A stretch of 64,000 nt of DNA from the NCBI RefSeq assembly GCF_028714215.1, contig NZ_JAQTMS010000011.1, positions 41,743-105,742 of the forward strand. Direction: 5' to 3'. Position 1 is the stretch's first letter. Every line of letters starts with the position of its first letter. Source of the DNA: Rhodoferax sp. GTDB taxonomy: Bacteria > Pseudomonadota > Gammaproteobacteria > Burkholderiales > Burkholderiaceae_C. Positions 1 to 64,000 of the stretch are shown here, piece after piece. Below the pieces are notes generated by a model that was not told the DNA's origin, searched no databases, and was given only the letters and a program-made list of their open reading frames with translations. The position numbers were made by a program, and so were the translations under genes.

Positions 1-701
1 CGCTGGCCGGCGCCGTGATCTGTCTGCTGGGCGGCGCCTTGAGCTTTCGCTACGGGCTCAAAGGTTCTTACTTTGCCCTGGTGACGCTGGCCTTTGCCGA
101 GGTCTTTCGCATTCTGGCGCTGTCGGTCCCCTTCACTGGCGCCGGCGTCGGACTGATGGTGCCTTTGCGCGAGGGTTTTGCCAATATGCAGTTCGATTCC
201 CGCCGCGGCTATGCGCTGTTGATTCTGGCCCTGGTGGTGCTGGCTTTGTCGGTCACCTGCTGGCTCCAGCATTCGCGCTTTGGCGCCTATTTGCAGGCCG
301 TGCGCGACAACGAGGACGCGGCCCGCGCCAGCGGGGTCAATCCATTTCGCACCAAGCTCGGTGCCATCGCGCTCTCGGGCGCATTCATGGCCGCCGGTGG
401 TGCCTTCTATGTTCAGGTCTTCCAGTACCTGGACCCCGGCATCGCCTATGGCGCGCAGACCTCGGTGGAAGCCCTGGTAGGCGCCATTGTGGGTGGCATG
501 GGCACCTTGTGGGGACCGGTCCTGGGGGCGCTGGCCCTGCATGCACTGGCCGACCTCACGCGCAACCTGTTTGGCCAGCTGCCCGGCATCAACATGGTGA
601 TCTACGGCAGCGTGCTGGTGCTGATGATCATGTTCGCGCCGCGCGGTCTGAGCGGCGCCGGCCAGAGCATCCGCGCCCTCTGGAAGGGCAAGGCGAAATG
701 A
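1..701 (+). CDS. livM: Branched-chain amino acid-type ABC permease, LivM family (5' truncated by window edge)
   Basis: C-terminal 232 residues of an inner-membrane permease of the LivM family; the reading frame is open from base 3, so the true start lies upstream of the window. Several hydrophobic segments are visible, as well as the family motif region around YLQAVRDNEDAARASGVN and the GGMGTLWGPVLGA stretch near the end, both typical of LivM. Liv permeases work as a LivH-LivM pair with two ATPases to import amino acids or, in Burkholderiales, very diverse amides, aromatic acids and dicarboxylates. The stop overlaps the next gene start in an ATGA, so translation is coupled to the ATPase. The periplasmic binding protein and LivH partner must lie upstream. 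The substrate cannot be read from the permease; the downstream catabolic genes suggest a cyclic amide or dicarboxylate. Confidence 0.9.
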   Translation, partial: LAGAVICLLGGALSFRYGLKGSYFALVTLAFAEVFRILALSVPFTGAGVGLMVPLREGFANMQFDSRRGYALLILALVVLALSVTCWLQHSRFGAYLQAVRDNEDAARASGVNPFRTKLGAIALSGAFMAAGGAFYVQVFQYLDPGIAYGAQTSVEALVGAIVGGMGTLWGPVLGALALHALADLTRNLFGQLPGINMVIYGSVLVLMIMFAPRGLSGAGQSIRALWKGKAK

Positions 702-1468
702 GCGCGCCCATGCTGCGGGTCAGCCATGTGTCGAAAAGTTTCGGCGGTCTCAGGGCCGTGCAAGACGTCAGCCTGGAGCTGGCGCAAGGCAGTCTGACGG
801 CACTGATTGGCCCCAACGGTGCCGGCAAGACCACGCTCTTTGCCCTGCTCTCGGGTTTTTATGTGCCGGACTCGGGACGCGTCGAGTTTGACGGTCGCGA
901 CATCACCGGCCAGGCACCCGATGCCAATGCGCGTGCCGGCCTGGCACGCACATTCCAGATCGTGCAGCCTTTTGCCGCGCAGACGGTGCGCGAAAACATC
1001 GCCGTTGGCGCGCATCTGCACCAGCCACGCCGCCTGGCGGCACTGGCAGCGGCGGAATACGTGGCGCAGAGGGTCGGCCTGACGGCCCAACTCGACAAAC
1101 CGGCGTCCCAGCTGACCGTGGCCGGGCGCAAGCGACTCGAACTGGCACGCGCCTTGGCCACGCGGCCCAAACTGCTGCTGCTCGACGAGGTGCTGGCGGG
1201 CCTGAACCCACAGGAAATCAGCGACATGATTCCCGTCGTGCGCGACATCGCGTTGTCGGGCGTGACAGTGCTGATGATCGAGCACGTGATGCAGGCTGTG
1301 ATGAACCTGGCCCAACACGTCTGGGTGCTGGCGCAGGGGCAACTGATCGCCCAGGGCTCGCCCGCCGAGGTGACCTCTGACGCAGCCGTCATCGAGGCTT
1401 ATCTGGGCCACGGCACGGCGGCCAAGCTGCGCAAGATGGCCATCCCGGCAACGCAGGCAACAGCATGA
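698..1468 (+). CDS. livG: ABC transporter ATP-binding protein, LivG family
   Basis: 256-residue ATPase of the Liv importer. Walker A GPNGAGKTT is near residue 38 and Walker B LLLLDEVLAGL near residue 168. The ABC signature is degenerate: the usual LSYGQQRRLE of LivG reads LTVAGRKRLE here, which still keeps the basic segment. The start ATG overlaps the stop of the permease by four bases, and the stop overlaps the start of the second ATPase in the same way, so the three transporter genes are translationally coupled. It energises import together with LivF. Family membership is clear from the length and the LivG-type Q-loop segment (ARTFQIVQPF). The substrate is unknown. Confidence 0.92.
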   Translation: MSAPMLRVSHVSKSFGGLRAVQDVSLELAQGSLTALIGPNGAGKTTLFALLSGFYVPDSGRVEFDGRDITGQAPDANARAGLARTFQIVQPFAAQTVRENIAVGAHLHQPRRLAALAAAEYVAQRVGLTAQLDKPASQLTVAGRKRLELARALATRPKLLLLDEVLAGLNPQEISDMIPVVRDIALSGVTVLMIEHVMQAVMNLAQHVWVLAQGQLIAQGSPAEVTSDAAVIEAYLGHGTAAKLRKMAIPATQATA

Positions 1469-2175
1469 CGGCACTGCTTGACATCCAGGGTTTGCGCGGC
1501 GGTTACGGCGCGGTGGAAGTGCTGCGCGGCGTGGACCTGCATGTGAACGAGGGCGAGATTGTGGCCTTGCTGGGCAGCAATGGCGCGGGTAAATCGACTC
1601 TCAACAATGTGCTGTGCGGCATTTATCCAGCCTGGGGCGGAAGCGTGCAGTTTGACGGGCACAATTTGACTGGCGCGCATTACCGTGAGGTGGTCAAGGC
1701 CGGACTGATCCAGGTGCCCGAGGGGCGCAAGATATTTCCCAACCTGTCAGCGCTGGAAAACCTGGAGCTCGGTTCTTTCACGCGTGCGCGCCAACGCCGT
1801 GCGCAAAATCTGGAACGCGTGTTCGCCCATTTCCCGCGCCTCAAGGAGCGCCGCACACAATTGGCCGGCACCATGAGCGGCGGCGAACAGCAGATGCTGG
1901 CGATCGGGCGCGGCTTGATGGCCGAGCCGCGTTTGCTGATCCTCGATGAACCCTCCCTGGGTCTGTCGCCTTTGCTGGTGGAGGAGTTGTTTGCCCTGAT
2001 CGCCCAACTCAACGCGCAAGGGCTGGCGGTGTTGCTGGTCGAGCAGAACGTGGGCCAGTCGCTGGAAGTGGCGCAGCGCGCTTATGTGCTGGAGAACGGG
2101 GCGCTGCGTTTCTCCGGCTCCAGTGCGGACTTGCTGGCCAGCGACGCGTTGCGTCGCAGCTACCTGGGTGTTTGA
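1465..2175 (+). CDS. livF: ABC transporter ATP-binding protein, LivF family
   Basis: 236-residue second ATPase of the Liv importer. Walker A GSNGAGKST near residue 38, the LivF-type Q loop QVPEGRKIFPNLS, the signature MSGGEQQMLAIGRGL near residue 135 and Walker B LLILDEPSLGL are all intact. It overlaps livG by four bases and its TGA shares two bases with the ATG of the following hydro-lyase (TGATG), so the transporter and the catabolic genes are one translational unit. This coupling is the main reason to assign the importer to the same pathway as the downstream enzymes. Unlike LivG beside it, its signature motif is canonical. Confidence 0.93.
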   Translation: MTALLDIQGLRGGYGAVEVLRGVDLHVNEGEIVALLGSNGAGKSTLNNVLCGIYPAWGGSVQFDGHNLTGAHYREVVKAGLIQVPEGRKIFPNLSALENLELGSFTRARQRRAQNLERVFAHFPRLKERRTQLAGTMSGGEQQMLAIGRGLMAEPRLLILDEPSLGLSPLLVEELFALIAQLNAQGLAVLLVEQNVGQSLEVAQRAYVLENGALRFSGSSADLLASDALRRSYLGV

Positions 2176-3449
2176 TGAAACCGCAATCACTGGCCCAGAA
2201 GATCATTGCCCGCGCCGCCGGACAGGCGTCGGTGCGGGTCGGCGAGATCGTCACCTGCCAGGTCGATCTGGCCATGTTCCACGACTCGTCCGGGCCGCGC
2301 CGCCTGAAACCCATGCTGGAAGAATTGGGCGCGCAAATCTGGGACAAGTCCAAGGTGGTGCTGGTGCTGGACCACTACGTGCCAGAGCGCGACGACGCGG
2401 CGCGGCGCATCGTGCGCATCGCACGCGACTGGGCACAGGAGCAACAGCTGCCCCACGTCTATGACAGCCAGGGCATCTGCCATGTGGTGGTGCCGCAGCA
2501 CGGCCACCTTCAGCCCGGCATGTTTTGCGTCGGCGGCGACTCGCACTCGCCCACCGGAGGAGCCTTCGGCGCCTACATGTTCGGCATCGGCAGCACCGAG
2601 ATGCTGGGTGTGGTGGTGACGGGCGAGATCTGGCTGCGGGTGCCGCAAACCATCGCCATGCACTGGTCCGGGCGGCTTGCCAGCGGCGTCTGCGCGAAAG
2701 ACATGATGCTGTCGCTGGTGGCCCGCTTTGGCATGAACGGCGCCAACTACCAGGCCGTGGAATTCACGGGCAGCACAGTCCGGGCCTTGTCGATGCAGGA
2801 TCGCATGACGCTTTGCAACATGAGCGCCGAACTGGGCGCGCAAACCGCCCTGGTGGCGCCTGACGAGGTGACGCGGCAATGGCTTGAACAAACCGGTGTG
2901 GCGCCATCCCCCGCCGGACCGGATTGGGCGGCGTGGACATCCTACCCCGGCAGTTTTGACGTCCAACACGACTTCGATGCCAGCACGCTCAGCCCGCAAC
3001 TGGCCGCGCCGCACAGCCCGGCGCTGGGCGTGCCGATTACGGAGCATGCCGAGACACGCATAGACGTGGCTTACATCGGCGCCTGCACCGGCGCCAAACT
3101 TGAAGACCTGCGTTTTGCCGCCCAGGTGCTGCGCGGCCGCAAAGTGGCCAGCGGCGTTCGGCTGCTGGTGGCACCGGCCAGCCTGAAGGATCGTGCGCAG
3201 GCCGAGAGGGAGGGCACGCTGCGGGCGCTGACCGACGCCGGCGCCAGCCTGTTGCCCAGTGCCTGCGGGGCCTGTGCCGGCTATGGCGACAGCTTTGCCG
3301 ACGGCCAGACCGTGATCTCCAGCACGGCGCGCAACTTCAAGGGCCGCATGGGACCGGCCAGCACCCAGGTCTTTCTGGGCTCGGCTTATACCGTGGCGGC
3401 ATCTGCCTTGCGCGGCCGCATCACGGACCCGCGGACGGTGTTGCCATGA
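2175..3449 (+). CDS. Aconitase-family hydro-lyase, large subunit (LeuC/dimethylmaleate hydratase large-subunit-like)
   Basis: 424-residue large subunit of a two-subunit aconitase-superfamily (de)hydratase. The three cysteine ligands of a 4Fe-4S cluster are visible: one in YIGACTGAK (about residue 300) and two in SACGACAGYGD (about residue 360). The GGDSHSPTGGAFGAY segment is the family substrate/cluster loop. Members include isopropylmalate isomerase LeuC, homoaconitase, and dimethylmaleate hydratase DmdA of nicotinate fermentation. The gene sits among catabolic and transport genes rather than with leuB or leuA, which argues against leucine synthesis. The ATG at 2175 is preferred over an in-frame TTG one codon earlier because it gives the TGATG overlap with livF. 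Expected reaction: reversible hydration of an unsaturated di- or tricarboxylate. Confidence 0.88.
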   Translation: MKPQSLAQKIIARAAGQASVRVGEIVTCQVDLAMFHDSSGPRRLKPMLEELGAQIWDKSKVVLVLDHYVPERDDAARRIVRIARDWAQEQQLPHVYDSQGICHVVVPQHGHLQPGMFCVGGDSHSPTGGAFGAYMFGIGSTEMLGVVVTGEIWLRVPQTIAMHWSGRLASGVCAKDMMLSLVARFGMNGANYQAVEFTGSTVRALSMQDRMTLCNMSAELGAQTALVAPDEVTRQWLEQTGVAPSPAGPDWAAWTSYPGSFDVQHDFDASTLSPQLAAPHSPALGVPITEHAETRIDVAYIGACTGAKLEDLRFAAQVLRGRKVASGVRLLVAPASLKDRAQAEREGTLRALTDAGASLLPSACGACAGYGDSFADGQTVISSTARNFKGRMGPASTQVFLGSAYTVAASALRGRITDPRTVLP

Positions 3450-4012
3450 ACTCAGCCACAACGCCTGCCACGGTGTGGCACAAAATCTGGCGTCTGGGTG
3501 ACGATGTGGACACCGACGCGCTGGCACCCGGCGCCTACATGCAGCACGGCATTGAGGTGATCGCCCAGCACTGTCTGGAGCATCTGCTGCCGACATTTGC
3601 AGCTGAGGTGCGCTCCGGTGACGTGATCGTGGCCGGCGCCAATTTCGGCATTGGCTCCTCGCGCGAGCAGGCTGCCGCGGTGTTGGTGCAGCTGGGTGTG
3701 GCGGCCGTGATCGCGCCCAGTTATGGCGGCTTGTTCTTCCGCAATGCTTTCAACCTCGGTTTGCTCTTGCTGACCTGTCCGCAGCTTGATCTGCTGAAAG
3801 ATGAAGAGCAACTTTGCATTGAGGCGCCTGCCATGTCTCTGCTAGGCCCCTCCGGCAAGCAAGTGGCATGCGAGCCGGTACCCGAATTCCTGCTGCGGAT
3901 GGCGCGCGCCGGCGGTTTGATGGCCAGCCTGAAGCAAGGACTCAGGCCCGGCCTTCCAAGCAGCAGCATCAAGCTGAGTGAATCTGAAACTTTTGTCAAG
4001 GAGAAAACATGA
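3446..4012 (+). CDS. Aconitase-family hydro-lyase, small subunit (LeuD/DmdB-like)
   Basis: 188-residue swivelling-domain subunit that partners the large subunit just upstream, with which it overlaps by ATGA. The family features are present: the N-terminal GDDVDTDALAPG segment (about residue 18) and the GANFGIGSSREQAA motif (about residue 68), whose serine and arginine contact substrate in LeuD-type subunits. The last 30 residues, rich in serine, lysine and glutamate, run beyond the usual small-subunit core. The stop overlaps the amidohydrolase start by four bases. With the large subunit it should form a [4Fe-4S] hydratase of the isopropylmalate isomerase/dimethylmaleate hydratase type; the natural substrate is inferred only from context. 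Confidence 0.87.
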   Translation: MNSATTPATVWHKIWRLGDDVDTDALAPGAYMQHGIEVIAQHCLEHLLPTFAAEVRSGDVIVAGANFGIGSSREQAAAVLVQLGVAAVIAPSYGGLFFRNAFNLGLLLLTCPQLDLLKDEEQLCIEAPAMSLLGPSGKQVACEPVPEFLLRMARAGGLMASLKQGLRPGLPSSSIKLSESETFVKEKT

Positions 4013-5481
4013 GCAAACCCGAATTTGACCTGATCATCAAGAACGTGCGTGTCGTGCGTCCGCATGGCAATGTGGTGCATGAGGCCGACATTGCCATCAA
4101 GGACGGCAAGGTGGCCAGGGTCGCCCCCGGCATCGACGTTGGCCGCGCCAAGGCGCTGCACGAGGGCAAGGGCCGGCTGGCCTTTCCGGGCGTGGTCGAT
4201 GCGCACATGCACAGCGGCATCTACTCGCCGCTGGCCGAAGACGCCGTGTCCGAGAGCAAGGCGGCGGCCATCGGCGGCGTCACCTCCAGTCTGAACTACT
4301 TTCGCACCGGGCAGTACTACCTGAACAAGGGCGGCCCCTACCGGAAGTTCTACCCCGAGGTGCTGAAAACCGCCAAAGGACGCTTTCATGTGGACTATGG
4401 TTTTCACCTGGCACCGATGGACGGCACGCACATCAAGGAGATTCCGGAACTGATCGAGAAGTACGGTGTTTCGAGCTTCAAGATCTTCATGTTTTATGGC
4501 TCGCACGGCTTGCATGGGGCGTCGGACGCGCAGCGCGACTTCCTGATGATAGGCAAGGACGAGCGCTACGACTACGCGCACTTCGAGTTCATCATGCGCG
4601 GCGTGCAAGCGGCGCGCGAACAATTTCCGGAGCAGGCCCGGCAGATCTCCCTCTCGCTGCACTGCGAGACCGCCGAGGTGATGACGGCCTATACCAAGAT
4701 TGTCGAGAAAGATAAATCGCTCAGGGGTCTGGCCGCCTACAGTGCCTCGCGGCCCCAGCACTCGGAAGGTCTGGCGGTCTTCATTGCCAGCTATCTGGCC
4801 AACGAAACCGCGCTGCCCAACATCAACCTGCTGCACCTGTCCTCGCGCAAGGCGGTGCAGGCAGCGCTGATGATGGCCGATGTCTTCCCGCACATCGACT
4901 TCAAGCGCGAGGTGACGATTGGCCATTTGATGCTGGACATCAACTCCAAGGCGGCCGAACTGGCCAAGGTGAATCCACCCATCCGTCCGCGCGAAGATGT
5001 TGAATTTTTGTGGGAAGCACTGCTGGCCGGTGAACTGGACTGGGTTGTCAGCGACCACGCCTGCTGCCGCCACGAGATGAAAATCCCGAAGCATTATTTC
5101 GGCAACATCTGGATGGCCAAGAGCGGCTTCGGCGGCACCGAATACCTGCTGCCGGCACTGATCAGCGAAGGCACGCGCCGCGGCATGGGCTACAACCACA
5201 TGGCGCGCGTGACCAGCTGGAACCCGGCGCAGCGCTACGGCCTGAATCGCAAAGGCGATATTGCCGAAGGCTTCGACGCCGACATTGCGCTGGTGGACCC
5301 GGCGAAGAGCTGGACCATAGCGGCGAAGAATTCGCCTTCAACCCAGGGCTACACGCCATTCGAAGGGCTGGAGATGTCGGCCCGCGTGGAAGCCACCTTC
5401 CTGCGCGGCCAACTCATCTGCCAGGACGGGCAGGTGCTTGGCAAGGCGCGCGGCGAATACCTGTTCCGCCCGACCGCCTGA
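4009..5481 (+). CDS. Dihydroorotase/hydantoinase-like cyclic amidohydrolase
   Basis: 490-residue metal-dependent amidohydrolase of the dihydroorotase/dihydropyrimidinase group. All expected metal ligands can be placed: HMH at residues 66-68 (DAHMHSG), a likely carboxylated lysine K158 (SSFKIFMFY), H218 (SLHCET), H276 (LLHLSS) and D349 (VVSDHACC). Such enzymes hydrolyse cyclic amides or imides such as hydantoins, dihydropyrimidines or dihydroorotate; the enamidase of nicotinate fermentation is a more distant relative. A good Shine-Dalgarno (AAGGAG) precedes the ATG, which also overlaps the previous stop. No pyrimidine genes are nearby, so a catabolic ring-opening role is inferred. The exact ring substrate is not predictable from sequence. 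Confidence 0.88.
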   Translation: MSKPEFDLIIKNVRVVRPHGNVVHEADIAIKDGKVARVAPGIDVGRAKALHEGKGRLAFPGVVDAHMHSGIYSPLAEDAVSESKAAAIGGVTSSLNYFRTGQYYLNKGGPYRKFYPEVLKTAKGRFHVDYGFHLAPMDGTHIKEIPELIEKYGVSSFKIFMFYGSHGLHGASDAQRDFLMIGKDERYDYAHFEFIMRGVQAAREQFPEQARQISLSLHCETAEVMTAYTKIVEKDKSLRGLAAYSASRPQHSEGLAVFIASYLANETALPNINLLHLSSRKAVQAALMMADVFPHIDFKREVTIGHLMLDINSKAAELAKVNPPIRPREDVEFLWEALLAGELDWVVSDHACCRHEMKIPKHYFGNIWMAKSGFGGTEYLLPALISEGTRRGMGYNHMARVTSWNPAQRYGLNRKGDIAEGFDADIALVDPAKSWTIAAKNSPSTQGYTPFEGLEMSARVEATFLRGQLICQDGQVLGKARGEYLFRPTA

Positions 5482-5487
5482 CCGCCG

Positions 5488-6894
5488 ATGACACCCACCC
5501 TCGTTAGCGGGTCCTTGCCGCCAGACACGCCGCACGTTCCTGTGGCCGTCGTCGGCGCCGGCGCCTGCGGCCTGACGGCGGCGCTGATGCTGTCGGATGC
5601 GGGTGTGGATTGCGTGCTGCTGGAGCGCGACGCCGCACCCAGTGGCTCCACCGCCCTGTCATCCGGCTTCATTCCGGCGGCCGGCACCCAAGTGCAGCAA
5701 GCGCAAGGCATTGAGGACAGCCCGGCGCGCTTCGCCGCCGACATCCAGGGCAAGGCGCATGACACAGCGGCAACCCATCTGGTCGCTGCGTATACCGAGG
5801 CGATAGTACCCGCCGTCGATGCGCTGCAATCAAGGCACGGCATCGATTTTGTCGTGCTGGACGGATTTCTCTACCCCGGTCACAGCAGACTCAGAATGCA
5901 CGCCGTGCCGGAGAAAACCGGCGTCGGCCTGATGACGCGGCTGCAAATGGCGGCGACCCGCGCCGATCTGCCGGTCATCACCGATGCGCTGGTACGCCAG
6001 CTTTGGTTCGATGGCGGCGATCCAGTACACAAGGTACGCGGCGTCAGCTACCAGCGCCCGGATGGCACGCTGGAGCATCTGTCCTGCGATGTCCTGCTGC
6101 TGGCCTGCAACGGCTTTGGCGGCAACGCTGAAATGGTGCGCGAGCTTTTGCCCGAAATGCGCGACGCCACCTTTGCCGGCCACAGCGGCAACGATGGCAG
6201 CGCCATCGCCTGGGGCAAGGCCCTTGGCGCCCAACTGGCCGATCTGGGCGGCTACCAGGGCCACGGCTCCTGGGCCGTGCCGCAGGGTGCCCTTATTTCC
6301 TGGGCTTTGATGATGGAAGGCGGGGTGCAGATCAACGCTGCCGGTCAGCGCTTTCATGACGAAACCCAGGGCTACTCGGAAGCCTCGGTCAAAGTGCTGG
6401 CACAGCCCGGCAAGCTGGCCTGGAATGTCTTTGACGCGCCGCTGCTGGAACTGGCGCACAGCTTTCCGGACTTCTGCGAAGCGCAAGCCGCCGGTGCCGT
6501 CAGAACCTGTGCCGACGCAGCGGCACTGGCCCGTCTGTTGGGCTGCGATTTGGAAGTGCTTGGCAAAACACTGGCATCCATCAGCGCCGGCGCGGTCAGT
6601 GCCGACGGCCGCACTTTCAGGCGCGCGCTGCAAGCGCCGTATTACGCCGTCAAGGTCACCGGCGCCTTGTTTCACACCCAGGGCGGGCTGGCCATTGATG
6701 CCCGGTGCCGCGTCTTGCGCGACGATGGCTCGGCGCTGCCCAACCTGCTGGCCGCAGGCGGCGCGGCGCGCGGCGTCTCGGGCAATGCGGTCTGGGGCTA
6801 CCTGTCCGGCAACGGCTTGTTGAGCGCCGTCGCCGGCGGCTATATCGCGGCGCAAACCGCGTCCCTCATTCTCAAAGCAACTTTACCCCCATGA
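5488..6894 (+). CDS. FAD-dependent oxidoreductase of the fumarate reductase/3-oxosteroid dehydrogenase family
   Basis: 468-residue soluble flavoprotein. The N-terminal Rossmann FAD motif VVGAGACGLTAAL begins near residue 20, followed by the PSGSTALSSG loop typical of fumarate-reductase-type flavoproteins, and the C-terminal FHTQGGLAID and GAARGVSGNAVWGY segments of the same family. No haem domain, signal peptide or membrane segment is present, so it resembles tricarballylate dehydrogenase or ketosteroid dehydrogenase more than periplasmic flavocytochrome c. Expected chemistry is introduction or reduction of a C=C bond next to a carbonyl or carboxylate. It lies six bases after the amidohydrolase and overlaps the next gene by ATGA. 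In this operon it could supply the unsaturated acid that the aconitase-like pair hydrates. Confidence 0.85.
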   Translation: MTPTLVSGSLPPDTPHVPVAVVGAGACGLTAALMLSDAGVDCVLLERDAAPSGSTALSSGFIPAAGTQVQQAQGIEDSPARFAADIQGKAHDTAATHLVAAYTEAIVPAVDALQSRHGIDFVVLDGFLYPGHSRLRMHAVPEKTGVGLMTRLQMAATRADLPVITDALVRQLWFDGGDPVHKVRGVSYQRPDGTLEHLSCDVLLLACNGFGGNAEMVRELLPEMRDATFAGHSGNDGSAIAWGKALGAQLADLGGYQGHGSWAVPQGALISWALMMEGGVQINAAGQRFHDETQGYSEASVKVLAQPGKLAWNVFDAPLLELAHSFPDFCEAQAAGAVRTCADAAALARLLGCDLEVLGKTLASISAGAVSADGRTFRRALQAPYYAVKVTGALFHTQGGLAIDARCRVLRDDGSALPNLLAAGGAARGVSGNAVWGYLSGNGLLSAVAGGYIAAQTASLILKATLPP

Positions 6895-7763
6895 CTGAAC
6901 CGCTGACCTTTCGCCGCCGACTGGCGCAAGCTGGCATTGTGCTGGCGCCCGGTGTTTACGATGCCCTGAGCGCACTGCTGGCGGAGCAGGCCGGCTTCGA
7001 GGCGCTTTACCTGTCGGGTGCGTCCATCGCCTACACGCGACTGGGTCGCTCGGACGTCGGCCTGACCACTTATTCGGAGCTGGTCGACACCCTGGCCCAC
7101 ATTACCGAGCGGGTCAGTCTGCCGGTGATCGTCGATGCCGACACCGGTTTTGGCAACGCCCTGAACGTGATGCGCACGGTCAGGGGGCTTGAACGCGCCG
7201 GCGCCGCCATGATTCAGCTGGAGGATCAAACCTTTCCCAAGCGCTGTGGTCATCTCGATGGCAAGACGCTGGTGCCGACAGCGGAGATGGTGGGCAAACT
7301 CAAGGCCGCGCTGGACGCCCGCGGCAACGCCAACACCTTGATCCTGGCCCGCACCGATGCCGTTGCCGTGGAGGGGCTGGAGGCCGCCTTTGAGCGTGCG
7401 CAAGCCTATCTGGAATGTGGCGTCGATGCCTTGTTCATCGAAGCCTTGCAAACGCCGGCGCAAATGGACGCCGCTTGCCAGCGCTTCGCCGGCCGCGTTC
7501 CTCTGTTGGCCAATATGGTGGAAGGTGGCAAGACGCCGCTGCAAAGTGCCCCGGAGCTGCAAGCCAGAGGCTTTCGCATCGCCATCTTTCCGGGCGGCAC
7601 GGCGCGCGCCGTGGCGCATACCCTGCAAGCCTACTACGCCAATCTGCACCTGCATCAGACCACCAGCGGCTGGAGGGACAAGATGCTGGACTTCGACGGC
7701 CTCAACAAAGTCATTGGCACCAGCGAACTGTTCGCCACCGGCAAGCGCTACCAGGCACCGTGA
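6891..7763 (+). CDS. Isocitrate lyase/PEP mutase-family C-C lyase (dimethylmalate/methylisocitrate lyase-like)
   Basis: 290-residue TIM-barrel enzyme. It carries the gating-loop motif KRCGH (residues 117-121), metal-binding D-A-D near residue 82 and E111 in QLEDQ. The cysteine-containing CGH loop is the mark of lyases in this superfamily (methylisocitrate lyase, 2,3-dimethylmalate lyase) rather than of PEP mutase itself. Expected reaction: retro-aldol cleavage of a 2-hydroxy dicarboxylate, giving pyruvate or glyoxylate and a shorter acid. The ATG overlaps the flavoprotein stop in an ATGA; an open frame extends further upstream but only inside the flavoprotein gene. No methylcitrate synthase (prpC) accompanies it, which argues against propionate metabolism. 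Confidence 0.87.
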   Translation: MTEPLTFRRRLAQAGIVLAPGVYDALSALLAEQAGFEALYLSGASIAYTRLGRSDVGLTTYSELVDTLAHITERVSLPVIVDADTGFGNALNVMRTVRGLERAGAAMIQLEDQTFPKRCGHLDGKTLVPTAEMVGKLKAALDARGNANTLILARTDAVAVEGLEAAFERAQAYLECGVDALFIEALQTPAQMDAACQRFAGRVPLLANMVEGGKTPLQSAPELQARGFRIAIFPGGTARAVAHTLQAYYANLHLHQTTSGWRDKMLDFDGLNKVIGTSELFATGKRYQAP

Positions 7764-7815
7764 CGCCGGCTGCTTGCCGGTGACGGCGTGGCTGCGAAAT
7801 GCGGAACAATGCGCC

Positions 7816-8988
7816 ATGCCCCAAGAACTTGTTGATCTCGCCGGCGCCCAGCCCGGGCACGCCCTGCGCCACCACTGGACGCTGGAGCCGTCCATGCATT
7901 TCTTGAATCACGGATCGTTCGGCGCGACGCCCAAATACGTGCTGACGGCGCAGGACGCATGGCGCGCCAGGCTGGAGCGTCAACCGGTAAGGTTCATGAG
8001 CAGCGAACTGCCCGATGCACTGCGCGCCACCCGTGAGCGGCTGGCGGCGTTTCTGGCAACTTCGGCCGAGCGTCTGGCGCTGGTGGAGAATGCCACCGAC
8101 GCCGTCAATGCGGTGTTGCGCTCCTTTGCGTGGCGCAGCGGCGACGAAATTGTGCTGGCCGACCACGCTTATCTGGCGGTTCGCCATACGGTCAGCTTTC
8201 TGGCCCAGCGCCACGGCCTGGTGGTGAAGCTGGCGCAAATTCCGTTTCCACTGTCCGGCGGACAAGCCATCACCGACGCCTACTGCGAGGCCATCACGGC
8301 GCGCACCCGGCTGGTCATCGTGGACCACATTTTTTCCACGCTGGCGCTGCAAACGCCGGTGGCCGACATCGTGGCTTTTTGCCAGCCCCTGGGCGTCCGG
8401 GTGCTGGTCGATGGCGCGCATGCCCCGGGGCTGCTGCCTTTGCAGCTCGATGCCCTGGGCGCTGACTGGTACACCGGCAACTGCCACAAGTGGCTGCTGG
8501 CGCCCAAGGGTTGTGCTTTTTTATATGCTTCGCCAACCGCCGCCGCCAGCTTGCATCCCACGGTGATTTCGAACTTTCATGAACAAGGGTTCCCGCGGGA
8601 ATTTGACTGGCAGGGCACGCGCGACTACAGCGGCTGGCTGGCGATCCCGGCCGCGCTGGATTTTCTGGGCGCCTTCGGTATCGAACGTTATCGAAGCGTC
8701 TTGTGCCAGCAAGCCAGCGCCGCCGCCCGGCTGCTGAGCGAACACTGGCAAACCGCCCTGCCGGCGCCGATGGAACTGTTTTCCGCGATGGTGACCCTGG
8801 CGCTGCCCGGCGACCCGGAGGCGAGCGACGAAATGGCCCGCCGTTGGCATGACCGCTTATGGCAGCAACACCGGATCGAGGTGCCGGTGCTGGCCTTCAA
8901 GCAACGACTGTGGGTGCGTATTTCGGCGCAGATCTACAACGAACTGCCCGACTACGAAGCCCTGGCCCGGGCGGTCCGGCCGGACTGA
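7816..8988 (+). CDS. Class V aminotransferase, isopenicillin N epimerase-like
   Basis: 390-residue PLP enzyme of fold type I, class V. Recognisable features are FLNHGSFGATPK near the N-terminus, NATDAVNAVLRS, the VDGAHAPG motif with the aspartate that contacts the PLP ring nitrogen, and the Schiff-base lysine in GNCHKWLLAPKG. The group includes isopenicillin N epimerase-like proteins, cysteine desulfurase relatives and kynureninase relatives, most of them without known substrates. It follows the lyase after 52 bases on the same strand and is probably the last gene of the operon, but it is not translationally coupled, so its part in the pathway is less certain. The ATG at 7816 is the first that gives a normal class V N-terminus. 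Confidence 0.85.
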   Translation: MPQELVDLAGAQPGHALRHHWTLEPSMHFLNHGSFGATPKYVLTAQDAWRARLERQPVRFMSSELPDALRATRERLAAFLATSAERLALVENATDAVNAVLRSFAWRSGDEIVLADHAYLAVRHTVSFLAQRHGLVVKLAQIPFPLSGGQAITDAYCEAITARTRLVIVDHIFSTLALQTPVADIVAFCQPLGVRVLVDGAHAPGLLPLQLDALGADWYTGNCHKWLLAPKGCAFLYASPTAAASLHPTVISNFHEQGFPREFDWQGTRDYSGWLAIPAALDFLGAFGIERYRSVLCQQASAAARLLSEHWQTALPAPMELFSAMVTLALPGDPEASDEMARRWHDRLWQQHRIEVPVLAFKQRLWVRISAQIYNELPDYEALARAVRPD

Positions 8989-9014
8989 ACGATCCTCGCA
9001 AAGCGCCTTCGTGG

Positions 9015-9353
9015 TTAGCAGGCTGGTGGCTGCGGGCTGTTGGTCTCCAGCGGAACGAAGATCCACAGCAGCAGGTACAGCACGACGCCAATGCCGCCGG
9101 CCAGGAAGGTCAGCGCCAGCAACAGACGCCAGAGCCAGCTCTCCATGCCGGTGAAGGTGGCCAGTCCGCCGCAAACGCCGCCCAGCCAGCGGTCGGTGGC
9201 GGAGCGCCGCAGGTTGTTGATGGCGCTGATCCGGGGCGCCGGCGTCGCCGAGGATTGCAGCAGCCGGTTTTTGGCCTGCGCGAACTCGGCCTCGCTCAGG
9301 GTGCCGCGCTGGTGCATTTGTTCCAGTTGGGCCAGTTCTTCAGACAAATTCAT
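9015..9353 (-). CDS. SHOCT/PspC domain membrane protein
   Basis: 112-residue protein. Residues 1-35 (LSEELAQLEQMHQRGTLSEA) form a SHOCT-like helix pair. Residues 50-105 form a PspC domain: the basic-glycine segment DRWLGGVCGGLATFTG, then two hydrophobic stretches that likely span the inner membrane. PspC-domain proteins take part in membrane-stress responses, but a stand-alone PspC with no pspA or pspB nearby cannot be assigned to the Psp system. It is convergent with the aminotransferase gene, separated by 26 bases. Confident as a gene and domain call, not as to role. Confidence 0.85.
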   Translation of the reverse strand: MNLSEELAQLEQMHQRGTLSEAEFAQAKNRLLQSSATPAPRISAINNLRRSATDRWLGGVCGGLATFTGMESWLWRLLLALTFLAGGIGVVLYLLLWIFVPLETNSPQPPAC

Positions 9354-9575
9354 GACGTGCTCCGTGCAGTGAAAAATGCGGCACCCTCCGAATCCCGCCT
9401 GCCGTCACAGCGAGCGCCCAAGACGGTGCCGCGTGGACCGGTCTTGATGGGCGAAGAATACGCGCCCGCGCGCCATTGCGCCAGATGCATCCGGCCCACT
9501 GCAGGGTTTGGCGGGTCAAGCGCCGTTGGCGCGCCATGGTTTACAGTGCCACCCGAGAGCCAGCACGCTTCGATT

Positions 9576-9596
9576 GCCTGGCGGACCCCGCCAGGC
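9576..9596 (+). promoter_or_regulatory. Perfect hairpin in the leader just upstream of pssA
   Basis: GCCTGGCGG and CCGCCAGGC form a perfect nine-base-pair stem with a three-base loop, six bases before the Shine-Dalgarno AGGAGA and 20 bases before the ATG. No T tract follows, so it is not an intrinsic terminator. A role in mRNA stability or translation is only a guess. Confidence 0.35.
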
Positions 9597-9616
9597 GCTA
9601 CCAGGAGACCCATGTC

Positions 9617-10243
9617 ATGCCCACGCCCCCCACCCGCAAACCCTTTGCCATGATTCGGGAATTCCACCTGGCCGACTGGTTCACGCTGGGCAACGCGGTG
9701 TCCGGCACCGGGGCCTTGTTTTCCATCATGAGCTATCTGCAGACCGCCGACGTCCTGCACATCTACCTGGCCTGCGCCCTGATCCTGGCGGCTTTGATTT
9801 TTGACGTGCTGGACGGGCGCATTGCGCGTTGGCGGCAAAAATCATCGGCCCTGGGGCGCGAGCTCGATTCCCTGGCCGACGTCATTTCCTTTGGCGTGGC
9901 ACCGGCCCTGATAGCCTACGGATGCGGCATGCAAGGCTTTTACGACCGCATCGTGCTGGGCTATTTTGTCGCCTGCGGTGTCTCCCGTCTGGCGCGTTAC
10001 AACGTGACTGCCGAGGAGCTGTCCGGTGGCACCGGCAAGGTGCAGTACTTCGAGGGCACGCCGATACCGACCTCGTTCGTTCTGGTCTGCCTGCTGGCTG
10101 TTGCCGCCTGGTTCGGGGCCGTCGGTGAAGACCTGTGGCTGGGCCGGCTGCTGCTGGGTGGCTTCACGCTGCACCCGCTGGTCCTGTTGTTTGCACTGTC
10201 GGGCTCGCTCATGATCAGCCGCATCCGCATTCCCAAGCTGTAA
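9617..10243 (+). CDS. pssA: CDP-alcohol phosphatidyltransferase, phosphatidylserine synthase-like
   Basis: 208-residue integral membrane enzyme. The CDP-alcohol phosphotransferase signature DG-x2-AR-x8-G-x3-D-x3-D is complete in DGRIARWRQKSSALGREL followed by DSLAD (about residues 65-87). Several hydrophobic helices follow. The small size and the segment GGTGKVQYFEGTPIP match the membrane-embedded (type II) phosphatidylserine synthase group, which joins CDP-diacylglycerol and serine in phosphatidylethanolamine synthesis; a related phosphatidyltransferase cannot be fully excluded. The ATG at 9617 is chosen because AGGAGA lies eight bases before it; the frame is open further upstream. The next gene also acts on membrane phospholipids. 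Confidence 0.82.
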   Translation: MPTPPTRKPFAMIREFHLADWFTLGNAVSGTGALFSIMSYLQTADVLHIYLACALILAALIFDVLDGRIARWRQKSSALGRELDSLADVISFGVAPALIAYGCGMQGFYDRIVLGYFVACGVSRLARYNVTAEELSGGTGKVQYFEGTPIPTSFVLVCLLAVAAWFGAVGEDLWLGRLLLGGFTLHPLVLLFALSGSLMISRIRIPKL

Positions 10244-10256
10244 GCCCCGGGAGCGA

Positions 10257-10284
10257 CGGGCAAGCGTTGCCCGGCCGATTTTTT
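10257..10284 (+). terminator. Possible intrinsic terminator after pssA
   Basis: A seven-base-pair stem (CGGGCAA / TTGCCCG, loop GCG) begins 14 bases after the pssA stop, followed after a short gap by six T residues. The five-base gap between stem and T tract makes it a weak candidate. Confidence 0.4.
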
Positions 10285-10422
10285 GCTATATATTTGACTG
10301 CCTGCGACACAGTCGCACCAGCCCCCGGCGCCAGGGGCCTAGGGACCGGAAACATGCCGAGTGAACCGGTCGCCACCAAAGAGCGCCTGCCTTTTGTACA
10401 GCCTGATCGGGGAGGACCTGCG

Positions 10423-11676
10423 ATGCCTGTGATCGATTCGTTGTTGGAGCGCAAGCTCGAGGGCTTGACACTCCCGCTTGCGCTACTGCTGCCGGACGGC
10501 CGTCGCATCGGAGCGGCCGACGCGGCGGTCACGATCCGGCTGAAACAGCTCTCGGCGCTGGCCCACATCGCTTCCGGCGACGTCGGCAAGGTGGCGCAGG
10601 ACTACGTCGAGGACAAGCTCGATTTCGACGGCAGCGTGCGCGACCTGATGGTGATCGCCTCGCAGATGATAGGTTCCGACCCGACCCGCGAAACGAACGG
10701 CAATGCCACGCTGGCCTGGTGGCGCGAGATCCGGCTCAATGCCCGCTCGCGCGCGCGCCACCTGGTGCACCTGGATGCGCAGCAGATTCAATTCCATTAC
10801 GACGTGTCGGATGCCTTCTACGCGCTCTGGCTGGACCCCGCGCGCCTGTACTCCTGCGCCTACTTCGGCGATGCCGACATGACGCTGGCGCAGGCCCAGC
10901 AGGCCAAGCTGGACCACATCTGCCGCAAGCTGATGCTGCGCTCGGGCGAGCGCTTTCTCGACATCGGCGCCGGCTGGGGCGGCCTGCTGCTGTGGGCGGC
11001 CGAGCATTACGGCGTGCAGGCGCACGGCATCACGCTGAGCCGCAACCAGCATGAGCACGTGAACCGGCTGATCGAGGCGCGTGGCCTGCAGGGGCGCGTG
11101 ACGATGGCGTTGCGCGACTACCGCGACCTGCCGGAGGGCGAGCCCTACGACAAGATCGCCTCGGTGGGCATGTTCGAGCATGTCGGCCGAGCCCAGCTGT
11201 CGACTTATTTTGCGAAGATTTACCGCCTGCTCAAGCCGGCCGGTCTGCTGCTCAACCACGGCATCACCGCCGCCCGCAGCGACACCCACCAGCTCGGCGC
11301 CGGCATGGGCGATTTCATCGAACGCTACATTTTCCCGGGCGGCGAGCTGATCCATGTGTCCAAGGTGACCGAGGTGATGAGCGACGCGCAGTTCGAGCCG
11401 CTCGACCTGGAGAACCTCAGGCCGCACTACGCGCGCACCCTATGGGCCTGGAGCGATGCGCTGGAAGCGCGCCTGGCGCAGGCGCGCGAGCTGACGCGCG
11501 AGAACGTGGTGCGCGCCTACCGCGTCTACCTGGCCGGCAGTGCCATGGGTTTCGAGCAGGGCTGGATGAGCCTGTTCCAGATGCTGGCGGCACGCCCCGA
11601 CGGCCAGCTGGCGTTGCACGCCATGCCTGGCGCACAATCGCAATATCCGTTCAACCGCCGGTACATCTACGCTTGA
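10423..11676 (+). CDS. cfa: Cyclopropane-fatty-acyl-phospholipid synthase
   Basis: 417-residue SAM-dependent methyltransferase that adds a methylene bridge across double bonds of phospholipid acyl chains at the membrane. The SAM-binding motif FLDIGAGWGGLLLWAAEHYG lies near residue 182, with EHVGRAQLSTYF and the C-terminal YRVYLAGSAMGFEQG segment typical of the family. Length matches the family. The start at 10423 is supported by GGGGAGG about eight bases upstream; an in-frame ATG at 10354 has a poorer site. It follows pssA on the same strand after a possible terminator and precedes a YbhB gene. Regulation by stationary-phase or acid stress is known for the family but not visible here. Confidence 0.9.
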   Translation: MPVIDSLLERKLEGLTLPLALLLPDGRRIGAADAAVTIRLKQLSALAHIASGDVGKVAQDYVEDKLDFDGSVRDLMVIASQMIGSDPTRETNGNATLAWWREIRLNARSRARHLVHLDAQQIQFHYDVSDAFYALWLDPARLYSCAYFGDADMTLAQAQQAKLDHICRKLMLRSGERFLDIGAGWGGLLLWAAEHYGVQAHGITLSRNQHEHVNRLIEARGLQGRVTMALRDYRDLPEGEPYDKIASVGMFEHVGRAQLSTYFAKIYRLLKPAGLLLNHGITAARSDTHQLGAGMGDFIERYIFPGGELIHVSKVTEVMSDAQFEPLDLENLRPHYARTLWAWSDALEARLAQARELTRENVVRAYRVYLAGSAMGFEQGWMSLFQMLAARPDGQLALHAMPGAQSQYPFNRRYIYA

Positions 11677-11699
11677 TCCGGCATAAGGAGCAAACAGTC

Positions 11700-12335
11700 A
11701 TGAAACTGTGGAGCAACAACTGGTCCGATGGGGCACGTATTCCGGCGCGCTTTGCTGCCGGCAAACTGGACGTGCAGAGCGGCGTCACCTTCTCCGATAA
11801 CGTCAACCCGCATCTGGCCTGGAGCGAGCTGCCGCCGGGCACCCGGTCGTTGGCGCTGATCTGCCACGACTTCAATGTGCCCAGCCGTGGTGACGATGTA
11901 AACCAGCCCGACCGCGAGGTGCCGGCCGACCTGCCGCGGGTCGACTTCTTCCATTGGGTGATGGTCGATCTGCCGGCCACGCTGAGCGAGATCGCCGAGG
12001 GCCAGTTCAGCCGCGGCTTCACCGCGCGCGGCAAGCCGGGGCCGGCGGTGGCGGCGCTGGCGGGCGCGCGCCACGGCCTGAACGACTACACCGGCTGGTT
12101 CGCCGGCGATGCCCAGATGGCCGGCCAGTACTTCGGCTACGACGGGCCGTTCCCGCCGTTCAACGATTCGCTGATCCACCACTACGTGTTCACGCTGTTC
12201 GCGCTGGCGGTGGCGCGCGCGCCGGTCGACGGTGCGTTCACCGGCGCGCAAGTGCGCGCCGCGATCCGCCCGCACGTCCTGGCCGAGGCCACGCACAGCG
12301 GCACCTACACCTTGAACAAACGCCTGATGGGCTGA
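11700..12335 (+). CDS. YbhB/YbcL family Raf kinase inhibitor-like protein
   Basis: 211-residue protein of the phosphatidylethanolamine-binding fold. Visible family segments are NVNPHLAWSELPPGTRSLAL, DFFHWVMVDLPA, and a GYDGPFPPFNDSLIHHYVFT segment that corresponds to the GPCPP...HRY ligand-pocket motif. No signal peptide is seen, so it is likely cytoplasmic. The ATG at 11700 follows ATAAGGAGC at good spacing and starts 23 bases after cfa, suggesting cotranscription. Function of bacterial YbhB proteins is unknown. It is convergent with the acid-CoA ligase gene at 12353. Confidence 0.85.
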   Translation: MKLWSNNWSDGARIPARFAAGKLDVQSGVTFSDNVNPHLAWSELPPGTRSLALICHDFNVPSRGDDVNQPDREVPADLPRVDFFHWVMVDLPATLSEIAEGQFSRGFTARGKPGPAVAALAGARHGLNDYTGWFAGDAQMAGQYFGYDGPFPPFNDSLIHHYVFTLFALAVARAPVDGAFTGAQVRAAIRPHVLAEATHSGTYTLNKRLMG

Positions 12336-12352
12336 CCCCGGCTACGGCCGGT

Positions 12353-14059
12353 TCACAAGGCGAGCCATTGGCCACTGACCCGGTCGAAGACGTCGGTCGG
12401 GGCGCCATCGGCTGCCTGCACTATCAGGTGCTTGGCGATCTTGTTGGACGAGGTGCGGGGGAACTCCCTGACAAACTGCAGGTAGCGCGGCACCTTGAAG
12501 GGCGCCAAGCCGTTGCGGCAATGCGCGAACAAGCGCTCAGGCGGCAGGATGTCGGCGGCGGAGCGGCCACCGGCCAGCAGATCGGCTTGCAGTTGAATCA
12601 TGATCTTGACCTCTTCCTGGCGCACCGGATCGGGCACTGCCACCGCCGCGCAGTCGAAAACCTCTGCCAGTTCCCGCACCACGGCCTCCACCTCGCGCGC
12701 CGCAATGTTCTCGTTGGAGCGGCGAATCATGTCCTTGAAACGCCCCACGATGCGGTAAAAGCCGTCTGCATCGCACACAAAGGCGTCGCCAGTGCGAAAC
12801 CAGGGCCCATCGAACGCGGCCTGGTTGGCTTCAGGTTTGTTGAAATAGCCCTTGAATAAATGTTCGCCACGAATCTGCAACTCGCCGGCCACGCCGGGGC
12901 CCACCGGCTGGCCCGCGCCGTCCACGATCCGCGCTTCGCGCCGCAGTGCCGCCAGGCCCACCGAGACCGGCTTGGCGGCTGACGGGTAGCCTTGCGGCAT
13001 GGTCAGGCCCAGGCCGATCTCGGTCATGCCGAAGGACTCGATGGCCGGAACCTTGAAGCGCTGCTCGAACAGCTGCCTGGATTCAGCGCTCCAACCGAAG
13101 GTGAAGACCTGGCGCAAGTCAAGCTGGCGTCCGTCCACGCTGGAGAGGAACTTCAGCGCCAGTTCGGGCAGTTGCGCCCACTCGACACGGTGATCGGCCA
13201 GCCAGCCCAGAAATTTGCTGGCGCTGATCTTGTAGGCCGCAATCAGCGTTCCACCCGACATGGCCGCCATCAGCAACTGCCAGAACGGGTCCATGTAAAA
13301 GAAGGGTTGGGCCGTGAAAAAGCGCCGCATCGCTGCCTGCCCGGCCTTGGGCGCGGGACACATCAGGCAGGCGCCTTGCGCCAGGTTGAGCCAGTAGCCA
13401 TGCGTCAACAGGCAGCCCTTGGGAAAACCGGTGGTGCCCGAGGTGTACTGGATATTGGCCAGCGTCTCCAGCCCCGACTCGGCAGCCTGAAACAGTGCCT
13501 CGCTGCCGGCGCCGGCACGCTCCATCAGCGCCTGCCAGGAGCAAGGGTCGCCCAGGCGCGGCGCGGCGGCCCAGACCCGGTCGCGCGGCAACTGCGCCGG
13601 CCACTGCGCCAGTTGGTCCAGCACCGCCATGCGCTCGCTGCCCAGCACCCAGGCACCGACCTGGGCATCGGCCAGCACGTATTCAAGTTCACGCGCCGTG
13701 TAGCTTGGATTGACCGGGACCACGGCGGCCCCCAGCTTGAGCACCGCCAGCCAGGTCACATGCCATTGCAGGCAGTTGGGCAGCATGACGGCCACCCGCA
13801 TGCCGGCCCCGACACCGGCGGTGCGCAAGCCGATCGCCAGCCGCGTGCTCAGGGCATCGAACTGGGCGTAGGTAATTTGCTGGCCGTCCTCGAACAGATC
13901 GATCAGCAGCTGCTCCGGCCTGGCCCGGGTCAATTGCGCGAACAGGGCCGGAATGCTGGTCGGCAGCGGCTGCTGCGCGGCCGCGCGCAGGCGCGATTGC
14001 CATTGCGCCACGATCGGGTCGGCGGCGCTGTTGGTGCTGGGGGTCAGGTTTTCAGGCAT
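12353..14059 (-). CDS. AMP-dependent acid-CoA ligase
   Basis: 568-residue acyl-adenylate-forming enzyme. The P-loop motif YTSGTTGFPKG is near residue 207, SFGMTEIGLG is the A5-type motif, and FRTGDAFVCDADGFYRIVGRFKD holds the hinge; the C-terminal catalytic lysine region TSSNKIAKH is present. It activates a carboxylic acid to its CoA thioester with ATP. Last gene of a five-gene operon with an ABC importer and an enoyl-CoA hydratase; the gap to the hydratase is six bases. The acid is unknown. The operon logic (import, CoA activation, hydration) suggests degradation of an external carboxylate; a crotonobetaine/carnitine-CoA ligase-like activity is possible but not shown. Confidence 0.88.
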   Translation of the reverse strand: MPENLTPSTNSAADPIVAQWQSRLRAAAQQPLPTSIPALFAQLTRARPEQLLIDLFEDGQQITYAQFDALSTRLAIGLRTAGVGAGMRVAVMLPNCLQWHVTWLAVLKLGAAVVPVNPSYTARELEYVLADAQVGAWVLGSERMAVLDQLAQWPAQLPRDRVWAAAPRLGDPCSWQALMERAGAGSEALFQAAESGLETLANIQYTSGTTGFPKGCLLTHGYWLNLAQGACLMCPAPKAGQAAMRRFFTAQPFFYMDPFWQLLMAAMSGGTLIAAYKISASKFLGWLADHRVEWAQLPELALKFLSSVDGRQLDLRQVFTFGWSAESRQLFEQRFKVPAIESFGMTEIGLGLTMPQGYPSAAKPVSVGLAALRREARIVDGAGQPVGPGVAGELQIRGEHLFKGYFNKPEANQAAFDGPWFRTGDAFVCDADGFYRIVGRFKDMIRRSNENIAAREVEAVVRELAEVFDCAAVAVPDPVRQEEVKIMIQLQADLLAGGRSAADILPPERLFAHCRNGLAPFKVPRYLQFVREFPRTSSNKIAKHLIVQAADGAPTDVFDRVSGQWLAL

Positions 14060-14065
14060 ACGTTC

Positions 14066-14881
14066 TCAGCCGGCCTTGACTTCGGCTTTTTGCCGCTTCA
14101 AGAAGCCGCTGCCGGCACCGAAACCCTGATAGCCCAGCCGTTGCAGCCGGTACAGGTTCATGCTGTAGCGCAGGTTATCGTCGCGCCCCAGATCGAGCGA
14201 CTGGTAGTAGGCTTCCATCTCGACCCGCACCGCGATCGGCGGCTGCGCGGCGATCTTGCCGGCCAGCGCCAGCGCACGCTCCAGCAACTGGTCGTCCGGC
14301 ACCACCTCGTTGACCAGGTTGTAGTGCAGCGCCTCGGCGGCCGACATGAACTCGCCGGTCAGCAGGAAGCGCATCGCCACCACGTGCGGAATCTGCCGGC
14401 CCAGCCGCGTGATGCCGCCGCCGCCGCCCATGCCGTAAGCCACCTCGGGCAGACCGAACTGGGCGCGTTCGCTGGCAATGCGCAGATCGGTCAGATGCAG
14501 CAGGTAGATCATGCCCTGACCCAGGCAATAGCGGTCCACCGCGCCGATGATGGGCTTGTAGCGCTCCAGCTTCATGATGTCGATGTCCCAGGCCGGTCTA
14601 TGCGGCGGCGAGCCGTCCCGCTCGGCATGGTGCAGGAACAGGTAGCCTTCCAGCTCCTGCTGGCGCGAGCGCTCGGGCAGCGGGTTCTTGATGTCGTCGC
14701 CGGCGCAGAACGAGCCGCCGTCGCGCCCCTTCAAAATGCCCACGTGGACATCCGGGTCGGCCAGGAATTCGACCAGTCTCTGGTACAAGGTCTTGTGCAT
14801 GGCCGGCGTCAGGACGTTCAGATCGCCGTTGTCGATGGTGAAGATACCGATGTGGTTTGTTTTTTCGTAGTGGATGGTCAT
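14066..14881 (-). CDS. Enoyl-CoA hydratase/isomerase family protein
   Basis: 271-residue crotonase-fold protein. The oxyanion-hole segments are visible: SFCAGDDIKN (about residue 58) and the IGAVDRYCLGQGMIYLLHLTDLRIAS region. At the catalytic position LPEVAYGMGGGGG keeps one acidic residue (E of PEV). The C-terminal extension FGAGSGFLKRQKAEVKAG is not typical of short hydratases. Located 16 bases after the ABC permease gene and six bases before the ligase gene, in a TetR-regulated operon. Likely acts on the CoA ester made by the ligase; hydration, isomerisation or C-C cleavage cannot be told apart from sequence. Confidence 0.85.
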   Translation of the reverse strand: MTIHYEKTNHIGIFTIDNGDLNVLTPAMHKTLYQRLVEFLADPDVHVGILKGRDGGSFCAGDDIKNPLPERSRQQELEGYLFLHHAERDGSPPHRPAWDIDIMKLERYKPIIGAVDRYCLGQGMIYLLHLTDLRIASERAQFGLPEVAYGMGGGGGITRLGRQIPHVVAMRFLLTGEFMSAAEALHYNLVNEVVPDDQLLERALALAGKIAAQPPIAVRVEMEAYYQSLDLGRDDNLRYSMNLYRLQRLGYQGFGAGSGFLKRQKAEVKAG

Positions 14882-14897
14882 GCAGAGTCCTTGGGAG

Positions 14898-16652
14898 TCA
14901 GGTCGCGCGCTGGGCGGGGCTGCGCCGCTGGCGCACGGCTTGCGCCAGCAATACCGCGGCGCTCATAAACAGGAAGATGATGGTCGACGCTGCGGCCAGC
15001 GTCGGCGAGACGCGCAACAGCGCTTCGTCCCACATCTGCTTGGGCAGGGTGGAACTCAGACCGCCGGTGACAAACAAGGCAATCGTCAGCTCGTCCAGCG
15101 AGGTCACGAAGGCAAACAGAAAAGCCGACAGCGCGCCCGGTGCCAGCAGCGGCAAAGTGACCCGGCGCAGCCGCATGGCGGTATTGGCACCGCAGACCGC
15201 GGCGGCCTGGTCGAGGCGTTCGTCGTAGGCCTGCACCACGGCGATCATGGTGACCAGCACAAAGGGCAAGGCAATCACCGTGTGCCCCAGCACCAGCCCG
15301 AGCCAGGAGCCGATCAGGCCGATGCGCGCAAACAGGTAGAACAAGCCGATGGCGATGATGATGCGCGGCACGATCATGGGTGCAATCATCAACACCAGCA
15401 CCGGCAAACGGCTGCGCCGTGCCTGGCGCACCAGCCAGACTGCGGCCGGATAGGCCATGGCCAGCGACAAGGCGCCGGTGGCAGTGGCCACCGTGAGGGA
15501 TCGCCAGGCGGCGCTGCGCCAGGTCGGCGTGTCCAGCGCGGCGTACCAGCGCCAGGAAAAGAACTCGGGCGGCCAGTCGATGATGCCCGATACCGTGAAC
15601 GACACCGGCACCAGGAACAGCGCCGGCAGGGCCAGGAACAGCACCAGCAGAACCGGTCCCAGCCACAGGCTGTGGCGCAGCAGATAAGGCAATAGCGGCA
15701 GGCGACCCAAGGGCAGCACCCCGCTGTCCCAAGCCAGCCAGCAGCGGCGCTGAAATTCCAGCCGCTGCCGACTGAGCTGGCGCGCGGCACCACCCTGGCG
15801 TTGTGCCCGCGCGCGGCCGACCAGCGACTCGATGCCGAAGCTGCGGATGTAGAGCGCGAACAAGGCCGCGACGACGACAAACATCAGCAGGGCGGCGGCT
15901 GTTGCCAGCGGCCAGTTCAGCAGGTCCAGCACCATCTCGATGATGACGTTGGCGACCATGGTCTGGCGCGGCCCGCCCAACAAGGCCGGCACAATGAAGA
16001 AGCCGACCGAGGTGACAAAAACAATCAATCCGGCGGCGGCAATGCCCGGCAGCGCCAGCGGCAGCAACACCTTGATAAAGCCTTCCGCCGGACGCGCACC
16101 CAGCGATGCTGCCGCCGGCGTCAAGCGCGGATCGATGGCGTCCAGCACCGGCAGAATGGTCAACACCGCAAACGGCATCAGGCCGTGCACCATGCCGATC
16201 AAAACGGCATTCAGGTTGAACAACAGCGAGCCGCTGGCCGGCGCGCCGGTGAGCGCGATGATCAAGGCATTGACGGCACCGTTCTTGCCCAGCAACACCA
16301 ACCAGGCAAATGACTTGACCAGAAAGCTGGTCCACAAAGGCAGCAGCACCAGCAAATAGAGGCTGGTTTTGGCGGCGCCGCGCAAGCGGTTGATCAGCAA
16401 GGCAATCGGGAAGCCGCCCAGCAGACACATCACGGTGGTCCACAGGGAGATCTCCAGCGTGCGCAGCAAGGTGGTGCTGTAGACCGGCGTCAGCAGGATG
16501 CGCTTCAGCGCCAGCAGGCTGAAACCCTCGGCGGGCGACCACAGCGCCAGCGAAAGCACCGTCGCCACCGGAACGAAAAACGCAATCGCCAGAAACACCA
16601 GCAAGGGCGCAACGCCAGCGTTTTTGCGAAGAATGGCGAACACGGCTTTCAT
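14898..16652 (-). CDS. ABC transporter permease, fused two-domain type (spermidine/iron-type)
   Basis: 584-residue inner-membrane protein made of two binding-protein-dependent permease domains in one chain, like FbpB, where spermidine importers have separate PotB and PotC. Domain 1 covers about residues 15-280 and domain 2 about 310-570, each with about six hydrophobic segments and an EAA-type loop (AAASLGARPAEGFIKVLLPLALPG; AAAVCGANTAMRLRRVTLPLLAPG). The linker contains ARAQRQGGAARQLSRQRLEFQRR, basic and probably cytoplasmic. The ATG follows directly after the ATPase stop (TGA ATG). Expected to import a small solute recognised by the Tat-exported binding protein upstream. Confidence 0.9.
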   Translation of the reverse strand: MKAVFAILRKNAGVAPLLVFLAIAFFVPVATVLSLALWSPAEGFSLLALKRILLTPVYSTTLLRTLEISLWTTVMCLLGGFPIALLINRLRGAAKTSLYLLVLLPLWTSFLVKSFAWLVLLGKNGAVNALIIALTGAPASGSLLFNLNAVLIGMVHGLMPFAVLTILPVLDAIDPRLTPAAASLGARPAEGFIKVLLPLALPGIAAAGLIVFVTSVGFFIVPALLGGPRQTMVANVIIEMVLDLLNWPLATAAALLMFVVVAALFALYIRSFGIESLVGRARAQRQGGAARQLSRQRLEFQRRCWLAWDSGVLPLGRLPLLPYLLRHSLWLGPVLLVLFLALPALFLVPVSFTVSGIIDWPPEFFSWRWYAALDTPTWRSAAWRSLTVATATGALSLAMAYPAAVWLVRQARRSRLPVLVLMIAPMIVPRIIIAIGLFYLFARIGLIGSWLGLVLGHTVIALPFVLVTMIAVVQAYDERLDQAAAVCGANTAMRLRRVTLPLLAPGALSAFLFAFVTSLDELTIALFVTGGLSSTLPKQMWDEALLRVSPTLAAASTIIFLFMSAAVLLAQAVRQRRSPAQRAT

Positions 16653-17738
16653 TCAGCCCTCGACCACATGGCAACGTGCCGGATCGACCCAGAGTTGCAC
16701 CATCTCGCCGGGTTTGAACTTCTGTAGATCGACCAAGGACGTGGTGCGTTGCAGGACCCTGACCTCGGTCTCGCCGACACGCAGCATCAGCCGCGTCGTG
16801 GCACCCAGGAATTGACAGCTCTCGATGCGCGCCGCCAGCGCCAACAGGCCCGCCGGCGCGCTCTGCGCGGTGCCGGCTACCTCTATCGATTCGGGGCGCA
16901 GCAGCAACAAGCTATTGCCATATTGCGCCGCCGCTGCCGGGCATGGCAGGCGGATTCCCAGTGCCGCCACCGTCACGGCGAAGGCCGTCCCGTCATCGCC
17001 TTTCTGGACCTCGCAGGCGAACAGATTCGATTCACCCAAAAACTCCGCGGCAAAACGGGTCCGCGGCCTGAAGTAAAGCGCTTGCGGCGCGGCGATCTGC
17101 TCGACCCGGGCCTGGTTCATCAAACAGATGCGGTCCGACAGCACCAGCGCTTCTTCCTGGTCATGCGTCACATAGACCACGCTGGTGCCCAGTTCGCGGT
17201 GCAGGCGGGCGATCTCGAATTTCATTTCCTCGCGCAGGTTGCGGTCCAGCGCGCCCAGCGGCTCATCCATCAAAACGATGGCCGGCTGGTAGGCCAGTGC
17301 ACGGGCCAGCGCGACACGCTGTTGCTGGCCACCGGACAGTTCCTTGGGCAGGCGCTGGGCAAAGGATTCGAGCCGCACCATGGCCAGCGCGTGCTGCGTT
17401 TTCTGCTGCACCTCGCTGGACGGTAAACGCCGCGCCTGCAACCCGAAGGCGACATTCTCCATCACCGTCAAATGCGGAAACAAGGCGTAGTTCTGAAACA
17501 CCATGCCCAGGCCGCGCCGATAGGGCGGCAGGCCCGAGATGTCCTGCCCGTCGATCAGGATACGACCGCTGTCGGAGGCTATCAGTCCGGCAATCAGCGA
17601 CAGCAAAGTGGTCTTGCCGGAGCCCGACGGCCCCAGCAAGGTCAGGAACTCGCCGGCCGCCACGGTCAGCGTGGTGGCGGCCAGCGCGGTGACCTGGTCG
17701 TAGCGCTTGCTGACGCCTTCGATACGCAGTTCCTGCAT
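16653..17738 (-). CDS. ABC transporter ATP-binding protein (PotA/FbpC type)
   Basis: 361-residue ATPase with Walker A GPSGSGKTT (about residue 37), signature LSGGQQQRVALARAL and Walker B IVLMDEPLGALD, followed by the switch-histidine region VYVTHDQEEAL. About 120 residues after the nucleotide-binding domain form a TOBE-type regulatory domain, as in PotA, MalK and FbpC. Start and stop are nested in the operon: its ATG shares a base with the stop of the binding-protein gene (TGATG), and its TGA abuts the permease ATG. It energises the fused permease. Confidence 0.92.
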   Translation of the reverse strand: MQELRIEGVSKRYDQVTALAATTLTVAAGEFLTLLGPSGSGKTTLLSLIAGLIASDSGRILIDGQDISGLPPYRRGLGMVFQNYALFPHLTVMENVAFGLQARRLPSSEVQQKTQHALAMVRLESFAQRLPKELSGGQQQRVALARALAYQPAIVLMDEPLGALDRNLREEMKFEIARLHRELGTSVVYVTHDQEEALVLSDRICLMNQARVEQIAAPQALYFRPRTRFAAEFLGESNLFACEVQKGDDGTAFAVTVAALGIRLPCPAAAAQYGNSLLLLRPESIEVAGTAQSAPAGLLALAARIESCQFLGATTRLMLRVGETEVRVLQRTTSLVDLQKFKPGEMVQLWVDPARCHVVEG

Positions 17739-18799
17739 CAGGCGGTCACCCAGCCATTGAAGCGTTCGGTCACCGCATCACGGTTTTTCGCCCAGTAGGC
17801 GACGTTCCATTCGATGCCGCCCTTGATGTTCTCGGGATGCGTCGGGAAGACGCGGGCGCGCTTGGCATCGATGAAGTTGTAGGCCTTGGGCAGCGTCGGG
17901 CCGTAGCTCAGGTATTTGGTGAACACCGCCTGGCGCTCGGGCGAGTTGGCAAACTTGATGAATTCGCGGCACAGATCGGCTTTCGGCGAACCCTTGGGAA
18001 TGATCCAGCCTTCGGTGGTGTAGAAGAACTGGCTCCACATGATGGCCACCGGAGCGCCTTCGTCGGCCACCACCTGGGCTCGCGCGTTCCAGGTCGGGCA
18101 CATGTCGACTTCGCCGGACTTGAGCAACTGCGAGGTTTGCGCGCCGCTGGTCCACCAGACACCCACTTCCTTCTTGATGCGCTCCAGCGCCTTGAAGGCA
18201 CGCTCGATGTCCAGCGGATAGAGCGAGGCCGGCGGGACACCATCGGCCAGCAGGGCGTATTCCATGGTCTCCATCGGGTTGCGGCGCAGCGCGCGGCGAC
18301 CGGGAAATGCTTTGGTGTCCCAGTAGTCTTTCCAGGTACGGGGCGCCTTGCCGGCGGGGAATTTGTCGGTACGGTAAGCCAGGATGCTGCCGACCACGTC
18401 GACGCCGGCGTAGTGCGGCGCCTTGAACTGGGGCGGCAGGTCTTTCAGCGCATCATCCAGGTTCAGCGGCTCAAGGTGCCCCAGGCCCGCAAGCGCCTCA
18501 TGCACATCTTTGCTGACGTGCGCCATGTCCCAGGTGTAGGACTTGGATTCGACCATCGAGCGGATGAAAGCGGTCGGTTGCGCCTGGCCGGTGGCCGGCA
18601 CGATCTCGATGCCGGTGGCAGCGCGAAAAGGCTTGTAAAAAGCCTCGCCGAAACCCTCGGCGTAGGGGCCGCCCGGGTCGCGGATCACGAGGCGCTTGTC
18701 CTGCGCCAGCACTTCGGTGTTTTTAACCCAGATCATCAGGCCCAGACCGGTGCCAACAGACGATTTGACAAATTGGCGACGCGAGGGATCGATACGCAT
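17738..18799 (-). CDS. Extracellular solute-binding protein, spermidine/iron-type, Tat-exported
   Basis: 353-residue periplasmic binding protein, first gene of the importer/CoA operon. The N-terminus has a twin-arginine signal SRRQFVKSS at residues 6-14, followed by a hydrophobic core and a cleavage-like ALAQ region (VLAQDK, about residue 33), so export in folded form is likely. The remainder is a family 1/8 type binding protein, with YAEGFGEAFYKPF and GWIIPKGSPKADLCREFIKFA typical of PotD/FbpA-like proteins. An upstream palindrome lies 46 bases before its ATG. Ligand unknown; the downstream ligase suggests an organic acid rather than a polyamine. Confidence 0.9.
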   Translation of the reverse strand: MRIDPSRRQFVKSSVGTGLGLMIWVKNTEVLAQDKRLVIRDPGGPYAEGFGEAFYKPFRAATGIEIVPATGQAQPTAFIRSMVESKSYTWDMAHVSKDVHEALAGLGHLEPLNLDDALKDLPPQFKAPHYAGVDVVGSILAYRTDKFPAGKAPRTWKDYWDTKAFPGRRALRRNPMETMEYALLADGVPPASLYPLDIERAFKALERIKKEVGVWWTSGAQTSQLLKSGEVDMCPTWNARAQVVADEGAPVAIMWSQFFYTTEGWIIPKGSPKADLCREFIKFANSPERQAVFTKYLSYGPTLPKAYNFIDAKRARVFPTHPENIKGGIEWNVAYWAKNRDAVTERFNGWVTA

Positions 18800-18844
18800 G
18801 AATGGCTCCTAAATAGTGATGAGGAATCGAACGGTGGATAGAAT

Positions 18845-18860
18845 ATGACAGTACTGTCAT
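18845..18860. promoter_or_regulatory. Perfect 16-base palindrome, candidate TetR operator
   Basis: ATGACAGTACTGTCAT reads identically on both strands. It sits in the 108-base divergent interval between the solute-binding protein gene and the TetR gene, where an operator for both directions would be expected. It also argues that the ATG inside the palindrome at 18845 is not the TetR start. Confidence 0.7.
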
Positions 18861-18907
18861 TTTTTGTCAAGCGGGAAAACTCCCGGCTTCACGCCATACT
18901 GTCGGCC

Positions 18908-19693
18908 ATGAAACCCAGTCCTGAAAATACCCTGGATGAATACACCCGTGCGCCGGCCTTGCCCAGCCGCTTCGTCGACTGGCTGGTCGAGCGCGGCGCC
19001 GAGGTCGACTTGCTGCGCAAAGGCGAACGCACGCGTTTTGCCCTGAAGTCGGCCGCCGCGCGCTTGCTGGAAGAAAAAGGCTACGACCGCTTTTCGACCG
19101 GCGATGTGTCGGACTACGCCGTGGTCACACGGACCGCCTTCTACAACTACTTCCCCAGCAAACAAGCGCTGGTGCTGGAACTGCTGGAAGACTTCCTGAC
19201 ATTTCTGCGGCTCGCCTTGCGGCCGCAGCAGCGGCTGGCGGACCCGGCACAGGCGGTGCTGCAAACCAACCTGGCGTATGTGCGCTTCTTCGCGGTCAAT
19301 GCGCGCGTGATCCTGTCAATCCAGCACGTGCGCCGAGCCCTGTCGGGCGCCGAGCGGCAACACTTCGACCTGAACGACTGGTGGGCGCGCAAGGTGGCGC
19401 AGGCGATCCTGCAAAACGGCCGCACCGACACCCAGAAACACTCGCGCCTGGCGCTGGCCACCGCCTACGCACTGGAGACCATGGTGGATGGTTTCCTGAC
19501 CGAGCTGTATGTGCGCAAGAATCCGAATCTGCTGGCGCTGGAATTGAGTGAAACGGAAGTCGCCCAGCTGCTGTCCGATATCTGGAACAGCGCCACCGGG
19601 CAGGGCACTCCCGGTGCGGTGGCCGTGCGCTCGTCAACAGCAGCGAGCACGGTGCGAAAGAAACCGATGGCGGGCCGCGCTGCGAAGGGCTAG
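18908..19693 (+). CDS. TetR family transcriptional regulator
   Basis: 261-residue regulator. After about 35 residues of lead, the helix-turn-helix domain is clear: LKSAAARLLEEKGYDRFSTG, DVSDYAVVTRTAFYNYFPSK, ending near residue 85. The C-terminal ligand domain is unrelated to named families. It is divergent from the importer/hydratase/ligase operon and most likely represses it, responding to the imported acid or its CoA ester. The start at 18908 is preferred to in-frame ATGs at 18845 because that one falls within the candidate operator. The last 25 residues are basic and low complexity (RKKPMAGRAAKG). Confidence 0.87.
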   Translation: MKPSPENTLDEYTRAPALPSRFVDWLVERGAEVDLLRKGERTRFALKSAAARLLEEKGYDRFSTGDVSDYAVVTRTAFYNYFPSKQALVLELLEDFLTFLRLALRPQQRLADPAQAVLQTNLAYVRFFAVNARVILSIQHVRRALSGAERQHFDLNDWWARKVAQAILQNGRTDTQKHSRLALATAYALETMVDGFLTELYVRKNPNLLALELSETEVAQLLSDIWNSATGQGTPGAVAVRSSTAASTVRKKPMAGRAAKG

Positions 19694-19727
19694 CCGTGGC
19701 TAGAAGACTTTCAAATTTGCCATTGGC

Positions 19728-19790
19728 TCACAACCCCAGCGTCTGCCAGACCTCGTCCACCCGGGCCGTCACGTCCAAGCTCATGCTGAG
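19728..19790 (-). pseudogene. Relic of a ubiD 3' end (20 codons plus stop)
   Basis: Read on the minus strand this stretch encodes [20 protein letters not shown] and a stop. The last 14 residues are identical to the C-terminus of the intact ubiD at 21693, but the final codons differ synonymously (GGG TTG TGA here, GGT TTA TAA there). 38 bases (19735-19772) are identical to 21700-21737; upstream of the 58-base matching block nothing ubiD-like remains. It is therefore a divergent fragment rather than a fresh copy, and it brackets the diguanylate cyclase gene together with the intact ubiD end. Confidence 0.75.
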
Positions 19791-19985
19791 CGCATTTGGC
19801 GCCGGTGGCCGGAGTCTTGACGCCAGGCATGCTGGCTGATTTCAGGGTCTGTTTGCCCCGACTTATCCGACTTTGCGTTTTCTCAATTTGCGAACACCGG
19901 TCCGCGCGCTTAATCGCTCGCTTGGGAGCAAGTCTTCACGGGTCAGACTGACTGATTCGTCTGATTTACGGGCGAAGTGAATGCC

Positions 19986-21644
19986 ATGTTCATGAAAAGC
20001 GTGGGGCGCGAAACATTGCGGCTGCGCGTCTGGTTCCTGCTGCCGCTCGCCAGCGTACTGGTATTGGCTACGCTGATTCTGGTAACGCTGATCCATCTCA
20101 AGGCGATCACGGATATCGACCGCTTTACGCTGGAGACTGTTGCGCGCGCCGAGCATGTCTACCAGGATCAGGTCGAGCTCGAGGCCGAAATGCTGGGGGC
20201 CGCCATGTTGGTTCTGGCCAACGACAGATCCTTGCGTCAGGCGCTGGCGCGACATGACCGCGAGCAATTGCTGCGGGGCTCCGCCACACTGTTTGCCGAA
20301 CTGAAGAAAAAACACGGTATCACCCATTTGTATTTTTCCGATCCGAACCGGGTCAATATCCTGCGCGTGCACGAACCGGAGCGCTTTGGCGACACCCTGA
20401 ACCGCAGCACCACGGTGCAAGCGCAGCAAAAGAGTCAAACCGTTCACGGCGTCGAACTGGGGCCGCTGGGCACATTTACCCTGCGGCTGGTGACGCCGTG
20501 GTTCGACAGCGACGGCAAATTGCTGGGCCTGGTCGAGTTGGGGACGGAAATTGACCATGTGCTGCAGGCGGTGCAGCAGCAGGCGGGCGTCAAGGCGTTC
20601 ATCCTGATCGACAAAAAATTCATCGACCGTCAGACATGGGAATCGGGCATGCGCATGCTGGGGCGTGAGCCGGACTGGAACCGGTTTGCCGATGTGGTGC
20701 TCAATCTCCAGGCGAACGAGCATCTGCCGCCGGATCTTGTGCGCGGCCTGCAGGCCGGTCCTGCCGGCGAGCCGCAGGTGGTGATACCGCCTGCGGCCAC
20801 CTGTCAGCGCGCCGGCTGTCACTCCAGTCCTGCTGGCGGGAAGAAGATGGTGGCCATGCCCGTGGTGGACGGGAGTTCCGCCTATCGGGCGGTGGTGCAC
20901 CCGCTCAAGGATGCGGCCGGGCGCAGCGTGGGGAACAAGGTGTTGCTGGTTGACGTGTCGCCCGAGGTCGAGACGCTCCAGGCCAAAACGCTGGCGGTGC
21001 TGATCCGTGAAAGCGCCTGGGTGGGTGGCATCAGTTGCGTGATCCTGCTGGTATTTTTCTACTGGCTGGTGGGCAGGGTCGGGCAGCGGCTGGACGAGGA
21101 TCAGCAACGCCTGCGCGAACTCGCCGACCACGACGGCTTGACCGGACTGTTCAATCATCGCATGCATTACCTGCGGCTCAAGGAGGAGTTTTCCCGCGGC
21201 GCTCGCACCGGCAAACCGATTTCCCTGCTGCTGCTCGATCTTGACCACTTCAAGCAGGTCAACGATCGTTACGGTCACCTGGGCGGCGATCAGGTGCTTA
21301 AAACCATCAGTGCTCTGGTGACGAGTACCTGTCGTCAGATGGATCTGGCCTGCCGCTACGGCGGCGAGGAAATCACGGTGATTCTGCCGGAAACCGCTGC
21401 CGATGCCGCCATGCTTGCGGCCGAGCGCCTGCGAAAAATCATCGAGACCCAGGTCTTTGCGTTCGAAGACCAGCCGGATATTCATATCACGGTCAGCATC
21501 GGCGTGGCAACTTCCTCGGAGCACTGTGCCTCAGCCACTGAGCTGACCGCAGGCGCAGACCGAGCCATGTACCGGGCCAAAGAAAAGGGACGCAACCGGG
21601 TGGAACGGGCGCCGCAGCAGGCTGATCAAGGTGCGGGGGGCTGA
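19986..21644 (+). CDS. Membrane diguanylate cyclase with periplasmic sensor domain (GGEEI) and CX4CH motif
   Basis: 552-residue sensor enzyme. A transmembrane helix lies near residues 15-37, then a periplasmic domain of about 300 residues, a second helix near 345-362, and a C-terminal GGDEF domain. The active-site motif is GGEEI (about residues 459-463) in place of GGDEF, with the inhibitory RxxD site (RQMD) exactly five residues before it, so c-di-GMP synthesis with product inhibition is likely. The periplasmic domain contains CQRAGCH (about 273-279), a CX4CH arrangement that can bind haem c in some multihaem cytochromes. The ATG at 19986 is chosen; a GTG three codons earlier is possible. 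The gene stands alone between two ubiD 3' ends. Confidence 0.88.
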   Translation: MFMKSVGRETLRLRVWFLLPLASVLVLATLILVTLIHLKAITDIDRFTLETVARAEHVYQDQVELEAEMLGAAMLVLANDRSLRQALARHDREQLLRGSATLFAELKKKHGITHLYFSDPNRVNILRVHEPERFGDTLNRSTTVQAQQKSQTVHGVELGPLGTFTLRLVTPWFDSDGKLLGLVELGTEIDHVLQAVQQQAGVKAFILIDKKFIDRQTWESGMRMLGREPDWNRFADVVLNLQANEHLPPDLVRGLQAGPAGEPQVVIPPAATCQRAGCHSSPAGGKKMVAMPVVDGSSAYRAVVHPLKDAAGRSVGNKVLLVDVSPEVETLQAKTLAVLIRESAWVGGISCVILLVFFYWLVGRVGQRLDEDQQRLRELADHDGLTGLFNHRMHYLRLKEEFSRGARTGKPISLLLLDLDHFKQVNDRYGHLGGDQVLKTISALVTSTCRQMDLACRYGGEEITVILPETAADAAMLAAERLRKIIETQVFAFEDQPDIHITVSIGVATSSEHCASATELTAGADRAMYRAKEKGRNRVERAPQQADQGAGG

Positions 21645-21692
21645 GGAGCCACGATGGGCTCTTGGCGGCCAAGCGGCAGCGCCTGATTGGGC

Positions 21693-23177
21693 TTATAAAC
21701 CCAGCGTCTGCCAGACCTCGTCCACCCGGGCCGTCACTGCGGCGCTCATGGTGAGCGGCTTGCCCCACTCGCGGCTGGTTTCGCCGGGCCACTTGTTGGT
21801 CGCGTCCAGCCCCATCTTGCTGCCCAGGCCGCTGACCGGGGAGGCAAAGTCCAGGTAGTCGATCGGCGTGCTGTCGACCAGCAAGGTGTCGCGCGTCGGA
21901 TCGACCCGCGTGGTGATGGCCCAGATCACGTCTTTCCAGTCGCGGATGTTGACGTCATCATCGACCACCACGATGAACTTGGTGTACATGAACTGGCGCA
22001 GAAAACTCCAGATGCCGAACATCACGCGGCGGGCGTGGCCGGGGTAGGACTTCTTGATGCTCACCACCGCCAGCCGGTAGCTGCAGCCTTCGGGCGGCAG
22101 GTAGAAGTCGGTGATCTCGGGGTATTGGCGCTGCAGCAGCGGCACAAACAATTCGTTCAGCGCCAGCGCCAGCATGGCCGGCTCGTCGGGCGGTTTGCCG
22201 GTGTAGGTGGAGTGGTAAATCGGATCGCGTCGCATCGTGATCCGGTCAATGGTGAAGACCGGAAACCAGTCCTGCTCGTTGTAGTAACCGGTGTGGTCGC
22301 CATAAGGCCCCTCCAGCGCATGCTCGAAGCCGCTGGCGTGCGATGGATCCGGGTTGATATGCCCTTCCAGCACGATCTCGGCCGAGGCCGGCACCCGCAG
22401 TTCGCTGCCCAGGGCTTTGACCAGTTCAGTGCGGCTGCCGCGCAGCAAGCCAGCAAACTGGTATTCCGACAAGCTGTCGGGCACCGGTGTGACGGCGCCC
22501 AGAATGGTGGCCGGGTCGGCGCCCAGGGCGACGCAGACCGGATACGGCTGGCCGGGGTTGGCCGCGCAATGCTCCCGGAAATCCAGCGCGCCGCCGCGCT
22601 GCGCCAGCCAGCGCATGATGACCTTGTTGCGAGCCAGCACCTGTTGCCGGTAGATGCCCAGATTCTGCCGCGCCTTGTTGGGCCCCTTGGTGATCACCAG
22701 GCCCCAGGTGATCAGCGGCGCCACGTCGCCGGGCCAGCAATGCTGAACGGGCAGGCGCGCCAGATCAACATCGGCGCCTTCCCACACCACATCCTGGCAG
22801 GCGGCACTGCGCTGCTCCTTGGGCGCCATGTTCCAGAGGGTTTTCACCATGCTGCTGAGACCCACCAATTCCTTGAAACCCTTGGGCGCCTCGGGCTCCT
22901 TGAGCATCGCCAGCACCTGGCCAAATTGGCGCATCTGGCTGACGTCGTCGATCCCCATGCCCAAGGCAACACGGCGCGTCGTGCCGAACAGATTGCCCAG
23001 CACCGGCATGCTGTGGCCGGTGGGGTTTTCAAACAACAGGGCCGGGCCGCCAGCGCGCAGGGTGCGGTCGCACAAGGCGGTCATTTCCAGGTACGGCGAT
23101 ACCGCCGCCGTGACTCTTCTGAGCTCGCCCAGTTGTTCCAGTTGGGCGATGAAATCCCTCAAGTCACGGTAAGCCAT
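21693..23177 (-). CDS. ubiD: 4-hydroxy-3-polyprenylbenzoate decarboxylase UbiD
   Basis: 494-residue prenylated-FMN decarboxylase that removes the carboxyl group of 4-hydroxy-3-polyprenylbenzoate in ubiquinone synthesis. The length matches UbiD of Escherichia coli. Family landmarks are [19 protein letters not shown] at the N-terminus, the active-site region with [17 protein letters not shown] and [13 protein letters not shown] (with the E/D-R-E type acidic residues), and [20 protein letters not shown] near the C-terminus. A strong AAGGAG site precedes the ATG; the UbiX gene ends ten bases upstream. Last gene of the ubiU-V-T-X-D operon. A fragment of another ubiD 3' end lies at 19728. Confidence 0.95.
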
Positions 23178-23187
23178 GGCCTGCTCC

Positions 23188-23808
23188 TTATTCGGTGCCA
23201 GCGTCCAGCGGGGCCGCGGCTTTCAGACCGGTCCAGCGCGGCGCGCTGGGCTGCGGCAGGCCCAGCAGGTCCACCACCCGGCTGACGGTCTGGTCCACCA
23301 TCTCGGCCAGCGTCTGCGGCCGGTGGTAGAAACTCGGCAGCGGCGGAAAAATGATGCCGCCCATTTCGGTGACGCTGGTCATGTTGCGCAAATGGGCCAG
23401 GTTCAGGGGCGTCTCACGCACCAGCAGGATCAGGCGCCGGCGCTCCTTCAGCATCACATCGGCGGCGCGCGTGATCAGGTTATCCGACAAGCCATGCGCC
23501 ACCGCTGCCAGCGTGCGCATGGAACAGGGCGCCACCACCATGGCGTCGCACTGGAAGGAGCCGCTGGCAATGGCAGCGCCGACCTCCAGCACCGGGTACA
23601 CCACATCGGCCAGGGCCTCGACCTGGGCGCGACCCATGTCGAGTTCCTGCTGCAAATTCAGCAGCCCGGCGTCGGAGACGGTCAGATGCGTTTGCACATT
23701 GCTCAGTTCCCGCAGCACCTGCAGCAGGCGAACCGCGTAGACGGCACCGCTGGCGCCGGAGATGGCGACAATGATCCGCTGCTGTGGCGATGAGTGAGCG
23801 AGGTGCAC
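23188..23808 (-). CDS. ubiX: Flavin prenyltransferase UbiX
   Basis: 206-residue enzyme that makes prenylated FMN, the cofactor of UbiD. The N-terminal flavoprotein motif [18 protein letters not shown] and the [20 protein letters not shown] segment are diagnostic, as is [14 protein letters not shown] near residue 137. The apparent start is a GTG at 23808, 20 bases after the UbiT stop. Direct coupling with ubiD ten bases downstream fits their cofactor-enzyme relation. Confidence 0.95.
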
Positions 23809-23828
23809 GGGCGCTCGGCGTGGCCGGC

Positions 23829-24305
23829 TCAGTGGTGGTGCGCCAGCTTGGCCTTCAGGCGCGCCAGCACTTGCGCCGGCTTGAACTGCTCAAGATTGAA
23901 AACCGGCAGTTCGATGGCGTCTATGGTGTTCTTGACCAACAAGCCCAGTTCGGTATCGCCTTCCATCGCCAGCCGGCGGCTGAAAAACAGGGTGTCGGGG
24001 TCTTCCTGGCGCCGCGCCAGCAAGACGAAATCATAGGCACTGGCGCTGATCGTCAGGTCGGCTTCGGCCTTGTTTTGACAGGCCGAGAAACGATCCTTCA
24101 ACCACTCGAAGTCAAAGGCCAGCTGTGCGTCGGTGACGCGCAGGCGCAGCTTTTTGCCCAGCAACATCTGCTTCACATCGGGCGCCAGGTTTTTCGCCAG
24201 GGCCAGATTCAAAGCCGTCACGAACATCAGCGAGCCCGGGTAGGCAGGCAGGTAGGACAACAGGTTCCCAAGCGGTTTGGGCAGCAGATAGGGGCTTGCT
24301 TGCAT
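23829..24305 (-). CDS. ubiT: UbiT, SCP2-domain accessory protein of O2-independent ubiquinone synthesis
   Basis: 158-residue protein whose centre (about residues 20-130) is an SCP2 sterol-carrier-like lipid-binding domain, seen in LTISASAYDFVLLARRQEDP and DTLFFSRRLAMEGDTELGL. In Escherichia coli, UbiT works with UbiU and UbiV in anaerobic ubiquinone synthesis, probably binding the hydrophobic intermediates. Its placement directly after ubiV, 16 bases downstream, supports the name. The ATG at 24305 is preceded by AGAGGA at proper spacing. Confidence 0.9.
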   Translation of the reverse strand: MQASPYLLPKPLGNLLSYLPAYPGSLMFVTALNLALAKNLAPDVKQMLLGKKLRLRVTDAQLAFDFEWLKDRFSACQNKAEADLTISASAYDFVLLARRQEDPDTLFFSRRLAMEGDTELGLLVKNTIDAIELPVFNLEQFKPAQVLARLKAKLAHHH

Positions 24306-24321
24306 ATTCAAATCCTCTTCA

Positions 24322-25227
24322 TCAGGCGTGCGCCACCAACTGTTCCAGCCCCGGCTTGCCGTACCAATACCCGTTGCACGACTGGTCCGGCATCAGCGCC
24401 AGCAACGCCTGCTGGGCATCGGACACGGGAGTTCTGTGCGTCAGCACGCCCTGGAACAAATCGATGATTTCAGGCGTGTGCCGGGATTGCGGACTGATGC
24501 GCACGACATCGACGCCCAGCTCGCGCATATCGTCAAGCTCCGGCAGCAGGTTGTAGACTTTTGCCGACTGGGTCTGGGTGCCATTGAGGACCAGAAAATT
24601 CTCGTTTTCGCGCGTGCGCATCAACAAGCCATCGGCGTGCTTGAGACAGCTGAACTGGCAGTCGTCCTTGGGCAAGTTGTAGTGCCGCGCGGTAAAGCAG
24701 CGCGCCGAAAAGGCCAGCGGCATGCGGCCATAGGAGAAGACTTCGGTTTGCAGGCTAGGTGCGCGACCCTGTTGCAGCAACTTGAGGTCGTCGCGCCCCA
24801 TCTCCAGCGGCGCCACCCAGCGCTTGAGGCCCAGTGCGGTCATCCATTGCAGCGTCGGCAGGTTGTAGATATTGAGATGCGGACCACCGACAAAAGGAAC
24901 CTTGCCCTCCAGGCAGTGCACCGCCCCCATGTCATTGGCCTCGACCATGAAGTCGCCGTTGACAGACATCTCGGCCATCTTGTGCAGCAGCGTTACATCC
25001 GAGCCGGACTCAATCAGAACCTGGGTTGACAGCACCACTTGCTTGCCGGCCTCGGTCAAATTGGCGGCAATGCCCAGCCAGTCGGCCAGCCGCAGCTCGC
25101 GCCGGCGCGAGCAAACCGTCTCGCCCAGATAAACAATGTCCACCGGTGTTTTTGCGATCGCCTCGTAAAAGCTGAACACCGCATCGCGCGGCCAGTAGTA
25201 CAGCACGGGGCCAAGAGAGAGTTTCAT
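24322..25227 (-). CDS. ubiV: UbiV, O2-independent ubiquinone hydroxylase component (U32 family)
   Basis: 301-residue member of the peptidase U32 family that is not a protease. Counting from the ATG at 25227, cysteines C39, C177, C190 and C194 reproduce the spacing of the four 4Fe-4S ligands of Escherichia coli UbiV (39, 180, 193, 197). UbiV forms a complex with UbiU and hydroxylates ubiquinone precursors without oxygen, using prephenate as the oxygen donor. The start at 25227 gives an ATGA overlap with ubiU; an ATG two codons earlier is possible. Confidence 0.93.
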
Positions 25228-26318
25228 TTCCATGGCCTGTGGTAAGCCCCCAGTGTGTGCTGTTGCCCCTCGGCCACCTTGTCCAGATCGCTCATCCAGG
25301 TCGGCTTGGCGGAGTAACGGTGCGGGTTGTCGCGACAGCTGTCAATCGCTTCGCGCCAGACCTTGGTGACTTGCGCCACATAAGCCGGGCTGCGCTGACG
25401 CCCCTCGATCTTGATGGCACGCACCCCCATCTTCATCAACTGGGGCAGCAGTGCCAGTGTGTTGAGGCTGGTCGGCTCCTCGATGGCGTAGTAGTTCTTC
25501 TCGTCGCCGACGTCGAAGCGCCCCTTGCACAGGGTCGGATAGCCGGCGTTTTCACCGGCGGCGTAGCGGTCGATCAGGACCCCGTTCAAACGCGACTCGC
25601 GCCCCTGCGGCGTTTCCACCCAGCGCACCGCTTTCGGTGGCGAGCAGACGCCGTTGGTGTTGGGTGCCTCGCCGGTCACATAGCTTGAGAGCGCGCAACG
25701 CCCCTCCACCATGACGCACAGGCTGCCAAAGCCAAACACCTCGATTTCAACGGGTGTCTTTTCCAGCACCTGCTCGACCTGGGTCAGCGACAGCACGCGC
25801 GGCAAGACGGCGCGCGATATGCCGAAGTGCTGATGGTAAAAGTTGAGCGCCTCGTAGTTGGTCGCCGAACCCTGCACCGACAGATGCAGCCTCAAACTGG
25901 GGTGGTGCTTGACCGCATAGTCCATCAAACCCGGGTCGGCCAGGATCACGGCGTCGACTCCGCTCTGGGCGGTTCGGTCCACGGCACTGCGCCAAACCTC
26001 CGGGCTGGCGGCTTGCGGATAGGTGTTGAGCGCGACAAAAACCTTGCGCCCGCGCTCATGCGCGTAACGGATGCCGGTATTGATGGCCGCTTCGTCGAAG
26101 TTGAGCCCGGCAAAGTTGCGCGCGTTGGTGGCGTCCCGAAAGCCCAGGTAAACGCAGTCGGCGCCGTTGTCGACGGCGGCTTTCAGCGCCGGCAGACTGC
26201 CGGCCGGGCAAACCAACTCCAGGGGCGCAGCCACAGGCGCCGCCTGTGTAGCTACCGGGGAGTCGTCAGAATTGGAATTCATCATGATTTGGGATTGAAC
26301 CACCCTGGACGGGTGCAT
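25224..26318 (-). CDS. ubiU: UbiU, O2-independent ubiquinone hydroxylase component (U32 family)
   Basis: 364-residue U32-family protein. The conserved core starts near [17 protein letters not shown] (about residue 34); the preceding residues are a variable lead, and starts at 26285 or 26282 are also possible. Cysteines at about 201, 208, 225 and 264 have exactly the 7, 17 and 39 spacing of the 4Fe-4S ligands of Escherichia coli UbiU. First gene of the operon ubiU-ubiV-ubiT-ubiX-ubiD. No convincing FNR/Anr box was found in the 91-base interval to the divergent MFS gene. Confidence 0.93.
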
Positions 26319-26409
26319 CACCGCCTGCCGTCACACGCAGACAGAATTTCATGCGATTGAGTTTACAGCGAAAATGCTGCTCACTTTCTGCGCAACATCA
26401 ACGACTCCC

Positions 26410-27573
26410 ATGAACCGACACCTCTGGCTGCTGGCCATATGCCAGGGACTTTTCCTGACCAACAACGTCACTTTCATCGCCATCAACGGCCTGGTCGGCT
26501 TGAGCCTGGCGCCGCTGGGCTGGATGGCGACCCTGCCGGTCATGGCCTACGTGGTGGGCGGCGCCTTGTCGACCGGACTGGTGGCCAGAACGCAAACCCG
26601 CCTCGGGCGCAAGAGCTCGTTTCAACTGGGCCTGCTGGTGGCGCTGGGGTCCAGCCTGCTGTGCGCCTACGCCGCCGTCAACCGGAATTTCTGGCTGTTG
26701 TGCACGGCCACCCTGGTGGCCGGCTACTACAACGCCAACGCCAATTTGTACCGCTTTGCCGCCGCCGAACTGGCCATGCCCATCTGGCGCGAAAAAGCCG
26801 TCTCGCTGGTGATGGCGGGCGGACTGCTGGGCGCGGTGCTGGGGCCGAATCTGGCGCAATACACGCGCGGCTTGGTGAACGTGCCGTTTGTCGGCGCCTA
26901 CCTGGCCTTGAGCCTGGTCGCCCTGCTGTCCATGGCCACGCTCTCGTTCATTGACTTTCCGGCGCCACCGGTGCGGCAATCCAGCAGCGGCGGCCGGCCA
27001 CTGGGCCAGATCATGAAGCAGCCGGTTTTCATCGTCGCCGCCGCCACCGGCGCCCTGGGCTACGGCGTGATGAACCTGCTGATGGCGGCAACGCCCCTGG
27101 CCATGCAGCAGTGCAGCCTGCCGTTTTCCGATGTGGCGCTGGTGCTGGAATGGCATGTGATCGGCATGTTCGCGCCCGGCTTTTTCACCGGCCACTTGAT
27201 CAAGCGCTTCGGCACGCTGAACATCATGAGCCTGGGTGTCGCGCTCAACGCGGCCTGTATCGCGGTGGCCTTGTCGGGCGTTGAGTTGCAACAGTTTCTG
27301 GTGGCTTTGTTCTTACTCGGCGTCGGCTGGAATTTCCTGTTTACCGGCAGCACCACGCTGTCGCTGCAAACCTATACGCCGGAAGAGAAGGACCGGGCGC
27401 AGGGGGCCTTGAATTTCTTTGTTTTCGCGACCCTGGCGCTGAGTTCATTCTCGTCCGGTGTGCTGGTCACCACCAGCGGCTGGACGCTGCTCAATTACGG
27501 CTCGCTGGTGCTGGTGACATTGACCGCCGCGGCGCTGCTGTGGCTCAGGTCGGCCAAGCGTCGCGCAGTATGA
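26410..27573 (+). CDS. Major facilitator superfamily transporter
   Basis: 387-residue integral membrane protein with about twelve hydrophobic helices. The loop between helices 2 and 3 reads RTQTRLGRKSSFQLG, a G-x3-D/R-x-G-R/K-R/K-like MFS motif A, and the central loop lies near PPVRQSSSGGRPLG. Family resembles YbfB/YfkF-type transporters of unknown substrate. The ATG at 26410 places MNRHLWLLAICQGLFL as the first helix; an ATG twelve codons earlier is possible. Divergent from ubiU and 62 bases before the next ABC importer. Confidence 0.85.
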   Translation: MNRHLWLLAICQGLFLTNNVTFIAINGLVGLSLAPLGWMATLPVMAYVVGGALSTGLVARTQTRLGRKSSFQLGLLVALGSSLLCAYAAVNRNFWLLCTATLVAGYYNANANLYRFAAAELAMPIWREKAVSLVMAGGLLGAVLGPNLAQYTRGLVNVPFVGAYLALSLVALLSMATLSFIDFPAPPVRQSSSGGRPLGQIMKQPVFIVAAATGALGYGVMNLLMAATPLAMQQCSLPFSDVALVLEWHVIGMFAPGFFTGHLIKRFGTLNIMSLGVALNAACIAVALSGVELQQFLVALFLLGVGWNFLFTGSTTLSLQTYTPEEKDRAQGALNFFVFATLALSSFSSGVLVTTSGWTLLNYGSLVLVTLTAAALLWLRSAKRRAV

Positions 27574-27635
27574 TGCTGGCTCCGACGGAGCGCCATGCAC
27601 GCCCCGCATTTTGAACCGTCTTCAGGAGACAAATC

Positions 27636-28661
27636 ATGCAAAGACGACATTTGTTGGCCAGCGGCCTGCTGGCTGCCGCGCTGCCCCAATGGACCCTGGC
27701 CCAGGGACTGGAAAAGCCCAAGCTCACGATCGCCGTGGGCGGCAAGAACCTGCTCTATTACCTGCCACTGACGGTGGCCGAGCAGTTGGGCTACTTCAAG
27801 GCCGAGGGGCTGGACGTGACCATCGTCGACTTTGCCGGCGGCTCGCGCGCCTTGCAGGCGGTGGTGGGCGGCAGCGCCGACGTGGTGTCCGGCGCCTTTG
27901 AACACACGGTCAACATGCAGTTCAAGGGCCAGCGCATGCGCGCCTTTGTGCTGCAAGGCGCGGCGCCGCAAATTGTGCTGGGCATCAATCCCAAAACCAT
28001 GGCCAACTTCAAGACCATCGCCGACCTGAAAGGCAAGAAGGTCGGCGTCACGGCCCCCGGCAGCTCGACCAATGTGATGCTCAACTTCGTGCTGGCCAAA
28101 GCCGGGCTCAAGCCCAGCGATGTCAGCGTCATCGGGGTCGGTGCCGGCAACGGTGCGGTAGCCGCCATGCGCGCCGGCCAGATCGACGCGATCAGCAATC
28201 TGGACCCGGTCATCACGCTGCTGCAACGCTCCGGCGACCTCAAGATCATCTCCGACACGCGCATCCTGGCCGAGTCCGACAAGGTGTTCGGCGGCCCGAT
28301 GCCGGCCGGCTGCCTGTACGCCATGCAAGCCTTTATCGACAAGCACCCCAACACCACCCAGGCGCTGGCCAACGCCATCGTGCGGGCCGACAAATGGATA
28401 CGCAACGCCGGCGCCGCCGACATCATCAAGGCCGTGCCGGAAAGTTTTCTGCTGGGCGACCGGGCGGTCTACATCGACGCCTTCCTGGCGGCCAAGGGAG
28501 CGCTCTCGCCGGACGGCATGATCCCGGAAAAAGGCGCGCAAACAGCGTTCCGGGCACTGGCCAGCGTGGACGACAAACTGGCCGCCGCCAAACTTGACCT
28601 GACGGCCGTCTACAGCAACGACTTCGCCAAACGCGCCAACGCCAAATACCCCAAGGGTTGA
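27636..28661 (+). CDS. ABC transporter substrate-binding protein, NMT1/SsuA type
   Basis: 341-residue periplasmic binding protein. The N-terminus MQRRHLLASGLLAAALPQWTLAQG is a signal sequence with a twin-arginine-like start and an A-Q-G cleavage region near residue 23. The mature part has the NMT1/THI5/SsuA fold, e.g. YYLPLTVAEQLGYFKAEGLD, GGSADVVSGAFEHT and KGKKVGVTAPGSSTN. Such proteins bind sulfonates, nitrate, taurine, pyrimidine precursors or aromatic acids. The ligand is not deducible. AGGAGA precedes the ATG. First gene of a three-gene importer. Confidence 0.9.
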   Translation: MQRRHLLASGLLAAALPQWTLAQGLEKPKLTIAVGGKNLLYYLPLTVAEQLGYFKAEGLDVTIVDFAGGSRALQAVVGGSADVVSGAFEHTVNMQFKGQRMRAFVLQGAAPQIVLGINPKTMANFKTIADLKGKKVGVTAPGSSTNVMLNFVLAKAGLKPSDVSVIGVGAGNGAVAAMRAGQIDAISNLDPVITLLQRSGDLKIISDTRILAESDKVFGGPMPAGCLYAMQAFIDKHPNTTQALANAIVRADKWIRNAGAADIIKAVPESFLLGDRAVYIDAFLAAKGALSPDGMIPEKGAQTAFRALASVDDKLAAAKLDLTAVYSNDFAKRANAKYPKG

Positions 28662-28662
28662 G

Positions 28663-29472
28663 ATGACGGCAGCGCTCGATCTGCAAGGCGTCGCCTGCAC
28701 TTTTGTCAGCAGGAACGACCCCCATCAGCGCTACACCGCGGTGCGGGACGTCTGCCTGACCATAGGCGCCGGCGAGTTTGTCAGCGTGGTCGGGCCGACC
28801 GGCTGCGGCAAGAGCACGCTGCTCAACGTCGGTGCCGGTTTGCTGGAACCCAGTACCGGATCGGTGTCGGTCTTTGGGCAACCCCTGGTGGGCATCAACC
28901 GGCGCGCCGGTTACATGTTTCAAGCCGAGAGCCTAATGCCCTGGCGCACCGCGCTGGACAACGTGCTGGCCGGGCTGGAATTTCAGGGCCGGCCGCCGGC
29001 AGAGGCCAGGGCGCTGGCGCAAGACTGGCTGCGCCGGGTCGGACTGGGCGGCTTCGGCGACCGCTACCCGCATCAAATGTCGGGCGGCATGCGCAAGCGC
29101 GTCAGCCTGGCGCAAACGCTGGTGCTGGACCCCGACATCATGCTGATGGACGAGCCTTTTTCGGCGCTCGACATCCAGACCCGCCAGTTGATGGAAAACG
29201 AGTTGCTGTCGCTGTGGGCGGCCAAGAAGAAAGCGGTGCTTTTCATCACGCACGATCTGGACGAGGCGATTGCCATGAGCGACCGGGTGGTGGTGCTCAG
29301 CGCCGGTCCCGGCAGCCACCCGATTGGCGAGTTTTCGATCGACATCCCGCGCCCGCGCGACGTCGCGGAAGTCAAGATCACGCCGCGCTTCATCGAGCTG
29401 CACCAGGCCATCTGGTCGGTGCTGCGGGAAGAGGTTCTGAAGGGCTACCAACAGCAACTGCAGGCGGCCTGA
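28663..29472 (+). CDS. ABC transporter ATP-binding protein, SsuB/NrtD/TauB type
   Basis: 269-residue ATPase with Walker A GPTGCGKST (about residue 46), signature MSGGMRKRVSLAQTL and Walker B IMLMDEPFSALD, followed by VLFITHDLDEAIA. The MSGGM variant and the GAGEF segment are typical for ATPases of sulfonate, nitrate and related importers. It starts one base after the stop of the binding-protein gene and ends 15 bases before the permease gene. Confidence 0.92.
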   Translation: MTAALDLQGVACTFVSRNDPHQRYTAVRDVCLTIGAGEFVSVVGPTGCGKSTLLNVGAGLLEPSTGSVSVFGQPLVGINRRAGYMFQAESLMPWRTALDNVLAGLEFQGRPPAEARALAQDWLRRVGLGGFGDRYPHQMSGGMRKRVSLAQTLVLDPDIMLMDEPFSALDIQTRQLMENELLSLWAAKKKAVLFITHDLDEAIAMSDRVVVLSAGPGSHPIGEFSIDIPRPRDVAEVKITPRFIELHQAIWSVLREEVLKGYQQQLQAA

Positions 29473-29487
29473 GAGCACGAGACGCTT

Positions 29488-30315
29488 ATGTGGAAATTGA
29501 TCAAACCGCGCAGCCAAACCCTGTGGCTGTGGCAATTGGGCCTGTTGCTGGCGCTGTTTGCGTTTTGGCACCTGATGACCACGCCCGGGCTGATCCCGCC
29601 CATGATGTTTGCCGACGAACGCCAAGCGGCTTTCTTCTTTGGCGAACCGGTCAAGATATTTGCCCGCGTCTGGTCCTGGTTCGTGCGGGACGCCGACATT
29701 TACCAACACCTGGGCGTGACGCTGGCGGAGACGCTGCTGGCTTTTGCCGTCGGCGCCGCGCTGGGCCTGGCGGGCGGCTTGTGGCTGGCGCTGGCGCCGC
29801 TGGCCTCGGCCCTGCTGGAGCCTTACATCAAGGCCTTCAACGCCATGCCGCGCATCATCCTGGCGCCGATTTTTTCGGTCTGGTTTGGCCTAGGCATGGG
29901 CTCCAAGGTTGCCTTGGGTGTGACGCTGGTCTTTTTCATCGTCTTTTTCAATGTCTACCAGGGCGTCAAGGAAGTCAGCCCGGTGGTGCTGGCCAACGCC
30001 CGCATGCTGGGCGCCAGCCAGCGCCAGTTGCTGCGCCATGTTTACCTGCCCAGCGCCACCAGTTGGGTCTTCAGCTCGCTGCACACCTCGGTCGGCCTGG
30101 CCTTCGTCGGTGCCGTGGTGGGCGAGTACCTGGGCTCCAGCCAGGGCGTGGGCTACCTGATTCTGCAAGCCGAGGGCAGTTTCGACATCAACACCGTGAT
30201 GGCCGGCATTCTGGTGCTGACCGCCTTTGCCCTGGTGCTGGACCAACTGGTCGGGCGGATTGAAAAACACTTGATGAAGTGGCAGCCGCGCTCCGGTGAG
30301 ACGGAGAAACTTTAA
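29488..30315 (+). CDS. ABC transporter permease, SsuC/TauC type
   Basis: 275-residue inner-membrane permease with six or so hydrophobic segments. The EAA loop NARMLGASQRQLLRHVYLPS lies near residue 172 and is followed by GLAFVGAVVGEYLGSSQGVG, both typical for SsuC-like permeases. It completes the importer begun at 27636. A cluster of palindromic repeats begins directly after its stop and may act as a transcription end or mRNA stabiliser. Confidence 0.92.
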   Translation: MWKLIKPRSQTLWLWQLGLLLALFAFWHLMTTPGLIPPMMFADERQAAFFFGEPVKIFARVWSWFVRDADIYQHLGVTLAETLLAFAVGAALGLAGGLWLALAPLASALLEPYIKAFNAMPRIILAPIFSVWFGLGMGSKVALGVTLVFFIVFFNVYQGVKEVSPVVLANARMLGASQRQLLRHVYLPSATSWVFSSLHTSVGLAFVGAVVGEYLGSSQGVGYLILQAEGSFDINTVMAGILVLTAFALVLDQLVGRIEKHLMKWQPRSGETEKL

Positions 30316-30317
30316 GT

Positions 30318-30452
30318 CCGACATCCCGTTTCCAGTTGAGGACAGAGCTGGCAAACTGCCGACATCCCGGTATCTGTTGAGGACAGAGCTGGTTCGCTTC
30401 GCGTAACTGCGGTCTGTCCCGCAAGATATCCGACCTGTAGCTGCGGTCTGTC
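30318..30452. repeat. Cluster of REP-like palindromic repeat units
   Basis: Three related units lie between the permease and hydrolase genes. Units 1 and 2 start with CCGACATCCCG and share TTGAGGACAGAGCTGG; units 2 and 3 share CTGCGGTCTGTCCCGCAA. The central unit (30381-30429) has terminal arms GGACAG and CTGTCC, so it can fold, and it recurs in inverted orientation at 32482-32531 with only two differences. No coding potential is seen. Not a CRISPR: units differ in length and there are no uniform spacers. Confidence 0.8.
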
Positions 30453-30461
30453 CCGCAATGT

Positions 30462-31304
30462 TTAGAAATGGGCGTCAAGCCATTTCTTCAACTCGGCAAA
30501 AACCGGTTCGGCGTCGAGCTCGTTGAAGATCTCGTGGTACAGGGTCTCGAAACAGTGGGCACTCACCACCTCTTTGGGCGCGGCGGCGGCAAAAGCCCGG
30601 CTGCCGGCCGGATTGACCAATTTGTCGGCCCCGGCGTACAGCAGCAGGGTCGGCACGTTCCAGCTGGCGGCCAGCGCCACGGTGGCCGGGCCGCCATCGG
30701 CAATAAAGCGTGCCAGCCGGCCCGAGATGCGGTCATGCACCAGTTTGTCGGCGCGGTAAGCCGCAACCACCGCCGGGTCGTGTGAAATGAGGTTGGGATC
30801 GAGCCCGTTGCCGACCCGCAAATCGGGCGCAATTTTGGGCAGTATCGCCAGCAACAATTTCTGCAGCGCATTGAGCCCCGGGTCCAGCGCCGGGGAAGAC
30901 AACACCAGCGCTTCCACCGGACGCATGGCCAGTGCCACAAAGCGCGCCGCCACCAGCCCGCCCAGGCTGTGGCCCAGCAGTATCAGCGGCGTCTTGGGGT
31001 CCATGCGGGCCCGGGTGCTGTCCACAATATCCGCCAGATCGTCCAGCAGGCGCGTGTCCGTGGGCAAGCCGCCACGCGCCCCACCCGACTCGCCATGGCC
31101 GAACTGGTCGTGTCCGCGCACCGCAAAACCCCAGCTATTGAGCCGGCGCGCCACATGGTCGTAACGGCCGGCATGCTCGCCCAGTCCATGCACCAGCAGG
31201 ACCACGCCGCGCAAGGGGCGCCCCCGTCCCAGCGGCCAGTCCTGGATGGCAACATTGTCGCCATCACTGGCAACAAAAGTGGAGAGCGTGCTTTCGGTAT
31301 CCAT
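30462..31304 (-). CDS. Alpha/beta hydrolase, monoacylglycerol lipase/lysophospholipase-like
   Basis: 280-residue serine hydrolase of the Hydrolase_4 group. VVLLVHGLGEHAGRY (about residue 33) is the oxyanion-hole motif, LLGHSLGGLVAARF carries the nucleophile serine, LLLYAGADKLVNP the acid aspartate and a late LYHEIFNE the catalytic histidine. This pattern is that of monoacylglycerol lipases and PldB-like lysophospholipases. No signal peptide from the ATG at 31304, so likely cytoplasmic; a longer frame to 31379 has no clear start signal. It is divergent from the TRAP binding-protein gene and ends nine bases from the repeat cluster. Confidence 0.87.
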   Translation of the reverse strand: MDTESTLSTFVASDGDNVAIQDWPLGRGRPLRGVVLLVHGLGEHAGRYDHVARRLNSWGFAVRGHDQFGHGESGGARGGLPTDTRLLDDLADIVDSTRARMDPKTPLILLGHSLGGLVAARFVALAMRPVEALVLSSPALDPGLNALQKLLLAILPKIAPDLRVGNGLDPNLISHDPAVVAAYRADKLVHDRISGRLARFIADGGPATVALAASWNVPTLLLYAGADKLVNPAGSRAFAAAAPKEVVSAHCFETLYHEIFNELDAEPVFAELKKWLDAHF

Positions 31305-31399
31305 TGGAAAATTGAAAATGCTGGCGCATATCATGCCACGTATCGAGATACGATTGCCGATTCTCCGGACACCCCCCACTTCAGCACAAAGGCGCGCTT

Positions 31400-32428
31400 A
31401 TGACCCCGTTGCTCTCCCCGCAAGACCACCCCATCAGGGTCCGGCGTCGCAGCTGCTTGAGCCTGGCCGCCGCTTTATGCCTGACGGCGGGGCAGGCGTT
31501 GGCGCAGAGTCGGCGCTTGCTGCGCATTTCGACGCCGGCGGTTCCGGACGACTGGCACGCCAGGATGTGGACGGTCCTGAAGGAACAACTGGAGCGGACA
31601 GCGCCGGGCCAATTTGAGGTCCAGATCAGCCTGAATGCCGCCCTCTTCAAGCAGGGCGCCGAGCCAGTGGCGATGGCGCGCGGCAATCTGGAAATGACCA
31701 CGCTGTCGGCTTTCGACATTGCCAAACTGGTCCCCGAGTTCTCCCTCTTCACCGCCGGTTACGTGATCCGCGACCCGGCTCATTTGCTGCAAGTGTTCAA
31801 CGGCCCCATTGGCGCGGAGTTGTTCCAGCGGGTCAGCGAAAAACTGGACATCACGGTGCTGGCGCCGCTCTATTACGGCACCCGCCAGCTCAGCCTGCGC
31901 GAGCTGCGCAAGGTGAATACGCCGGCCGACCTGAAAGGCGTCAAACTGCGCATGCCGGGCAGCCGCGAGTGGCTGTTTCTGGGCCAGGCGCTGGGCGCCA
32001 CGCCGACACCGCTGGCCTTTGGCGAGGTTTACATGGGCCTGCGGACCGGCACCATAGACGCGCAGGACAACCCGCTGCCGACGCTCAAAAGCGCCAAGTT
32101 CTATGAGGTGACGAAACAGATCACGCTTACCGGCCATCTGGTGGACGTGCTTTTCATCGGCGTCTCCAACAAACTGTGGAACGGCCTGAGCCCGGAACAA
32201 AAAGGCAAGCTCAAAAGCGCGGCCCAGAGCGCCGCCGCCTACAACAACGAGAAGCGCCTGGCCGATGAAAAGCAGCTGGTCGATTACTTCAAGAGCCAGG
32301 GCCTGAGCGTGACCACACCGGACCTCGATGCGTTCCGCAAGACAGTGCAAGCCGCCTACCTCCAGTCCGATTACGCCAAGGCCTGGCCCAAAGGCCTGCT
32401 GGAGCGTATCAACGCAACGGGCAAATAA
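31400..32428 (+). CDS. TRAP transporter substrate-binding protein, DctP family
   Basis: 342-residue periplasmic protein. A signal peptide runs from the basic segment RVRRRS through a hydrophobic stretch to ALAQS near residue 37. The DctP fold is shown by PADLKGVKLRMPGSREWLF, which carries the arginine that binds a substrate carboxylate in DctP proteins, and by AFGEVYMGLRTGTIDAQDNP. It captures an organic acid for the DctQ-DctM permease encoded after the 117-base repeat-bearing gap. Ligand not predictable. Confidence 0.9.
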   Translation: MTPLLSPQDHPIRVRRRSCLSLAAALCLTAGQALAQSRRLLRISTPAVPDDWHARMWTVLKEQLERTAPGQFEVQISLNAALFKQGAEPVAMARGNLEMTTLSAFDIAKLVPEFSLFTAGYVIRDPAHLLQVFNGPIGAELFQRVSEKLDITVLAPLYYGTRQLSLRELRKVNTPADLKGVKLRMPGSREWLFLGQALGATPTPLAFGEVYMGLRTGTIDAQDNPLPTLKSAKFYEVTKQITLTGHLVDVLFIGVSNKLWNGLSPEQKGKLKSAAQSAAAYNNEKRLADEKQLVDYFKSQGLSVTTPDLDAFRKTVQAAYLQSDYAKAWPKGLLERINATGK

Positions 32429-32433
32429 ATAAC

Positions 32434-32537
32434 CTTGCGGGACTGACCGAAGCGAAGCGGAGCTCTGTCCCCAACCAGCTAATATCCTTGCGGGACAGTC
32501 CGCAGTTACGCGAAGCGAACCAGCTCTGTCCCCAACC
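32434..32537. repeat. REP-like repeat units inside the TRAP operon
   Basis: Two units with the pattern CTTGCGGGAC...GAAGCG...AGCTCTGTCCCCAACC fill most of the gap between the TRAP binding-protein and small-permease genes. The second unit, 32482-32531, is the reverse complement of 30381-30429 in the first cluster with one substitution and one inserted base. In this place it may make a processing or stability signal that separates the highly needed binding protein from the membrane subunits. Confidence 0.8.
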
Positions 32538-32545
32538 GAATAAAA

Positions 32546-33016
32546 ATGTTGAAACTCCTGCGCAGCGCGTCCAATGCCTTCGGCGTCCTGCTGTTCGCCC
32601 TGTTGTTCCTGGTGTTTGTGGTGCAGGTGGTGGCGCGCTTCGTGTTCAACACGCCCCTGGCCTGGACCGACGAGGCCGCCGTCATCCTCTATTTGTGGGC
32701 CATTTTGTGGGCTGCCGCGCTGGTCTGCACTGACCGCGAAAACGTGGCCTTTGACCTGCTCTACCAAAAAGCCAGCCCGCAGGTGCAGCGCATCATGGCG
32801 CTCGCCGCCTGCGCCCTGATTGGCGTGCTGGCGGCCTGGGGTTTGCCGGGCGCGCTGGACTACATTCACTTCATGCGGCGCGAGACAACACCGGTCCTGG
32901 GCCTGCCCTTCAATTGGGTCTTTGCCCCGTTTGCCCTGTTGCTGATCGCCCTGGCCGTGCGTTACGCCTGGCGCATCTACCGTCTGCTGGGCCGCAACTG
33001 GCGGAGCCATCTGTGA
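32546..33016 (+). CDS. TRAP transporter small permease, DctQ family
   Basis: 156-residue membrane protein with four hydrophobic helices. FNTPLAWTDEAAVILYLWAILWAAA (split here for reading: WTDEAA then LYLW) is the DctQ family signature near residue 35-55. It forms the permease complex with the large subunit encoded next, whose GTG start overlaps this stop by four bases. Located nine bases downstream of the repeat units. Confidence 0.88.
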   Translation: MLKLLRSASNAFGVLLFALLFLVFVVQVVARFVFNTPLAWTDEAAVILYLWAILWAAALVCTDRENVAFDLLYQKASPQVQRIMALAACALIGVLAAWGLPGALDYIHFMRRETTPVLGLPFNWVFAPFALLLIALAVRYAWRIYRLLGRNWRSHL

Positions 33017-34311
33017 GCGCCGCCCTGGTCACCCTGCTGGCGGTGCTGGCAGTGGGCATGCTGCTGCGCGCACCGATCGCCTTTGCCATGCTGGCCAGCG
33101 GCATTGCCTACCTGGTGGTCAAGGGGCAAGACCTGGGGCTGGCCGCGGAACAGATACTCAACGGCTTGTACAACGGTTATGTGCTGCTGGCCGTGCCCCT
33201 GTTCATTTTTGCCGCCAATCTGATGAACGCCGGCAGCATCAGCGAACGGCTGTTCCAACTCTCGCGCGTCATGGTCGGGCGCATGCGCGGCGGGCTGGCG
33301 CAAGTCAACATCGTGGTCAGCGTGATTTTTTCCGGCATGAGCGGCAGCGCCATCGCGGACGCCGCCGGACCGGGGCTGGTCTCGATCAAGCAGATGCTGA
33401 AAAAGCCGCAATACTCGCCCGGCTTTGCCGGCGCGGTGGTGGTGGCCGGGGCCACCATAGGCCCGATCATTCCGCCGTCGATTCCGATGGTGCTTTACGC
33501 CCTGGTGTCGGGGACCTCGGTCGGCGCCCTGTTCCTGGGCGGTGTGCTGCCCGGTCTGCTGATGGCGGCGCTGCTGATGCTGGGCGTGCACATCATCGCC
33601 AAGCGGCGCGACATGCCCAGGGACGACCCGGTCAAAGCCGGCGAACTGCCCGGCATCGTGCTGCGCGGCTTGCTGCCCCTGACCTTGCCGCTGGTGTTGT
33701 TGACCGGTATTTACACCGGCGCCTTCACGCCCACGGAGGCGGCCGCCGTGGCCGCGCTGCACGCCCTGGTGCTGGCCGGTGGCGTCTACCGCGCGTTTTC
33801 ACCCCGGGCCTTGTTTGCGGTGACGCTGGAGTCGCTGCGGGCCAGCGCCGTCATCACCATGATCATCGCCGCGGCCTATCTGCTCAACTACGCGTTTGCC
33901 GCCGAGGGCATCCCGAACCAGCTGGCGCTGTGGGTCAGCGGCCTGCACCTGAGCCAACTGCAATTCCTGTTGCTGGTGAACGGCGTGTTTCTGCTGCTGG
34001 GCTGTTTTCTGGATGTCTCGGTGATGCTGCTGGTGTTCGTGCCGATGCTGATCCCGACCGCCACCCTGCTGGGCATTGACCTGGTTCACTTCGGCGTGGT
34101 GGTGGTGGTCAACATGATGATAGGCCTGGTGACTCCGCCGTTCGGCATGCTGCTGTTTGTGACCAATGCGCTGACCGGCATCCCGCTCAAGGACATGGTG
34201 CGCGAAGGCTGGCCGTTCACGGCGCTGCTGGTGCTGGCGCTGCTGCTGATGACGCTGTTCCCGCAAATTGTGCTGTGGCTGCCGCAATCGATGGGCTATG
34301 TGACGCACTGA
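33013..34311 (+). CDS. TRAP transporter large permease, DctM family
   Basis: 432-residue membrane protein with about twelve hydrophobic segments. Family motifs include VPLFIFAANLMNAG (near residue 60), SGMSGSAIADAAGPG, GATIGPIIPPSIPMVLYA and GLVTPPFGMLLFVT, all typical for DctM, which couples sodium movement to organic-acid uptake. The GTG at 33013 is chosen because it overlaps the DctQ stop as GTGA; the frame is open further upstream inside DctQ. Last gene of the TRAP operon. Confidence 0.92.
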   Translation: MSAALVTLLAVLAVGMLLRAPIAFAMLASGIAYLVVKGQDLGLAAEQILNGLYNGYVLLAVPLFIFAANLMNAGSISERLFQLSRVMVGRMRGGLAQVNIVVSVIFSGMSGSAIADAAGPGLVSIKQMLKKPQYSPGFAGAVVVAGATIGPIIPPSIPMVLYALVSGTSVGALFLGGVLPGLLMAALLMLGVHIIAKRRDMPRDDPVKAGELPGIVLRGLLPLTLPLVLLTGIYTGAFTPTEAAAVAALHALVLAGGVYRAFSPRALFAVTLESLRASAVITMIIAAAYLLNYAFAAEGIPNQLALWVSGLHLSQLQFLLLVNGVFLLLGCFLDVSVMLLVFVPMLIPTATLLGIDLVHFGVVVVVNMMIGLVTPPFGMLLFVTNALTGIPLKDMVREGWPFTALLVLALLLMTLFPQIVLWLPQSMGYVTH

Positions 34312-34338
34312 ACCGCGGCGCACCGCGCGCTCATCAAC

Positions 34339-34731
34339 CTAATCCTCAAAGCGACTCTCGGCGTCACGATCACGGTCGTAGCGTCGCGTGAGCGCAAACG
34401 CCGGCAACCAGGACTCGCGCCGAATGATCCAGCTTTCGTAGGTGGGCATGAGTTGGTCAGGGGCATCCAGGGACCCCAGGTTCACCTCGATTTCGTCCGC
34501 GGTGCGTGCAAAGATGGACGAGCCGCAGCGCGGACAGAAAAACCGCCCGGCGTAGTCGCGTGTTTCGCCATCGATCGTCACCGCCTCCTGAGGGAACACT
34601 GCGGAAGCGTGAAAAAGAGCCCCATGATGCTTGCGGCAGTCGAGACAGTGACAAAGGCCGACCCGGTAGGGGCGTCCCGATGCCACGAATCGGACGTTGC
34701 CGCACAGGCAACCGCCCGTGAATGAGTTCAT
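34339..34731 (-). CDS. GFA family protein (glutathione-dependent formaldehyde-activating domain)
   Basis: 130-residue zinc-binding protein. The GFA cysteine pattern is complete: GGCLCGNVRF, then LCHCLDCRKHHGA, then FFCPRCGSSIF, giving the seven cysteines that bind two zinc ions. Most GFA proteins have no shown substrate and are not true formaldehyde-glutathione enzymes. The ATG at 34731 follows GAGGAG at good spacing; a TTG five codons earlier is less likely. Convergent with the TRAP operon. Confidence 0.87.
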   Translation of the reverse strand: MNSFTGGCLCGNVRFVASGRPYRVGLCHCLDCRKHHGALFHASAVFPQEAVTIDGETRDYAGRFFCPRCGSSIFARTADEIEVNLGSLDAPDQLMPTYESWIIRRESWLPAFALTRRYDRDRDAESRFED

Positions 34732-34875
34732 GCTGCGTCTCCTCAAGAATCAAGCGAGTGGAATGTTTACCACGAACCGCACTGTCACCGCAATTGCCCA
34801 CGGCGGACGGGGGATGGGGGACATTGAGGCCTGTGCCAAAACGATAACGCACCGCCGCATGCGGTGCGACAACGT

Positions 34876-35148
34876 TTACTGCCGTGGCAACGGCTTGGCT
34901 TGCCCGCGTTCATAGCGGGGAAAGGCGTTTTTACCGCCGCCCGCCAGTTGTGCGGCTTGCACTTGGGTGAGCTTCAGTTTTTTGCGAATACGGGCCAGTT
35001 CGGCGACCTCTGCGGCATCCACCTGATCACGAAAGGTCAGCCAACTGGCTTCTTCCGCGGCATCGAATTCCACAAAACCGTCCGCGCAATGATCACAGAA
35101 TGACCCGCGGGCTTCCGATTGAAAGACCTGTCCCTTGTATTTCTGCAC
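34876..35148 (-). pseudogene. Orphan MqsA-type HTH antitoxin, apparently frameshifted at the 3' end
   Basis: 90 codons resembling MqsA-family antitoxins: YKGQVFQSEARGSFCDHC is the end of the zinc-binding half, and ARIRKKLKLTQVQAAQLAGGG plus KNAFPRYERGQAKP is the Xre-type helix-turn-helix. The normal MqsA C-terminus after KP (AVVNLFRLLDRHP-like) is absent: the frame stops after LPRQ, while the +1 frame continues with AVNVVAPHA, suggesting a single-base indel near 34885. At the other end only a GTG start is available and the first CxxC pair is missing; the frame is open about 30 codons further up. No toxin gene is next to it. Likely decaying. Confidence 0.6.
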
Positions 35149-35320
35149 AATGGTTTTGACGCCATCCCTGCCGCGCGAATCCCGGTGCCAAGAGCAGTCA
35201 TACCTAAAACCAAATTACGTCGATTTTCTTACTGCATTTCAATAAACAGCCAATGCGACGATCTGACTGCAAAATAAAAATCTAGAATTTGGCGATCCGA
35301 TAGTTAAAAATGAACAGGCC

Positions 35321-35788
35321 ATGGAAGCTGAAATCGACCGCATTGACCGCAAAATTCTGACTGCTTTGCAGCAAGACGGCCGCATTTCCAATCTGAAGCT
35401 GGCGGAGGCGGTGGCGCTCTCGCCCACCGCGGTGCTGGCGCGGGTGCAGCGCCTGACCCGCGACGGCTACATCCTGGGTTACGAGGCGCGGCTCAACCCG
35501 CTCAAGCTGGGGGCCGGCATGATGGTGTTTGTCGAAGTACTGCTGGACCGCACCAGCCACAATGTGTTCGACCAGTTCAAGGCCGCCGTTCAGGTGCGCC
35601 CCGAAATCATGGAGTGCTACATGGTGGCCGGCGGCTTCGACTACCTGCTCAAGACCCGTTGCGCCGACATGAACGCCTACCGCGAATTTGCCGGCACGGT
35701 ACTGTGGCAACTGCCCGGCGTGCGCGAGACGCGCACCTATGCGGTGATGGAAGAAGTCAAGAACACCCAGGCGCTGGCCCTGCTATAG
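35321..35788 (+). CDS. Lrp/AsnC family transcriptional regulator
   Basis: 155-residue regulator. The N-terminal winged helix (IDRKILTALQQDGRISNLKL, then AEAVALSPTAVLARVQRL) is followed by the RAM ligand domain with MECYMVAGGFDYLLKTRC. Features match feast/famine Lrp-type regulators that respond to amino acids. It is convergent with the DapA-like gene (14 bases apart), so target genes are not obvious; it may be a local or global Lrp. Confidence 0.9.
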   Translation: MEAEIDRIDRKILTALQQDGRISNLKLAEAVALSPTAVLARVQRLTRDGYILGYEARLNPLKLGAGMMVFVEVLLDRTSHNVFDQFKAAVQVRPEIMECYMVAGGFDYLLKTRCADMNAYREFAGTVLWQLPGVRETRTYAVMEEVKNTQALALL

Positions 35789-35802
35789 GGCCGCGACGCA
35801 GG

Positions 35803-36723
35803 CTACAAGCCCGGATAGCCCGGCATGCTGAATTGGGCCTCGCGCAAGGCGGCCAGTACGCTTTGGCTGGCGGCGTCGTCCAGCGCCACCAGCGGCGGGC
35901 GCACTATTTGCCAATCGGGGTCTCCGGAGAATTCAGCCAGCACCCGTTTCATCGCCGGGATCATGGGCGCGGCCTGAAAAATCTTGCGGATCACGTCGGC
36001 GCTGGCCTGCAGCGCCGCGCCCTGCGGCGTGTTCCAGCCCCGGTACAAGGCATGGATGCCGATCGGGTTCATGTTGACGGTGGCACTGATGCAGCCGACG
36101 CCGCCGATCGGCAAGGCCTTGGAGAGCAGGGATTCGCTGGCCGGAAAAACGTCAAAGCCGTCTTTCGCAAAGTTGTCGATCATGGCCTGGGTGTTGTCCC
36201 AGTTGCCGGACGAATCCTTGGCCCCCACCACCGTGTCGGGATAGCGCTTGCGCAGCATCTCGATCAGGTTCAGGGTGATAGGCACCTGCGTGAATTGAGG
36301 GATGTGATAAAGATAAACCTTCAGACGCTCGCTGCCAACCCGCTCTATCACTTCGGCGTAGTAGGCAAAAAGCCCCGCGTCCGACACGCCTTTGAAGAAA
36401 AAAGGCGGCAGCATCAGCGCTCCGCCAGCGCCGTTGCTGACCGCATGCGCCGTCAGCCGGGTAGCGTCCGTGAGCGAGCAGCCACCGGTGCCGGGCATCA
36501 GCCTGTCGGCCGGAATGCCCGCTGCCAGCAGCGCGTCGGTCAACGCAATGCGTTCGTCCACCGACAACGATGCAGCTTCCGAATTGGTGCCGAAAATGGC
36601 CAGCCCGACCTGCTGGGCTATCAGCCAGCGGCAGTGCGCTATGAAACGTTTGACATCGGGCTCAAGGCGCTGGTTGAAAGGTGTCAGTACCGGGGCGAAG
36701 ACGCCGCGTAGTCGAGTGCTCAT
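35803..36723 (-). CDS. DapA-family aldolase/dihydrodipicolinate synthase-like
   Basis: 306-residue class I aldolase of the DHDPS/N-acetylneuraminate lyase superfamily. The Schiff-base lysine is in VVGAKDSSGNW (about residue 168), the proton-relay tyrosine in YLYHIPQ (about residue 139), and the carboxylate-binding loop is FGTNSEAASLS in place of GTTGE of true DapA. That changed loop and the lack of dap genes nearby favour a catabolic aldolase or dehydratase rather than lysine synthesis. Single gene between a convergent lrp and nrdJ. Confidence 0.85.
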   Translation of the reverse strand: MSTRLRGVFAPVLTPFNQRLEPDVKRFIAHCRWLIAQQVGLAIFGTNSEAASLSVDERIALTDALLAAGIPADRLMPGTGGCSLTDATRLTAHAVSNGAGGALMLPPFFFKGVSDAGLFAYYAEVIERVGSERLKVYLYHIPQFTQVPITLNLIEMLRKRYPDTVVGAKDSSGNWDNTQAMIDNFAKDGFDVFPASESLLSKALPIGGVGCISATVNMNPIGIHALYRGWNTPQGAALQASADVIRKIFQAAPMIPAMKRVLAEFSGDPDWQIVRPPLVALDDAASQSVLAALREAQFSMPGYPGL

Positions 36724-36807
36724 GCTGCAAATTCCTGAAAGTCCAATGATAAAGGCTGCCTCACCCCTTGGAGGAACAGCGCCATTTCACCGCAACGGCC
36801 GGTACGC

Positions 36808-38589
36808 TCACTGGCTGGCAACGACGGCGGCACCGCCCAGGCTGCCCTCGCGGTACACCGTGCAGCCCTTGAGTCCAAGCTCCCAGGCGCGCAGCAAAAC
36901 CATCTCCAGGTCCTGCACGGTGGCGCTTGGCGGCAGGCGCACGGTCTTGGCGATGGCGTTGTCGACGAACGGTTGCAGCGCCGCCATCAGATTCAGCTGA
37001 TCTTCCGCCGGCACGTCCACCGCCTGCACAAAATGGGCCGGCCGCTGGGCGTTGGCACCGTGGAGTTCCTTGAAGTGGCGCCACGCGTTGTCCTGCGGCG
37101 CGAACATCACCGCTTGCCCATCGGCCCCGCGCACGCGCCGCGTTGCCTCAAAGCCGAACACCGGCTCAATGCCGCTGGAGACATTGTTGGCCAGCAGGCT
37201 GACCGAGCCGGCCGGCGCCAGCGCCAGCAGATGGCTGTTGCGAATGCCCAGCTGGGCAATGGCATCCTGCAGTTCATGCGACAGCTCCAGCACAAACGGG
37301 CTGGCGCCGTAGCTGACTTTGTCGAACGCCGGGAACGCCCCTTTCTCACGCGCGATCTCGATCGAGGTGCGGTAGGCGCAGTCGCGGATGGTGGCCATGA
37401 TCTGGCGACTCAGCTCCAAGCTGGCCGGCGCGCCGTAACGCAGCCCCAGCATCAGGAACATGTCGGCCAGCCCGGTGATCCCCAGGCCAATGCGGCGGCT
37501 GGCATGCACCGCTTTTTCCTGGCTCTTGAGCGGAAACAGCGAGATGTCGTGCACGTTGTCGAGAAAACGGGTGGCGATGCAGGCGGTGGCGCGCAGCGCG
37601 TCGAAGTCCAGGTCGGGATGCGCGGCAAACGGCTGGCGCACGAAGCGGCTCAGGTTGATGGAACCCAGGTTGCAGCCGCCGTAGGCCGGCAGCGGCACCT
37701 CGCCGCAGGGGTTGGTGGCCGAGATCTGCTCGCGGTACCAAAGGTTGTTGGCGCGGTTGATCCGGTCGATGAACAGGACGCCCGGTTCCGCGTTGGCATG
37801 TTGCGCCTGCACGATCTGGTCCCACAAGCCGCGCGCCGGAATCCGCTTGTGGACCCGGCACAGTTGCGGCGCCGCGGACCCCGACCAAATTCGTTCGCAG
37901 ACCTCGGCGCCGGCCGCAATGGGATGCGTGCCCAGCGGAAACAGCAGCGGCCAGGCCTGGTCTTGCTCGACCGCCCGCATGAATTCGTCGCTGATCAGCA
38001 GCGACAGGTTGAAGTGCGACAAGGCGCCGGCCGTGCCCTTGGCCTGGACGAAGGCTTCGACGTCCGGGTGGTCGCAGCGCAAGGTCGCCATCATGGCACC
38101 GCGGCGCACGTTGCCGGCTTCCAGCACGGCATTGGCGGCCTCCCACACCGTCATGAACGAAACCGGGCCCGAGGCCACGCCAGCACTGGCGACCGCCGCC
38201 GAGCCGGCCGGCCGCAGCGTGGAGAAGTCAAGGCCGATGCCGCCGCCGGCCTGCAGCGTGACCATGGCTTCGCGCAAGGCATTGAAGATGCCCTGGATCG
38301 AGTCCTCGATGGAACCCATGACGAAGCAGTTGAACAGCGTGGCGCCGCGTGTCGTGCCGGCGCCGGCCAGAATGCGCCCGCCCGGCAAAAAGCGAAAGTC
38401 CTGCAGGATGGAACGGAAGCGCTCGCGCCACTGGTCGCGGTGGTACGGCTCGGCCAGCGCCACCGCCAACGCCACCCGATCCCAGGTGGCGGCGATTGAA
38501 GGTTCCTGCATGTGACCGTCCTCGCGCCACTGGTATCGGGTGCGCCAGACGTGGTCCGCAACAGCTTCGGTGAACAGGGCATTCTTCAT
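36808..38589 (-). CDS. nrdJ: Adenosylcobalamin-dependent (class II) ribonucleotide reductase
   Basis: 593-residue catalytic protein that reduces ribonucleotides using adenosylcobalamin. The first redox cysteine is in TLFNCFVMG (about residue 88), and the NxCxE catalytic motif is NPCGEVPLPAYGG, followed by CNLGSINLSRFV. The C-terminus LKGCTVYREGS is typical of NrdJ, but the last 50 residues hold only one cysteine, so the usual C-terminal CxxC-like pair for rereduction is missing and the protein is at the short end for the class. No radical-generating NrdB or NrdG is nearby. The ATG at 38589 follows TGGAG. No cobalamin riboswitch was found upstream. Confidence 0.9.
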   Translation of the reverse strand: MKNALFTEAVADHVWRTRYQWREDGHMQEPSIAATWDRVALAVALAEPYHRDQWRERFRSILQDFRFLPGGRILAGAGTTRGATLFNCFVMGSIEDSIQGIFNALREAMVTLQAGGGIGLDFSTLRPAGSAAVASAGVASGPVSFMTVWEAANAVLEAGNVRRGAMMATLRCDHPDVEAFVQAKGTAGALSHFNLSLLISDEFMRAVEQDQAWPLLFPLGTHPIAAGAEVCERIWSGSAAPQLCRVHKRIPARGLWDQIVQAQHANAEPGVLFIDRINRANNLWYREQISATNPCGEVPLPAYGGCNLGSINLSRFVRQPFAAHPDLDFDALRATACIATRFLDNVHDISLFPLKSQEKAVHASRRIGLGITGLADMFLMLGLRYGAPASLELSRQIMATIRDCAYRTSIEIAREKGAFPAFDKVSYGASPFVLELSHELQDAIAQLGIRNSHLLALAPAGSVSLLANNVSSGIEPVFGFEATRRVRGADGQAVMFAPQDNAWRHFKELHGANAQRPAHFVQAVDVPAEDQLNLMAALQPFVDNAIAKTVRLPPSATVQDLEMVLLRAWELGLKGCTVYREGSLGGAAVVASQ

Positions 38590-38760
38590 GGCGAGCACTC
38601 CAAAATCGCGACCCGATTCAGCCTAGCCAGAAAGCGCCTCTTCGGCTTGAGAATTCGCAAAACCGCCCCGACCGTCCGGCCTATGCTGACAGACAGATCG
38701 GGCGCATGACAAGCACCGCCTCGAAGCGGATAGCGATCCAGTAGTGGGTCCGCAGCCGGT

Positions 38761-39312
38761 TCATCCGTAGCGCTGCAGTACCAGATAGTCCCCGCCAGGC
38801 GTGGCCCCTGACCGCGCCAGGACATAGCCATCAACCAGCCATCGCAAGGGCGGCCCGATCCGTGTGGGCGCTGGCTGGAAGTGACGCCGCGCCAATGTGA
38901 GATGCGGCCGAAAGGCGCGCTGTTCCAGCGGCAGGCCCAGGCGGCGCAGCACCTCGTTCAACGCAGTGTGCAGATGAACCATTGGCGCCGGAACGGCATC
39001 CGGAATGGCCACCACCAAGCCGTGCCGCCACTGTTCGCAACGGCTGAAGTCGAGCTCGAAGGGCTGGAACGGCACATGCAGGGCCGGCACCAGTTCCGCT
39101 AGCCGCTGGCGCGGCACATTACCCAGAAAATTCAGAGTCAGGTGAATACTGTGCCTGGCGACCGGCCGGGCATCGGCGCCGACGGTGTCACTGCCGCACA
39201 AGGCACTCAGGGACCGCGCCAGCGCGGGGCCTGGCCACAGGGCGATGAACAGGCGCGCCACGTCGACAGCGCTTTTCCCCTGTCCTGCTGCGCCTGCGGA
39301 CAAATCAGCCAT
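38761..39312 (-). CDS. thpR: RNA 2',3'-cyclic phosphodiesterase (ThpR/LigT, 2H family)
   Basis: 183-residue member of the 2H phosphoesterase superfamily. The two diagnostic HxTx motifs are HLTLNFLG (about residue 52) and HLTLARRHF (about residue 132). These enzymes open 2',3'-cyclic phosphate ends and were first described as 2'-5' RNA ligases. The ATG at 39312 is preceded by GGGAG. Located 38 bases downstream of the nitroreductase gene on the same strand. Confidence 0.9.
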   Translation of the reverse strand: MADLSAGAAGQGKSAVDVARLFIALWPGPALARSLSALCGSDTVGADARPVARHSIHLTLNFLGNVPRQRLAELVPALHVPFQPFELDFSRCEQWRHGLVVAIPDAVPAPMVHLHTALNEVLRRLGLPLEQRAFRPHLTLARRHFQPAPTRIGPPLRWLVDGYVLARSGATPGGDYLVLQRYG

Positions 39313-39350
39313 CGCCACGGCTCCCGGTCACGTCCGGCCTGAAATGGCGG

Positions 39351-40010
39351 TCAGGGCACAACCACGGTCCTGGGCCGTCCAACGGTTTGCGCCAGCAGAA
39401 TCTGCTGGTCGTTTTTCAATCCCATCGCCTGCGACAGGGCGGTGCGGTCCAGCCAGGCCCGGATCACGCAGGCCAGACCGGCGCTGGCGCAATAGAGGGA
39501 GACGTTTTGCGCCATCGCGCCGGCGGCCGCAAAAGCGTACGACTCCCGTTTCGTCACCGGCACCAGCTTCATGCGGGAATGGTCGACCACATACACCAGG
39601 TCCATCGGCGCGGTATCGACAAAGTCCTGGTAGCCGGTGACGCGGCGTACATCGACGGCGCTCACCATGCGCAGCACGTGGGTCGCCGCGGCGTAGCGGA
39701 ACAAGCCGTTGGGAAGGGCGGCGTAAACGTCGACTTCCTGCGAGTTCATGGCGCTCGGGACGGTACGCCCCCCCAGCATCGGGCGGTTGAGGCCGGCCGC
39801 TGCCCACAGCAGGTCCGAAAGCGTTTGCTCGGGCAGCGGGGCCGGGTCGAATTCCCGCGCCGACTGGCGCTGTGCCAGGGCCTGCATCAGCGGCATGCCG
39901 CCCGTGGTGTTGGCCGGCGGCAGGTGGGTGCTGCTGATGGCGTCCACGATCGCCGGTTGCGCCTTGTTTTGGCCAATCAGGCCCTGTGCCATCTTTGTCA
40001 ATAGGTTCAT
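39351..40010 (-). CDS. Nitroreductase-family (SagB/ThcOx-like) FMN protein
   Basis: 219-residue protein of the nitroreductase fold. FMN-binding hallmarks are RQSAREFDPAPLPEQTLSDL, LLWAAAGLNRP and the C-terminal ASAGLACVIRAWLDR; the arrangement with a long lead and SRMKLVPVT is like SagB-type oxidoreductases. No azole-peptide genes are present, so a redox role on a small aromatic is more likely than toxin maturation. AGGAG lies seven bases before the ATG at 40010; the frame is open further upstream but that part overlaps a fragment of another gene. Confidence 0.82.
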   Translation of the reverse strand: MNLLTKMAQGLIGQNKAQPAIVDAISSTHLPPANTTGGMPLMQALAQRQSAREFDPAPLPEQTLSDLLWAAAGLNRPMLGGRTVPSAMNSQEVDVYAALPNGLFRYAAATHVLRMVSAVDVRRVTGYQDFVDTAPMDLVYVVDHSRMKLVPVTKRESYAFAAAGAMAQNVSLYCASAGLACVIRAWLDRTALSQAMGLKNDQQILLAQTVGRPRTVVVP

Positions 40011-40036
40011 ACATGCGCTCCTGATAGGGGTTGAAT

Positions 40037-40189
40037 TCATGTGACACGGAAGTTCTTGAACTGCCACGGCTGACTGCGGTCCAGGTCTTCGGCGAACAAG
40101 CGGCCACGACCGGTGAGCGGAGTCCAATCGGTGTAGACGCCCACCAGGTTGCCGAGGTAGTGCCGGCACAGTTCCAGAATCTCTACGAA
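40037..40189 (-). pseudogene. 3' fragment of an unrecognised gene (50 codons)
   Basis: On the minus strand, 50 codons with normal amino acid composition run from FVEILELCRHYLG through TDWTPLTGRGRLFAEDLD to QPWQFKNFRVT and a stop. Two codons further upstream there is a TGA and no start, so this is the tail of a protein whose body is gone. The sequence is not that of any neighbour and I do not recognise its family. It lies between the nitroreductase and an lrp gene. Confidence 0.5.
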
Positions 40190-40438
40190 AGGCAATCAAA
40201 TTTGCACCTCGGGTTGTGCGCGTTTCCAGCATCGGTCACGGCGCCAAGCAACTCACTTTTGCGGGACAACAGGTGCCGGCCTTGGCTTCCCTGGTCGATT
40301 CTTCGCCATTGACCTCTTGGCGATTTGAGATTAATCAAGCCCGGCACGATTGCAGCTTCGAGCATCGTGCGCGGCGCGTCGGCCGGCGCCTTGCGTCGGT
40401 TCGCGGTTCGACCAGGGGCTCGGTGGTGTGCGCCGGCA
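40190..40438. other. Interval without a recognised gene
   Basis: Between the gene fragment and the lrp gene, 249 bases hold only short frames and no clear repeat, terminator or promoter. Together with the fragment it forms a stretch of about 430 bases with no intact gene, consistent with decay of a former gene. Confidence 0.5.
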
Positions 40439-40981
40439 CTATTCCGAAGAGAATCGGATGCGTTGTTTCGTTTGGCGCGGCTGAATAATGTGGTCCAGGG
40501 GCAGGACACTGGTCTGCTTGATCTTATGCAGCGAGATGGTCGATTTGACGGTCGAAACACCGGGCAGGTGCAACAGATGCCGGTTCATGAATTCCGACAG
40601 CGCGGCAAGGTCGTAGGCAACGATGCGCAACATGTAATCGGCTTCGCCTGCCACCGAAAAGCATTCAAGGACTTCCGGCAAACGGGCAATCTCGCGCTCG
40701 AACCTGGCACCGTGCGTCTCGCCCTTGTCCGCCGGTGTGCCGGCATGACGCTCCAGCACCACGTGGGTAAAGGCCATGACGCCCAGGCCGACGACGGCCG
40801 GGTCGATCACGGCGGTGTAGTGGTCGATCACGCCGGCTTCCTCCAGTCGCTGCACACGACGGCTGACTTGCGACGTCGACAGGTGAATGATCTCGCCCAG
40901 GGCGGCGTTGGTGGCGTGGCCGTCGCGCTGAAGCTCGGTCAGCAGGGCCAGGTCATGCCGATCCACAGTGATGCCGGCCAC
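40439..40981 (-). CDS. Lrp/AsnC family regulator, probable regulator of iorAB
   Basis: 180-residue regulator with winged helix (LALLTELQRDGHATNAALG, then HLSTSQVSRRVQRLEEAGVI) and RAM domain with VLECFSVAGEADYMLRIVA. The C-terminal tail KQTSVLPLDHI is typical of Lrp proteins. It is divergent from iorA, and two dyads lie in the shared 245-base interval, so control of iorAB in response to an aromatic amino acid is likely. This is the second Lrp-type protein in the window and clearly differs from that at 35321. Confidence 0.9.
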   Translation of the reverse strand: MAGITVDRHDLALLTELQRDGHATNAALGEIIHLSTSQVSRRVQRLEEAGVIDHYTAVIDPAVVGLGVMAFTHVVLERHAGTPADKGETHGARFEREIARLPEVLECFSVAGEADYMLRIVAYDLAALSEFMNRHLLHLPGVSTVKSTISLHKIKQTSVLPLDHIIQPRQTKQRIRFSSE

Positions 40982-40995
40982 AATATCTCCTCATT

Positions 40996-41043
40996 GGTAT
41001 TTTGATGCAACCATTGTGCATTAATACCTAATTTGTGTACACA
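40996..41043. promoter_or_regulatory. Candidate Lrp operator region between lrp and iorA
   Basis: Two nested dyads, GGTATT with AATACC (40996-41001, 41023-41028) and ATGCA with TGCAT (41005-41009, 41017-41021), share nearly the same centre and are followed by a perfect ten-base palindrome TGTGTACACA (41034-41043). The AT-rich setting and place next to the divergent lrp gene fit an autoregulatory site. The centres differ by one base. Confidence 0.5.
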
Positions 41044-41226
41044 TAACAATCAAAAGATGCGCCTTCAGCGGGCTAACATTTCTTCACAAATCGTCCCGCC
41101 GGAGTGCTTGCGGGACGAAGAAAAACAACGAGGTCGGACAATTCGAAAGCGGTGACAGGCCGGGTCCAGCACGGATCGGCGGGTACCGCCGGCTTTGCGT
41201 TTATCAAACCTATTGATGAGGCCAAC

Positions 41227-43098
41227 ATGGCAGGAATCCAGGTCTTAGCGGCGCCAGCGCGCATGCTCTTTTCCGGCAACGAGGCGGTGGCCCGCGCGGC
41301 CTGGGAAGCCGGCGTTCGCGTCGCCTCTGCCTACCCCGGAACGCCGGCCACCGAAATGCTGGAGAACCTGGCCAACTACCCCGACATCTACACCGAATGG
41401 TCGGTCAACGAGAAAGTGGCGCTGGAGGTTGCCATTGGCGCCTCGATTGCCGGCTCGCGCTCTTTTTGCGCCATGAAGCACGTCGGCCTGAACGTCGCCT
41501 CGGACCCGCTGATGACGCTGACCCTGACCGGTGCCGCCGGCGGCATGGTGATCGCCGTGGCCGACGACGTGGGCCTGTCCTCCTCGCAGAACGAGCAGGA
41601 CTCGCGCTATTGGGGGCGCTTTGCGCACCTGCCGCTGCTGGAGCCAGCCGATTCGCAGGAAGCCTACGACATGGTGCTTGCCGGCTACGCCTTGTCGGAA
41701 CTGTTCCAGGTGCCGGTGATCCTGCGCCTGACCACTCGTATCTGCCATGTCAAGGCGATGGTCAGCGTCGGCCAGCGCGTGCCCCATGAATCGCCTGGCT
41801 TTGTCAAGGACCCGCAGCGCTGGGTGATGGTGCCGGGCCATGCCAAAGCGCGCCTTCCGCTGATGTTCGAGCGCGAAGAAAAGCTGCGTGCCTGCGCCGA
41901 GATTTCGCCACTCAACTTCGTTGTCGCCGGAAAGGACCGGCGCGTCGGCTTTATCGCCTCAGGGCCGGCCTGGATGCATGTGCAGGAAGCGTTTCCGGAT
42001 GCGCCGGCGCTCAAGCTCGGCTTTTCCTACCCGGCACCGATCGAAAGAATTCGCGCTTTCAGCCAGACGGTGGAGCAACTGCTGGTGGTGGAGGAACTCG
42101 AACCTCTGCTGGAAATGGAGCTCAAGGCCGCTGGCATCGCCTGCCACGGCAAGGACTTTCTGCCGCGCAGCGGCGAACTTCCGCCGGAAGTGCTCAGGCC
42201 GGCGGTCGCGCGCTTGCTGGGTGAAGCGCCGGCCAATGACGACGCCGACTGTTCGATTCGACCAGCGCCGGTGTTCCCGCGGCCGCCGACCTTGTGCGCC
42301 GCGTGTCCGCATCTGGGCGTTTATTACACCCTGGCAAAACTGAAAAACATCACCATTGCCGGTGACATCGGTTGCTACTCGCTGGGTGCCGGCCATCCCT
42401 GGAATGCCCTGGACTCGGTGATCTCCATGGGCGCCTCGATGGGCGTGGCCCTGGGCCTGGACAAGGGTCGCGCCGCAGTTGACAAGGACCGCAGGATCCT
42501 GGCCGTGATCGGCGACTCGACCTTCATGCACATGGGCATGCAAGGGCTGCTGGACATCACCTACAACGGCGGCAATGTGACCGTGCTGCTGCTCGACAAC
42601 CGGACGGTCGGCATGACCGGCGGCCAGGACAATCCGGGCACCGGCCGTGACGTCCACGGTGCGCCGGCGCCGAAGATCGATTTTGTCAAGCTGTGCGAGG
42701 CGCTGGGCGTCAAGCCGGAACGCATCCGCAAGGTCGACCCCTACCAGTTGCCGGAACTGGCCAGGGCGCTGCGCGAGGAAACCAAAATCCCCGAACCCTC
42801 GGTGATCATCACCGACCGCCCTTGCGTCCTGATTGACGAATTCAGGAAACAGCCGGCCTTGCGCGTGGTATCCGACCAATGCACCGGCTGCGGCCTGTGC
42901 CTGGACGTCGGCTGTCCGGCCATCAACGAACAGCGCCGCGAGGTGCTGCTGCGACCCTCCGGCAAGGAAGTGACGCTGCAATACGCCAGCATCGAAAGCG
43001 CAGCCTGCACCGGCTGCGACATCTGCCTGCAACTGTGCGCACCGAAAGCCATCGTGCCGGCGGCGTCGCTACAGACGATCAACTTCGTGAAGAGCTGA
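41227..43098 (+). CDS. iorA: Indolepyruvate ferredoxin oxidoreductase, alpha subunit
   Basis: 623-residue TPP-dependent subunit that converts aryl pyruvates to aryl-acetyl-CoA with reduction of ferredoxin. The pyrimidine-binding domain is N-terminal (SAYPGTPATEMLENL), the TPP-binding motif is GDSTFMHMGMQGLLD with LDN (about residues 430-460), and two 4Fe-4S clusters are C-terminal: CTGCGLCLDVGCP (about residue 553) and CTGCDICLQLCAP (about 595). The ATG at 41227 starts the conserved domain; the frame is open upstream. Followed after two bases by iorB. Probably used for degradation of phenylalanine, tyrosine or tryptophan. Confidence 0.93.
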   Translation: MAGIQVLAAPARMLFSGNEAVARAAWEAGVRVASAYPGTPATEMLENLANYPDIYTEWSVNEKVALEVAIGASIAGSRSFCAMKHVGLNVASDPLMTLTLTGAAGGMVIAVADDVGLSSSQNEQDSRYWGRFAHLPLLEPADSQEAYDMVLAGYALSELFQVPVILRLTTRICHVKAMVSVGQRVPHESPGFVKDPQRWVMVPGHAKARLPLMFEREEKLRACAEISPLNFVVAGKDRRVGFIASGPAWMHVQEAFPDAPALKLGFSYPAPIERIRAFSQTVEQLLVVEELEPLLEMELKAAGIACHGKDFLPRSGELPPEVLRPAVARLLGEAPANDDADCSIRPAPVFPRPPTLCAACPHLGVYYTLAKLKNITIAGDIGCYSLGAGHPWNALDSVISMGASMGVALGLDKGRAAVDKDRRILAVIGDSTFMHMGMQGLLDITYNGGNVTVLLLDNRTVGMTGGQDNPGTGRDVHGAPAPKIDFVKLCEALGVKPERIRKVDPYQLPELARALREETKIPEPSVIITDRPCVLIDEFRKQPALRVVSDQCTGCGLCLDVGCPAINEQRREVLLRPSGKEVTLQYASIESAACTGCDICLQLCAPKAIVPAASLQTINFVKS

Positions 43099-43100
43099 AA

Positions 43101-43721
43101 ATGAAAAATGATGTCACCAATATCCTGGTCGTCGGCGTGGGCGGCCAGGGCGTCATGACGGCCACCGAAATTCTGGCCGAAGCCGCCATTTCGCTGGGCC
43201 ACGACGTCAAGAAGACCGAGGTTGCCGGCATGTCGCAGCGCGGCGGTGTGGTCAGCTCGCACCTGCGCTTCGGAGCCAAGGTACTGTCGCCCAAGATCGC
43301 CCCCGGCGCGGCCGACATCCTGGTCGGCTTCGAGTCGGCCGAGGCCTTGCGCTGGAGCCATTACCTGAAGCCAGGCGGACTGGTTCTGATGAACACGGCA
43401 CGCCTGGTGCCACCGGTGGTGAGCAGCGGTCTGTATGCCTACCCGGCTGACCCGGTGGCCCAGATTCGCGCTCTCGGCATCGAGGTGCATGCGTTCGACG
43501 CCCTGGCCATCGCCAAGCAACTGGGCGACCTGCGCCTGGGCAACAGCGTCATGCTGGGCGCCATTGCGGACCACCTGCCGTTCCGCGCCGAGGTGCTGCT
43601 CGAATCCATACTCAATCGCTTCCGGGCACGAAAACCGGAGATGGTGGAACTCAATCGCCGCGCCTTCAGCGCCGGCCGCGACGCCATCGCCAATTTGGAG
43701 CGGGCCGAAGCGCTGGCGTAA
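43101..43721 (+). CDS. iorB: Indolepyruvate ferredoxin oxidoreductase, beta subunit
   Basis: 206-residue gamma-domain-type subunit. VVGVGGQGVMTATEILAEAA near the N-terminus and KKTEVAGMSQRGGVVSSHLR are diagnostic for IorB and related 2-oxoacid oxidoreductases. It pairs with IorA, two bases upstream. The ATG at 43101 is the natural start, since the longer frame lies within iorA. Confidence 0.92.
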   Translation: MKNDVTNILVVGVGGQGVMTATEILAEAAISLGHDVKKTEVAGMSQRGGVVSSHLRFGAKVLSPKIAPGAADILVGFESAEALRWSHYLKPGGLVLMNTARLVPPVVSSGLYAYPADPVAQIRALGIEVHAFDALAIAKQLGDLRLGNSVMLGAIADHLPFRAEVLLESILNRFRARKPEMVELNRRAFSAGRDAIANLERAEALA

Positions 43722-43727
43722 CGAAGC

Positions 43728-43749
43728 GCCCCCTGGCGCTGGGGGGCAC
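43728..43749 (+). terminator. GC-rich hairpin after iorB
   Basis: GCCCCC and GGGGGC form a six-base-pair stem with a seven-base loop directly after the iorB stop. There is no T tract, so an intrinsic terminator is doubtful; the C/G arms resemble the palindrome found inside metX, suggesting a remnant of the same repeat family. Confidence 0.35.
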
Positions 43750-43793
43750 AAGTTGGGTGAGAATAGGTCGATGTCTGAACGATCAAGAAGCAG

Positions 43794-44411
43794 ATGAAGG
43801 CAGCGACCAAGGCCAGAAAGCGCTCTGTGGCGCCCCGGCTGTCACGCGAGGATTGGCTGGATGCGGCCTTCCAGGCCGTGGTGGAAGGCGGCTTCGACAA
43901 CGCGCGTGTGCTGGTAATCGCCAACGCCCTGGGGGTAACGCGGGGAAGTTTTTACTGGCATTTCACCGACCACGCCGACCTGATCGCGGCGCTGCTGGCA
44001 CGCTGGCGCAAGCGCGAGATCGGCATCGACCACGCTTTGCGATCAGAACTCACAGCCGACCCGCAAGCCGATCTGGAGCGGCTGCTGGACGCCGCCCTGG
44101 CCTACGCCGGTGCCGATCTGGAATTCATGCGTTTCGAGCTGGCCTTGCGCGGCCGCGGCCGACGCGACCCGGAGGTGGCCAAGTTGCTGCTGGAGGTGGA
44201 CCAGATGCGCTTCGACCTGTTCGAGCAAAAATTCATGCGCCTGACCGGCGACAAAAAGATGGCGGCCGAATTGGCTGCCCTGTTCTACCTGGCCATTGTC
44301 GGCAGTCATCAGGCGCTGAGCCGACCGTCCAGCCCGCCGCAGGCGAAGGACTACCTGAAAGGCATCATCGCCAAGTTTCTGATTCACGGCCAAGCGCCGG
44401 CCCCAGCTTAA
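43794..44411 (+). CDS. TetR family transcriptional regulator
   Basis: 205-residue regulator. The helix-turn-helix domain (DWLDAAFQAVVEGGFDNARV then IANALGVTRGSFYWHFTDHA) occupies residues 18-65, with a helical ligand domain after it. It follows iorB by 72 bases on the same strand and has no divergent partner, so its target is not clear; it may act on iorAB or on distant genes. It is the last gene before a region of lower GC. Confidence 0.88.
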   Translation: MKAATKARKRSVAPRLSREDWLDAAFQAVVEGGFDNARVLVIANALGVTRGSFYWHFTDHADLIAALLARWRKREIGIDHALRSELTADPQADLERLLDAALAYAGADLEFMRFELALRGRGRRDPEVAKLLLEVDQMRFDLFEQKFMRLTGDKKMAAELAALFYLAIVGSHQALSRPSSPPQAKDYLKGIIAKFLIHGQAPAPA

Positions 44412-44570
44412 CGCTCCAGGATCGCGACGTTTGCCTTCACGGTGTGCGCAAAATTCCCCCAGCACATCGATCATTGTGACCGAATGACCAACTGCCGACA
44501 CCGGCGCTATAGTTGAACCTGCAATCGCGCCACTTTGCCAATTTAGGTGACACGATATAAGGGGACGCCA
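44412..44570. other. Non-coding interval at the edge of the cassette-like region
   Basis: No gene, terminator or repeat is clear in this stretch. A GTTGAAC at 44514 fits the attC/attI right-core pattern GTTRRRY, but a single seven-base match is expected by chance. Confidence 0.3.
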
Positions 44571-44750
44571 ATGACAAGAATTTTTCCGAAAGCAACATGG
44601 CAAGCCGAGACAAAAAGCGACTTGCAGTGCACTGCATTCGCTCGCATCCGGTGGCGCCTTTGGAACATGTCCGGTCGGACAGGATGGGCTCACCAGAATA
44701 TCGGACGATCTACATCACTTTATGCATCTAATACGGAGACTATCGAATGA
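44571..44750 (+). CDS. Possible small ORF, unknown
   Basis: 59 codons starting MTRIFPKATWQAE, with AAGGGG eight bases before the ATG and a four-base ATGA overlap with the following gene. Composition is odd (many W, R, T) and no homologue is recognised. It may be a real small gene in the cassette-like region or a chance frame. Confidence 0.25.
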   Translation: MTRIFPKATWQAETKSDLQCTAFARIRWRLWNMSGRTGWAHQNIGRSTSLYASNTETIE

Positions 44751-45106
44751 CTGACGCCGCTTGGGCTCTCGCTGGGGTTGTAGTTGGTTCTCTCGGAACG
44801 GGGTTGTTCAACCTGCTTCTCCAACAGAATCAATTTCGTAACAACAAGGATATGTTCTTCCTCCAAAACAAGAGCACCGAAATCGTCAAGAGTTTCCTCA
44901 CGGAGATGCTCAGCCACAAGAGTTACACCGACCGGTCTCTTGCTGCGCTCAAGGCTCCAATTGGCGGCTACAGCGATGACGAAATACGTCAACTCCTTCA
45001 CGAGGTTGGTGCCAAGAAAACTTCTCGTGATGACGGCTCTGAGTGGTGGTATCTCTTGTCACGTCAAGAAGAGCGTTTAGCCAAGCGGCAAACGCGCGAT
45101 GCATAG
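44747..45106 (+). CDS. Small protein with N-terminal membrane segment, unknown (cassette-like)
   Basis: 119 residues: a hydrophobic helix at about 7-26 (WALAGVVVGSLGTGLFNLLL) and then a polar, charged domain (SFLTEMLSHKSYTDRSLAALK, RDDGSEWWYLLSRQEERLAK), probably cytoplasmic and partly helical. I do not recognise the family. GC and codon choice are visibly lower than in neighbours. Its stop is overlapped by a 15-base inverted repeat that matches fused attC core sites, so it looks like an integron gene cassette. The ATG at 44747 has a modest upstream GGAGA. Confidence 0.65.
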   Translation: MTDAAWALAGVVVGSLGTGLFNLLLQQNQFRNNKDMFFLQNKSTEIVKSFLTEMLSHKSYTDRSLAALKAPIGGYSDDEIRQLLHEVGAKKTSRDDGSEWWYLLSRQEERLAKRQTRDA

Positions 45107-45120
45107 CTCAACCGTTGGGC
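45106..45120 (+). repeat. Collapsed attC-like site (R'' and R' cores fused)
   Basis: GCTCAAC and GTTGGGC, separated by one base, match the attC outer core consensus sequences RYYYAAC and GTTRRRY exactly and are inverted to each other. They lie directly at the stop of one small gene and seven bases before the start of the next. A normal attC would have about 45 or more bases between them, so this appears to be an internal deletion. Alone the match could be chance; the complete site at 45511 strengthens it. Confidence 0.5.
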
Positions 45121-45126
45121 TTCACG

Positions 45127-45504
45127 ATGAATCCGACCGCGCTTGGCTTGGCACTGTTGCCAACTGCCGTTCTAATCGGTGCGGCTTACTGGCGTTTCAA
45201 AGTACGCTTGGCACATACGCCTCTCACGGTCGTTGCGTTCTCCTTCGGGCTTGCCTTGGCAGCACTGGTTGTCGCGGTTTCGGCAACCTATTCATTGCGC
45301 GTTCTGTCGGCTGCACAAGGTTCAAATGGACTTGTGGCCATCCCACTGTTGGTGTACGCTGCCTCCCTCACCGCCATGGGCAGGCGGAGCAAGCTCTCCG
45401 TACCGGCGCTGGTCCTGGGTGGGGCTGTTGGCATTGTTCCAATGTACTTTGTCGGTTTCTATGTCTGGCTCTTGGCGGCGTGCAGCTTTGGAGACTGCCT
45501 GTGA
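45127..45504 (+). CDS. Small integral membrane protein, unknown (cassette-like)
   Basis: 125 residues with four hydrophobic stretches: about 4-19, 31-50, 58-78 and 95-118, with short basic loops (RFKVRLAH, MGRRSKLS). No family recognised. The ATG at 45127 comes seven bases after the collapsed attC-like site, and the stop is six bases before a full attC-like site, the usual layout of an integron gene cassette carrying one promoterless gene. Confidence 0.65.
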   Translation: MNPTALGLALLPTAVLIGAAYWRFKVRLAHTPLTVVAFSFGLALAALVVAVSATYSLRVLSAAQGSNGLVAIPLLVYAASLTAMGRRSKLSVPALVLGGAVGIVPMYFVGFYVWLLAACSFGDCL

Positions 45505-45510
45505 TGCGAA

Positions 45511-45563
45511 GCCCAGCGTTCCAGCGGACCGCCTTCGGCAGCCACTGAACTCAAACATTGGGC
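45511..45563 (+). repeat. attC-like (59-base element) recombination site
   Basis: 53 bases with attC architecture: outer boxes GCCCAGC and ATTGGGC are near-complementary (one departure each from RYYYAAC and GTTRRRY); the inner arms TTCCAGCGG and CCACTGAA pair with one extrahelical base, as the L boxes of attC do; the centre GCCTTCGGC is a short hairpin. The closing ACTGAACTCAAACATTGGGC strongly resembles the attC end found in many aadA-type cassettes. Located just after a cassette-like gene. No intI is present within the window. Confidence 0.72.
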
Positions 45564-45593
45564 GTCAAGATTCCCACCACCCCGAGGTTTTGC

Positions 45594-46163
45594 ATGACCG
45601 CAATCGAGATCCATCCCCTGTCGCCGGATCGTACGGCCGACTTCATGGCGTTCTTCGAGGGCGAAGCGTTCAGCGACAACCCGAAGTGGTCGTCGTGCTA
45701 CTGCCAATGCTTTTACGAAGATCATTCGAAAGTTCATTGGCCCAGCCGAACGGCTGCGGAAAACCGTGCGTGCGCGAGTCAGCGCATCGCCAATGGTCAG
45801 ATGCAGGGGCTGCTCGCCTACCGTGAAGGCCAGGTGGTCGGCTGGTGCAATGCGGCACCGCGTGCGCTGCTTCACGCGCTCGACGCCGAGCCTATAGCGA
45901 AGCCGGAACGGGTCGGCACGATCCTGTGTTTTCTGGTGGCGCCAAGCGCCAGAGGCCAAGGCGTTGCCACTGCTTTGCTCCAGGCGGCCTGCGAATACCT
46001 GCTGCGGCAAGGCCTCCAGTCGGTGGAGGCGAACCCCCGCCCCAACGCGAAAGGAACAGCCGAGAATCATTTCGGGCCGCTGGGCATGTACCTTGCCGCC
46101 GGTTTCACGGTGCGCCGCACCGATGATGACGGCAGTGTCTGGGTAGGCAAGGCGCTGGGATAG
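45594..46163 (+). CDS. GNAT family N-acetyltransferase
   Basis: 189-residue acetyltransferase. The acetyl-CoA-binding motif A is ILCFLVAPSARGQGVATALL (about residues 105-124), with Q/R-x2-G/A in ARGQGVA, and motif B follows as LGMYLAAGFTVRR. An unusual N-terminal cluster SSCYCQCFY carries three cysteines. It starts 30 bases after the attC-like site, and GNAT genes are common in cassettes, but no second attC is seen after its stop. Substrate unknown. Confidence 0.83.
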   Translation: MTAIEIHPLSPDRTADFMAFFEGEAFSDNPKWSSCYCQCFYEDHSKVHWPSRTAAENRACASQRIANGQMQGLLAYREGQVVGWCNAAPRALLHALDAEPIAKPERVGTILCFLVAPSARGQGVATALLQAACEYLLRQGLQSVEANPRPNAKGTAENHFGPLGMYLAAGFTVRRTDDDGSVWVGKALG

Positions 46164-46251
46164 GCGTCGGGTCTGGTATCACCCTGCACCCCACGAACTC
46201 CGCGCTTTTACCCTACCATCACGTCCTCCATGCCATCACGAAAGGGTGCCA

Positions 46252-47136
46252 ATGACTACACCGACGACGGATAGCGAAACCGTCAAGCAATCTCGCGCCG
46301 TCGAGCGGCTGATTGCCGGGCAGACCACCTCGGACGGTGCCGGCGTCAAACTGACCCGGGTGCTGACGCAGGATCTGCAGCGCCGGCTGGATCCGTTCCT
46401 GATGCTGGACGCCTTTGGCAGCGACGACCCGGATGATTACATCGCCGGTTTTCCGGACCATCCGCACCGTGGCTTCGAGACTGTGACTTACATGATCGCC
46501 GGTCGCATGCGGCACCGCGACAGCGCCGGGCACGAAGGCTTGCTGGAGGGCGGCGGCGTGCAGTGGATGACCGCCGGCCGGGGTGTGATTCATTCTGAAA
46601 TTCCGCAGCAGGCCGATGGCGTGATGGAAGGTTTTCAGCTCTGGCTCAACCTGCCGGCGCGCGACAAGATGATGGCGCCCTGGTACCGCGACTTCAAGGC
46701 CGCTGATTTGCCCCGCTTCGTCACTGGGCAAGGCGTGGCGGTGACGGTGATTGCGGGCAGCAGCCACGGCGTCACCGGTGCCGTGACGCGCGATGCGACG
46801 GCGCCGCTTTACCTGGACCTCCATTTACCGGCCGGCACTTCCTTCGACCAAATCTTGCCAGTGGGTCACAACGCTTTTGTTTATGTCTACCGCGGCCAGA
46901 TCAGCATTGCCGGGCAAACGGTACCGGCACAGCGCATGGCCTTGCTGGCCAATGAGGCGCAGGCCGATGGCGTGGCGATGCTAGCCGGTGCCAACGCCAG
47001 GGTGTTGCTGATCGCGGGCCAGCCACTGAAGGAGCCGATTGCCCAGCACGGCCCGTTTGTGATGAACACCCAGCAGGAACTTCACCAGGCCGTTCGGGAC
47101 ATGCGTGAGGGCCGCCTGGGCGAGTTCGCACCATGA
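46252..47136 (+). CDS. Pirin family protein
   Basis: 294-residue bicupin. The N-terminal cupin keeps the metal-binding histidines in FPDHPHRGFETVTYM and the pair H/E in GVIHSEIP (about residues 60-125). The C-terminal pirin domain follows, with GHNAFVYVYRG. Bacterial pirins include quercetinase-type dioxygenases and proteins that bind pyruvate dehydrogenase; the role here is unknown. The ATG at 46252 follows AAAGGG; a GTG two codons earlier is less likely. Overlaps the next cupin gene by ATGA. Confidence 0.9.
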   Translation: MTTPTTDSETVKQSRAVERLIAGQTTSDGAGVKLTRVLTQDLQRRLDPFLMLDAFGSDDPDDYIAGFPDHPHRGFETVTYMIAGRMRHRDSAGHEGLLEGGGVQWMTAGRGVIHSEIPQQADGVMEGFQLWLNLPARDKMMAPWYRDFKAADLPRFVTGQGVAVTVIAGSSHGVTGAVTRDATAPLYLDLHLPAGTSFDQILPVGHNAFVYVYRGQISIAGQTVPAQRMALLANEAQADGVAMLAGANARVLLIAGQPLKEPIAQHGPFVMNTQQELHQAVRDMREGRLGEFAP

Positions 47137-47633
47137 CAGCCACGGCCCGAACCTACATAGCCGCGCTCGGGTTGCAGGCGCATCCGGAAGGTGGCTTTTT
47201 CAGGGAGACTTACCGCAGCGATCAAACGATGGCGGTGGCGGCGGCTGATGGAACCATTGTTCGAAGAAACGTCTGCACCGGGATCTACTTTCTGCTGGAG
47301 CAAGGCAACTTCTCCGCCTTTCACCGCATCAAATCCGATGAGATGTGGCATTTCTACGCCGGCCAGGCGCTGGAGGTACTGGAACTGACCGCCACCGGCG
47401 AACTGCGCTGCACCCGTCTGGGGCCCGACGTCTTGCGAGGCGATGTTCCTCAATACGTGGTGCCGGCCAACACCTGGTTCGCCGCCCGTGTCGCGGCCGA
47501 TAGCGCATTTGCGCTGGTCGGCTGCACGGTGGCGCCGGGCTTTGATTTCGCCGATTTTTGTCTGGCGCAGCGAGAGGCTTTATCGGCAAGTTTTCCGCAA
47601 CACAGTCGGCTCATTGCCGAGCTGACCCGCTAA
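47133..47633 (+). CDS. Cupin domain protein, DUF985 family
   Basis: 166-residue single-domain cupin of the DUF985/YML079-like family. The family pattern is clear: LQAHPEGGFFRETYRS near residue 15, TGIYFLLEQGNFSAFHRIKS, and DEMWHFYAGQALE. Structures in this family show a closed barrel that may bind small ligands; no activity is established. Translationally coupled to the pirin gene by a four-base overlap, which suggests the two cupins act together. Confidence 0.88.
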   Translation: MTATARTYIAALGLQAHPEGGFFRETYRSDQTMAVAAADGTIVRRNVCTGIYFLLEQGNFSAFHRIKSDEMWHFYAGQALEVLELTATGELRCTRLGPDVLRGDVPQYVVPANTWFAARVAADSAFALVGCTVAPGFDFADFCLAQREALSASFPQHSRLIAELTR

Positions 47634-47651
47634 CGTAGCTATCGGTTTGCC

Positions 47652-48611
47652 TTAAAGACCGCGCTGCCAGGCCGGGCGCAGGCCGGCGGCGTCGGGGCGG
47701 CCGATGGCAGTTCTGACCTCCTGCAACAAGCGCTCTTTTTCGGCCCCCAAAACACCTTTGAGGACCAGCCAGTTGGACGCATGGTCGCTGCGAAACACGG
47801 TGCGCTTGAGTTCCAGGGCTTGCAGGAATTGTTCCATCTCGGCAAACAGCTGCTGCTGATCGAGCGGCTCCCATTGCGGAAATCCCTGGCGGAATCTGGC
47901 CTCGCCCTGGGGAAAGCTGACCACCAGCGTTGCCAGAAATTCTGGTTGGGTCAAATTGACCAGGCGGGCCGAGTTTTCCGCATGCTGCTGTGACAGCAGG
48001 CGACCACCCAGGCCGTTCAGCAACATCACCGAACGCGCGATGCCGGCGGCGCCCAATTTGTCCAGGGCGTCCCGGGTGGTCTCGGAAGTTTCACCCTTGT
48101 TGACCTTCTGCAGCACCTCGTCGTCGCCCGACTCGGCGCCGACGTAGACCAGGGATAAACCCGCCTCGTGCAACTCCAGCAACTCCGGCACCGATTTATT
48201 GCGCAGGTTGCGCGGCAGGCAGTAGCTGGAGATGCGCCGGACTTTGGGCAGATGTTCCTTGATCGCCGCCAGCACGCCCATCAGGCGCCGGGTCGACAAC
48301 ACCATGGCGTCGCCATCGCCCAGAAAGACCCGCTGCACCTGGTCGGCGAACTGTTCGCCGCAGCGCCGGATGGCGTCCAGCGTCTCCTGTTCATCGCGGG
48401 CGCGAAACTTCTTTTGCGGCGCCGTGTACATCTCGCAGTAAGTGCACTTGTTCCAGGAACAGCCGTCGGTGACCGGCAGGATCAGGGACTGCGCTTCGCT
48501 GGGCGGGCGAAACACCGGGTTGACATAGCGGATGGGGAAATCTTGCTTCACGGGCTGGATTGTGCACACAGAAATCGATGCATCGTGCAACCCGTGACCT
48601 GAAAGCACCAT
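47652..48611 (-). CDS. Radical SAM protein, Elp3-like domain
   Basis: 319-residue radical SAM enzyme. The cluster motif CSWNKCTYC (CX4... read as C-x4-C-x2-C) lies at about residues 51-59 after LILPVTDG, followed by VYVGAESGDDEVLQKVNKGE typical of the Elp3/MiaB/NifB domain. Family members of this length are of unknown function. The ATG at 48611 touches the T tract of the terminator of the upstream gene, leaving no room for a promoter; a GTG at 48551, just before the conserved KQDFPIRYVNPVF, is a good alternative start. Confidence 0.86.
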   Translation of the reverse strand: MVLSGHGLHDASISVCTIQPVKQDFPIRYVNPVFRPPSEAQSLILPVTDGCSWNKCTYCEMYTAPQKKFRARDEQETLDAIRRCGEQFADQVQRVFLGDGDAMVLSTRRLMGVLAAIKEHLPKVRRISSYCLPRNLRNKSVPELLELHEAGLSLVYVGAESGDDEVLQKVNKGETSETTRDALDKLGAAGIARSVMLLNGLGGRLLSQQHAENSARLVNLTQPEFLATLVVSFPQGEARFRQGFPQWEPLDQQQLFAEMEQFLQALELKRTVFRSDHASNWLVLKGVLGAEKERLLQEVRTAIGRPDAAGLRPAWQRGL

Positions 48612-48644
48612 AAAAAAACACCCCCGGCCAAGCGGTCGGGGGTG
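48612..48644 (-). terminator. Intrinsic terminator of the 48665 membrane-protein gene
   Basis: On the minus strand an 11-base-pair stem with one mismatch (CACCCCC arm at 48619-48629, GGGGGTG arm at 48634-48644, four-base loop) is followed directly by seven T residues. It lies 20 bases after the stop of the gene at 48665. Confidence 0.85.
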
Positions 48645-48664
48645 CCTGAAGGGTGATTTGAAAT

Positions 48665-49048
48665 TCAGGCGGGAAGCTTCGGTGCCCGGTAGGCCTGATA
48701 GCCGATTCTGGCAATCATCGCGATGCCGACGAAGGGAAGCAGCACCGCATAGACCAGACCGATGAACGGAGCCGCTGCAAACAGCACAGCCTTCCTGGCA
48801 GCGATCAGGGCGTGATAAGTTGCCGGGGCTTTGACCAGCGCCTTGCCACCGATCCAGGCCAGCATGGCAAGTCCGACGAAGGGCAATGCCACGGCGTAGA
48901 CCAAACCGATGAAGGGAGCGGCCACGAACAGGGCCAGGTTCTTCAGGAACCGTGCAACTGTGGCGATTTCTGCCTTGTTGGGAAGAAGCCAGCCGAGATT
49001 GACAACTGGATAGCCGATTTGACCGGCGATGTGGAGTGTTGCAGCCAT
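48665..49048 (-). CDS. Small membrane protein with a tandem transmembrane repeat, unknown
   Basis: 127 residues. Residues 40-67 (from LFVAAPFIGLVYAVALPFVG) and 89-116 (from LFAAAPFIGLVYAVLLPFVG) are nearly the same, 49 residues apart: an internal duplication of a hydrophobic hairpin. The linker VKAPATYHALIAARKA is basic. No family recognised. AAGGAG sits eight bases before the ATG and a strong terminator follows, so it is a single well-expressed unit. Confidence 0.78.
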   Translation of the reverse strand: MAATLHIAGQIGYPVVNLGWLLPNKAEIATVARFLKNLALFVAAPFIGLVYAVALPFVGLAMLAWIGGKALVKAPATYHALIAARKAVLFAAAPFIGLVYAVLLPFVGIAMIARIGYQAYRAPKLPA

Positions 49049-49063
49049 GATATTTCTCCTTAA

Positions 49064-49384
49064 AAGGTCATTTGATTCAGATGAAATACTCTACGCATAG
49101 CCCGTGCCAACCTCACAGAAGAAGAAAAAGTTCAATTGAATCAAAGAGTTGCGTCTATGGCTTGCGCTGAAAGGCAAACACCGGCCGCGCTGATCGCCAT
49201 GGCGGGTATATTTTTTTCAGGCACCAGGGACGATTGCGAAGCTAAAACCTCAGCAAAATCAAAGCGTTACACAAACTTGGCGAAAAATAAATTTTCTATT
49301 CAGCCAATCGACCTTTGGCGCCATGGCGGTCATGCCGGAGCCTGCTGATTCCCGCCCAAGAACTGCTTTGGAATGAGGTAGCCG
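49064..49384. other. Intergenic stretch of lower GC, no gene recognised
   Basis: About 320 bases with more A and T than the surroundings. A 70-codon frame at 49136-49348 has no good ribosome-binding site and no recognised content. The part nearest 49064 likely holds the promoter of the divergent-facing membrane-protein gene. Nothing else is supported. Confidence 0.4.
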
Positions 49385-50824
49385 TCAGTCGCGGTCTGTC
49401 TTCGTACTCTTACCCTTGACGCGACTGCGGGCAGGTGTTTTGACCGGGGCGGTTTTTGTTTTGACGCGCGAAGGCAGCAGTGCCTGTTCCAGCTCGGCAA
49501 TCGACTCGTCGGTGTAGTCCAGCATGCGCTGCAAAGCCGGCACCGAGCGGCGGCAGGCGATGTAGCCGAAGCCCAGCTTGTCGGCGTAACCGCTGATCGT
49601 GATGTTCAGCGCCAGGTATTGCGTCGGGATGGAGACCGGGTAGACCTCGTCGAGCCGGGCACCGTTCAGGAACAGCGTTTCACGCGCACCCGGAACGTTC
49701 GAGATGATGACGTTGAACAGCGGGTGCTGCCTAGCGCTGCCGGTCAGCATGGCAGCCCCCATGGGGGAGATCGAGGTGATGCCGTGCGCCAGTTTTTGCA
49801 GGCGCGGCATGCTCCTGAGCCGCTCCTTGGCTTGGCTGGTCGATTGCACGATGCGCGCCAGACGCTTGAGCGGATCGCTCAGATGGGTGGCCAGATTCGC
49901 CAGCAGCAGCGAGACCTGGTTGCCGCCGGCATCGGTCTCGCCCCGCAGCGAGACCGGCACCATGGCAATCAGCGGCTTCCTCGGCAGCGCTTTTTGCGCT
50001 TGCAGGTACTTGCGCAGGGCACCGGCGCAAATCGCCAGCGTGATGTCGTTGACGGTGGCACCGGCGGCCTCGCCCAGGCGCTTGAAGCGCGCCAGCGAAT
50101 AGGACTGAGCGGCAAAGCGCCGGGAGCCCGATATCTCGACGTTGAAAGGGGTCGGCGGCGCCTGAAACGGCAGGGCCGCCGCGTCGTCGCCTTGGCCCAG
50201 GTGCAGCAGGTCAAACAGCCCGCTGCCGATGCCCGGCAGGATCTCGCGCCCGGCCCGCGCGGCATTGGCCAGTTGCGCCAGCAGGCCCGGCGGCGACCGT
50301 TTGGAAGTGCTCTGCTGCTCATATTTCTGCGTCCACAACGGCGGCTTGTTTTCTTCTGCCGTCAGTGACAAACCTTGCGCCATGATTCTGGCGCCGCTGA
50401 CGCCGTCCACCAGGGCATGATGGATTTTGATGTAAGTGGCAAAGCGGCCCTCCGGCAAACCTTCAATCACATAAGCCTCCCAGAGCGGGCGGTTGCGGTC
50501 CATCAGGTTGCCGTGCAGGCGCGACACCATGGCCAGCAGTTCCCGGATGCGTCCGGGGCGCGGCAAAGCCAGGTGCCGCAGGTGGTAGTCCAGCTCGAAT
50601 TCTTCGTCCTCCTCCCAGTACCACAGGCCCAGCCGCAGAACGGGGCGCAGATTGAAAGGCGACTGGGCCGCCAGATGCTGGCGCCACTCGGCCAGCAGTT
50701 CGGCGATGAAATCAGGGCCGGCCCCAGGTGGCGGCGTATACAGGTTGAGGCCCGCCACATGCATCGGTTGATGGCGCGTTTCCATCCACAGGAAGGCGGA
50801 GTCGGTCGGGTTGAGGGCTTGCAT
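49385..50824 (-). CDS. Wax ester synthase/diacylglycerol acyltransferase (WS/DGAT)
   Basis: 479-residue acyltransferase that makes wax esters and/or triacylglycerol from acyl-CoA. The catalytic HHxxxDG motif is HHALVDG at residues 135-141, and the later family motifs VNDITLAICAGALRKYL and NVIISNVPG are in place. The C-terminal tail from about 450 is basic (RVKTKTAPVKTPARSRVKGK), unusual and likely disordered. Followed at short distance upstream by a DUF1254 gene on the same strand; a functional link is not shown. Suggests the organism stores neutral lipids. Confidence 0.92.
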   Translation of the reverse strand: MQALNPTDSAFLWMETRHQPMHVAGLNLYTPPPGAGPDFIAELLAEWRQHLAAQSPFNLRPVLRLGLWYWEEDEEFELDYHLRHLALPRPGRIRELLAMVSRLHGNLMDRNRPLWEAYVIEGLPEGRFATYIKIHHALVDGVSGARIMAQGLSLTAEENKPPLWTQKYEQQSTSKRSPPGLLAQLANAARAGREILPGIGSGLFDLLHLGQGDDAAALPFQAPPTPFNVEISGSRRFAAQSYSLARFKRLGEAAGATVNDITLAICAGALRKYLQAQKALPRKPLIAMVPVSLRGETDAGGNQVSLLLANLATHLSDPLKRLARIVQSTSQAKERLRSMPRLQKLAHGITSISPMGAAMLTGSARQHPLFNVIISNVPGARETLFLNGARLDEVYPVSIPTQYLALNITISGYADKLGFGYIACRRSVPALQRMLDYTDESIAELEQALLPSRVKTKTAPVKTPARSRVKGKSTKTDRD

Positions 50825-50870
50825 GGCTTGGGTTCTTTCAGCGTTGCCTGAGCGCCAGTGTAGTGACCAA

Positions 50871-52313
50871 TCAGTCGATGCGCTCGACCGCCGGCATGCC
50901 CCACTGGCCGTTCAGGGCCGGCGTTTTGGGCCAGTAGAGCCGCGCATTGAGCAGAAAGGGTTGGCCCTGCTTGACCGGCAGCCAGTTGTTCTTTTGGTCG
51001 CCGTCCGGCGGCGTGGCCTGCACCAGCAAATCGAGCGATCCGTCGGCGTTGTAGTGCAGCGGATCGCGGTCGCCCAGGGCGTAACGATGGATCGCGTTGT
51101 CGAGAAAGAAGTCGTCGGCGCCATAGGCCGTGATCGACCAGAAGGCATGCACCGGCGGCAGTTCGCCGGCCTTGAAATGCAGGCGGTAACGGTGACGGCC
51201 GTCCAGCGCCTGCCCCGTGCCGTCGAAGCGCGCGTTGGGATAGACGGCGTCGGCCGGCAGGTTGGCGCCCAAGCCCACCATGGCGACCACGGCGCGGGTG
51301 TTGTAGAAGGTGCCGTAGTTGCCCAGCATGGCGGGCGGCGTCTGCCAGCCGCGTACCAGGTCGCGCGTTTTATTCAGCTCCTTGGCGACCGTGAAGTCCG
51401 CGATCCAGCGCCCCAGGCCGACGCTCCAGCGCTCCAACGGGCTCCAGTGCGGCGGCTGCCCCGGTGCGATACCGATGCGCGAGAGTTTGACCAGCATCGG
51501 ACCATCGGCCGCAGCCGGCGGGTTGGCCACCAGCAGCCGCGCCAGACGGTTGAAGAAGGCCTGCGCGCTCATGGCCTGCATCTGCTGCACCGGTGGCGGC
51601 GGCTTGACCGCGGCGGGTTGCCAGCTAGTCGAAATTTTTTCAGCGCCGCCGGGGTCGGCCTGCCAAGCGGTCAGGGCGCGCAGCTTGATGCCGTCTTGCA
51701 GACGGTGCACCAGGGGGTAGTCGGCGACACCGTTGGTTTGCGTGCGTCCGATCAGCCACACCATCTGGGTCGGAGAACGCAGCAGCGTCAGCCCGGCCGG
51801 CGTCTGGCCTTGCCAGCCCGGCCCCACCAGCAGAAGGCGGCCCCCCGCCGCGCCCAGGGTACGCGTGCCGGGCGCCGCGAAGACGTTGGTCCAGGCGTCC
51901 ATGAAAGGCATCACTTCATAGCGCTGGTCGTTGGCCCCCATCTCGAACACCCATGGCCCCTTGGCCATGTCGATGAAGGCGCTGGTGTAGAGCGTATCGG
52001 CATTGGGCCGGACCACTTCCTTGAAGCCGGCCTCGGGAAACTGGCGCACCCGGTGCAACTGGTTTTCCGGGCCTTGCGTCGACACTGCATTGGTCCGGGT
52101 GACGTCCATGACGACCAGCGGATAGCCGTAGATATAGGCCTCGGCACCCAGCAGGATGTGCTCGGCTTTGACGTACAAGACGCCGCCAAGGAGCAGGATC
52201 AGGCCGAACAGGGCAAGCAAGACCCCCTTGAGGCGCACCAGCCAGCGGGACGAGGCGCTTGTTTCTGACTTGTTCAAGAAATTGAGGGCCGGCGATGCCG
52301 ATGAAAAGGTCAT
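50871..52313 (-). CDS. DUF1254/DUF1214 domain protein with N-terminal membrane anchor
   Basis: 480-residue protein. A transmembrane helix near residues 27-47 (LKGVLLALFGLILLLGGVLY) is followed by DUF1254 (LLGAEAYIYGYPLVVMDVTR, about residues 52-180) and a C-terminal DUF1214 region (PPVHAFWSITAYGADDFFL, LLVQATPPDG). The anchor suggests a periplasmic location. The function of the family is not established. Located 46 bases upstream of the WS/DGAT gene. Confidence 0.88.
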   Translation of the reverse strand: MTFSSASPALNFLNKSETSASSRWLVRLKGVLLALFGLILLLGGVLYVKAEHILLGAEAYIYGYPLVVMDVTRTNAVSTQGPENQLHRVRQFPEAGFKEVVRPNADTLYTSAFIDMAKGPWVFEMGANDQRYEVMPFMDAWTNVFAAPGTRTLGAAGGRLLLVGPGWQGQTPAGLTLLRSPTQMVWLIGRTQTNGVADYPLVHRLQDGIKLRALTAWQADPGGAEKISTSWQPAAVKPPPPVQQMQAMSAQAFFNRLARLLVANPPAAADGPMLVKLSRIGIAPGQPPHWSPLERWSVGLGRWIADFTVAKELNKTRDLVRGWQTPPAMLGNYGTFYNTRAVVAMVGLGANLPADAVYPNARFDGTGQALDGRHRYRLHFKAGELPPVHAFWSITAYGADDFFLDNAIHRYALGDRDPLHYNADGSLDLLVQATPPDGDQKNNWLPVKQGQPFLLNARLYWPKTPALNGQWGMPAVERID

Positions 52314-52434
52314 CTTTCAGATTTCTCCCTGCCGGCCGAAGACTGCGGTCTGTCGGTGTTGAATGCTGACTTCAATACATGAGTGTATTGATACTGCAAA
52401 ACCCAGCCCATCGGTGAATACCCGAAGCGCCGAC

Positions 52435-53850
52435 TCAGGTCCAGCCCATGCCCCGCAACCCCCAGCCGGCCAGTGCACACGCCGTAATCACTGTGATGAC
52501 GCCCAGCTTGTAACGCAGCAGGGCCACCGCGGCACTGAGTGCCAGCGCCAGCGCGGCCCAGTCAAGCCTTGCCAGGAAGCTGCCGCCAGCGCCGTTGCGG
52601 TAGGCGATATGCGCGACAAAAAACAGCGCGAGGCTGGCAATGACCCCGACCACGGCGGCGGTGATGGCGGTCAGGGGCGCGGTGAACCCAAGCCTGCCGT
52701 GGGTCGCTTCGACCAGCGGACCGCCGGCCAGAATGAACAGGAACGAGGGCAGGAAAGTAAACCAGGTGACAACGGTGGCGGCCAGCGCGGCAGCCAGAAA
52801 AACCGCTTCCGGACCCAGCACCTGCTTGCTCCAGCCGCCGACGAAGCCGACGAACGCCACCACCATGATCAGCGGGCCGGGCGTGGTTTCGCCAAGGGCC
52901 AGGCCGTCCATCATCTGCGGCCCGCTCAGCCAGGCAAAGTGCTCCACGGCACCCTGGTAGACGTAAGGCAGCACGGCGTAAGCGCCGCCAAAAGTCAGTA
53001 AGGCCGCCTTGGTGAAGAACCAGCCCATTTGCGTCAGCGCGCCGCTCCAGCCCTGCCAGATGACGAGCCCGCCCATGGGCAGCAGCCAGAGCAGGGCACC
53101 CACCGCCAGCACGCTGACCAGACGCGATTTTTTGAAGCGTGCATGGATGGGCGTGGGCGTGTCGTCGTCGATCAGGGCACGCGGATGCGTTCCCGGGCGC
53201 GCCTTGGCCGCGTCATGCCCGCCGGCGGCGGCAAACTGCCGCGGCAACCAGCGCTGACCGAGCCAACCGGTCAGCGCTGCCATCAACACCACCCACGGAA
53301 AAGGGATGTCGAAAAATGAAATGGCGGCAAAACTGGCAACGGCTATCGCCCACAGCAGGGGCGCGGTGCCTGGCTTTTTCAGTGTCTTCGAACCGATCCG
53401 ATGCACGGCCTGCAAGACGATGGCGGCAACGGCCGGCTTGATCCCATACAACAGACCCGCCACCCAGGGTACGCTGCCAAAAGCCACATAAACCCAACTC
53501 AGGCCAATCAGGATAAACAGCGAGGGCAGCACAAACAAGCCCCCGGCCACGATGCCGCCCCAGTTGCGGTGCATCAGCCAGCCGATGTAAGTGGCCAGTT
53601 GCTGTGCCTCCGGGCCGGGCAGCAGCATGCAGTAGTTCAAGGCGTGCAGGAAGCGGCCCTCCGAGATCCAGCGTTTTTCTTCCACCAACTCACGGTGCAT
53701 GATGGCAATCTGTCCGGCCGGACCGCCGAAGCTGATGAAGCCCAGTTTGAGCCAGAACTTCAGAGCCGCAAAAAAAGACACGACCGGCGCCGTTGGACGG
53801 CTGGCTGCGGCAGCGACCGCAAGGTCCGGCGCTGCTTGTTGCGCCTTCAC
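52435..53850 (-). CDS. chrA: Chromate efflux transporter ChrA
   Basis: 471-residue bidomain CHR-family transporter that exports chromate. The two homologous halves start with FWLKLGFISFGGPAGQIAIM (about residue 30) and FFTKAALLTFGGAYAVLPYV (about 275), each with GL-x4-PGP-type segments (LLPGPEAQQLATYIGWL; LGETTPGPLIMVVAFVGFVG). About 10-12 hydrophobic helices. The GTG at 53850 is selected because it overlaps the chrB-like stop in a GTGA; a longer frame to 53901 would overlap that gene by 55 bases. Confidence 0.92.
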   Translation of the reverse strand: MKAQQAAPDLAVAAAASRPTAPVVSFFAALKFWLKLGFISFGGPAGQIAIMHRELVEEKRWISEGRFLHALNYCMLLPGPEAQQLATYIGWLMHRNWGGIVAGGLFVLPSLFILIGLSWVYVAFGSVPWVAGLLYGIKPAVAAIVLQAVHRIGSKTLKKPGTAPLLWAIAVASFAAISFFDIPFPWVVLMAALTGWLGQRWLPRQFAAAGGHDAAKARPGTHPRALIDDDTPTPIHARFKKSRLVSVLAVGALLWLLPMGGLVIWQGWSGALTQMGWFFTKAALLTFGGAYAVLPYVYQGAVEHFAWLSGPQMMDGLALGETTPGPLIMVVAFVGFVGGWSKQVLGPEAVFLAAALAATVVTWFTFLPSFLFILAGGPLVEATHGRLGFTAPLTAITAAVVGVIASLALFFVAHIAYRNGAGGSFLARLDWAALALALSAAVALLRYKLGVITVITACALAGWGLRGMGWT

Positions 53851-54416
53851 GCGGGCTTCCAGTTGTGCTGTTCGTCGGTTCCGGCCACCGCGTCGCGGCA
53901 CCAGGCGTAGAGGGCGTCGTAAACCGGCATCATGGCCTCCAGCATGGCGTGATCGTCGGGGCAGGTGCGCGACATGCCCAGCGATACGGCCAGCAGGCCA
54001 GCCGCCTGCGGCGCGAGGTCCAACCGGTCGGTATCCGCCCCGCGCACAATGTCGGCCAGTTTGGCCAATGCCGTGTCATTGCCCAGGCGGTAGATTTTGA
54101 TGAAGGCGTCAAAACTGCACAGCGCGCCATCGTGGGTGAAGGGCGTGTCGGCCACGTCGGCGTTGACGTCATAAGGGGTGGCGTTTTGATCCCGCGCCAC
54201 TGCGCGCACCTGCGCTGTCGGCACGTACAGGAATTGCGCATCGGCATCGACAAACCGGCGCAGCAGCCAGGGGCAGGCAATGCGGTCAATTTTGGGACGC
54301 TCACGGGTCACCCAGCGGGTGGCGCCGCCTGCCGCCTTGGTGGCCGGTTCGGCCGTTGCACGGGAATGAGCAGGTGCGTTGGCAGTCGAAAATCGAGAGG
54401 GATTTGGGGTGTCCAT
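53847..54416 (-). CDS. Chromate resistance protein, ChrB C-terminal-domain type
   Basis: 189-residue protein made of the ChrB_C domain: WVTRERPKIDRIACPWLLRR (about residue 36), DADAQFLYVPTAQV, and GALCSFDAFIKIYRLG. It lacks the N-terminal regulatory part of full-length ChrB (about 310 residues), so it is the short form often found with chrA. First gene of the chromate pair, translationally coupled to chrA. Start at 54416 or 54455 cannot be decided as neither has a clear ribosome-binding site. Confidence 0.87.
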   Translation of the reverse strand: MDTPNPSRFSTANAPAHSRATAEPATKAAGGATRWVTRERPKIDRIACPWLLRRFVDADAQFLYVPTAQVRAVARDQNATPYDVNADVADTPFTHDGALCSFDAFIKIYRLGNDTALAKLADIVRGADTDRLDLAPQAAGLLAVSLGMSRTCPDDHAMLEAMMPVYDALYAWCRDAVAGTDEQHNWKPA

Positions 54417-54567
54417 GGTAAGTCCAATCAAGGTTGCAGCCGTTGGACGGGACACCGTCTTGGGGCTCTGCTGAGCCCGACGCCGGGGCGCTGAAACCCC
54501 GACCCGAAAACTTTAGCACAGCCGCCAGAAACACTCCACTCAGTGAGGAATTTCCCGGCGCCGCAGC

Positions 54568-55770
54568 TTAAGTGCCCGTCGCCCCTTGCGCCAGAAACTT
54601 CTCCACTAGCCGCGTCCAGTAGGCCGCGCCCACGGTCAGATTGTTGTCGTTGAAGTCATACTTGGCGTTGTGCAGCATGGCGCCGCCCTCGCCATTGCCC
54701 AGGCGCAGAAAACAGCCCGGTTTGCGCTGTAGGTAGTAGGCAAAATCCTCGCTGCCGGTGACCGGCCCGAAGGGCGCAATGGTGCGCGCCGGCCCGACCA
54801 GCTCTTGGGCCACGCTCAGCGCAAAAGCGGTTTCGGCCGCGCTGTTGATGACCACCGGATTGCCTTGCTGGTAGTCGATCTCGACCGTGCCGCCATAGCC
54901 TTGTACATGCAGCGTCACGAGTTCGGTGATGCGCGCACGCAGCCGCTCGCGCACCTCGGCACTGAAAGAGCGCACGCTCAGACCCAGGCTGGCGAACTCG
55001 GGAATGACATTGGGCGCGATGCCGGCATTGAGTGTGCCCACGGTGACGATGGCGGTCTGCGTCGGGTCGATATTGCGCGACACCACCGTTTGCAGGGCCA
55101 TCACCAGGCTGCCGGCGATCAGCACCGGGTCAACCGCCAGGTGCGGACGCGCGGCATGGCCACCGCGGCCATGGACCGTGATGAAGACGCTGTCGGAGGC
55201 CGACATGAAGGGCCCGCTGCCGAACATGAAGGTGCCCACCGGGTAGCCCGGGTGGTTGTGCAAACCAAAAATGGCGTCGCACGGGAAGCGCTCGAACAAA
55301 CCGTCGGCAATCATGCGCTGGGCGCCGCTGTCGCGGCCGGCTTCTTCGGCCGGTTGAAAAACCAGATTGACGGTGCCGGAGAAGTTGCGCGTTTTGGCCA
55401 GTTGGCGCGCCGCCCCCAACAGCATGGCGGTGTGGCCGTCATGGCCACAGGCATGCATGACGCCAGTATTCTGGCTGGCGTGGGCGCAGTCATTTTCCTC
55501 CAGGATCGGCAGCGCATCCATGTCGGCGCGCAGGCTGACGCTGCGGCTGCCGTCACCTTGCCGGAGCCGACCGACCACCCCGTGCCCGCCGATGTTGCGG
55601 GTCACTTCATAACCCCACTCACTCAGCCGCAGGGCGACCAGTTCGGCGCTGGCAAGTTCCTTGAAGGAGAGCTCGGGGTGCTGGTGCAGATGGCGGCGGA
55701 TCTGGGTCAGAAAGTCCTGCGAGTCGGCCAGGTCGGCAAGCTGGCAGAAGCCTTTGTAGTCATCGTTCAT
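54568..55770 (-). CDS. M20 family amidohydrolase (hippurate/N-acyl amino acid hydrolase-like)
   Basis: 400-residue metallohydrolase of the M20D/AbgB group. Metal-site motifs are MHACGHDGHTAMLLGAA (about residue 100), FQPAEEAGRDSGAQRMI and GLHNHPGYPVG; HH and GHGGHAARPH-like segment (GRGGHAARPHLAVDP) marks the lid domain. Expected substrates are N-acyl amino acids, hippurate or indole-acetyl amino acids. The ATG at 55770 is chosen over an upstream TTG. Follows the second M20 gene by 28 bases on the same strand. Confidence 0.9.
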   Translation of the reverse strand: MNDDYKGFCQLADLADSQDFLTQIRRHLHQHPELSFKELASAELVALRLSEWGYEVTRNIGGHGVVGRLRQGDGSRSVSLRADMDALPILEENDCAHASQNTGVMHACGHDGHTAMLLGAARQLAKTRNFSGTVNLVFQPAEEAGRDSGAQRMIADGLFERFPCDAIFGLHNHPGYPVGTFMFGSGPFMSASDSVFITVHGRGGHAARPHLAVDPVLIAGSLVMALQTVVSRNIDPTQTAIVTVGTLNAGIAPNVIPEFASLGLSVRSFSAEVRERLRARITELVTLHVQGYGGTVEIDYQQGNPVVINSAAETAFALSVAQELVGPARTIAPFGPVTGSEDFAYYLQRKPGCFLRLGNGEGGAMLHNAKYDFNDNNLTVGAAYWTRLVEKFLAQGATGT

Positions 55771-55798
55771 GGTGCGCAATCATTCGAAGTTGTCAAAG

Positions 55799-57199
55799 TC
55801 AGGCTCGCTGCGGCGTGTTGCCATCGCCCAGATCCCAGTACAGGCCGGTCATGATGCCCAGCGCCTCGCGCAACAACGCGCTGGGCAAATGCTCGTTGGG
55901 GGCATGCTGCGAACAGCCCGGGTAGGAGTGCGGTACCCAGATGCTGCGCAGGCCCAGCACGTCGGTAAAAATATCGTTGGGCAGCGAGCCGCCCAGATTC
56001 GGCAGCAGTGCCGGTTTTTTCCCGCTGCTGTCGGCAATCGACGCCACTGCCCAGCGCACCCAGGGATCGTCCGGATCCAGGCGTGTGGCCCGAAACACTT
56101 CATCGCGTGCGGACTCGACCTGCACCATGGAAAAGCCCTGGCGGTCGAGGTGGCGGCGCAGCGCCGGCAGGATATCGTCGGGGGCTATGCCGACCACGAA
56201 GCGCAACTGGCAACGGGCCCAGGCGCGCCCCGGAATGGCATTCACCGGCGTCTCGGGGTTGCCGGTCTTGTAGGCCAGCACCTCGAACGCGCACCAGCCG
56301 AAAACGCGCTCGGCCGGCGACAGACCGGGCTCGCCCCAGCCCGGCTCTATGGTCGGGCCGTCGCTGCCGCCATCCACCTCGCAGTCAGCAAGGGCGCGCC
56401 GCACCGCTGGTGGCAATGCGCTTGGCACCCACTCCGGAATACGGATTTGCCCGGTCGGGGAGGCGATGCTGGCGATGGCATGCGCCAGTTGAATGCCGGG
56501 GTTCGAGATCAGACCGCCCCAGTTGCCCGAATGGTGCGCGCCCGCTCGCGCTTCGATGCTCAGATCGAAGTTGAGAGCACCGCGCGAGCCGAGGAACACG
56601 GTCGGTCGCTGGGCGCTCAGGCGCGGGCCATCGGAGGCGATCATGACGTCGGCCTGGAACAAGTCCTTGTGACTTTGGCACAGGGCGCGCAGACCGGGCG
56701 AGCCGACCTCTTCTCCCATCTCGATCAGCAGCTTGGCGTTGAAGCCCAGCTTGCCGCGCGCCTTCAACACGTTCGCCAGGGCTTGCAGATTGACCGCGTG
56801 CTGGCCCTTGTTGTCGGCAATGCCGCGGCCATACCAGAGGCCGTCGCGCTCGGTCAATTGCCAGGGCGACAGCCCTGGCCGCCACTCGGCATCCTGACCC
56901 CGAATGACGTCGCCATGGCCGTAGCCGAACACGGTGGGCAAGCTGGCGTCTTCAATCCGCTGGGCCAACAGGAACGGGGCTTTGGCTTGCGCATGCGTCA
57001 GTGTCTGGCAGGTGAAACCCATGGCCTCAAACGCCGGGCGCAGCTCGGCCTCCAGGTAGCTGGCCAGCACCGCGCCGCGCTCCGGGTTCTGGCTCTCGGT
57101 CGGCATGGCGATGCGGCGCGCCAGGGTTTGCTGGAACTCGCCGGAGTCGAATTGCGTGTGCGCCAGCGCTATGGCTTCGGATCGGGTCATGGTGGGCAT
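55799..57199 (-). CDS. M20 family metallopeptidase/dipeptidase
   Basis: 466-residue peptidase. The metal site is seen in VFGYGHGDVIRGQDAEW (about residue 93), with WYGRGIADNKGQHAVNL and LLIEMGEEVGSPGLRAL carrying the catalytic glutamates. The dimerisation domain follows with GARAGAHHSGNWGG. This is the ArgE/DapE/CNDP dipeptidase-like group, not the close relative of the next gene. The start is probably the ATG at 57199 or at 57190, neither with a strong site. The pair of M20 genes may process a modified peptide or acyl amino acid. Confidence 0.88.
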   Translation of the reverse strand: MPTMTRSEAIALAHTQFDSGEFQQTLARRIAMPTESQNPERGAVLASYLEAELRPAFEAMGFTCQTLTHAQAKAPFLLAQRIEDASLPTVFGYGHGDVIRGQDAEWRPGLSPWQLTERDGLWYGRGIADNKGQHAVNLQALANVLKARGKLGFNAKLLIEMGEEVGSPGLRALCQSHKDLFQADVMIASDGPRLSAQRPTVFLGSRGALNFDLSIEARAGAHHSGNWGGLISNPGIQLAHAIASIASPTGQIRIPEWVPSALPPAVRRALADCEVDGGSDGPTIEPGWGEPGLSPAERVFGWCAFEVLAYKTGNPETPVNAIPGRAWARCQLRFVVGIAPDDILPALRRHLDRQGFSMVQVESARDEVFRATRLDPDDPWVRWAVASIADSSGKKPALLPNLGGSLPNDIFTDVLGLRSIWVPHSYPGCSQHAPNEHLPSALLREALGIMTGLYWDLGDGNTPQRA

Positions 57200-57295
57200 C
57201 TGTTGTCGTGGGTTCTGCAATATACAGCGCTGGCCGCGCCCCTGCGCCGGCCGGGGCATCGGTAAAATCGCCTTACCCTGACTCCGTGGCATGCC

Positions 57296-57991
57296 ATGAA
57301 CCCCAACTCGCCCGATCCCGACACGCTCAAGCCGACCGCCCTGATCGACAGCGACCACCCGGCGGTTCAGGCCTTCGCCCAACAGCACGGCAACGGGACC
57401 AGCCAGCGGGAATGCGCCGTGGCCTTGTACTACGCGGTGCGGGACGGTTTTCGTTACGACCCTTACCGCATCGACCTGTCAGCCTCGGGCATGAAAGCCA
57501 GCAGCGTGCTGGCGGCCGGCTTTGGCTGGTGCTTGACCAAGGCCACGCTGCTCGCCGCAGCCTGCCGTGCAGCGGGCATTCCAGCCCGCCTGGGCTTTGC
57601 CGACGTGCGCAACCACCTCTCCACCGAACGCCTGCGCCAGGCCATGAAAACAGACATCTTCGCCTGGCACGGCTACGCCGACCTGTGGCTGGACGGCGCC
57701 TGGCGCAAGGCAACGCCGGCCTTCAATCTGCAGCTGTGCGAGAAATTCGGACTGCTGCCACTGGAGTTCGACGGCATCAGCGACTCGATTTACCACCCGT
57801 TCGACCGCGCCGGCAACCGGCACATGGAGTACGTCAGACAACGCGGCACTTTCAACGACCTGCCGCTGGCGGAAATTGTGGCGACTTTTCGGGAGATCTA
57901 TTCCAACTCGATGCCCGGCGACAGTTCCGCCGGAGCGCTTCAAGGCGCCGACTTCCAGGTTGACGTCGCCAACGAAGTCAAAGCCGTTTAG
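57296..57991 (+). CDS. Transglutaminase-like domain protein
   Basis: 231-residue cytoplasmic protein of the transglutaminase-like cysteine peptidase superfamily. The catalytic cysteine is in GFGWCLTKATLLAAACRAAG (about residue 79), the histidine in AWHGYADLWLDGAWRKATP (about residue 123), and an acidic third residue follows in the same segment. No signal peptide. Function unknown; relatives are thought to be proteases or deglycosylation enzymes. Its stop overlaps the metW stop by four bases (convergent). Confidence 0.85.
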   Translation: MNPNSPDPDTLKPTALIDSDHPAVQAFAQQHGNGTSQRECAVALYYAVRDGFRYDPYRIDLSASGMKASSVLAAGFGWCLTKATLLAAACRAAGIPARLGFADVRNHLSTERLRQAMKTDIFAWHGYADLWLDGAWRKATPAFNLQLCEKFGLLPLEFDGISDSIYHPFDRAGNRHMEYVRQRGTFNDLPLAEIVATFREIYSNSMPGDSSAGALQGADFQVDVANEVKAV

Positions 57992-58569
57992 CGCGATAAG
58001 GTATAGACCGAAGTGCCAGCCCACCAATTGGGCGCAAAGCGGACGGTCCGTCCGTCCTGCAGGCCGAAGCTGTCGAGCACGCGCAAGTTGCTGCGTTGCG
58101 CCAGCACGGCCAGATCGGCATGCGTGCCGACGCGGATATTGGGCGTGTCGTACCACTGGTAGGGCAGGCGACGGGTCACCGGCATGCGCCCGCGCAGGAC
58201 GCTCAAGCGGTTCGGCCAATGCGCAAAGTTGGGGAAGGCGACGACGCCCATGCGGCCCACACGCACGGTTTCGCGCAGCATCACCTCGGCATTGCGCAAG
58301 TGCTGCAGGGTGTCGATCTGCAACACCACGTCGAACGAAGCGTCGTCAAACAGGGACAGGCCTTCGTCCAGGTTGAGCTGGATGACGTTGACCCCGCGCT
58401 TGACGCAGGCCAGCAGGTTGGCGTCGTCAATCTCGATGCCGTAGCCGGTGCAGCCACGCGCCTGCTGCAAATAGGCCAGCATGGCGCCGTCGCCGCAACC
58501 CAGGTCCAGCACGCGCGAACCCTCGGGCACCAGCTTGGCAAGGGTCTGCAGGGTGGCCAGATCGCTCAT
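57988..58569 (-). CDS. metW: MetW, methionine biosynthesis partner of MetX
   Basis: 193-residue SAM-binding-fold protein. [17 protein letters not shown] (about residue 20) is the SAM-binding motif, with [18 protein letters not shown] and [11 protein letters not shown] typical for MetW. In proteobacteria with MetX, MetW is required for full homoserine O-acyltransferase activity. Its ATG overlaps the metX stop by four bases, so the two proteins are made together. Confidence 0.93.
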
Positions 58570-59786
58570 GATGCTGCCCTCAGCTCTTTGCCAATGCCGT
58601 CGAAATAGGAGCGCACTACCGCCATATAGCGCGCGTCGTCGAGCAAAAACGCATCATGCCCATGCGGGGCGTCGATCTCGGCGTAGCTGACGTCGCGCCG
58701 GTTGTCGAGCAAGGCCTTGACGATCTCGCGGCTGCGTTTGGGCGCAAAACGCCAGTCGGTGGTGAAGCTCACCAGCAGGAACTTGCAGCTGGCGCGGGCC
58801 AGCGCGTGGCTCAGATCGCCGCCATAGGTGCGGGCCGGGTCAAAGTAGTCAAGCGCCCGGGTGATCAGCAAGTAGGTGTTGGCATCAAAGTAGTCGGCAA
58901 ACTTGTCGCCCTGGTAGCGCAGATAGCTTTCGATCTGGAATTCAACTTCCTGCGTACTGTAGAGATAAGCCCCCACGCTTGGCACTGGCGTGTCCTCTCT
59001 GCCCCCCGAGGGGGCCGTGCCTTGCTTGGGGCGGCCCGGCGCTGCGGCGGCCTCCTTGCTTAGCGCCGAACGCAACTGGCGGCCAAACTTTTCGTTCATG
59101 ACGTCGTCGCTGAGGTAGGTGATGTGCCCAATCATGCGGGCAATGCGCAGTCCACGCTTCGGGATAACGCCCTGCGCATAGAAATGGCCGCCATGAAAAT
59201 CCGGATCGGTCACGATGGCGCGACGCGCCACTTCGTTGAAGGCAATGTTCTCGGCCGTCAGATTCGGGGCACTGGCCACCACCACGGCGTGGCGCACGCG
59301 CTGCGGGTATTGCAGCGTCCAGCTCAGCGCTTGCATGCCGCCCAGGGAACCGCCCATCACCGCCGCCAGCGTCTCGATCCCGAGGGCGTCCAGCAAGCGG
59401 GCCTGGGCGTTGACCCAGTCTTCGACGGTGATCACGGGAAAATCGGCGCCGTAGACCCGGCCCGTGTCCGGGTTGGTGTGCATCGGGCCGGTGGAGCCGA
59501 AGCAGGAACCCAGGTTGTTGACCCCGATGACAAAGAACTTGTCGGTGTCGAGCGACTTGCCGGGACCGATCATGTTGTCCCACCAGCCCTCGGACCGGTC
59601 CTGCCCCGGGTACACGCCGGCCACATGGTGCGAGGCATTGAGCGCATGACAGATCAGCACCGCGTTGGATCTGTCGGCGTTGAGCGTGCCATAGGTCTCA
59701 AAGCTCAAACAGTAGTCGCGAATCTGTGCACCGCTTTGCAGGGGCAAGACGGCGGCAAAGTGCATGGACTGTGGCGTGGCAATCAT
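58566..59786 (-). CDS. metX: Homoserine O-acyltransferase MetX, with an in-frame repeat insertion
   Basis: 406-residue alpha/beta hydrolase-fold enzyme that acylates homoserine (succinyl or acetyl donor not decided by sequence) in methionine synthesis. The nucleophile S147 is in [12 protein letters not shown], and the acid/base pair is in the C-terminal part ([15 protein letters not shown] and [10 protein letters not shown]). Residues about 245-273 ([20 protein letters not shown] and further) are an insertion between RQLRSALS and [15 protein letters not shown], encoded by a palindromic repeat. The ATG at 59786 has no obvious Shine-Dalgarno and lies five bases after a terminator T tract. Controlled by a SAM-II riboswitch. 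Confidence 0.93.
58969..59052. repeat. GC-rich palindromic repeat inserted in frame within metX
   Basis: About 84 bases with a perfect hairpin GCCCCC-CGA-GGGGGC at 59001-59015, flanked by CTTGCTTGGGGCGGCC on one side and CCCCCACGCTTGGCAC on the other. I recall this as an abundant intergenic repeat of Comamonadaceae. Its length is a multiple of three and it keeps the metX frame open. A related shorter hairpin lies at 43728. Confidence 0.7.
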
Positions 59787-59791
59787 CAAAT

Positions 59792-59827
59792 AAAAAAACC
59801 CGGCGTCGCTAAAGGCGAGGCCGGGTT
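59792..59827 (-). terminator. Rho-independent terminator in the metX leader
   Basis: On the minus strand the stem AACCCGGC / GCCGGGTT with inner TCGC / GCGA is followed by seven T residues, five bases before the metX ATG. It directly follows the SAM-II aptamer, so it is the likely expression platform for transcription attenuation. Confidence 0.85.
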
Positions 59828-59831
59828 GGCA

Positions 59832-59885
59832 GGCGTCTTTAGCTGAACTTATTAAGCGCCCGCAAGCTGTAGCAAATCGGCGCCT
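59832..59885 (-). ncRNA. SAM-II riboswitch aptamer upstream of metX
   Basis: On the minus strand the SAM-II elements come in the known order: P1 arm AGGCGC, then CGATTTG, then GCTTGCGG, the returning P1 arm GCGCTT, then AATAAG and AGCTAAAG for the pseudoknot. This matches the consensus of SAM-II (GATTTG ... GCTTGC ... TTAAACAAGT-GCTAAAG). The aptamer starts about at the predicted transcription start and is followed by a terminator and metX. High SAM should lower metX-metW expression. Confidence 0.92.
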
Positions 59886-59889
59886 GTGC

Positions 59890-59918
59890 AGTATAGCAAC
59901 CCTGGCCCAGCCGGGCAA
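59890..59918 (-). promoter_or_regulatory. Sigma-70-type promoter of metX
   Basis: -10 TATACT (59890-59895) and -35 TTGCCC (59913-59918) on the minus strand are 17 bases apart. The start point would be near 59883, just at the beginning of the SAM-II aptamer. Confidence 0.7.
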
Positions 59919-60010
59919 ATTCGATGTCTTGACAATTATCCGCGTCGCTTGCCCGAACTTTGCCCGTTCCGGCGAGTATTTGCACAGTTATGGGCTTCTT
60001 GTCAACGTTT

Positions 60011-60026
60011 TGGCGCGCTTTTTGCT
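60011..60026 (+). promoter_or_regulatory. Sigma-54 (RpoN) promoter of amtB
   Basis: TGGCGCG-N4-TTGCT matches the -24/-12 consensus TGGCACG-N4-TTGCW with one change, and keeps the strict GG-N10-GC spacing. It lies 73 bases before the amtB ATG. Ammonium transporter genes are classic RpoN/NtrC targets. Imperfect TGCAC/GTGC-type half sites nearby (59981, 60034) may be NtrC contacts but are weak. Confidence 0.75.
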
Positions 60027-60098
60027 TTAGTTTGGTGCGCTGTGCAATTCATCCGAATTTACGCACCAATACAACTCATTTCATTCAAAGAGGTTTTC

Positions 60099-61301
60099 AT
60101 GGAAGCACTAAAACAGGGCGCAGACACCCTGTTCATCCTTCTGGGCGCAGTCATGGTGCTGGCCATGCACGCCGGTTTCGCCTTTCTGGAACTTGGCACC
60201 GTGCGACGCAAGAATCAGGTCAATGCCCTGGTCAAGATCCTGGTGGACTTTTCGGTTTCCACGGTGGTCTATTTCGTGGTTGGCTACGGCGTCGCCTACG
60301 GTACCAGCTTTTTTGTCGGCGCCGAACAACTGGCCATGAAAAACGGCTACGAACTGGTCAAGTTTTTCTTCCTGCTTACTTTTGCCGCAGCCATTCCCGC
60401 CATCATCTCGGGCGGCATCGCCGAGCGCGCCAAGTTCTGGCCGCAGCTGATCGCGACCGCTGTGATTGTGGGTCTTATCTACCCCTTTTTCGAAGGCATC
60501 GTGTGGAACCAGCACCTCGGCGTGCAGGCCTGGATCAAGGCCCTCACGGGGGCTGAATTTCATGATTTTGCCGGCAGCGTTGTGGTGCATGCCCTGGGCG
60601 GCTGGATTGCCTTGCCGGCCGTCATCCTGCTGGGCGCCCGCAGCAACCGCTACCGCAAGGATGGAGCAATCTCGGCCCATCCCCCCTCCAGCATTCCTTT
60701 TCTGGCATTGGGGGCCTGGGTGCTGACCGTGGGCTGGTTTGGCTTCAACGTCATGAGCGCGCAAACCCTGGACAAAATCTCGGGTCTGGTGGCGGTAAAT
60801 TCCTTGATGGCGATGGTGGGCGGCACGCTGGCCGCATTGGTCGCGGGCAAAAACGACCCCGGCTTTGTGCACAACGGTCCGCTGGCCGGTTTGGTGGCGG
60901 TGTGCGCCGGCTCTGATTTGATGCATCCCTTGGGCGCACTGGTGGTGGGTGCAGTGGCGGGCGGCATCTTTGTCTTCATGTTCACGCTGACGCAAAACAA
61001 ATGGAAGATCGACGACGTGCTGGGCGTTTGGCCGTTGCACGGCCTGTGCGGCACCTGGGGCGGACTGGCAGCGGGTATTTTCGGCAGCAAAGCCTTGGGT
61101 GGCCTGGGCGGTATCACACTCGGCGGACAACTGATAGGCACCAGCTTGGGCGTGGCCTGGGCCGTACTGGGAGGACTGATGATCTACAGCCTGCTCAAGT
61201 TGACCATGGGTCTGCGCCTGAGCCAGGAAGAAGAATTTGACGGTGCCGACCTGTCAATTCACAAAATCAGCGCCTCACCGGATCGGGAAGCCAACTGGTA
61301 G
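60099..61301 (+). CDS. amtB: Ammonium transporter Amt/AmtB
   Basis: 400-residue membrane channel with eleven hydrophobic segments. Family motifs seen are AMHAGFAFLELGTVRRKNQ (about residue 21), GIAERAKFWPQL, FHDFAGSVVVHALGGWIALP with the first pore histidine, and WPLHGLCGTWGGLAAGIF with the second pore histidine. The ATG at 60099 follows AAAGAGG; the frame is open upstream but would extend across the promoter. The N-terminus starts directly with the first helix, with no signal peptide. No glnK is adjacent on the visible side. Regulated by a sigma-54 promoter. Confidence 0.95.
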   Translation: MEALKQGADTLFILLGAVMVLAMHAGFAFLELGTVRRKNQVNALVKILVDFSVSTVVYFVVGYGVAYGTSFFVGAEQLAMKNGYELVKFFFLLTFAAAIPAIISGGIAERAKFWPQLIATAVIVGLIYPFFEGIVWNQHLGVQAWIKALTGAEFHDFAGSVVVHALGGWIALPAVILLGARSNRYRKDGAISAHPPSSIPFLALGAWVLTVGWFGFNVMSAQTLDKISGLVAVNSLMAMVGGTLAALVAGKNDPGFVHNGPLAGLVAVCAGSDLMHPLGALVVGAVAGGIFVFMFTLTQNKWKIDDVLGVWPLHGLCGTWGGLAAGIFGSKALGGLGGITLGGQLIGTSLGVAWAVLGGLMIYSLLKLTMGLRLSQEEEFDGADLSIHKISASPDREANW

Positions 61302-61549
61302 GAGTGCAGGGGGCCGCGCAACTCGAACCCGGATTTGTCCGCCTACACTAATTTAGCTCTTTCAGCAAAAAATTTGTGAAACTATTAAAGTTGACGCATA
61401 ATGCGCTCGTATTGCCAAAAATCGGTTATACAAGCTTGCGGTGTTTAGTCAGTTTCGCGTCTGCTTTAAGTCTACATTGGTTTGTTGATTGCGGGTTAAT
61501 TGCGGTTTTCGACTCCATCGCGTTTTGAGTCATTTTGAGGAGTCCTTTC
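61302..61549. other. Leader and intergenic region before the RNA-binding protein gene
   Basis: 248 AT-rich bases without a gene. TTGACG followed by CATAAT at 61391-61402 is promoter-like but not properly spaced. GAGGAG (61537-61542) is the ribosome-binding site for the GTG at 61550. The length leaves room for a leader of 100 bases or more, as seen for cold-inducible genes, but no structure is assigned. Confidence 0.4.
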
Positions 61550-61972
61550 GTGGGCAACAAACTTTACGTGGGCAACCTGCCCTACACTTTCCGTGACGAA
61601 GACCTGCAGCAAGCATTTGCTGCACACGGTACGGTCACCAGCGCCAAGGTCATGATGGAGCGCGACACCGGCCGCTCCAAAGGCTTCGGCTTTGTGGAAA
61701 TGGGCAGTGATGCTGAGGCGCAAGCCGCCATCAGTGGCATGAACGGTCAACAATACGGTGGTCGCGGCCTGGTGGTCAACGAAGCCCGTCCGATGGAAGC
61801 TCGTCCTCCCCGCACTGGCGGCGGCTTCGGTGGTGGTGCTGGCGGCGGCGGCGGTTACGGCGGTGGCGCTGGCGGCGGCCGTAGTGGCGGCGGCGGTTAC
61901 GGCGGTGGCGCCGGCGGTGGCCGCAGTGGCGGCGGCGGTGGTGGCTACGGCGGTGGCCGCAGCAGCTACTAA
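61550..61972 (+). CDS. Glycine-rich RRM RNA-binding protein
   Basis: 140-residue RNA-binding protein starting at GTG. The RRM domain covers residues 1-80 with RNP2 LYVGNLPY and RNP1 KGFGFVEM. The C-terminal 50 residues are repeats of the type GGGYGGGAGGGRSG, like the cold-inducible Rbp proteins of cyanobacteria and betaproteobacteria. Probably an RNA chaperone. Start at 61550 is set by GAGGAG seven bases upstream and by the conserved GNKLYVGNLPY. Followed by a strong terminator. Confidence 0.92.
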   Translation: MGNKLYVGNLPYTFRDEDLQQAFAAHGTVTSAKVMMERDTGRSKGFGFVEMGSDAEAQAAISGMNGQQYGGRGLVVNEARPMEARPPRTGGGFGGGAGGGGGYGGGAGGGRSGGGGYGGGAGGGRSGGGGGGYGGGRSSY

Positions 61973-61991
61973 GCTGACTTGGCAAACGATC

Positions 61992-62016
61992 AAAAGGGCC
62001 CGTGTGGCCCTTTTTT
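61992..62016. terminator. Bidirectional intrinsic terminator
   Basis: AAAAGGGCC and GGCCCTTTT form a nine-base-pair stem with a five-base loop, followed by a T run on the plus strand and, by symmetry, an A/T run on the minus strand. It ends the RNA-binding protein gene and can serve the convergent SDR gene as well. Confidence 0.88.
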
Positions 62017-62046
62017 CATTCTGCCAATCGGGGCATGTTCAAGCGA

Positions 62047-62823
62047 TCAGGCGTTGGTACTGCGAGGTTTTCGCGGGCGCCCGACAAAGATTTTGTCGAA
62101 CAACCGGTTGGGAATAAGCCGCAGCAGCTTGGCGACCACCCCCATTTGCCAGGGAATCACACGGTAGCTTACGCCCGCCTCTATGGCCTGGAACGCTTTG
62201 TCGGCAAAGTCATCGGGGCGCATTAAGAACGGCATGCTGTAGCTATTCTTCTGTGTCAAAGGCGTATTGATATAGCCCGGGCACAAGGTCACCACTTTCA
62301 CACCGGTACCACGCAGTTCGCCACGCAAACACTCGCAATAGCTGATCAGGGCCGCTTTGCTGGGGCAATTCGCACCATGACCTGGGAAGCCCCGGATACC
62401 GTTCACGCTGCCAATTCCAACCACCGCACCCGATCCGCGTTCAATCATGGCTTTGAGAAAAGGGTGAAAGGTTGCTGCCGTACCGGTGTTGTTGATGGCA
62501 AAAGTCCTGGCGATGACCTCGATATCCGAGCGCTGGCTGGTATCTACGCCAATGCTGATGCCGGCGCATGCGATCACCACGTCGGGAATCCCCTGGCGCA
62601 TCAGGCAGTCTTGTCCGGCCGTCACGATGCTGTCAGGTATCGCGACATCGGCGCTGTAGATTTGATAACGTGCCTCGCCAAGCTGATGCTCTTTAACCCA
62701 CGCCTCAGTCTCCGCGATACGACGCACCACCAATGCCAGCGAATAGCCGGCCTGGTAAAAACGCCAGGCCAGCGCTTGACCAATGCCGCTTGATGCGCCG
62801 GTGATAAAAACCAGTCTGGACAC
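62047..62823 (-). CDS. Short-chain dehydrogenase/reductase with altered active site
   Basis: 258-residue Rossmann-fold protein. The nucleotide-binding motif TGASSGIGQALA is at residues 8-19, the CAGIS (NAG-like) motif follows, and GSVNG carries the active-site serine. The YxxxK catalytic motif reads NCPSK: the tyrosine is replaced by asparagine (AAT, one base from TAT). The C-terminus RNRLFDKIFVGRPRKPR is basic. Related to the YqjQ/SDR_c family. The catalytic change may mean loss of reductase activity or another function. Start is a GTG at 62823, 18 bases after the lptC stop. Confidence 0.87.
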   Translation of the reverse strand: MSRLVFITGASSGIGQALAWRFYQAGYSLALVVRRIAETEAWVKEHQLGEARYQIYSADVAIPDSIVTAGQDCLMRQGIPDVVIACAGISIGVDTSQRSDIEVIARTFAINNTGTAATFHPFLKAMIERGSGAVVGIGSVNGIRGFPGHGANCPSKAALISYCECLRGELRGTGVKVVTLCPGYINTPLTQKNSYSMPFLMRPDDFADKAFQAIEAGVSYRVIPWQMGVVAKLLRLIPNRLFDKIFVGRPRKPRSTNA

Positions 62824-62841
62824 GGCGGTCTTCGGTTGGGG

Positions 62842-63459
62842 TTATTTGGCAACGTCCGGCTGTAGCGTGCCTTTGACGTGGCCCTTGAGCAGCAGCACCC
62901 GGTCAAGGTTGTCAAAATCCATTGCGTCGGCCGTGAACCGATCGTTGCCGCGTATCAGTTCCACCGGTTGGTGCGACTTGATGCGCTCGGTATTCAGGAA
63001 CGCATGTAAAAACTCACCGCGAAACTCGCTGCGCTGTTGCGCCTGCCCGCTATTGTTCAGGCCCGGCTCGCGCACCACACGAGCATCACCGAATAACTGG
63101 ACTTCCGAGGCATCGCCATTGGTCACGGCGCGTTTGGCGGTCGCGGTAGTCAGGCGATTACCCTGGTCAAAGGAACGGATTCGAACGAAATCAATTTCGA
63201 GTGTGTCTGTGTCCGGGAAATGACGGGCATCTGATCCCATCACCTCGCTTTTCAAGCGTCCGGCGTCATCGAACGTTTTGACGGAGAATTTGCGCATGAA
63301 GTAGTCAGGTTCGTGCCGGGCCGGTGGCGCAGGCTCGGGTGCCAGCAACTGCGGCGTACTCCGAACCAGCCAGTAGGTCCCGAGCGCCAGCACACCCATG
63401 AGAACGACCGGAAGATAAAGCGACAGCTGCTTCCAACCGGTGCGCAATAGCTCAATCAC
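62842..63459 (-). CDS. lptC: LPS export system periplasmic protein LptC
   Basis: 205-residue bitopic protein. A transmembrane helix at about 14-32 (LPVVLMGVLALGTYWLV) is followed by the periplasmic LptC beta-jellyroll (PDYFMRKFSVKTFDDAGRLK, LQPDVAK at the end). It receives LPS from the LptBFG transporter and passes it to LptA. Position after kdsC with a four-base GTGA overlap is the conserved order kdsC-lptC-lptA-lptB, but lptA does not follow here; an SDR gene lies in its place. Confidence 0.9.
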   Translation of the reverse strand: MIELLRTGWKQLSLYLPVVLMGVLALGTYWLVRSTPQLLAPEPAPPARHEPDYFMRKFSVKTFDDAGRLKSEVMGSDARHFPDTDTLEIDFVRIRSFDQGNRLTTATAKRAVTNGDASEVQLFGDARVVREPGLNNSGQAQQRSEFRGEFLHAFLNTERIKSHQPVELIRGNDRFTADAMDFDNLDRVLLLKGHVKGTLQPDVAK

Positions 63460-64000
63460 CGCGTGCTCTCCGCCAACAGGCCAGCGTATTTGCCACTGGC
63501 AACCAGCAACAAATCACACAGCTCCCGGACGGCCCCCTGGCCGCCAGCGGCCTTGGTCACGTAATGCGACATCGCCTGGGCCTCCAGGTGAGCGTTGCAC
63601 GGTGCGCAGGCAAAGAGACAGCGCCGCATCACGGCCAAATCTGGCCAATCGTCACCCATCGCAGCAGCCTGGCACCAGTCCAACCCTAACGCCTTAAGGG
63701 TTTGCTCGGCGGCCGGGCACTTGTCCTCGGTGCCATAGTGCACCTGTTCGATACCCAGGGCGGCAAGGCGCAAACGCAGCGCTTTGGAGTCGCGTCCGGT
63801 AATCACCGCCGGCGTGATGCCAACCCGTTGCAGTAGTTTCAGACCCTGGCCATCAAGCGTGTGAAAACGCTTGATCGTTTCGCCGCTCTCGGTGAAATAC
63901 AGGCCGCCGTCAGTCAGAACGCCGTCGACGTCAAGGAAAACCACCCGTATGCCCTGCGCCTTGAGCAACAGCTCCGCAGGGAAATTGAGCGCGGGGGTCA
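63456..64000 (-). CDS. kdsC: 3-deoxy-D-manno-octulosonate 8-phosphate phosphatase KdsC (5' truncated by window edge)
   Basis: HAD-superfamily phosphatase that makes Kdo from Kdo 8-phosphate. The nucleophile motif is DVDGVLTDG, with ITGRDS (motif II), the lysine in TEDKCPAAE, and GDDWPDLAVM (motif IV). The frame stays open to the window edge with FPAELLLKAQGI, a normal KdsC N-terminal region, so the true start is beyond 64000 and a TTG at 63968 is unlikely to be it. Overlaps lptC by four bases. Confidence 0.93.
   Translation of the reverse strand, partial: TPALNFPAELLLKAQGIRVVFLDVDGVLTDGGLYFTESGETIKRFHTLDGQGLKLLQRVGITPAVITGRDSKALRLRLAALGIEQVHYGTEDKCPAAEQTLKALGLDWCQAAAMGDDWPDLAVMRRCLFACAPCNAHLEAQAMSHYVTKAAGGQGAVRELCDLLLVASGKYAGLLAESTR

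Follow-up and report, generated by a model that had tools for sequence, protein, structure and literature searches.

A putative catabolic operon for a cyclic amide in Rhodoferax sp., with apparent exchange of ring-opening enzymes among relatives

An 11-gene unit identified in Rhodoferax sp. probably serves the catabolism of a single imported cyclic amide; the compound would be ring-opened, hydrated and cleaved at a C-C bond to ordinary metabolites. The unit comprises GntR, a binding protein, LivHMGF, a LeuCD-like hydro-lyase, an amidohydrolase (AmiH), a flavoprotein and a CGH lyase. What is new here, as read from genome comparison, is the exchange of ring openers in one operon slot with the rest of the operon kept. 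Gene order, protein families, catalytic residues, conservation and swaps are seen in the sequences, whereas we infer every reaction. No account of the operon was found in the open-access literature searched.

The window is the whole stretch of 64,000 nucleotides that was analysed. Its positions 1..8988 hold nine ORFs, all on the + strand (Table 1), and the families named in the original prediction were borne out. The overlaps claimed from livM to the amidohydrolase and between flavoprotein and lyase were found at the sequence junctions, with ATGA at livM/livG (698), livG/livF (1465), LeuC/LeuD (3446), LeuD/AmiH (4009) and FAD/lyase (6891), and TGATG at livF/LeuC (2173-2177). AmiH and the FAD gene are spaced by a 6-base gap, and the eight genes from livM to the lyase thus overlap or nearly overlap. 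The unit starts 3.2 kb upstream of the window, where gntR, the binding protein gene and livH lie on the same strand (L005 6802-9728); the binding protein gene occupies L005 7631-8827. Ten N stand inside livM immediately before window base 1. A promoter and terminator scan gave a result near chance level.

The nine genes had been proposed as one operon, which was supported for the eight from livM to the lyase but not for the ninth, a gene that is not conserved alongside them. The ATG of this aminotransferase V gene lies 52 bases past the end of the lyase gene. Its product was compared with the ORFs of the fetched loci, which include 45 lyase orthologues, 37 of them followed by 2 kb or more of sequence, and gave a single match at E <= 1e-5, with 23% identity, in L033 (Ramlibacter pallidus, a cultured carrier).

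Table 1. Genes at the start of the window, with family assignments and proposed roles.
Feature	Positions	Strand	Basis and remarks
livM-like permease	1..701	+	BPD_transp_2 92.8 bits; 5' part outside window
livG-like ABC ATPase	698..1468	+	ABC_tran + BCA_ABC_TP_C; ATGA overlap
livF-like ABC ATPase	1465..2175	+	Profile match; ATGA overlap
LeuC-like large subunit, [4Fe-4S] hydro-lyase (aconitase / 3-IPM dehydratase / homoaconitase family)	2175..3449	+	NF001614, TIGR01343
LeuD-like small subunit	3446..4012	+	TIGR02087 LeuD/DmdB family, 142 vs 109 bits
AmiH, cyclic amidohydrolase, dihydropyrimidinase/hydantoinase/allantoinase group; proposed ring opener	4009..5481	+	Profile + alignment
FAD protein, fumarate/urocanate reductase group; proposed C-C desaturase or reductase	5488..6894	+	FAD_binding_2
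PEP mutase/isocitrate lyase superfamily lyase, KRCGH motif; proposed 2-hydroxy-dicarboxylate (alkylmalate-type) lyase	6891..7763	+	PEP_mutase 151 bits
Class V aminotransferase-fold protein	7816..8988	+	Aminotran_5 95 bits; outside conserved operon

The LeuC-like protein scored above the cut-offs of NF001614 (509 vs 385) and TIGR01343 (401 vs 386) and below that of TIGR02086 (395 vs 410). Cys304, Cys364 and Cys367 were kept in 41/41 loci (at least 51% identity), and the GSSRE motif was present in every aligned LeuD row; together with the subfamily scores these features place the pair in the LeuCD/HACN/DmdAB superfamily. The recognition loop of LeuD is unusual, reading PGAYMQHG in the window and mostly MKHG-like in relatives.

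Residues H66, H68, K158, H218, H276, D349 and Y163 of AmiH were kept in 80/80 loci (at least 55% identity), and the binuclear metal ligands (HxH, Lys, His, His, Asp) place it in the hydantoinase/dihydropyrimidinase/allantoinase group. It fell below the curated cut-offs for allantoinase (218 vs 358), D-hydantoinase (189 vs 393) and pyrC_multi (dihydroorotase; 175 vs 279). The hydantoin-5-propionate hydrolase ErtD was considered and rejected, the NCBIfam match being far under its cut-off (178 vs 650). At least 120 database entries with at least 86% identity to AmiH are named 'dihydroorotase family protein' or 'allantoinase'.

The nearest PDB sequences to the flavoprotein were fumarate and urocanate reductases. 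In the fumarate reductase numbering and roles that we assume, the equivalents of His365, Arg402 and His504 were kept in 33/33 sequences, and the position of Arg544, which we take to be the arginine holding the substrate carboxylate, was Tyr in 33/33. With this replacement the protein departs from a fumarate reductase-like dicarboxylate flavoprotein, which makes a plain C4 dicarboxylate less likely to be what it acts on. It also scored below the tricarballylate dehydrogenase TcuA equivalog cut-off (100 vs 369). In the lyase, the K118-x-C120-G-H122 loop, the Mg-binding DxD and an Arg were kept in 44/44 loci (at least 57% identity), as in the PEP mutase/isocitrate lyase superfamily.

The amidohydrolase was found in 12 genomes of a family sample of 299 (E <= 1e-120), LeuC in 33 (1e-100) and the lyase in 34 (1e-80). 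All 12 amidohydrolase genomes carried both LeuC and lyase (hypergeometric p 4e-13), and LeuC and lyase occurred together in 30 family genomes (p 2e-33); both p values ignore kinship. In coarser samples the amidohydrolase was rare (class, 3/229 genomes at 1e-150; phylum, 2/398 at 1e-110). A FAD match was absent from 6/29 AmiH-type loci (L023, L025, L027, L031, L038, L040), in some through contig ends. Gene calls in the fetched loci were mechanical and overlapping false ORFs masked some true genes; for L171-L190, LeuC, LeuD, lyase, FAD, HyuA, HyuB, TctC and gntR were recounted by BLAST. Trees and final residue counts leave out L005 and L008-L018; seven of the latter 11 (L008, L009, L014-L018) duplicate other fetched loci and the remaining four were excluded alongside. 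L109 and L110 were left out of the analysis.

LeuC and lyase occurred without AmiH in 18 genomes, of which 17 were read (G412 was excluded), and LeuC, LeuD and lyase were all present in the fetched stretch of each. In 8/17, with LIV genes present, the AmiH slot between LeuD and FAD was filled by an ATP-dependent HyuB-HyuA pair and an isochorismatase-family hydrolase, with the binding protein, LeuCD, flavoprotein and lyase retained; L172 and L178 are of this HyuAB type. The binding protein was 82-90% identical to the window's in 7/8 Hyu-type loci (those read) vs 80-91% in 14 AmiH-type loci, and from this near-equality the imported compound is probably the same. The LeuC tree required eight changes of the AmiH label (six forced by well-supported branches) and five of the Hyu label (three forced), with L180, L181 and L189 as long branches; the lyase tree likewise required eight (three forced) and five (one forced). 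The FAD tree was compatible with one origin of each label. The two ring openers are no strict alternatives, since AmiH and HyuAB stood together in five distant clusters (L052, L068, L078, L088, L111).

Other parts were replaced in more distant genomes, where many family names are based on one scanned member per cluster. An HMG-CoA-lyase-like or CitE/HpcH-like protein, accompanied by a CoA transferase, took the place of the C-C cutter, and MmgE/PrpD that of LeuCD. The order HMGL-LeuC-LeuD-CoA transferase-AmiH was found in L070, L072 and L076, and proteins of L072, L076 and L066 passed the HMG-CoA-lyase model. LeuC, LeuD, transferase and AmiH lay within 4.3 kb in L095; L068 and L088 held an HpcH/HpaI lyase, HyuAB, LeuCD, CoA transferase and AmiH. 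In Rhodococcus gordoniae DND3 (L111), FAD-AmiH-CoA transferase adjoined MmgE/PrpD, a cyclase and a CoA ester lyase; no paper on this strain was found in the open-access literature searched. An amidase-like cluster (c19) occurred in nine loci, one copy being nearest formamidase/aliphatic amidase. A LeuC-like gene was called in only 16/53 distant loci (L046-L098), that of L089 being an 892-aa protein at 24%. The L068 LeuC passed hacA-family cut-offs and failed leuC. The L061 LeuC was above the true leuC cut-off (623 vs 560) and that of L066 passed two 3-isopropylmalate-dehydratase subfamily models, so these two may be leucine enzymes.

In the proposed pathway a LIV-type ABC transporter would import the cyclic compound under regulation by GntR. 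The ring would be opened by the amidohydrolase or, in relatives, by HyuAB with the isochorismatase-family hydrolase. That second hydrolase, or another encoded elsewhere, would take off ammonia or carbamate to leave a vicinal dicarboxylate; the gene families of the window's own 11-gene unit include no dedicated half-amide hydrolase. The FAD protein would form or remove a C=C bond, either ahead of ring opening or following it, the LeuCD-like [4Fe-4S] enzyme would hydrate the C=C bond to a 2-hydroxy dicarboxylate, and the CGH lyase would cleave this by a retro-aldol reaction to a 2-oxo acid and a carboxylic acid. Each pathway part was replaced in other genomes, which supports this logic of ring opening, hydration and cleavage, already put forward in the original prediction, and argues against a chance set; the ninth gene finds no place in it.

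As to the ring, a substituted succinimide or maleimide-type (alkylated cyclic) imide is tentatively ranked as the most likely option because its opening would directly yield the cis-dicarboxylate needed by LeuCD and lyase. A cyclic ureide is possible, in the form of a hydantoin or dihydropyrimidine whose side chain is carboxylated. AmiH or HyuAB would then give an N-carbamoyl acid, the isochorismatase-family hydrolase would take off the carbamoyl group, and the flavoprotein would deaminate or desaturate before hydration and cleavage. AmiH is indeed closest to allantoinases and hydantoinases, and HyuAB is paired with a RutB/biuret-hydrolase-like partner. Such a substrate, however, would by itself yield no vicinal cis-dicarboxylate for LeuCD; AmiH has EVTIGH for the E(T/S)CP(H/Q)Y stretch of 4/5 aligned allantoinases/hydantoinases (SGPQY in the fifth); and LeuCD and a CGH lyase are not known to us from any ureide pathway, which also counts against it. 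The isochorismatase-family hydrolase scored best, though far under cut-off, against RutB, and HyuA against caprolactamase, so that a ureide or a lactam fits these scores equally with an imide; a lactam is rather doubtful overall. The citrazinate (isonicotinate) route was weighed since aconitase and isocitrate-lyase-like chemistry fits, and was set aside as nothing relevant was found in the open-access literature searched. It is improbable that the operon and its swapped forms make up a missing bacterial route for the alkylated imides left by the breakdown of chlorophyll and haem, such as hematinic acid or its dihydro form and alkyl maleimides. In this route ring opening would give 2-methyl-3-(carboxyethyl)maleate, LeuCD would hydrate it and the PrpB-like lyase would release pyruvate and glutarate. 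That maleate is a methyl homologue of homoaconitate, and the succinimide form, derived from the reduced ring, would here be desaturated by the flavoprotein. In the LeuD loop, the Lys or Gln at a position that is presumably Arg in homoaconitase would suit a third carboxylate.

That the operon instead repeats the end of anaerobic nicotinate fermentation, where dimethylmaleate hydratase and 2,3-dimethylmalate lyase together lead to propionate and pyruvate, is unlikely. LeuD passes the LeuD/DmdB subfamily cut-off, but that family (TIGR02087) is broad, and 3fa3 (2,3-dimethylmalate lyase, 164 bits) is among the PDB relatives of the lyase but is outscored by methylisocitrate lyases (up to 199 bits). 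A housekeeping role, with LeuCD serving leucine synthesis or the lyase acting as PrpB of the 2-methylcitrate cycle, is very improbable in spite of the sequence kinship. The genome has a separate leuC-leuD-leuB on contig C1, above the equivalog cut-offs (748 vs 560, 265 vs 116 and 496 vs 353), so the operon LeuCD is not the only one, as it would have to be under the first half of the original prediction's own refuting condition; it fails the cut-offs for leuC (TIGR00170, 230 vs 560) and leuD (TIGR00171, 47 vs 116). A leucine role was thus rejected, and the prediction of a dedicated catabolic operon with a LeuCD distinct from the leucine enzyme was supported. The best-scoring model of the lyase was methylisocitrate lyase PrpB, which was likewise rejected on score (298 vs 354) and gene context. 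Elsewhere in the genome the search gave an isocitrate-lyase-like match and no second PrpB-like lyase, which favours housekeeping; but the sole MmgE/PrpD match adjoins a CoA transferase and a CitE-like ORF, with no prpC or prpB seen by eye among ORFs of at least 230 aa there, and in other genomes the operon's genes are linked to importer and ring openers. Unrelated genes brought together by chance are scarcely credible: the ninth gene looks such a case, but phylogenetic profile and conserved gene order speak against it for genes 1-8.

The operon would mark a recurring pathway across bacteria with interchangeable ring-opening enzymes. With two unrelated ring openers in one slot beside a near-identical binding protein, the substrate could be searched for through one protein and both hydrolases compared on it. 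If it is a tetrapyrrole-derived imide, it would close a gap in how an abundant pigment is turned over; if another N-heterocycle, the proteins at present annotated as 'dihydroorotase family protein' or 'allantoinase' would still gain a function.

Among known systems, anaerobic nicotinate fermentation ends with dimethylmaleate hydratase DmdAB and 2,3-dimethylmalate lyase, and uses an enamidase. The operon resembles it in that a CGH lyase comes after a LeuCD-type hydro-lyase and in amidohydrolase-superfamily ring opening, and differs in its LIV importer, flavoprotein and hydantoinase-type amidohydrolase. The creatinine/N-methylhydantoin route uses a HyuAB-type amidohydrolase and N-carbamoylsarcosine amidohydrolase, matching HyuAB and the isochorismatase-fold hydrolase of the swapped operon, which however continues with flavoprotein, LeuCD and lyase, to our knowledge foreign to that route. 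The Aspergillus nidulans nicotinate pathway employs the cyclic imidase HxnM and then the amidase HxnN, so that, as proposed here, a cyclic imide becomes a half-amide and nitrogen is removed after; HxnM resembles HpPgdA/PuuE, of another fold group than AmiH, and the steps given in the accessible part of that paper proceed without LeuCD or lyase (PMC9304392). The 2-methylcitrate cycle differs from the operon, which has a ring opener and an importer and a lyase that fails the prpB cut-off, but in its lower part a homologous lyase (methylisocitrate lyase PrpB) likewise cuts the product of a hydro-lyase to an oxo acid and an acid.

The original prediction placed nine genes on one strand, and this was borne out: the + strand of bases 1-8988 carries livM, livG and livF, then LeuC-like and LeuD-like genes for a [4Fe-4S] hydro-lyase pair. 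Genes for a cyclic amidohydrolase (AmiH), an FAD protein and a CGH-type lyase follow, and the last is a class V aminotransferase-fold gene. The overlaps that it named were confirmed: ATGA or TGATG couples neighbouring genes among the first eight, except at one junction with a gap of 6 bases. The ninth gene starts 52 bases past the lyase. Only a single match to the ninth gene, at 23% identity, was found in the fetched loci (45 lyase orthologues, 37 with at least 2 kb downstream), and it was therefore not counted as a member. The window corresponds to C11:41743-105742 in a draft genome of 5.16 Mb. Three more genes are found upstream of livM on the same strand: livH, a GntR-like gene and a gene for an LIV-type binding protein whose closest PDB sequences are Leu/Ile/Val-binding proteins. 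The unit was therefore taken as 11 genes. A ten-N run occupies 9991-10000 of the upstream region (L005), within livM and immediately 5' of window base 1.

Coordinates of the later genes of the unit and of the adjoining ninth gene
Feature	Position in window	Strand	Remark
AmiH	4009-5481	+	
FAD protein	5488-6894	+	fumarate/urocanate reductase group
Lyase	6891-7763	+	KRCGH motif
Class V aminotransferase-fold gene	7816-8988	+	weak SufS/PvdN/EgtE scores

In the 29 AmiH loci of Burkholderiales type (L019-L045, L048 and L051), matches were found to LeuC (24), LeuD (26), the FAD protein (23), the lyase (22), livF (21), the binding protein (15) and gntR (12). Contig ends explain many of the missing genes; some absences look real, as does that of the FAD protein in L031 and L040. 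A family survey of 299 genomes (E <= 1e-120 for AmiH, 1e-100 for LeuC, 1e-80 for the lyase) placed AmiH in 12, LeuC in 33 and the lyase in 34; LeuC and lyase co-occurred in 30, and both were present in 12/12 AmiH genomes. The hypergeometric p-values, 4e-13 for the AmiH genomes and 2e-33 for LeuC with lyase, take no account of relatedness. Three further genomes sampled from the genus gave no AmiH match at its threshold, and the operon is thus accessory. The AmiH units of L023 and L031 have no FAD-protein match and an AMDase-like gene instead; an aromatic-type flavin monooxygenase is also there, on the opposite strand. The lyase match at G310:C2:215845-216702 (L159, L176) contains one in-frame TAA.

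All hydantoinase metal ligands and the active-site Tyr were kept in AmiH (80/80 loci), which scored below every equivalog cut-off applied. The three cluster cysteines of LeuC (41/41) and the KxCGH, metal and substrate residues of the lyase (44/44) were likewise kept. In the FAD protein, equivalents of the fumarate reductase residues His365, Arg402 and His504 were kept, with Tyr at the Arg544 position and Trp at the Glu378 position (33/33). These two replacements make a plain C4 dicarboxylate an unlikely substrate. The LeuD recognition loop has Lys or Gln where homoaconitase has Arg. According to PMC7308503, substrate preference is set by this loop.

LeuC and lyase without AmiH occurred in 18 genomes; in 17/17 of those read, LeuC, LeuD and lyase lay within the fetched stretch. 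Eight carried LIV genes, LeuC, LeuD, HyuB, HyuA (HyuAB, an ATP-dependent ring opener in the slot of AmiH), an isochorismatase-family hydrolase, FAD protein and lyase, the families being assigned by Pfam on L178 and L173. Seven combined a TctC-like gene (7/7) and a gntR-like gene (6/7) with LeuC, LeuD and lyase, and gave no matches to HyuAB, AmiH or FAD protein within the stretch; two (L175, L176) had an AtuA-family gene with LeuCD, FAD protein and lyase. The isochorismatase-family gene was present in 8/8 HyuAB units; its sole match in AmiH loci (E <= 1e-10) was 34% identical and on the other strand (L022). Binding proteins were 82-90% identical to that of the window in HyuAB units (7 read) and 80-91% in AmiH units (14 read), while LeuC and LeuD of HyuAB units were 66-72% and 58-65% identical, which argues for import of the same compound by both forms. 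On the LeuC tree the AmiH label requires 8 changes, 6 of them forced by well-supported branches; the FAD tree is compatible with a single origin.

The best account is a pathway, each reaction of which we infer, in which a compound would be imported, ring-opened, relieved of nitrogen, desaturated, hydrated and then cut in retro-aldol fashion, giving an oxo acid and an acid. A cyclic imide is slightly preferred as substrate, since its opening would directly yield the required cis-dicarboxylate. Ureides and lactams are also possible, since the partner isochorismatase-family hydrolase weakly resembles RutB and biuret hydrolase, and HyuA weakly resembles caprolactamase. The study PMC7318184 detected hematinic acid, though no maleimides, in leaves, and cites earlier reports of both from senescent leaves and lake sediments; a tetrapyrrole-derived substrate may therefore be a candidate.

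Several distant loci count against a simple reading. AmiH and HyuAB occur together in L052, L068, L078, L088 and L111, a LeuC-like gene was called in only 16/53 distant loci (L046-L098), and the LeuC of L066 passes two 3-isopropylmalate-dehydratase subfamily models. Importer, lyase and AmiH are present in the alphaproteobacterial units L061, L077 and L084; in L061 the neighbouring LeuC passes the true leuC cut-off and may, by sequence, be the leucine enzyme. No LeuC-like gene or LeuCD pair was called in eight cyanobacterial loci (L073, L074, L082, L086, L090, L093, L096 and L098). The AmiH homologues of these eight adjoin a divergent Asp/Arg beta-hydroxylase-like gene (a name based on the scan of a single member); DUF4437, ADH, ALDH or amidase-like genes are often close by. 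An FAD_binding_4 oxidase gene lies directly 5' of AmiH in L046, L056, L057, L059 and L097 (mostly gammaproteobacterial); that of L059 bears a distant likeness to FAD oxidases, 4-cresol dehydrogenase among them.

Relatives of AmiH with 62-64% identity adjoin alternative gene sets for the later steps. In L070, L072 and L076 these are HMG-CoA-lyase-like, LeuC, LeuD and CoA transferase III genes; in L066, LeuC, LeuD, HMG-CoA-lyase-like and CoA transferase genes; in L068 and L088, HyuAB, HpcH/HpaI lyase, LeuCD and CoA transferase. The L111 plasmid cluster described below is a further case. A separate cluster in the window's own genome (L194, C51:11000-28000, at about 5800-13200) was shown by family search to contain MmgE/PrpD and CoA transferase III; inspection by eye added CitE-like, acyl-CoA dehydrogenase, MaoC-like and TctC-like ORFs. 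The cluster is similar to part of the cluster on Rhodococcus gordoniae plasmid pDND3A (L111, NZ_CP101468.1 118375-149817). The plasmid cluster, comprising HyuAB, an amidase, two MmgE/PrpD genes, a cyclase, an AmiH homologue, a CoA ester lyase, a CoA transferase and an FAD protein 38% identical to that of the window, would carry out the same proposed steps with mostly different components.
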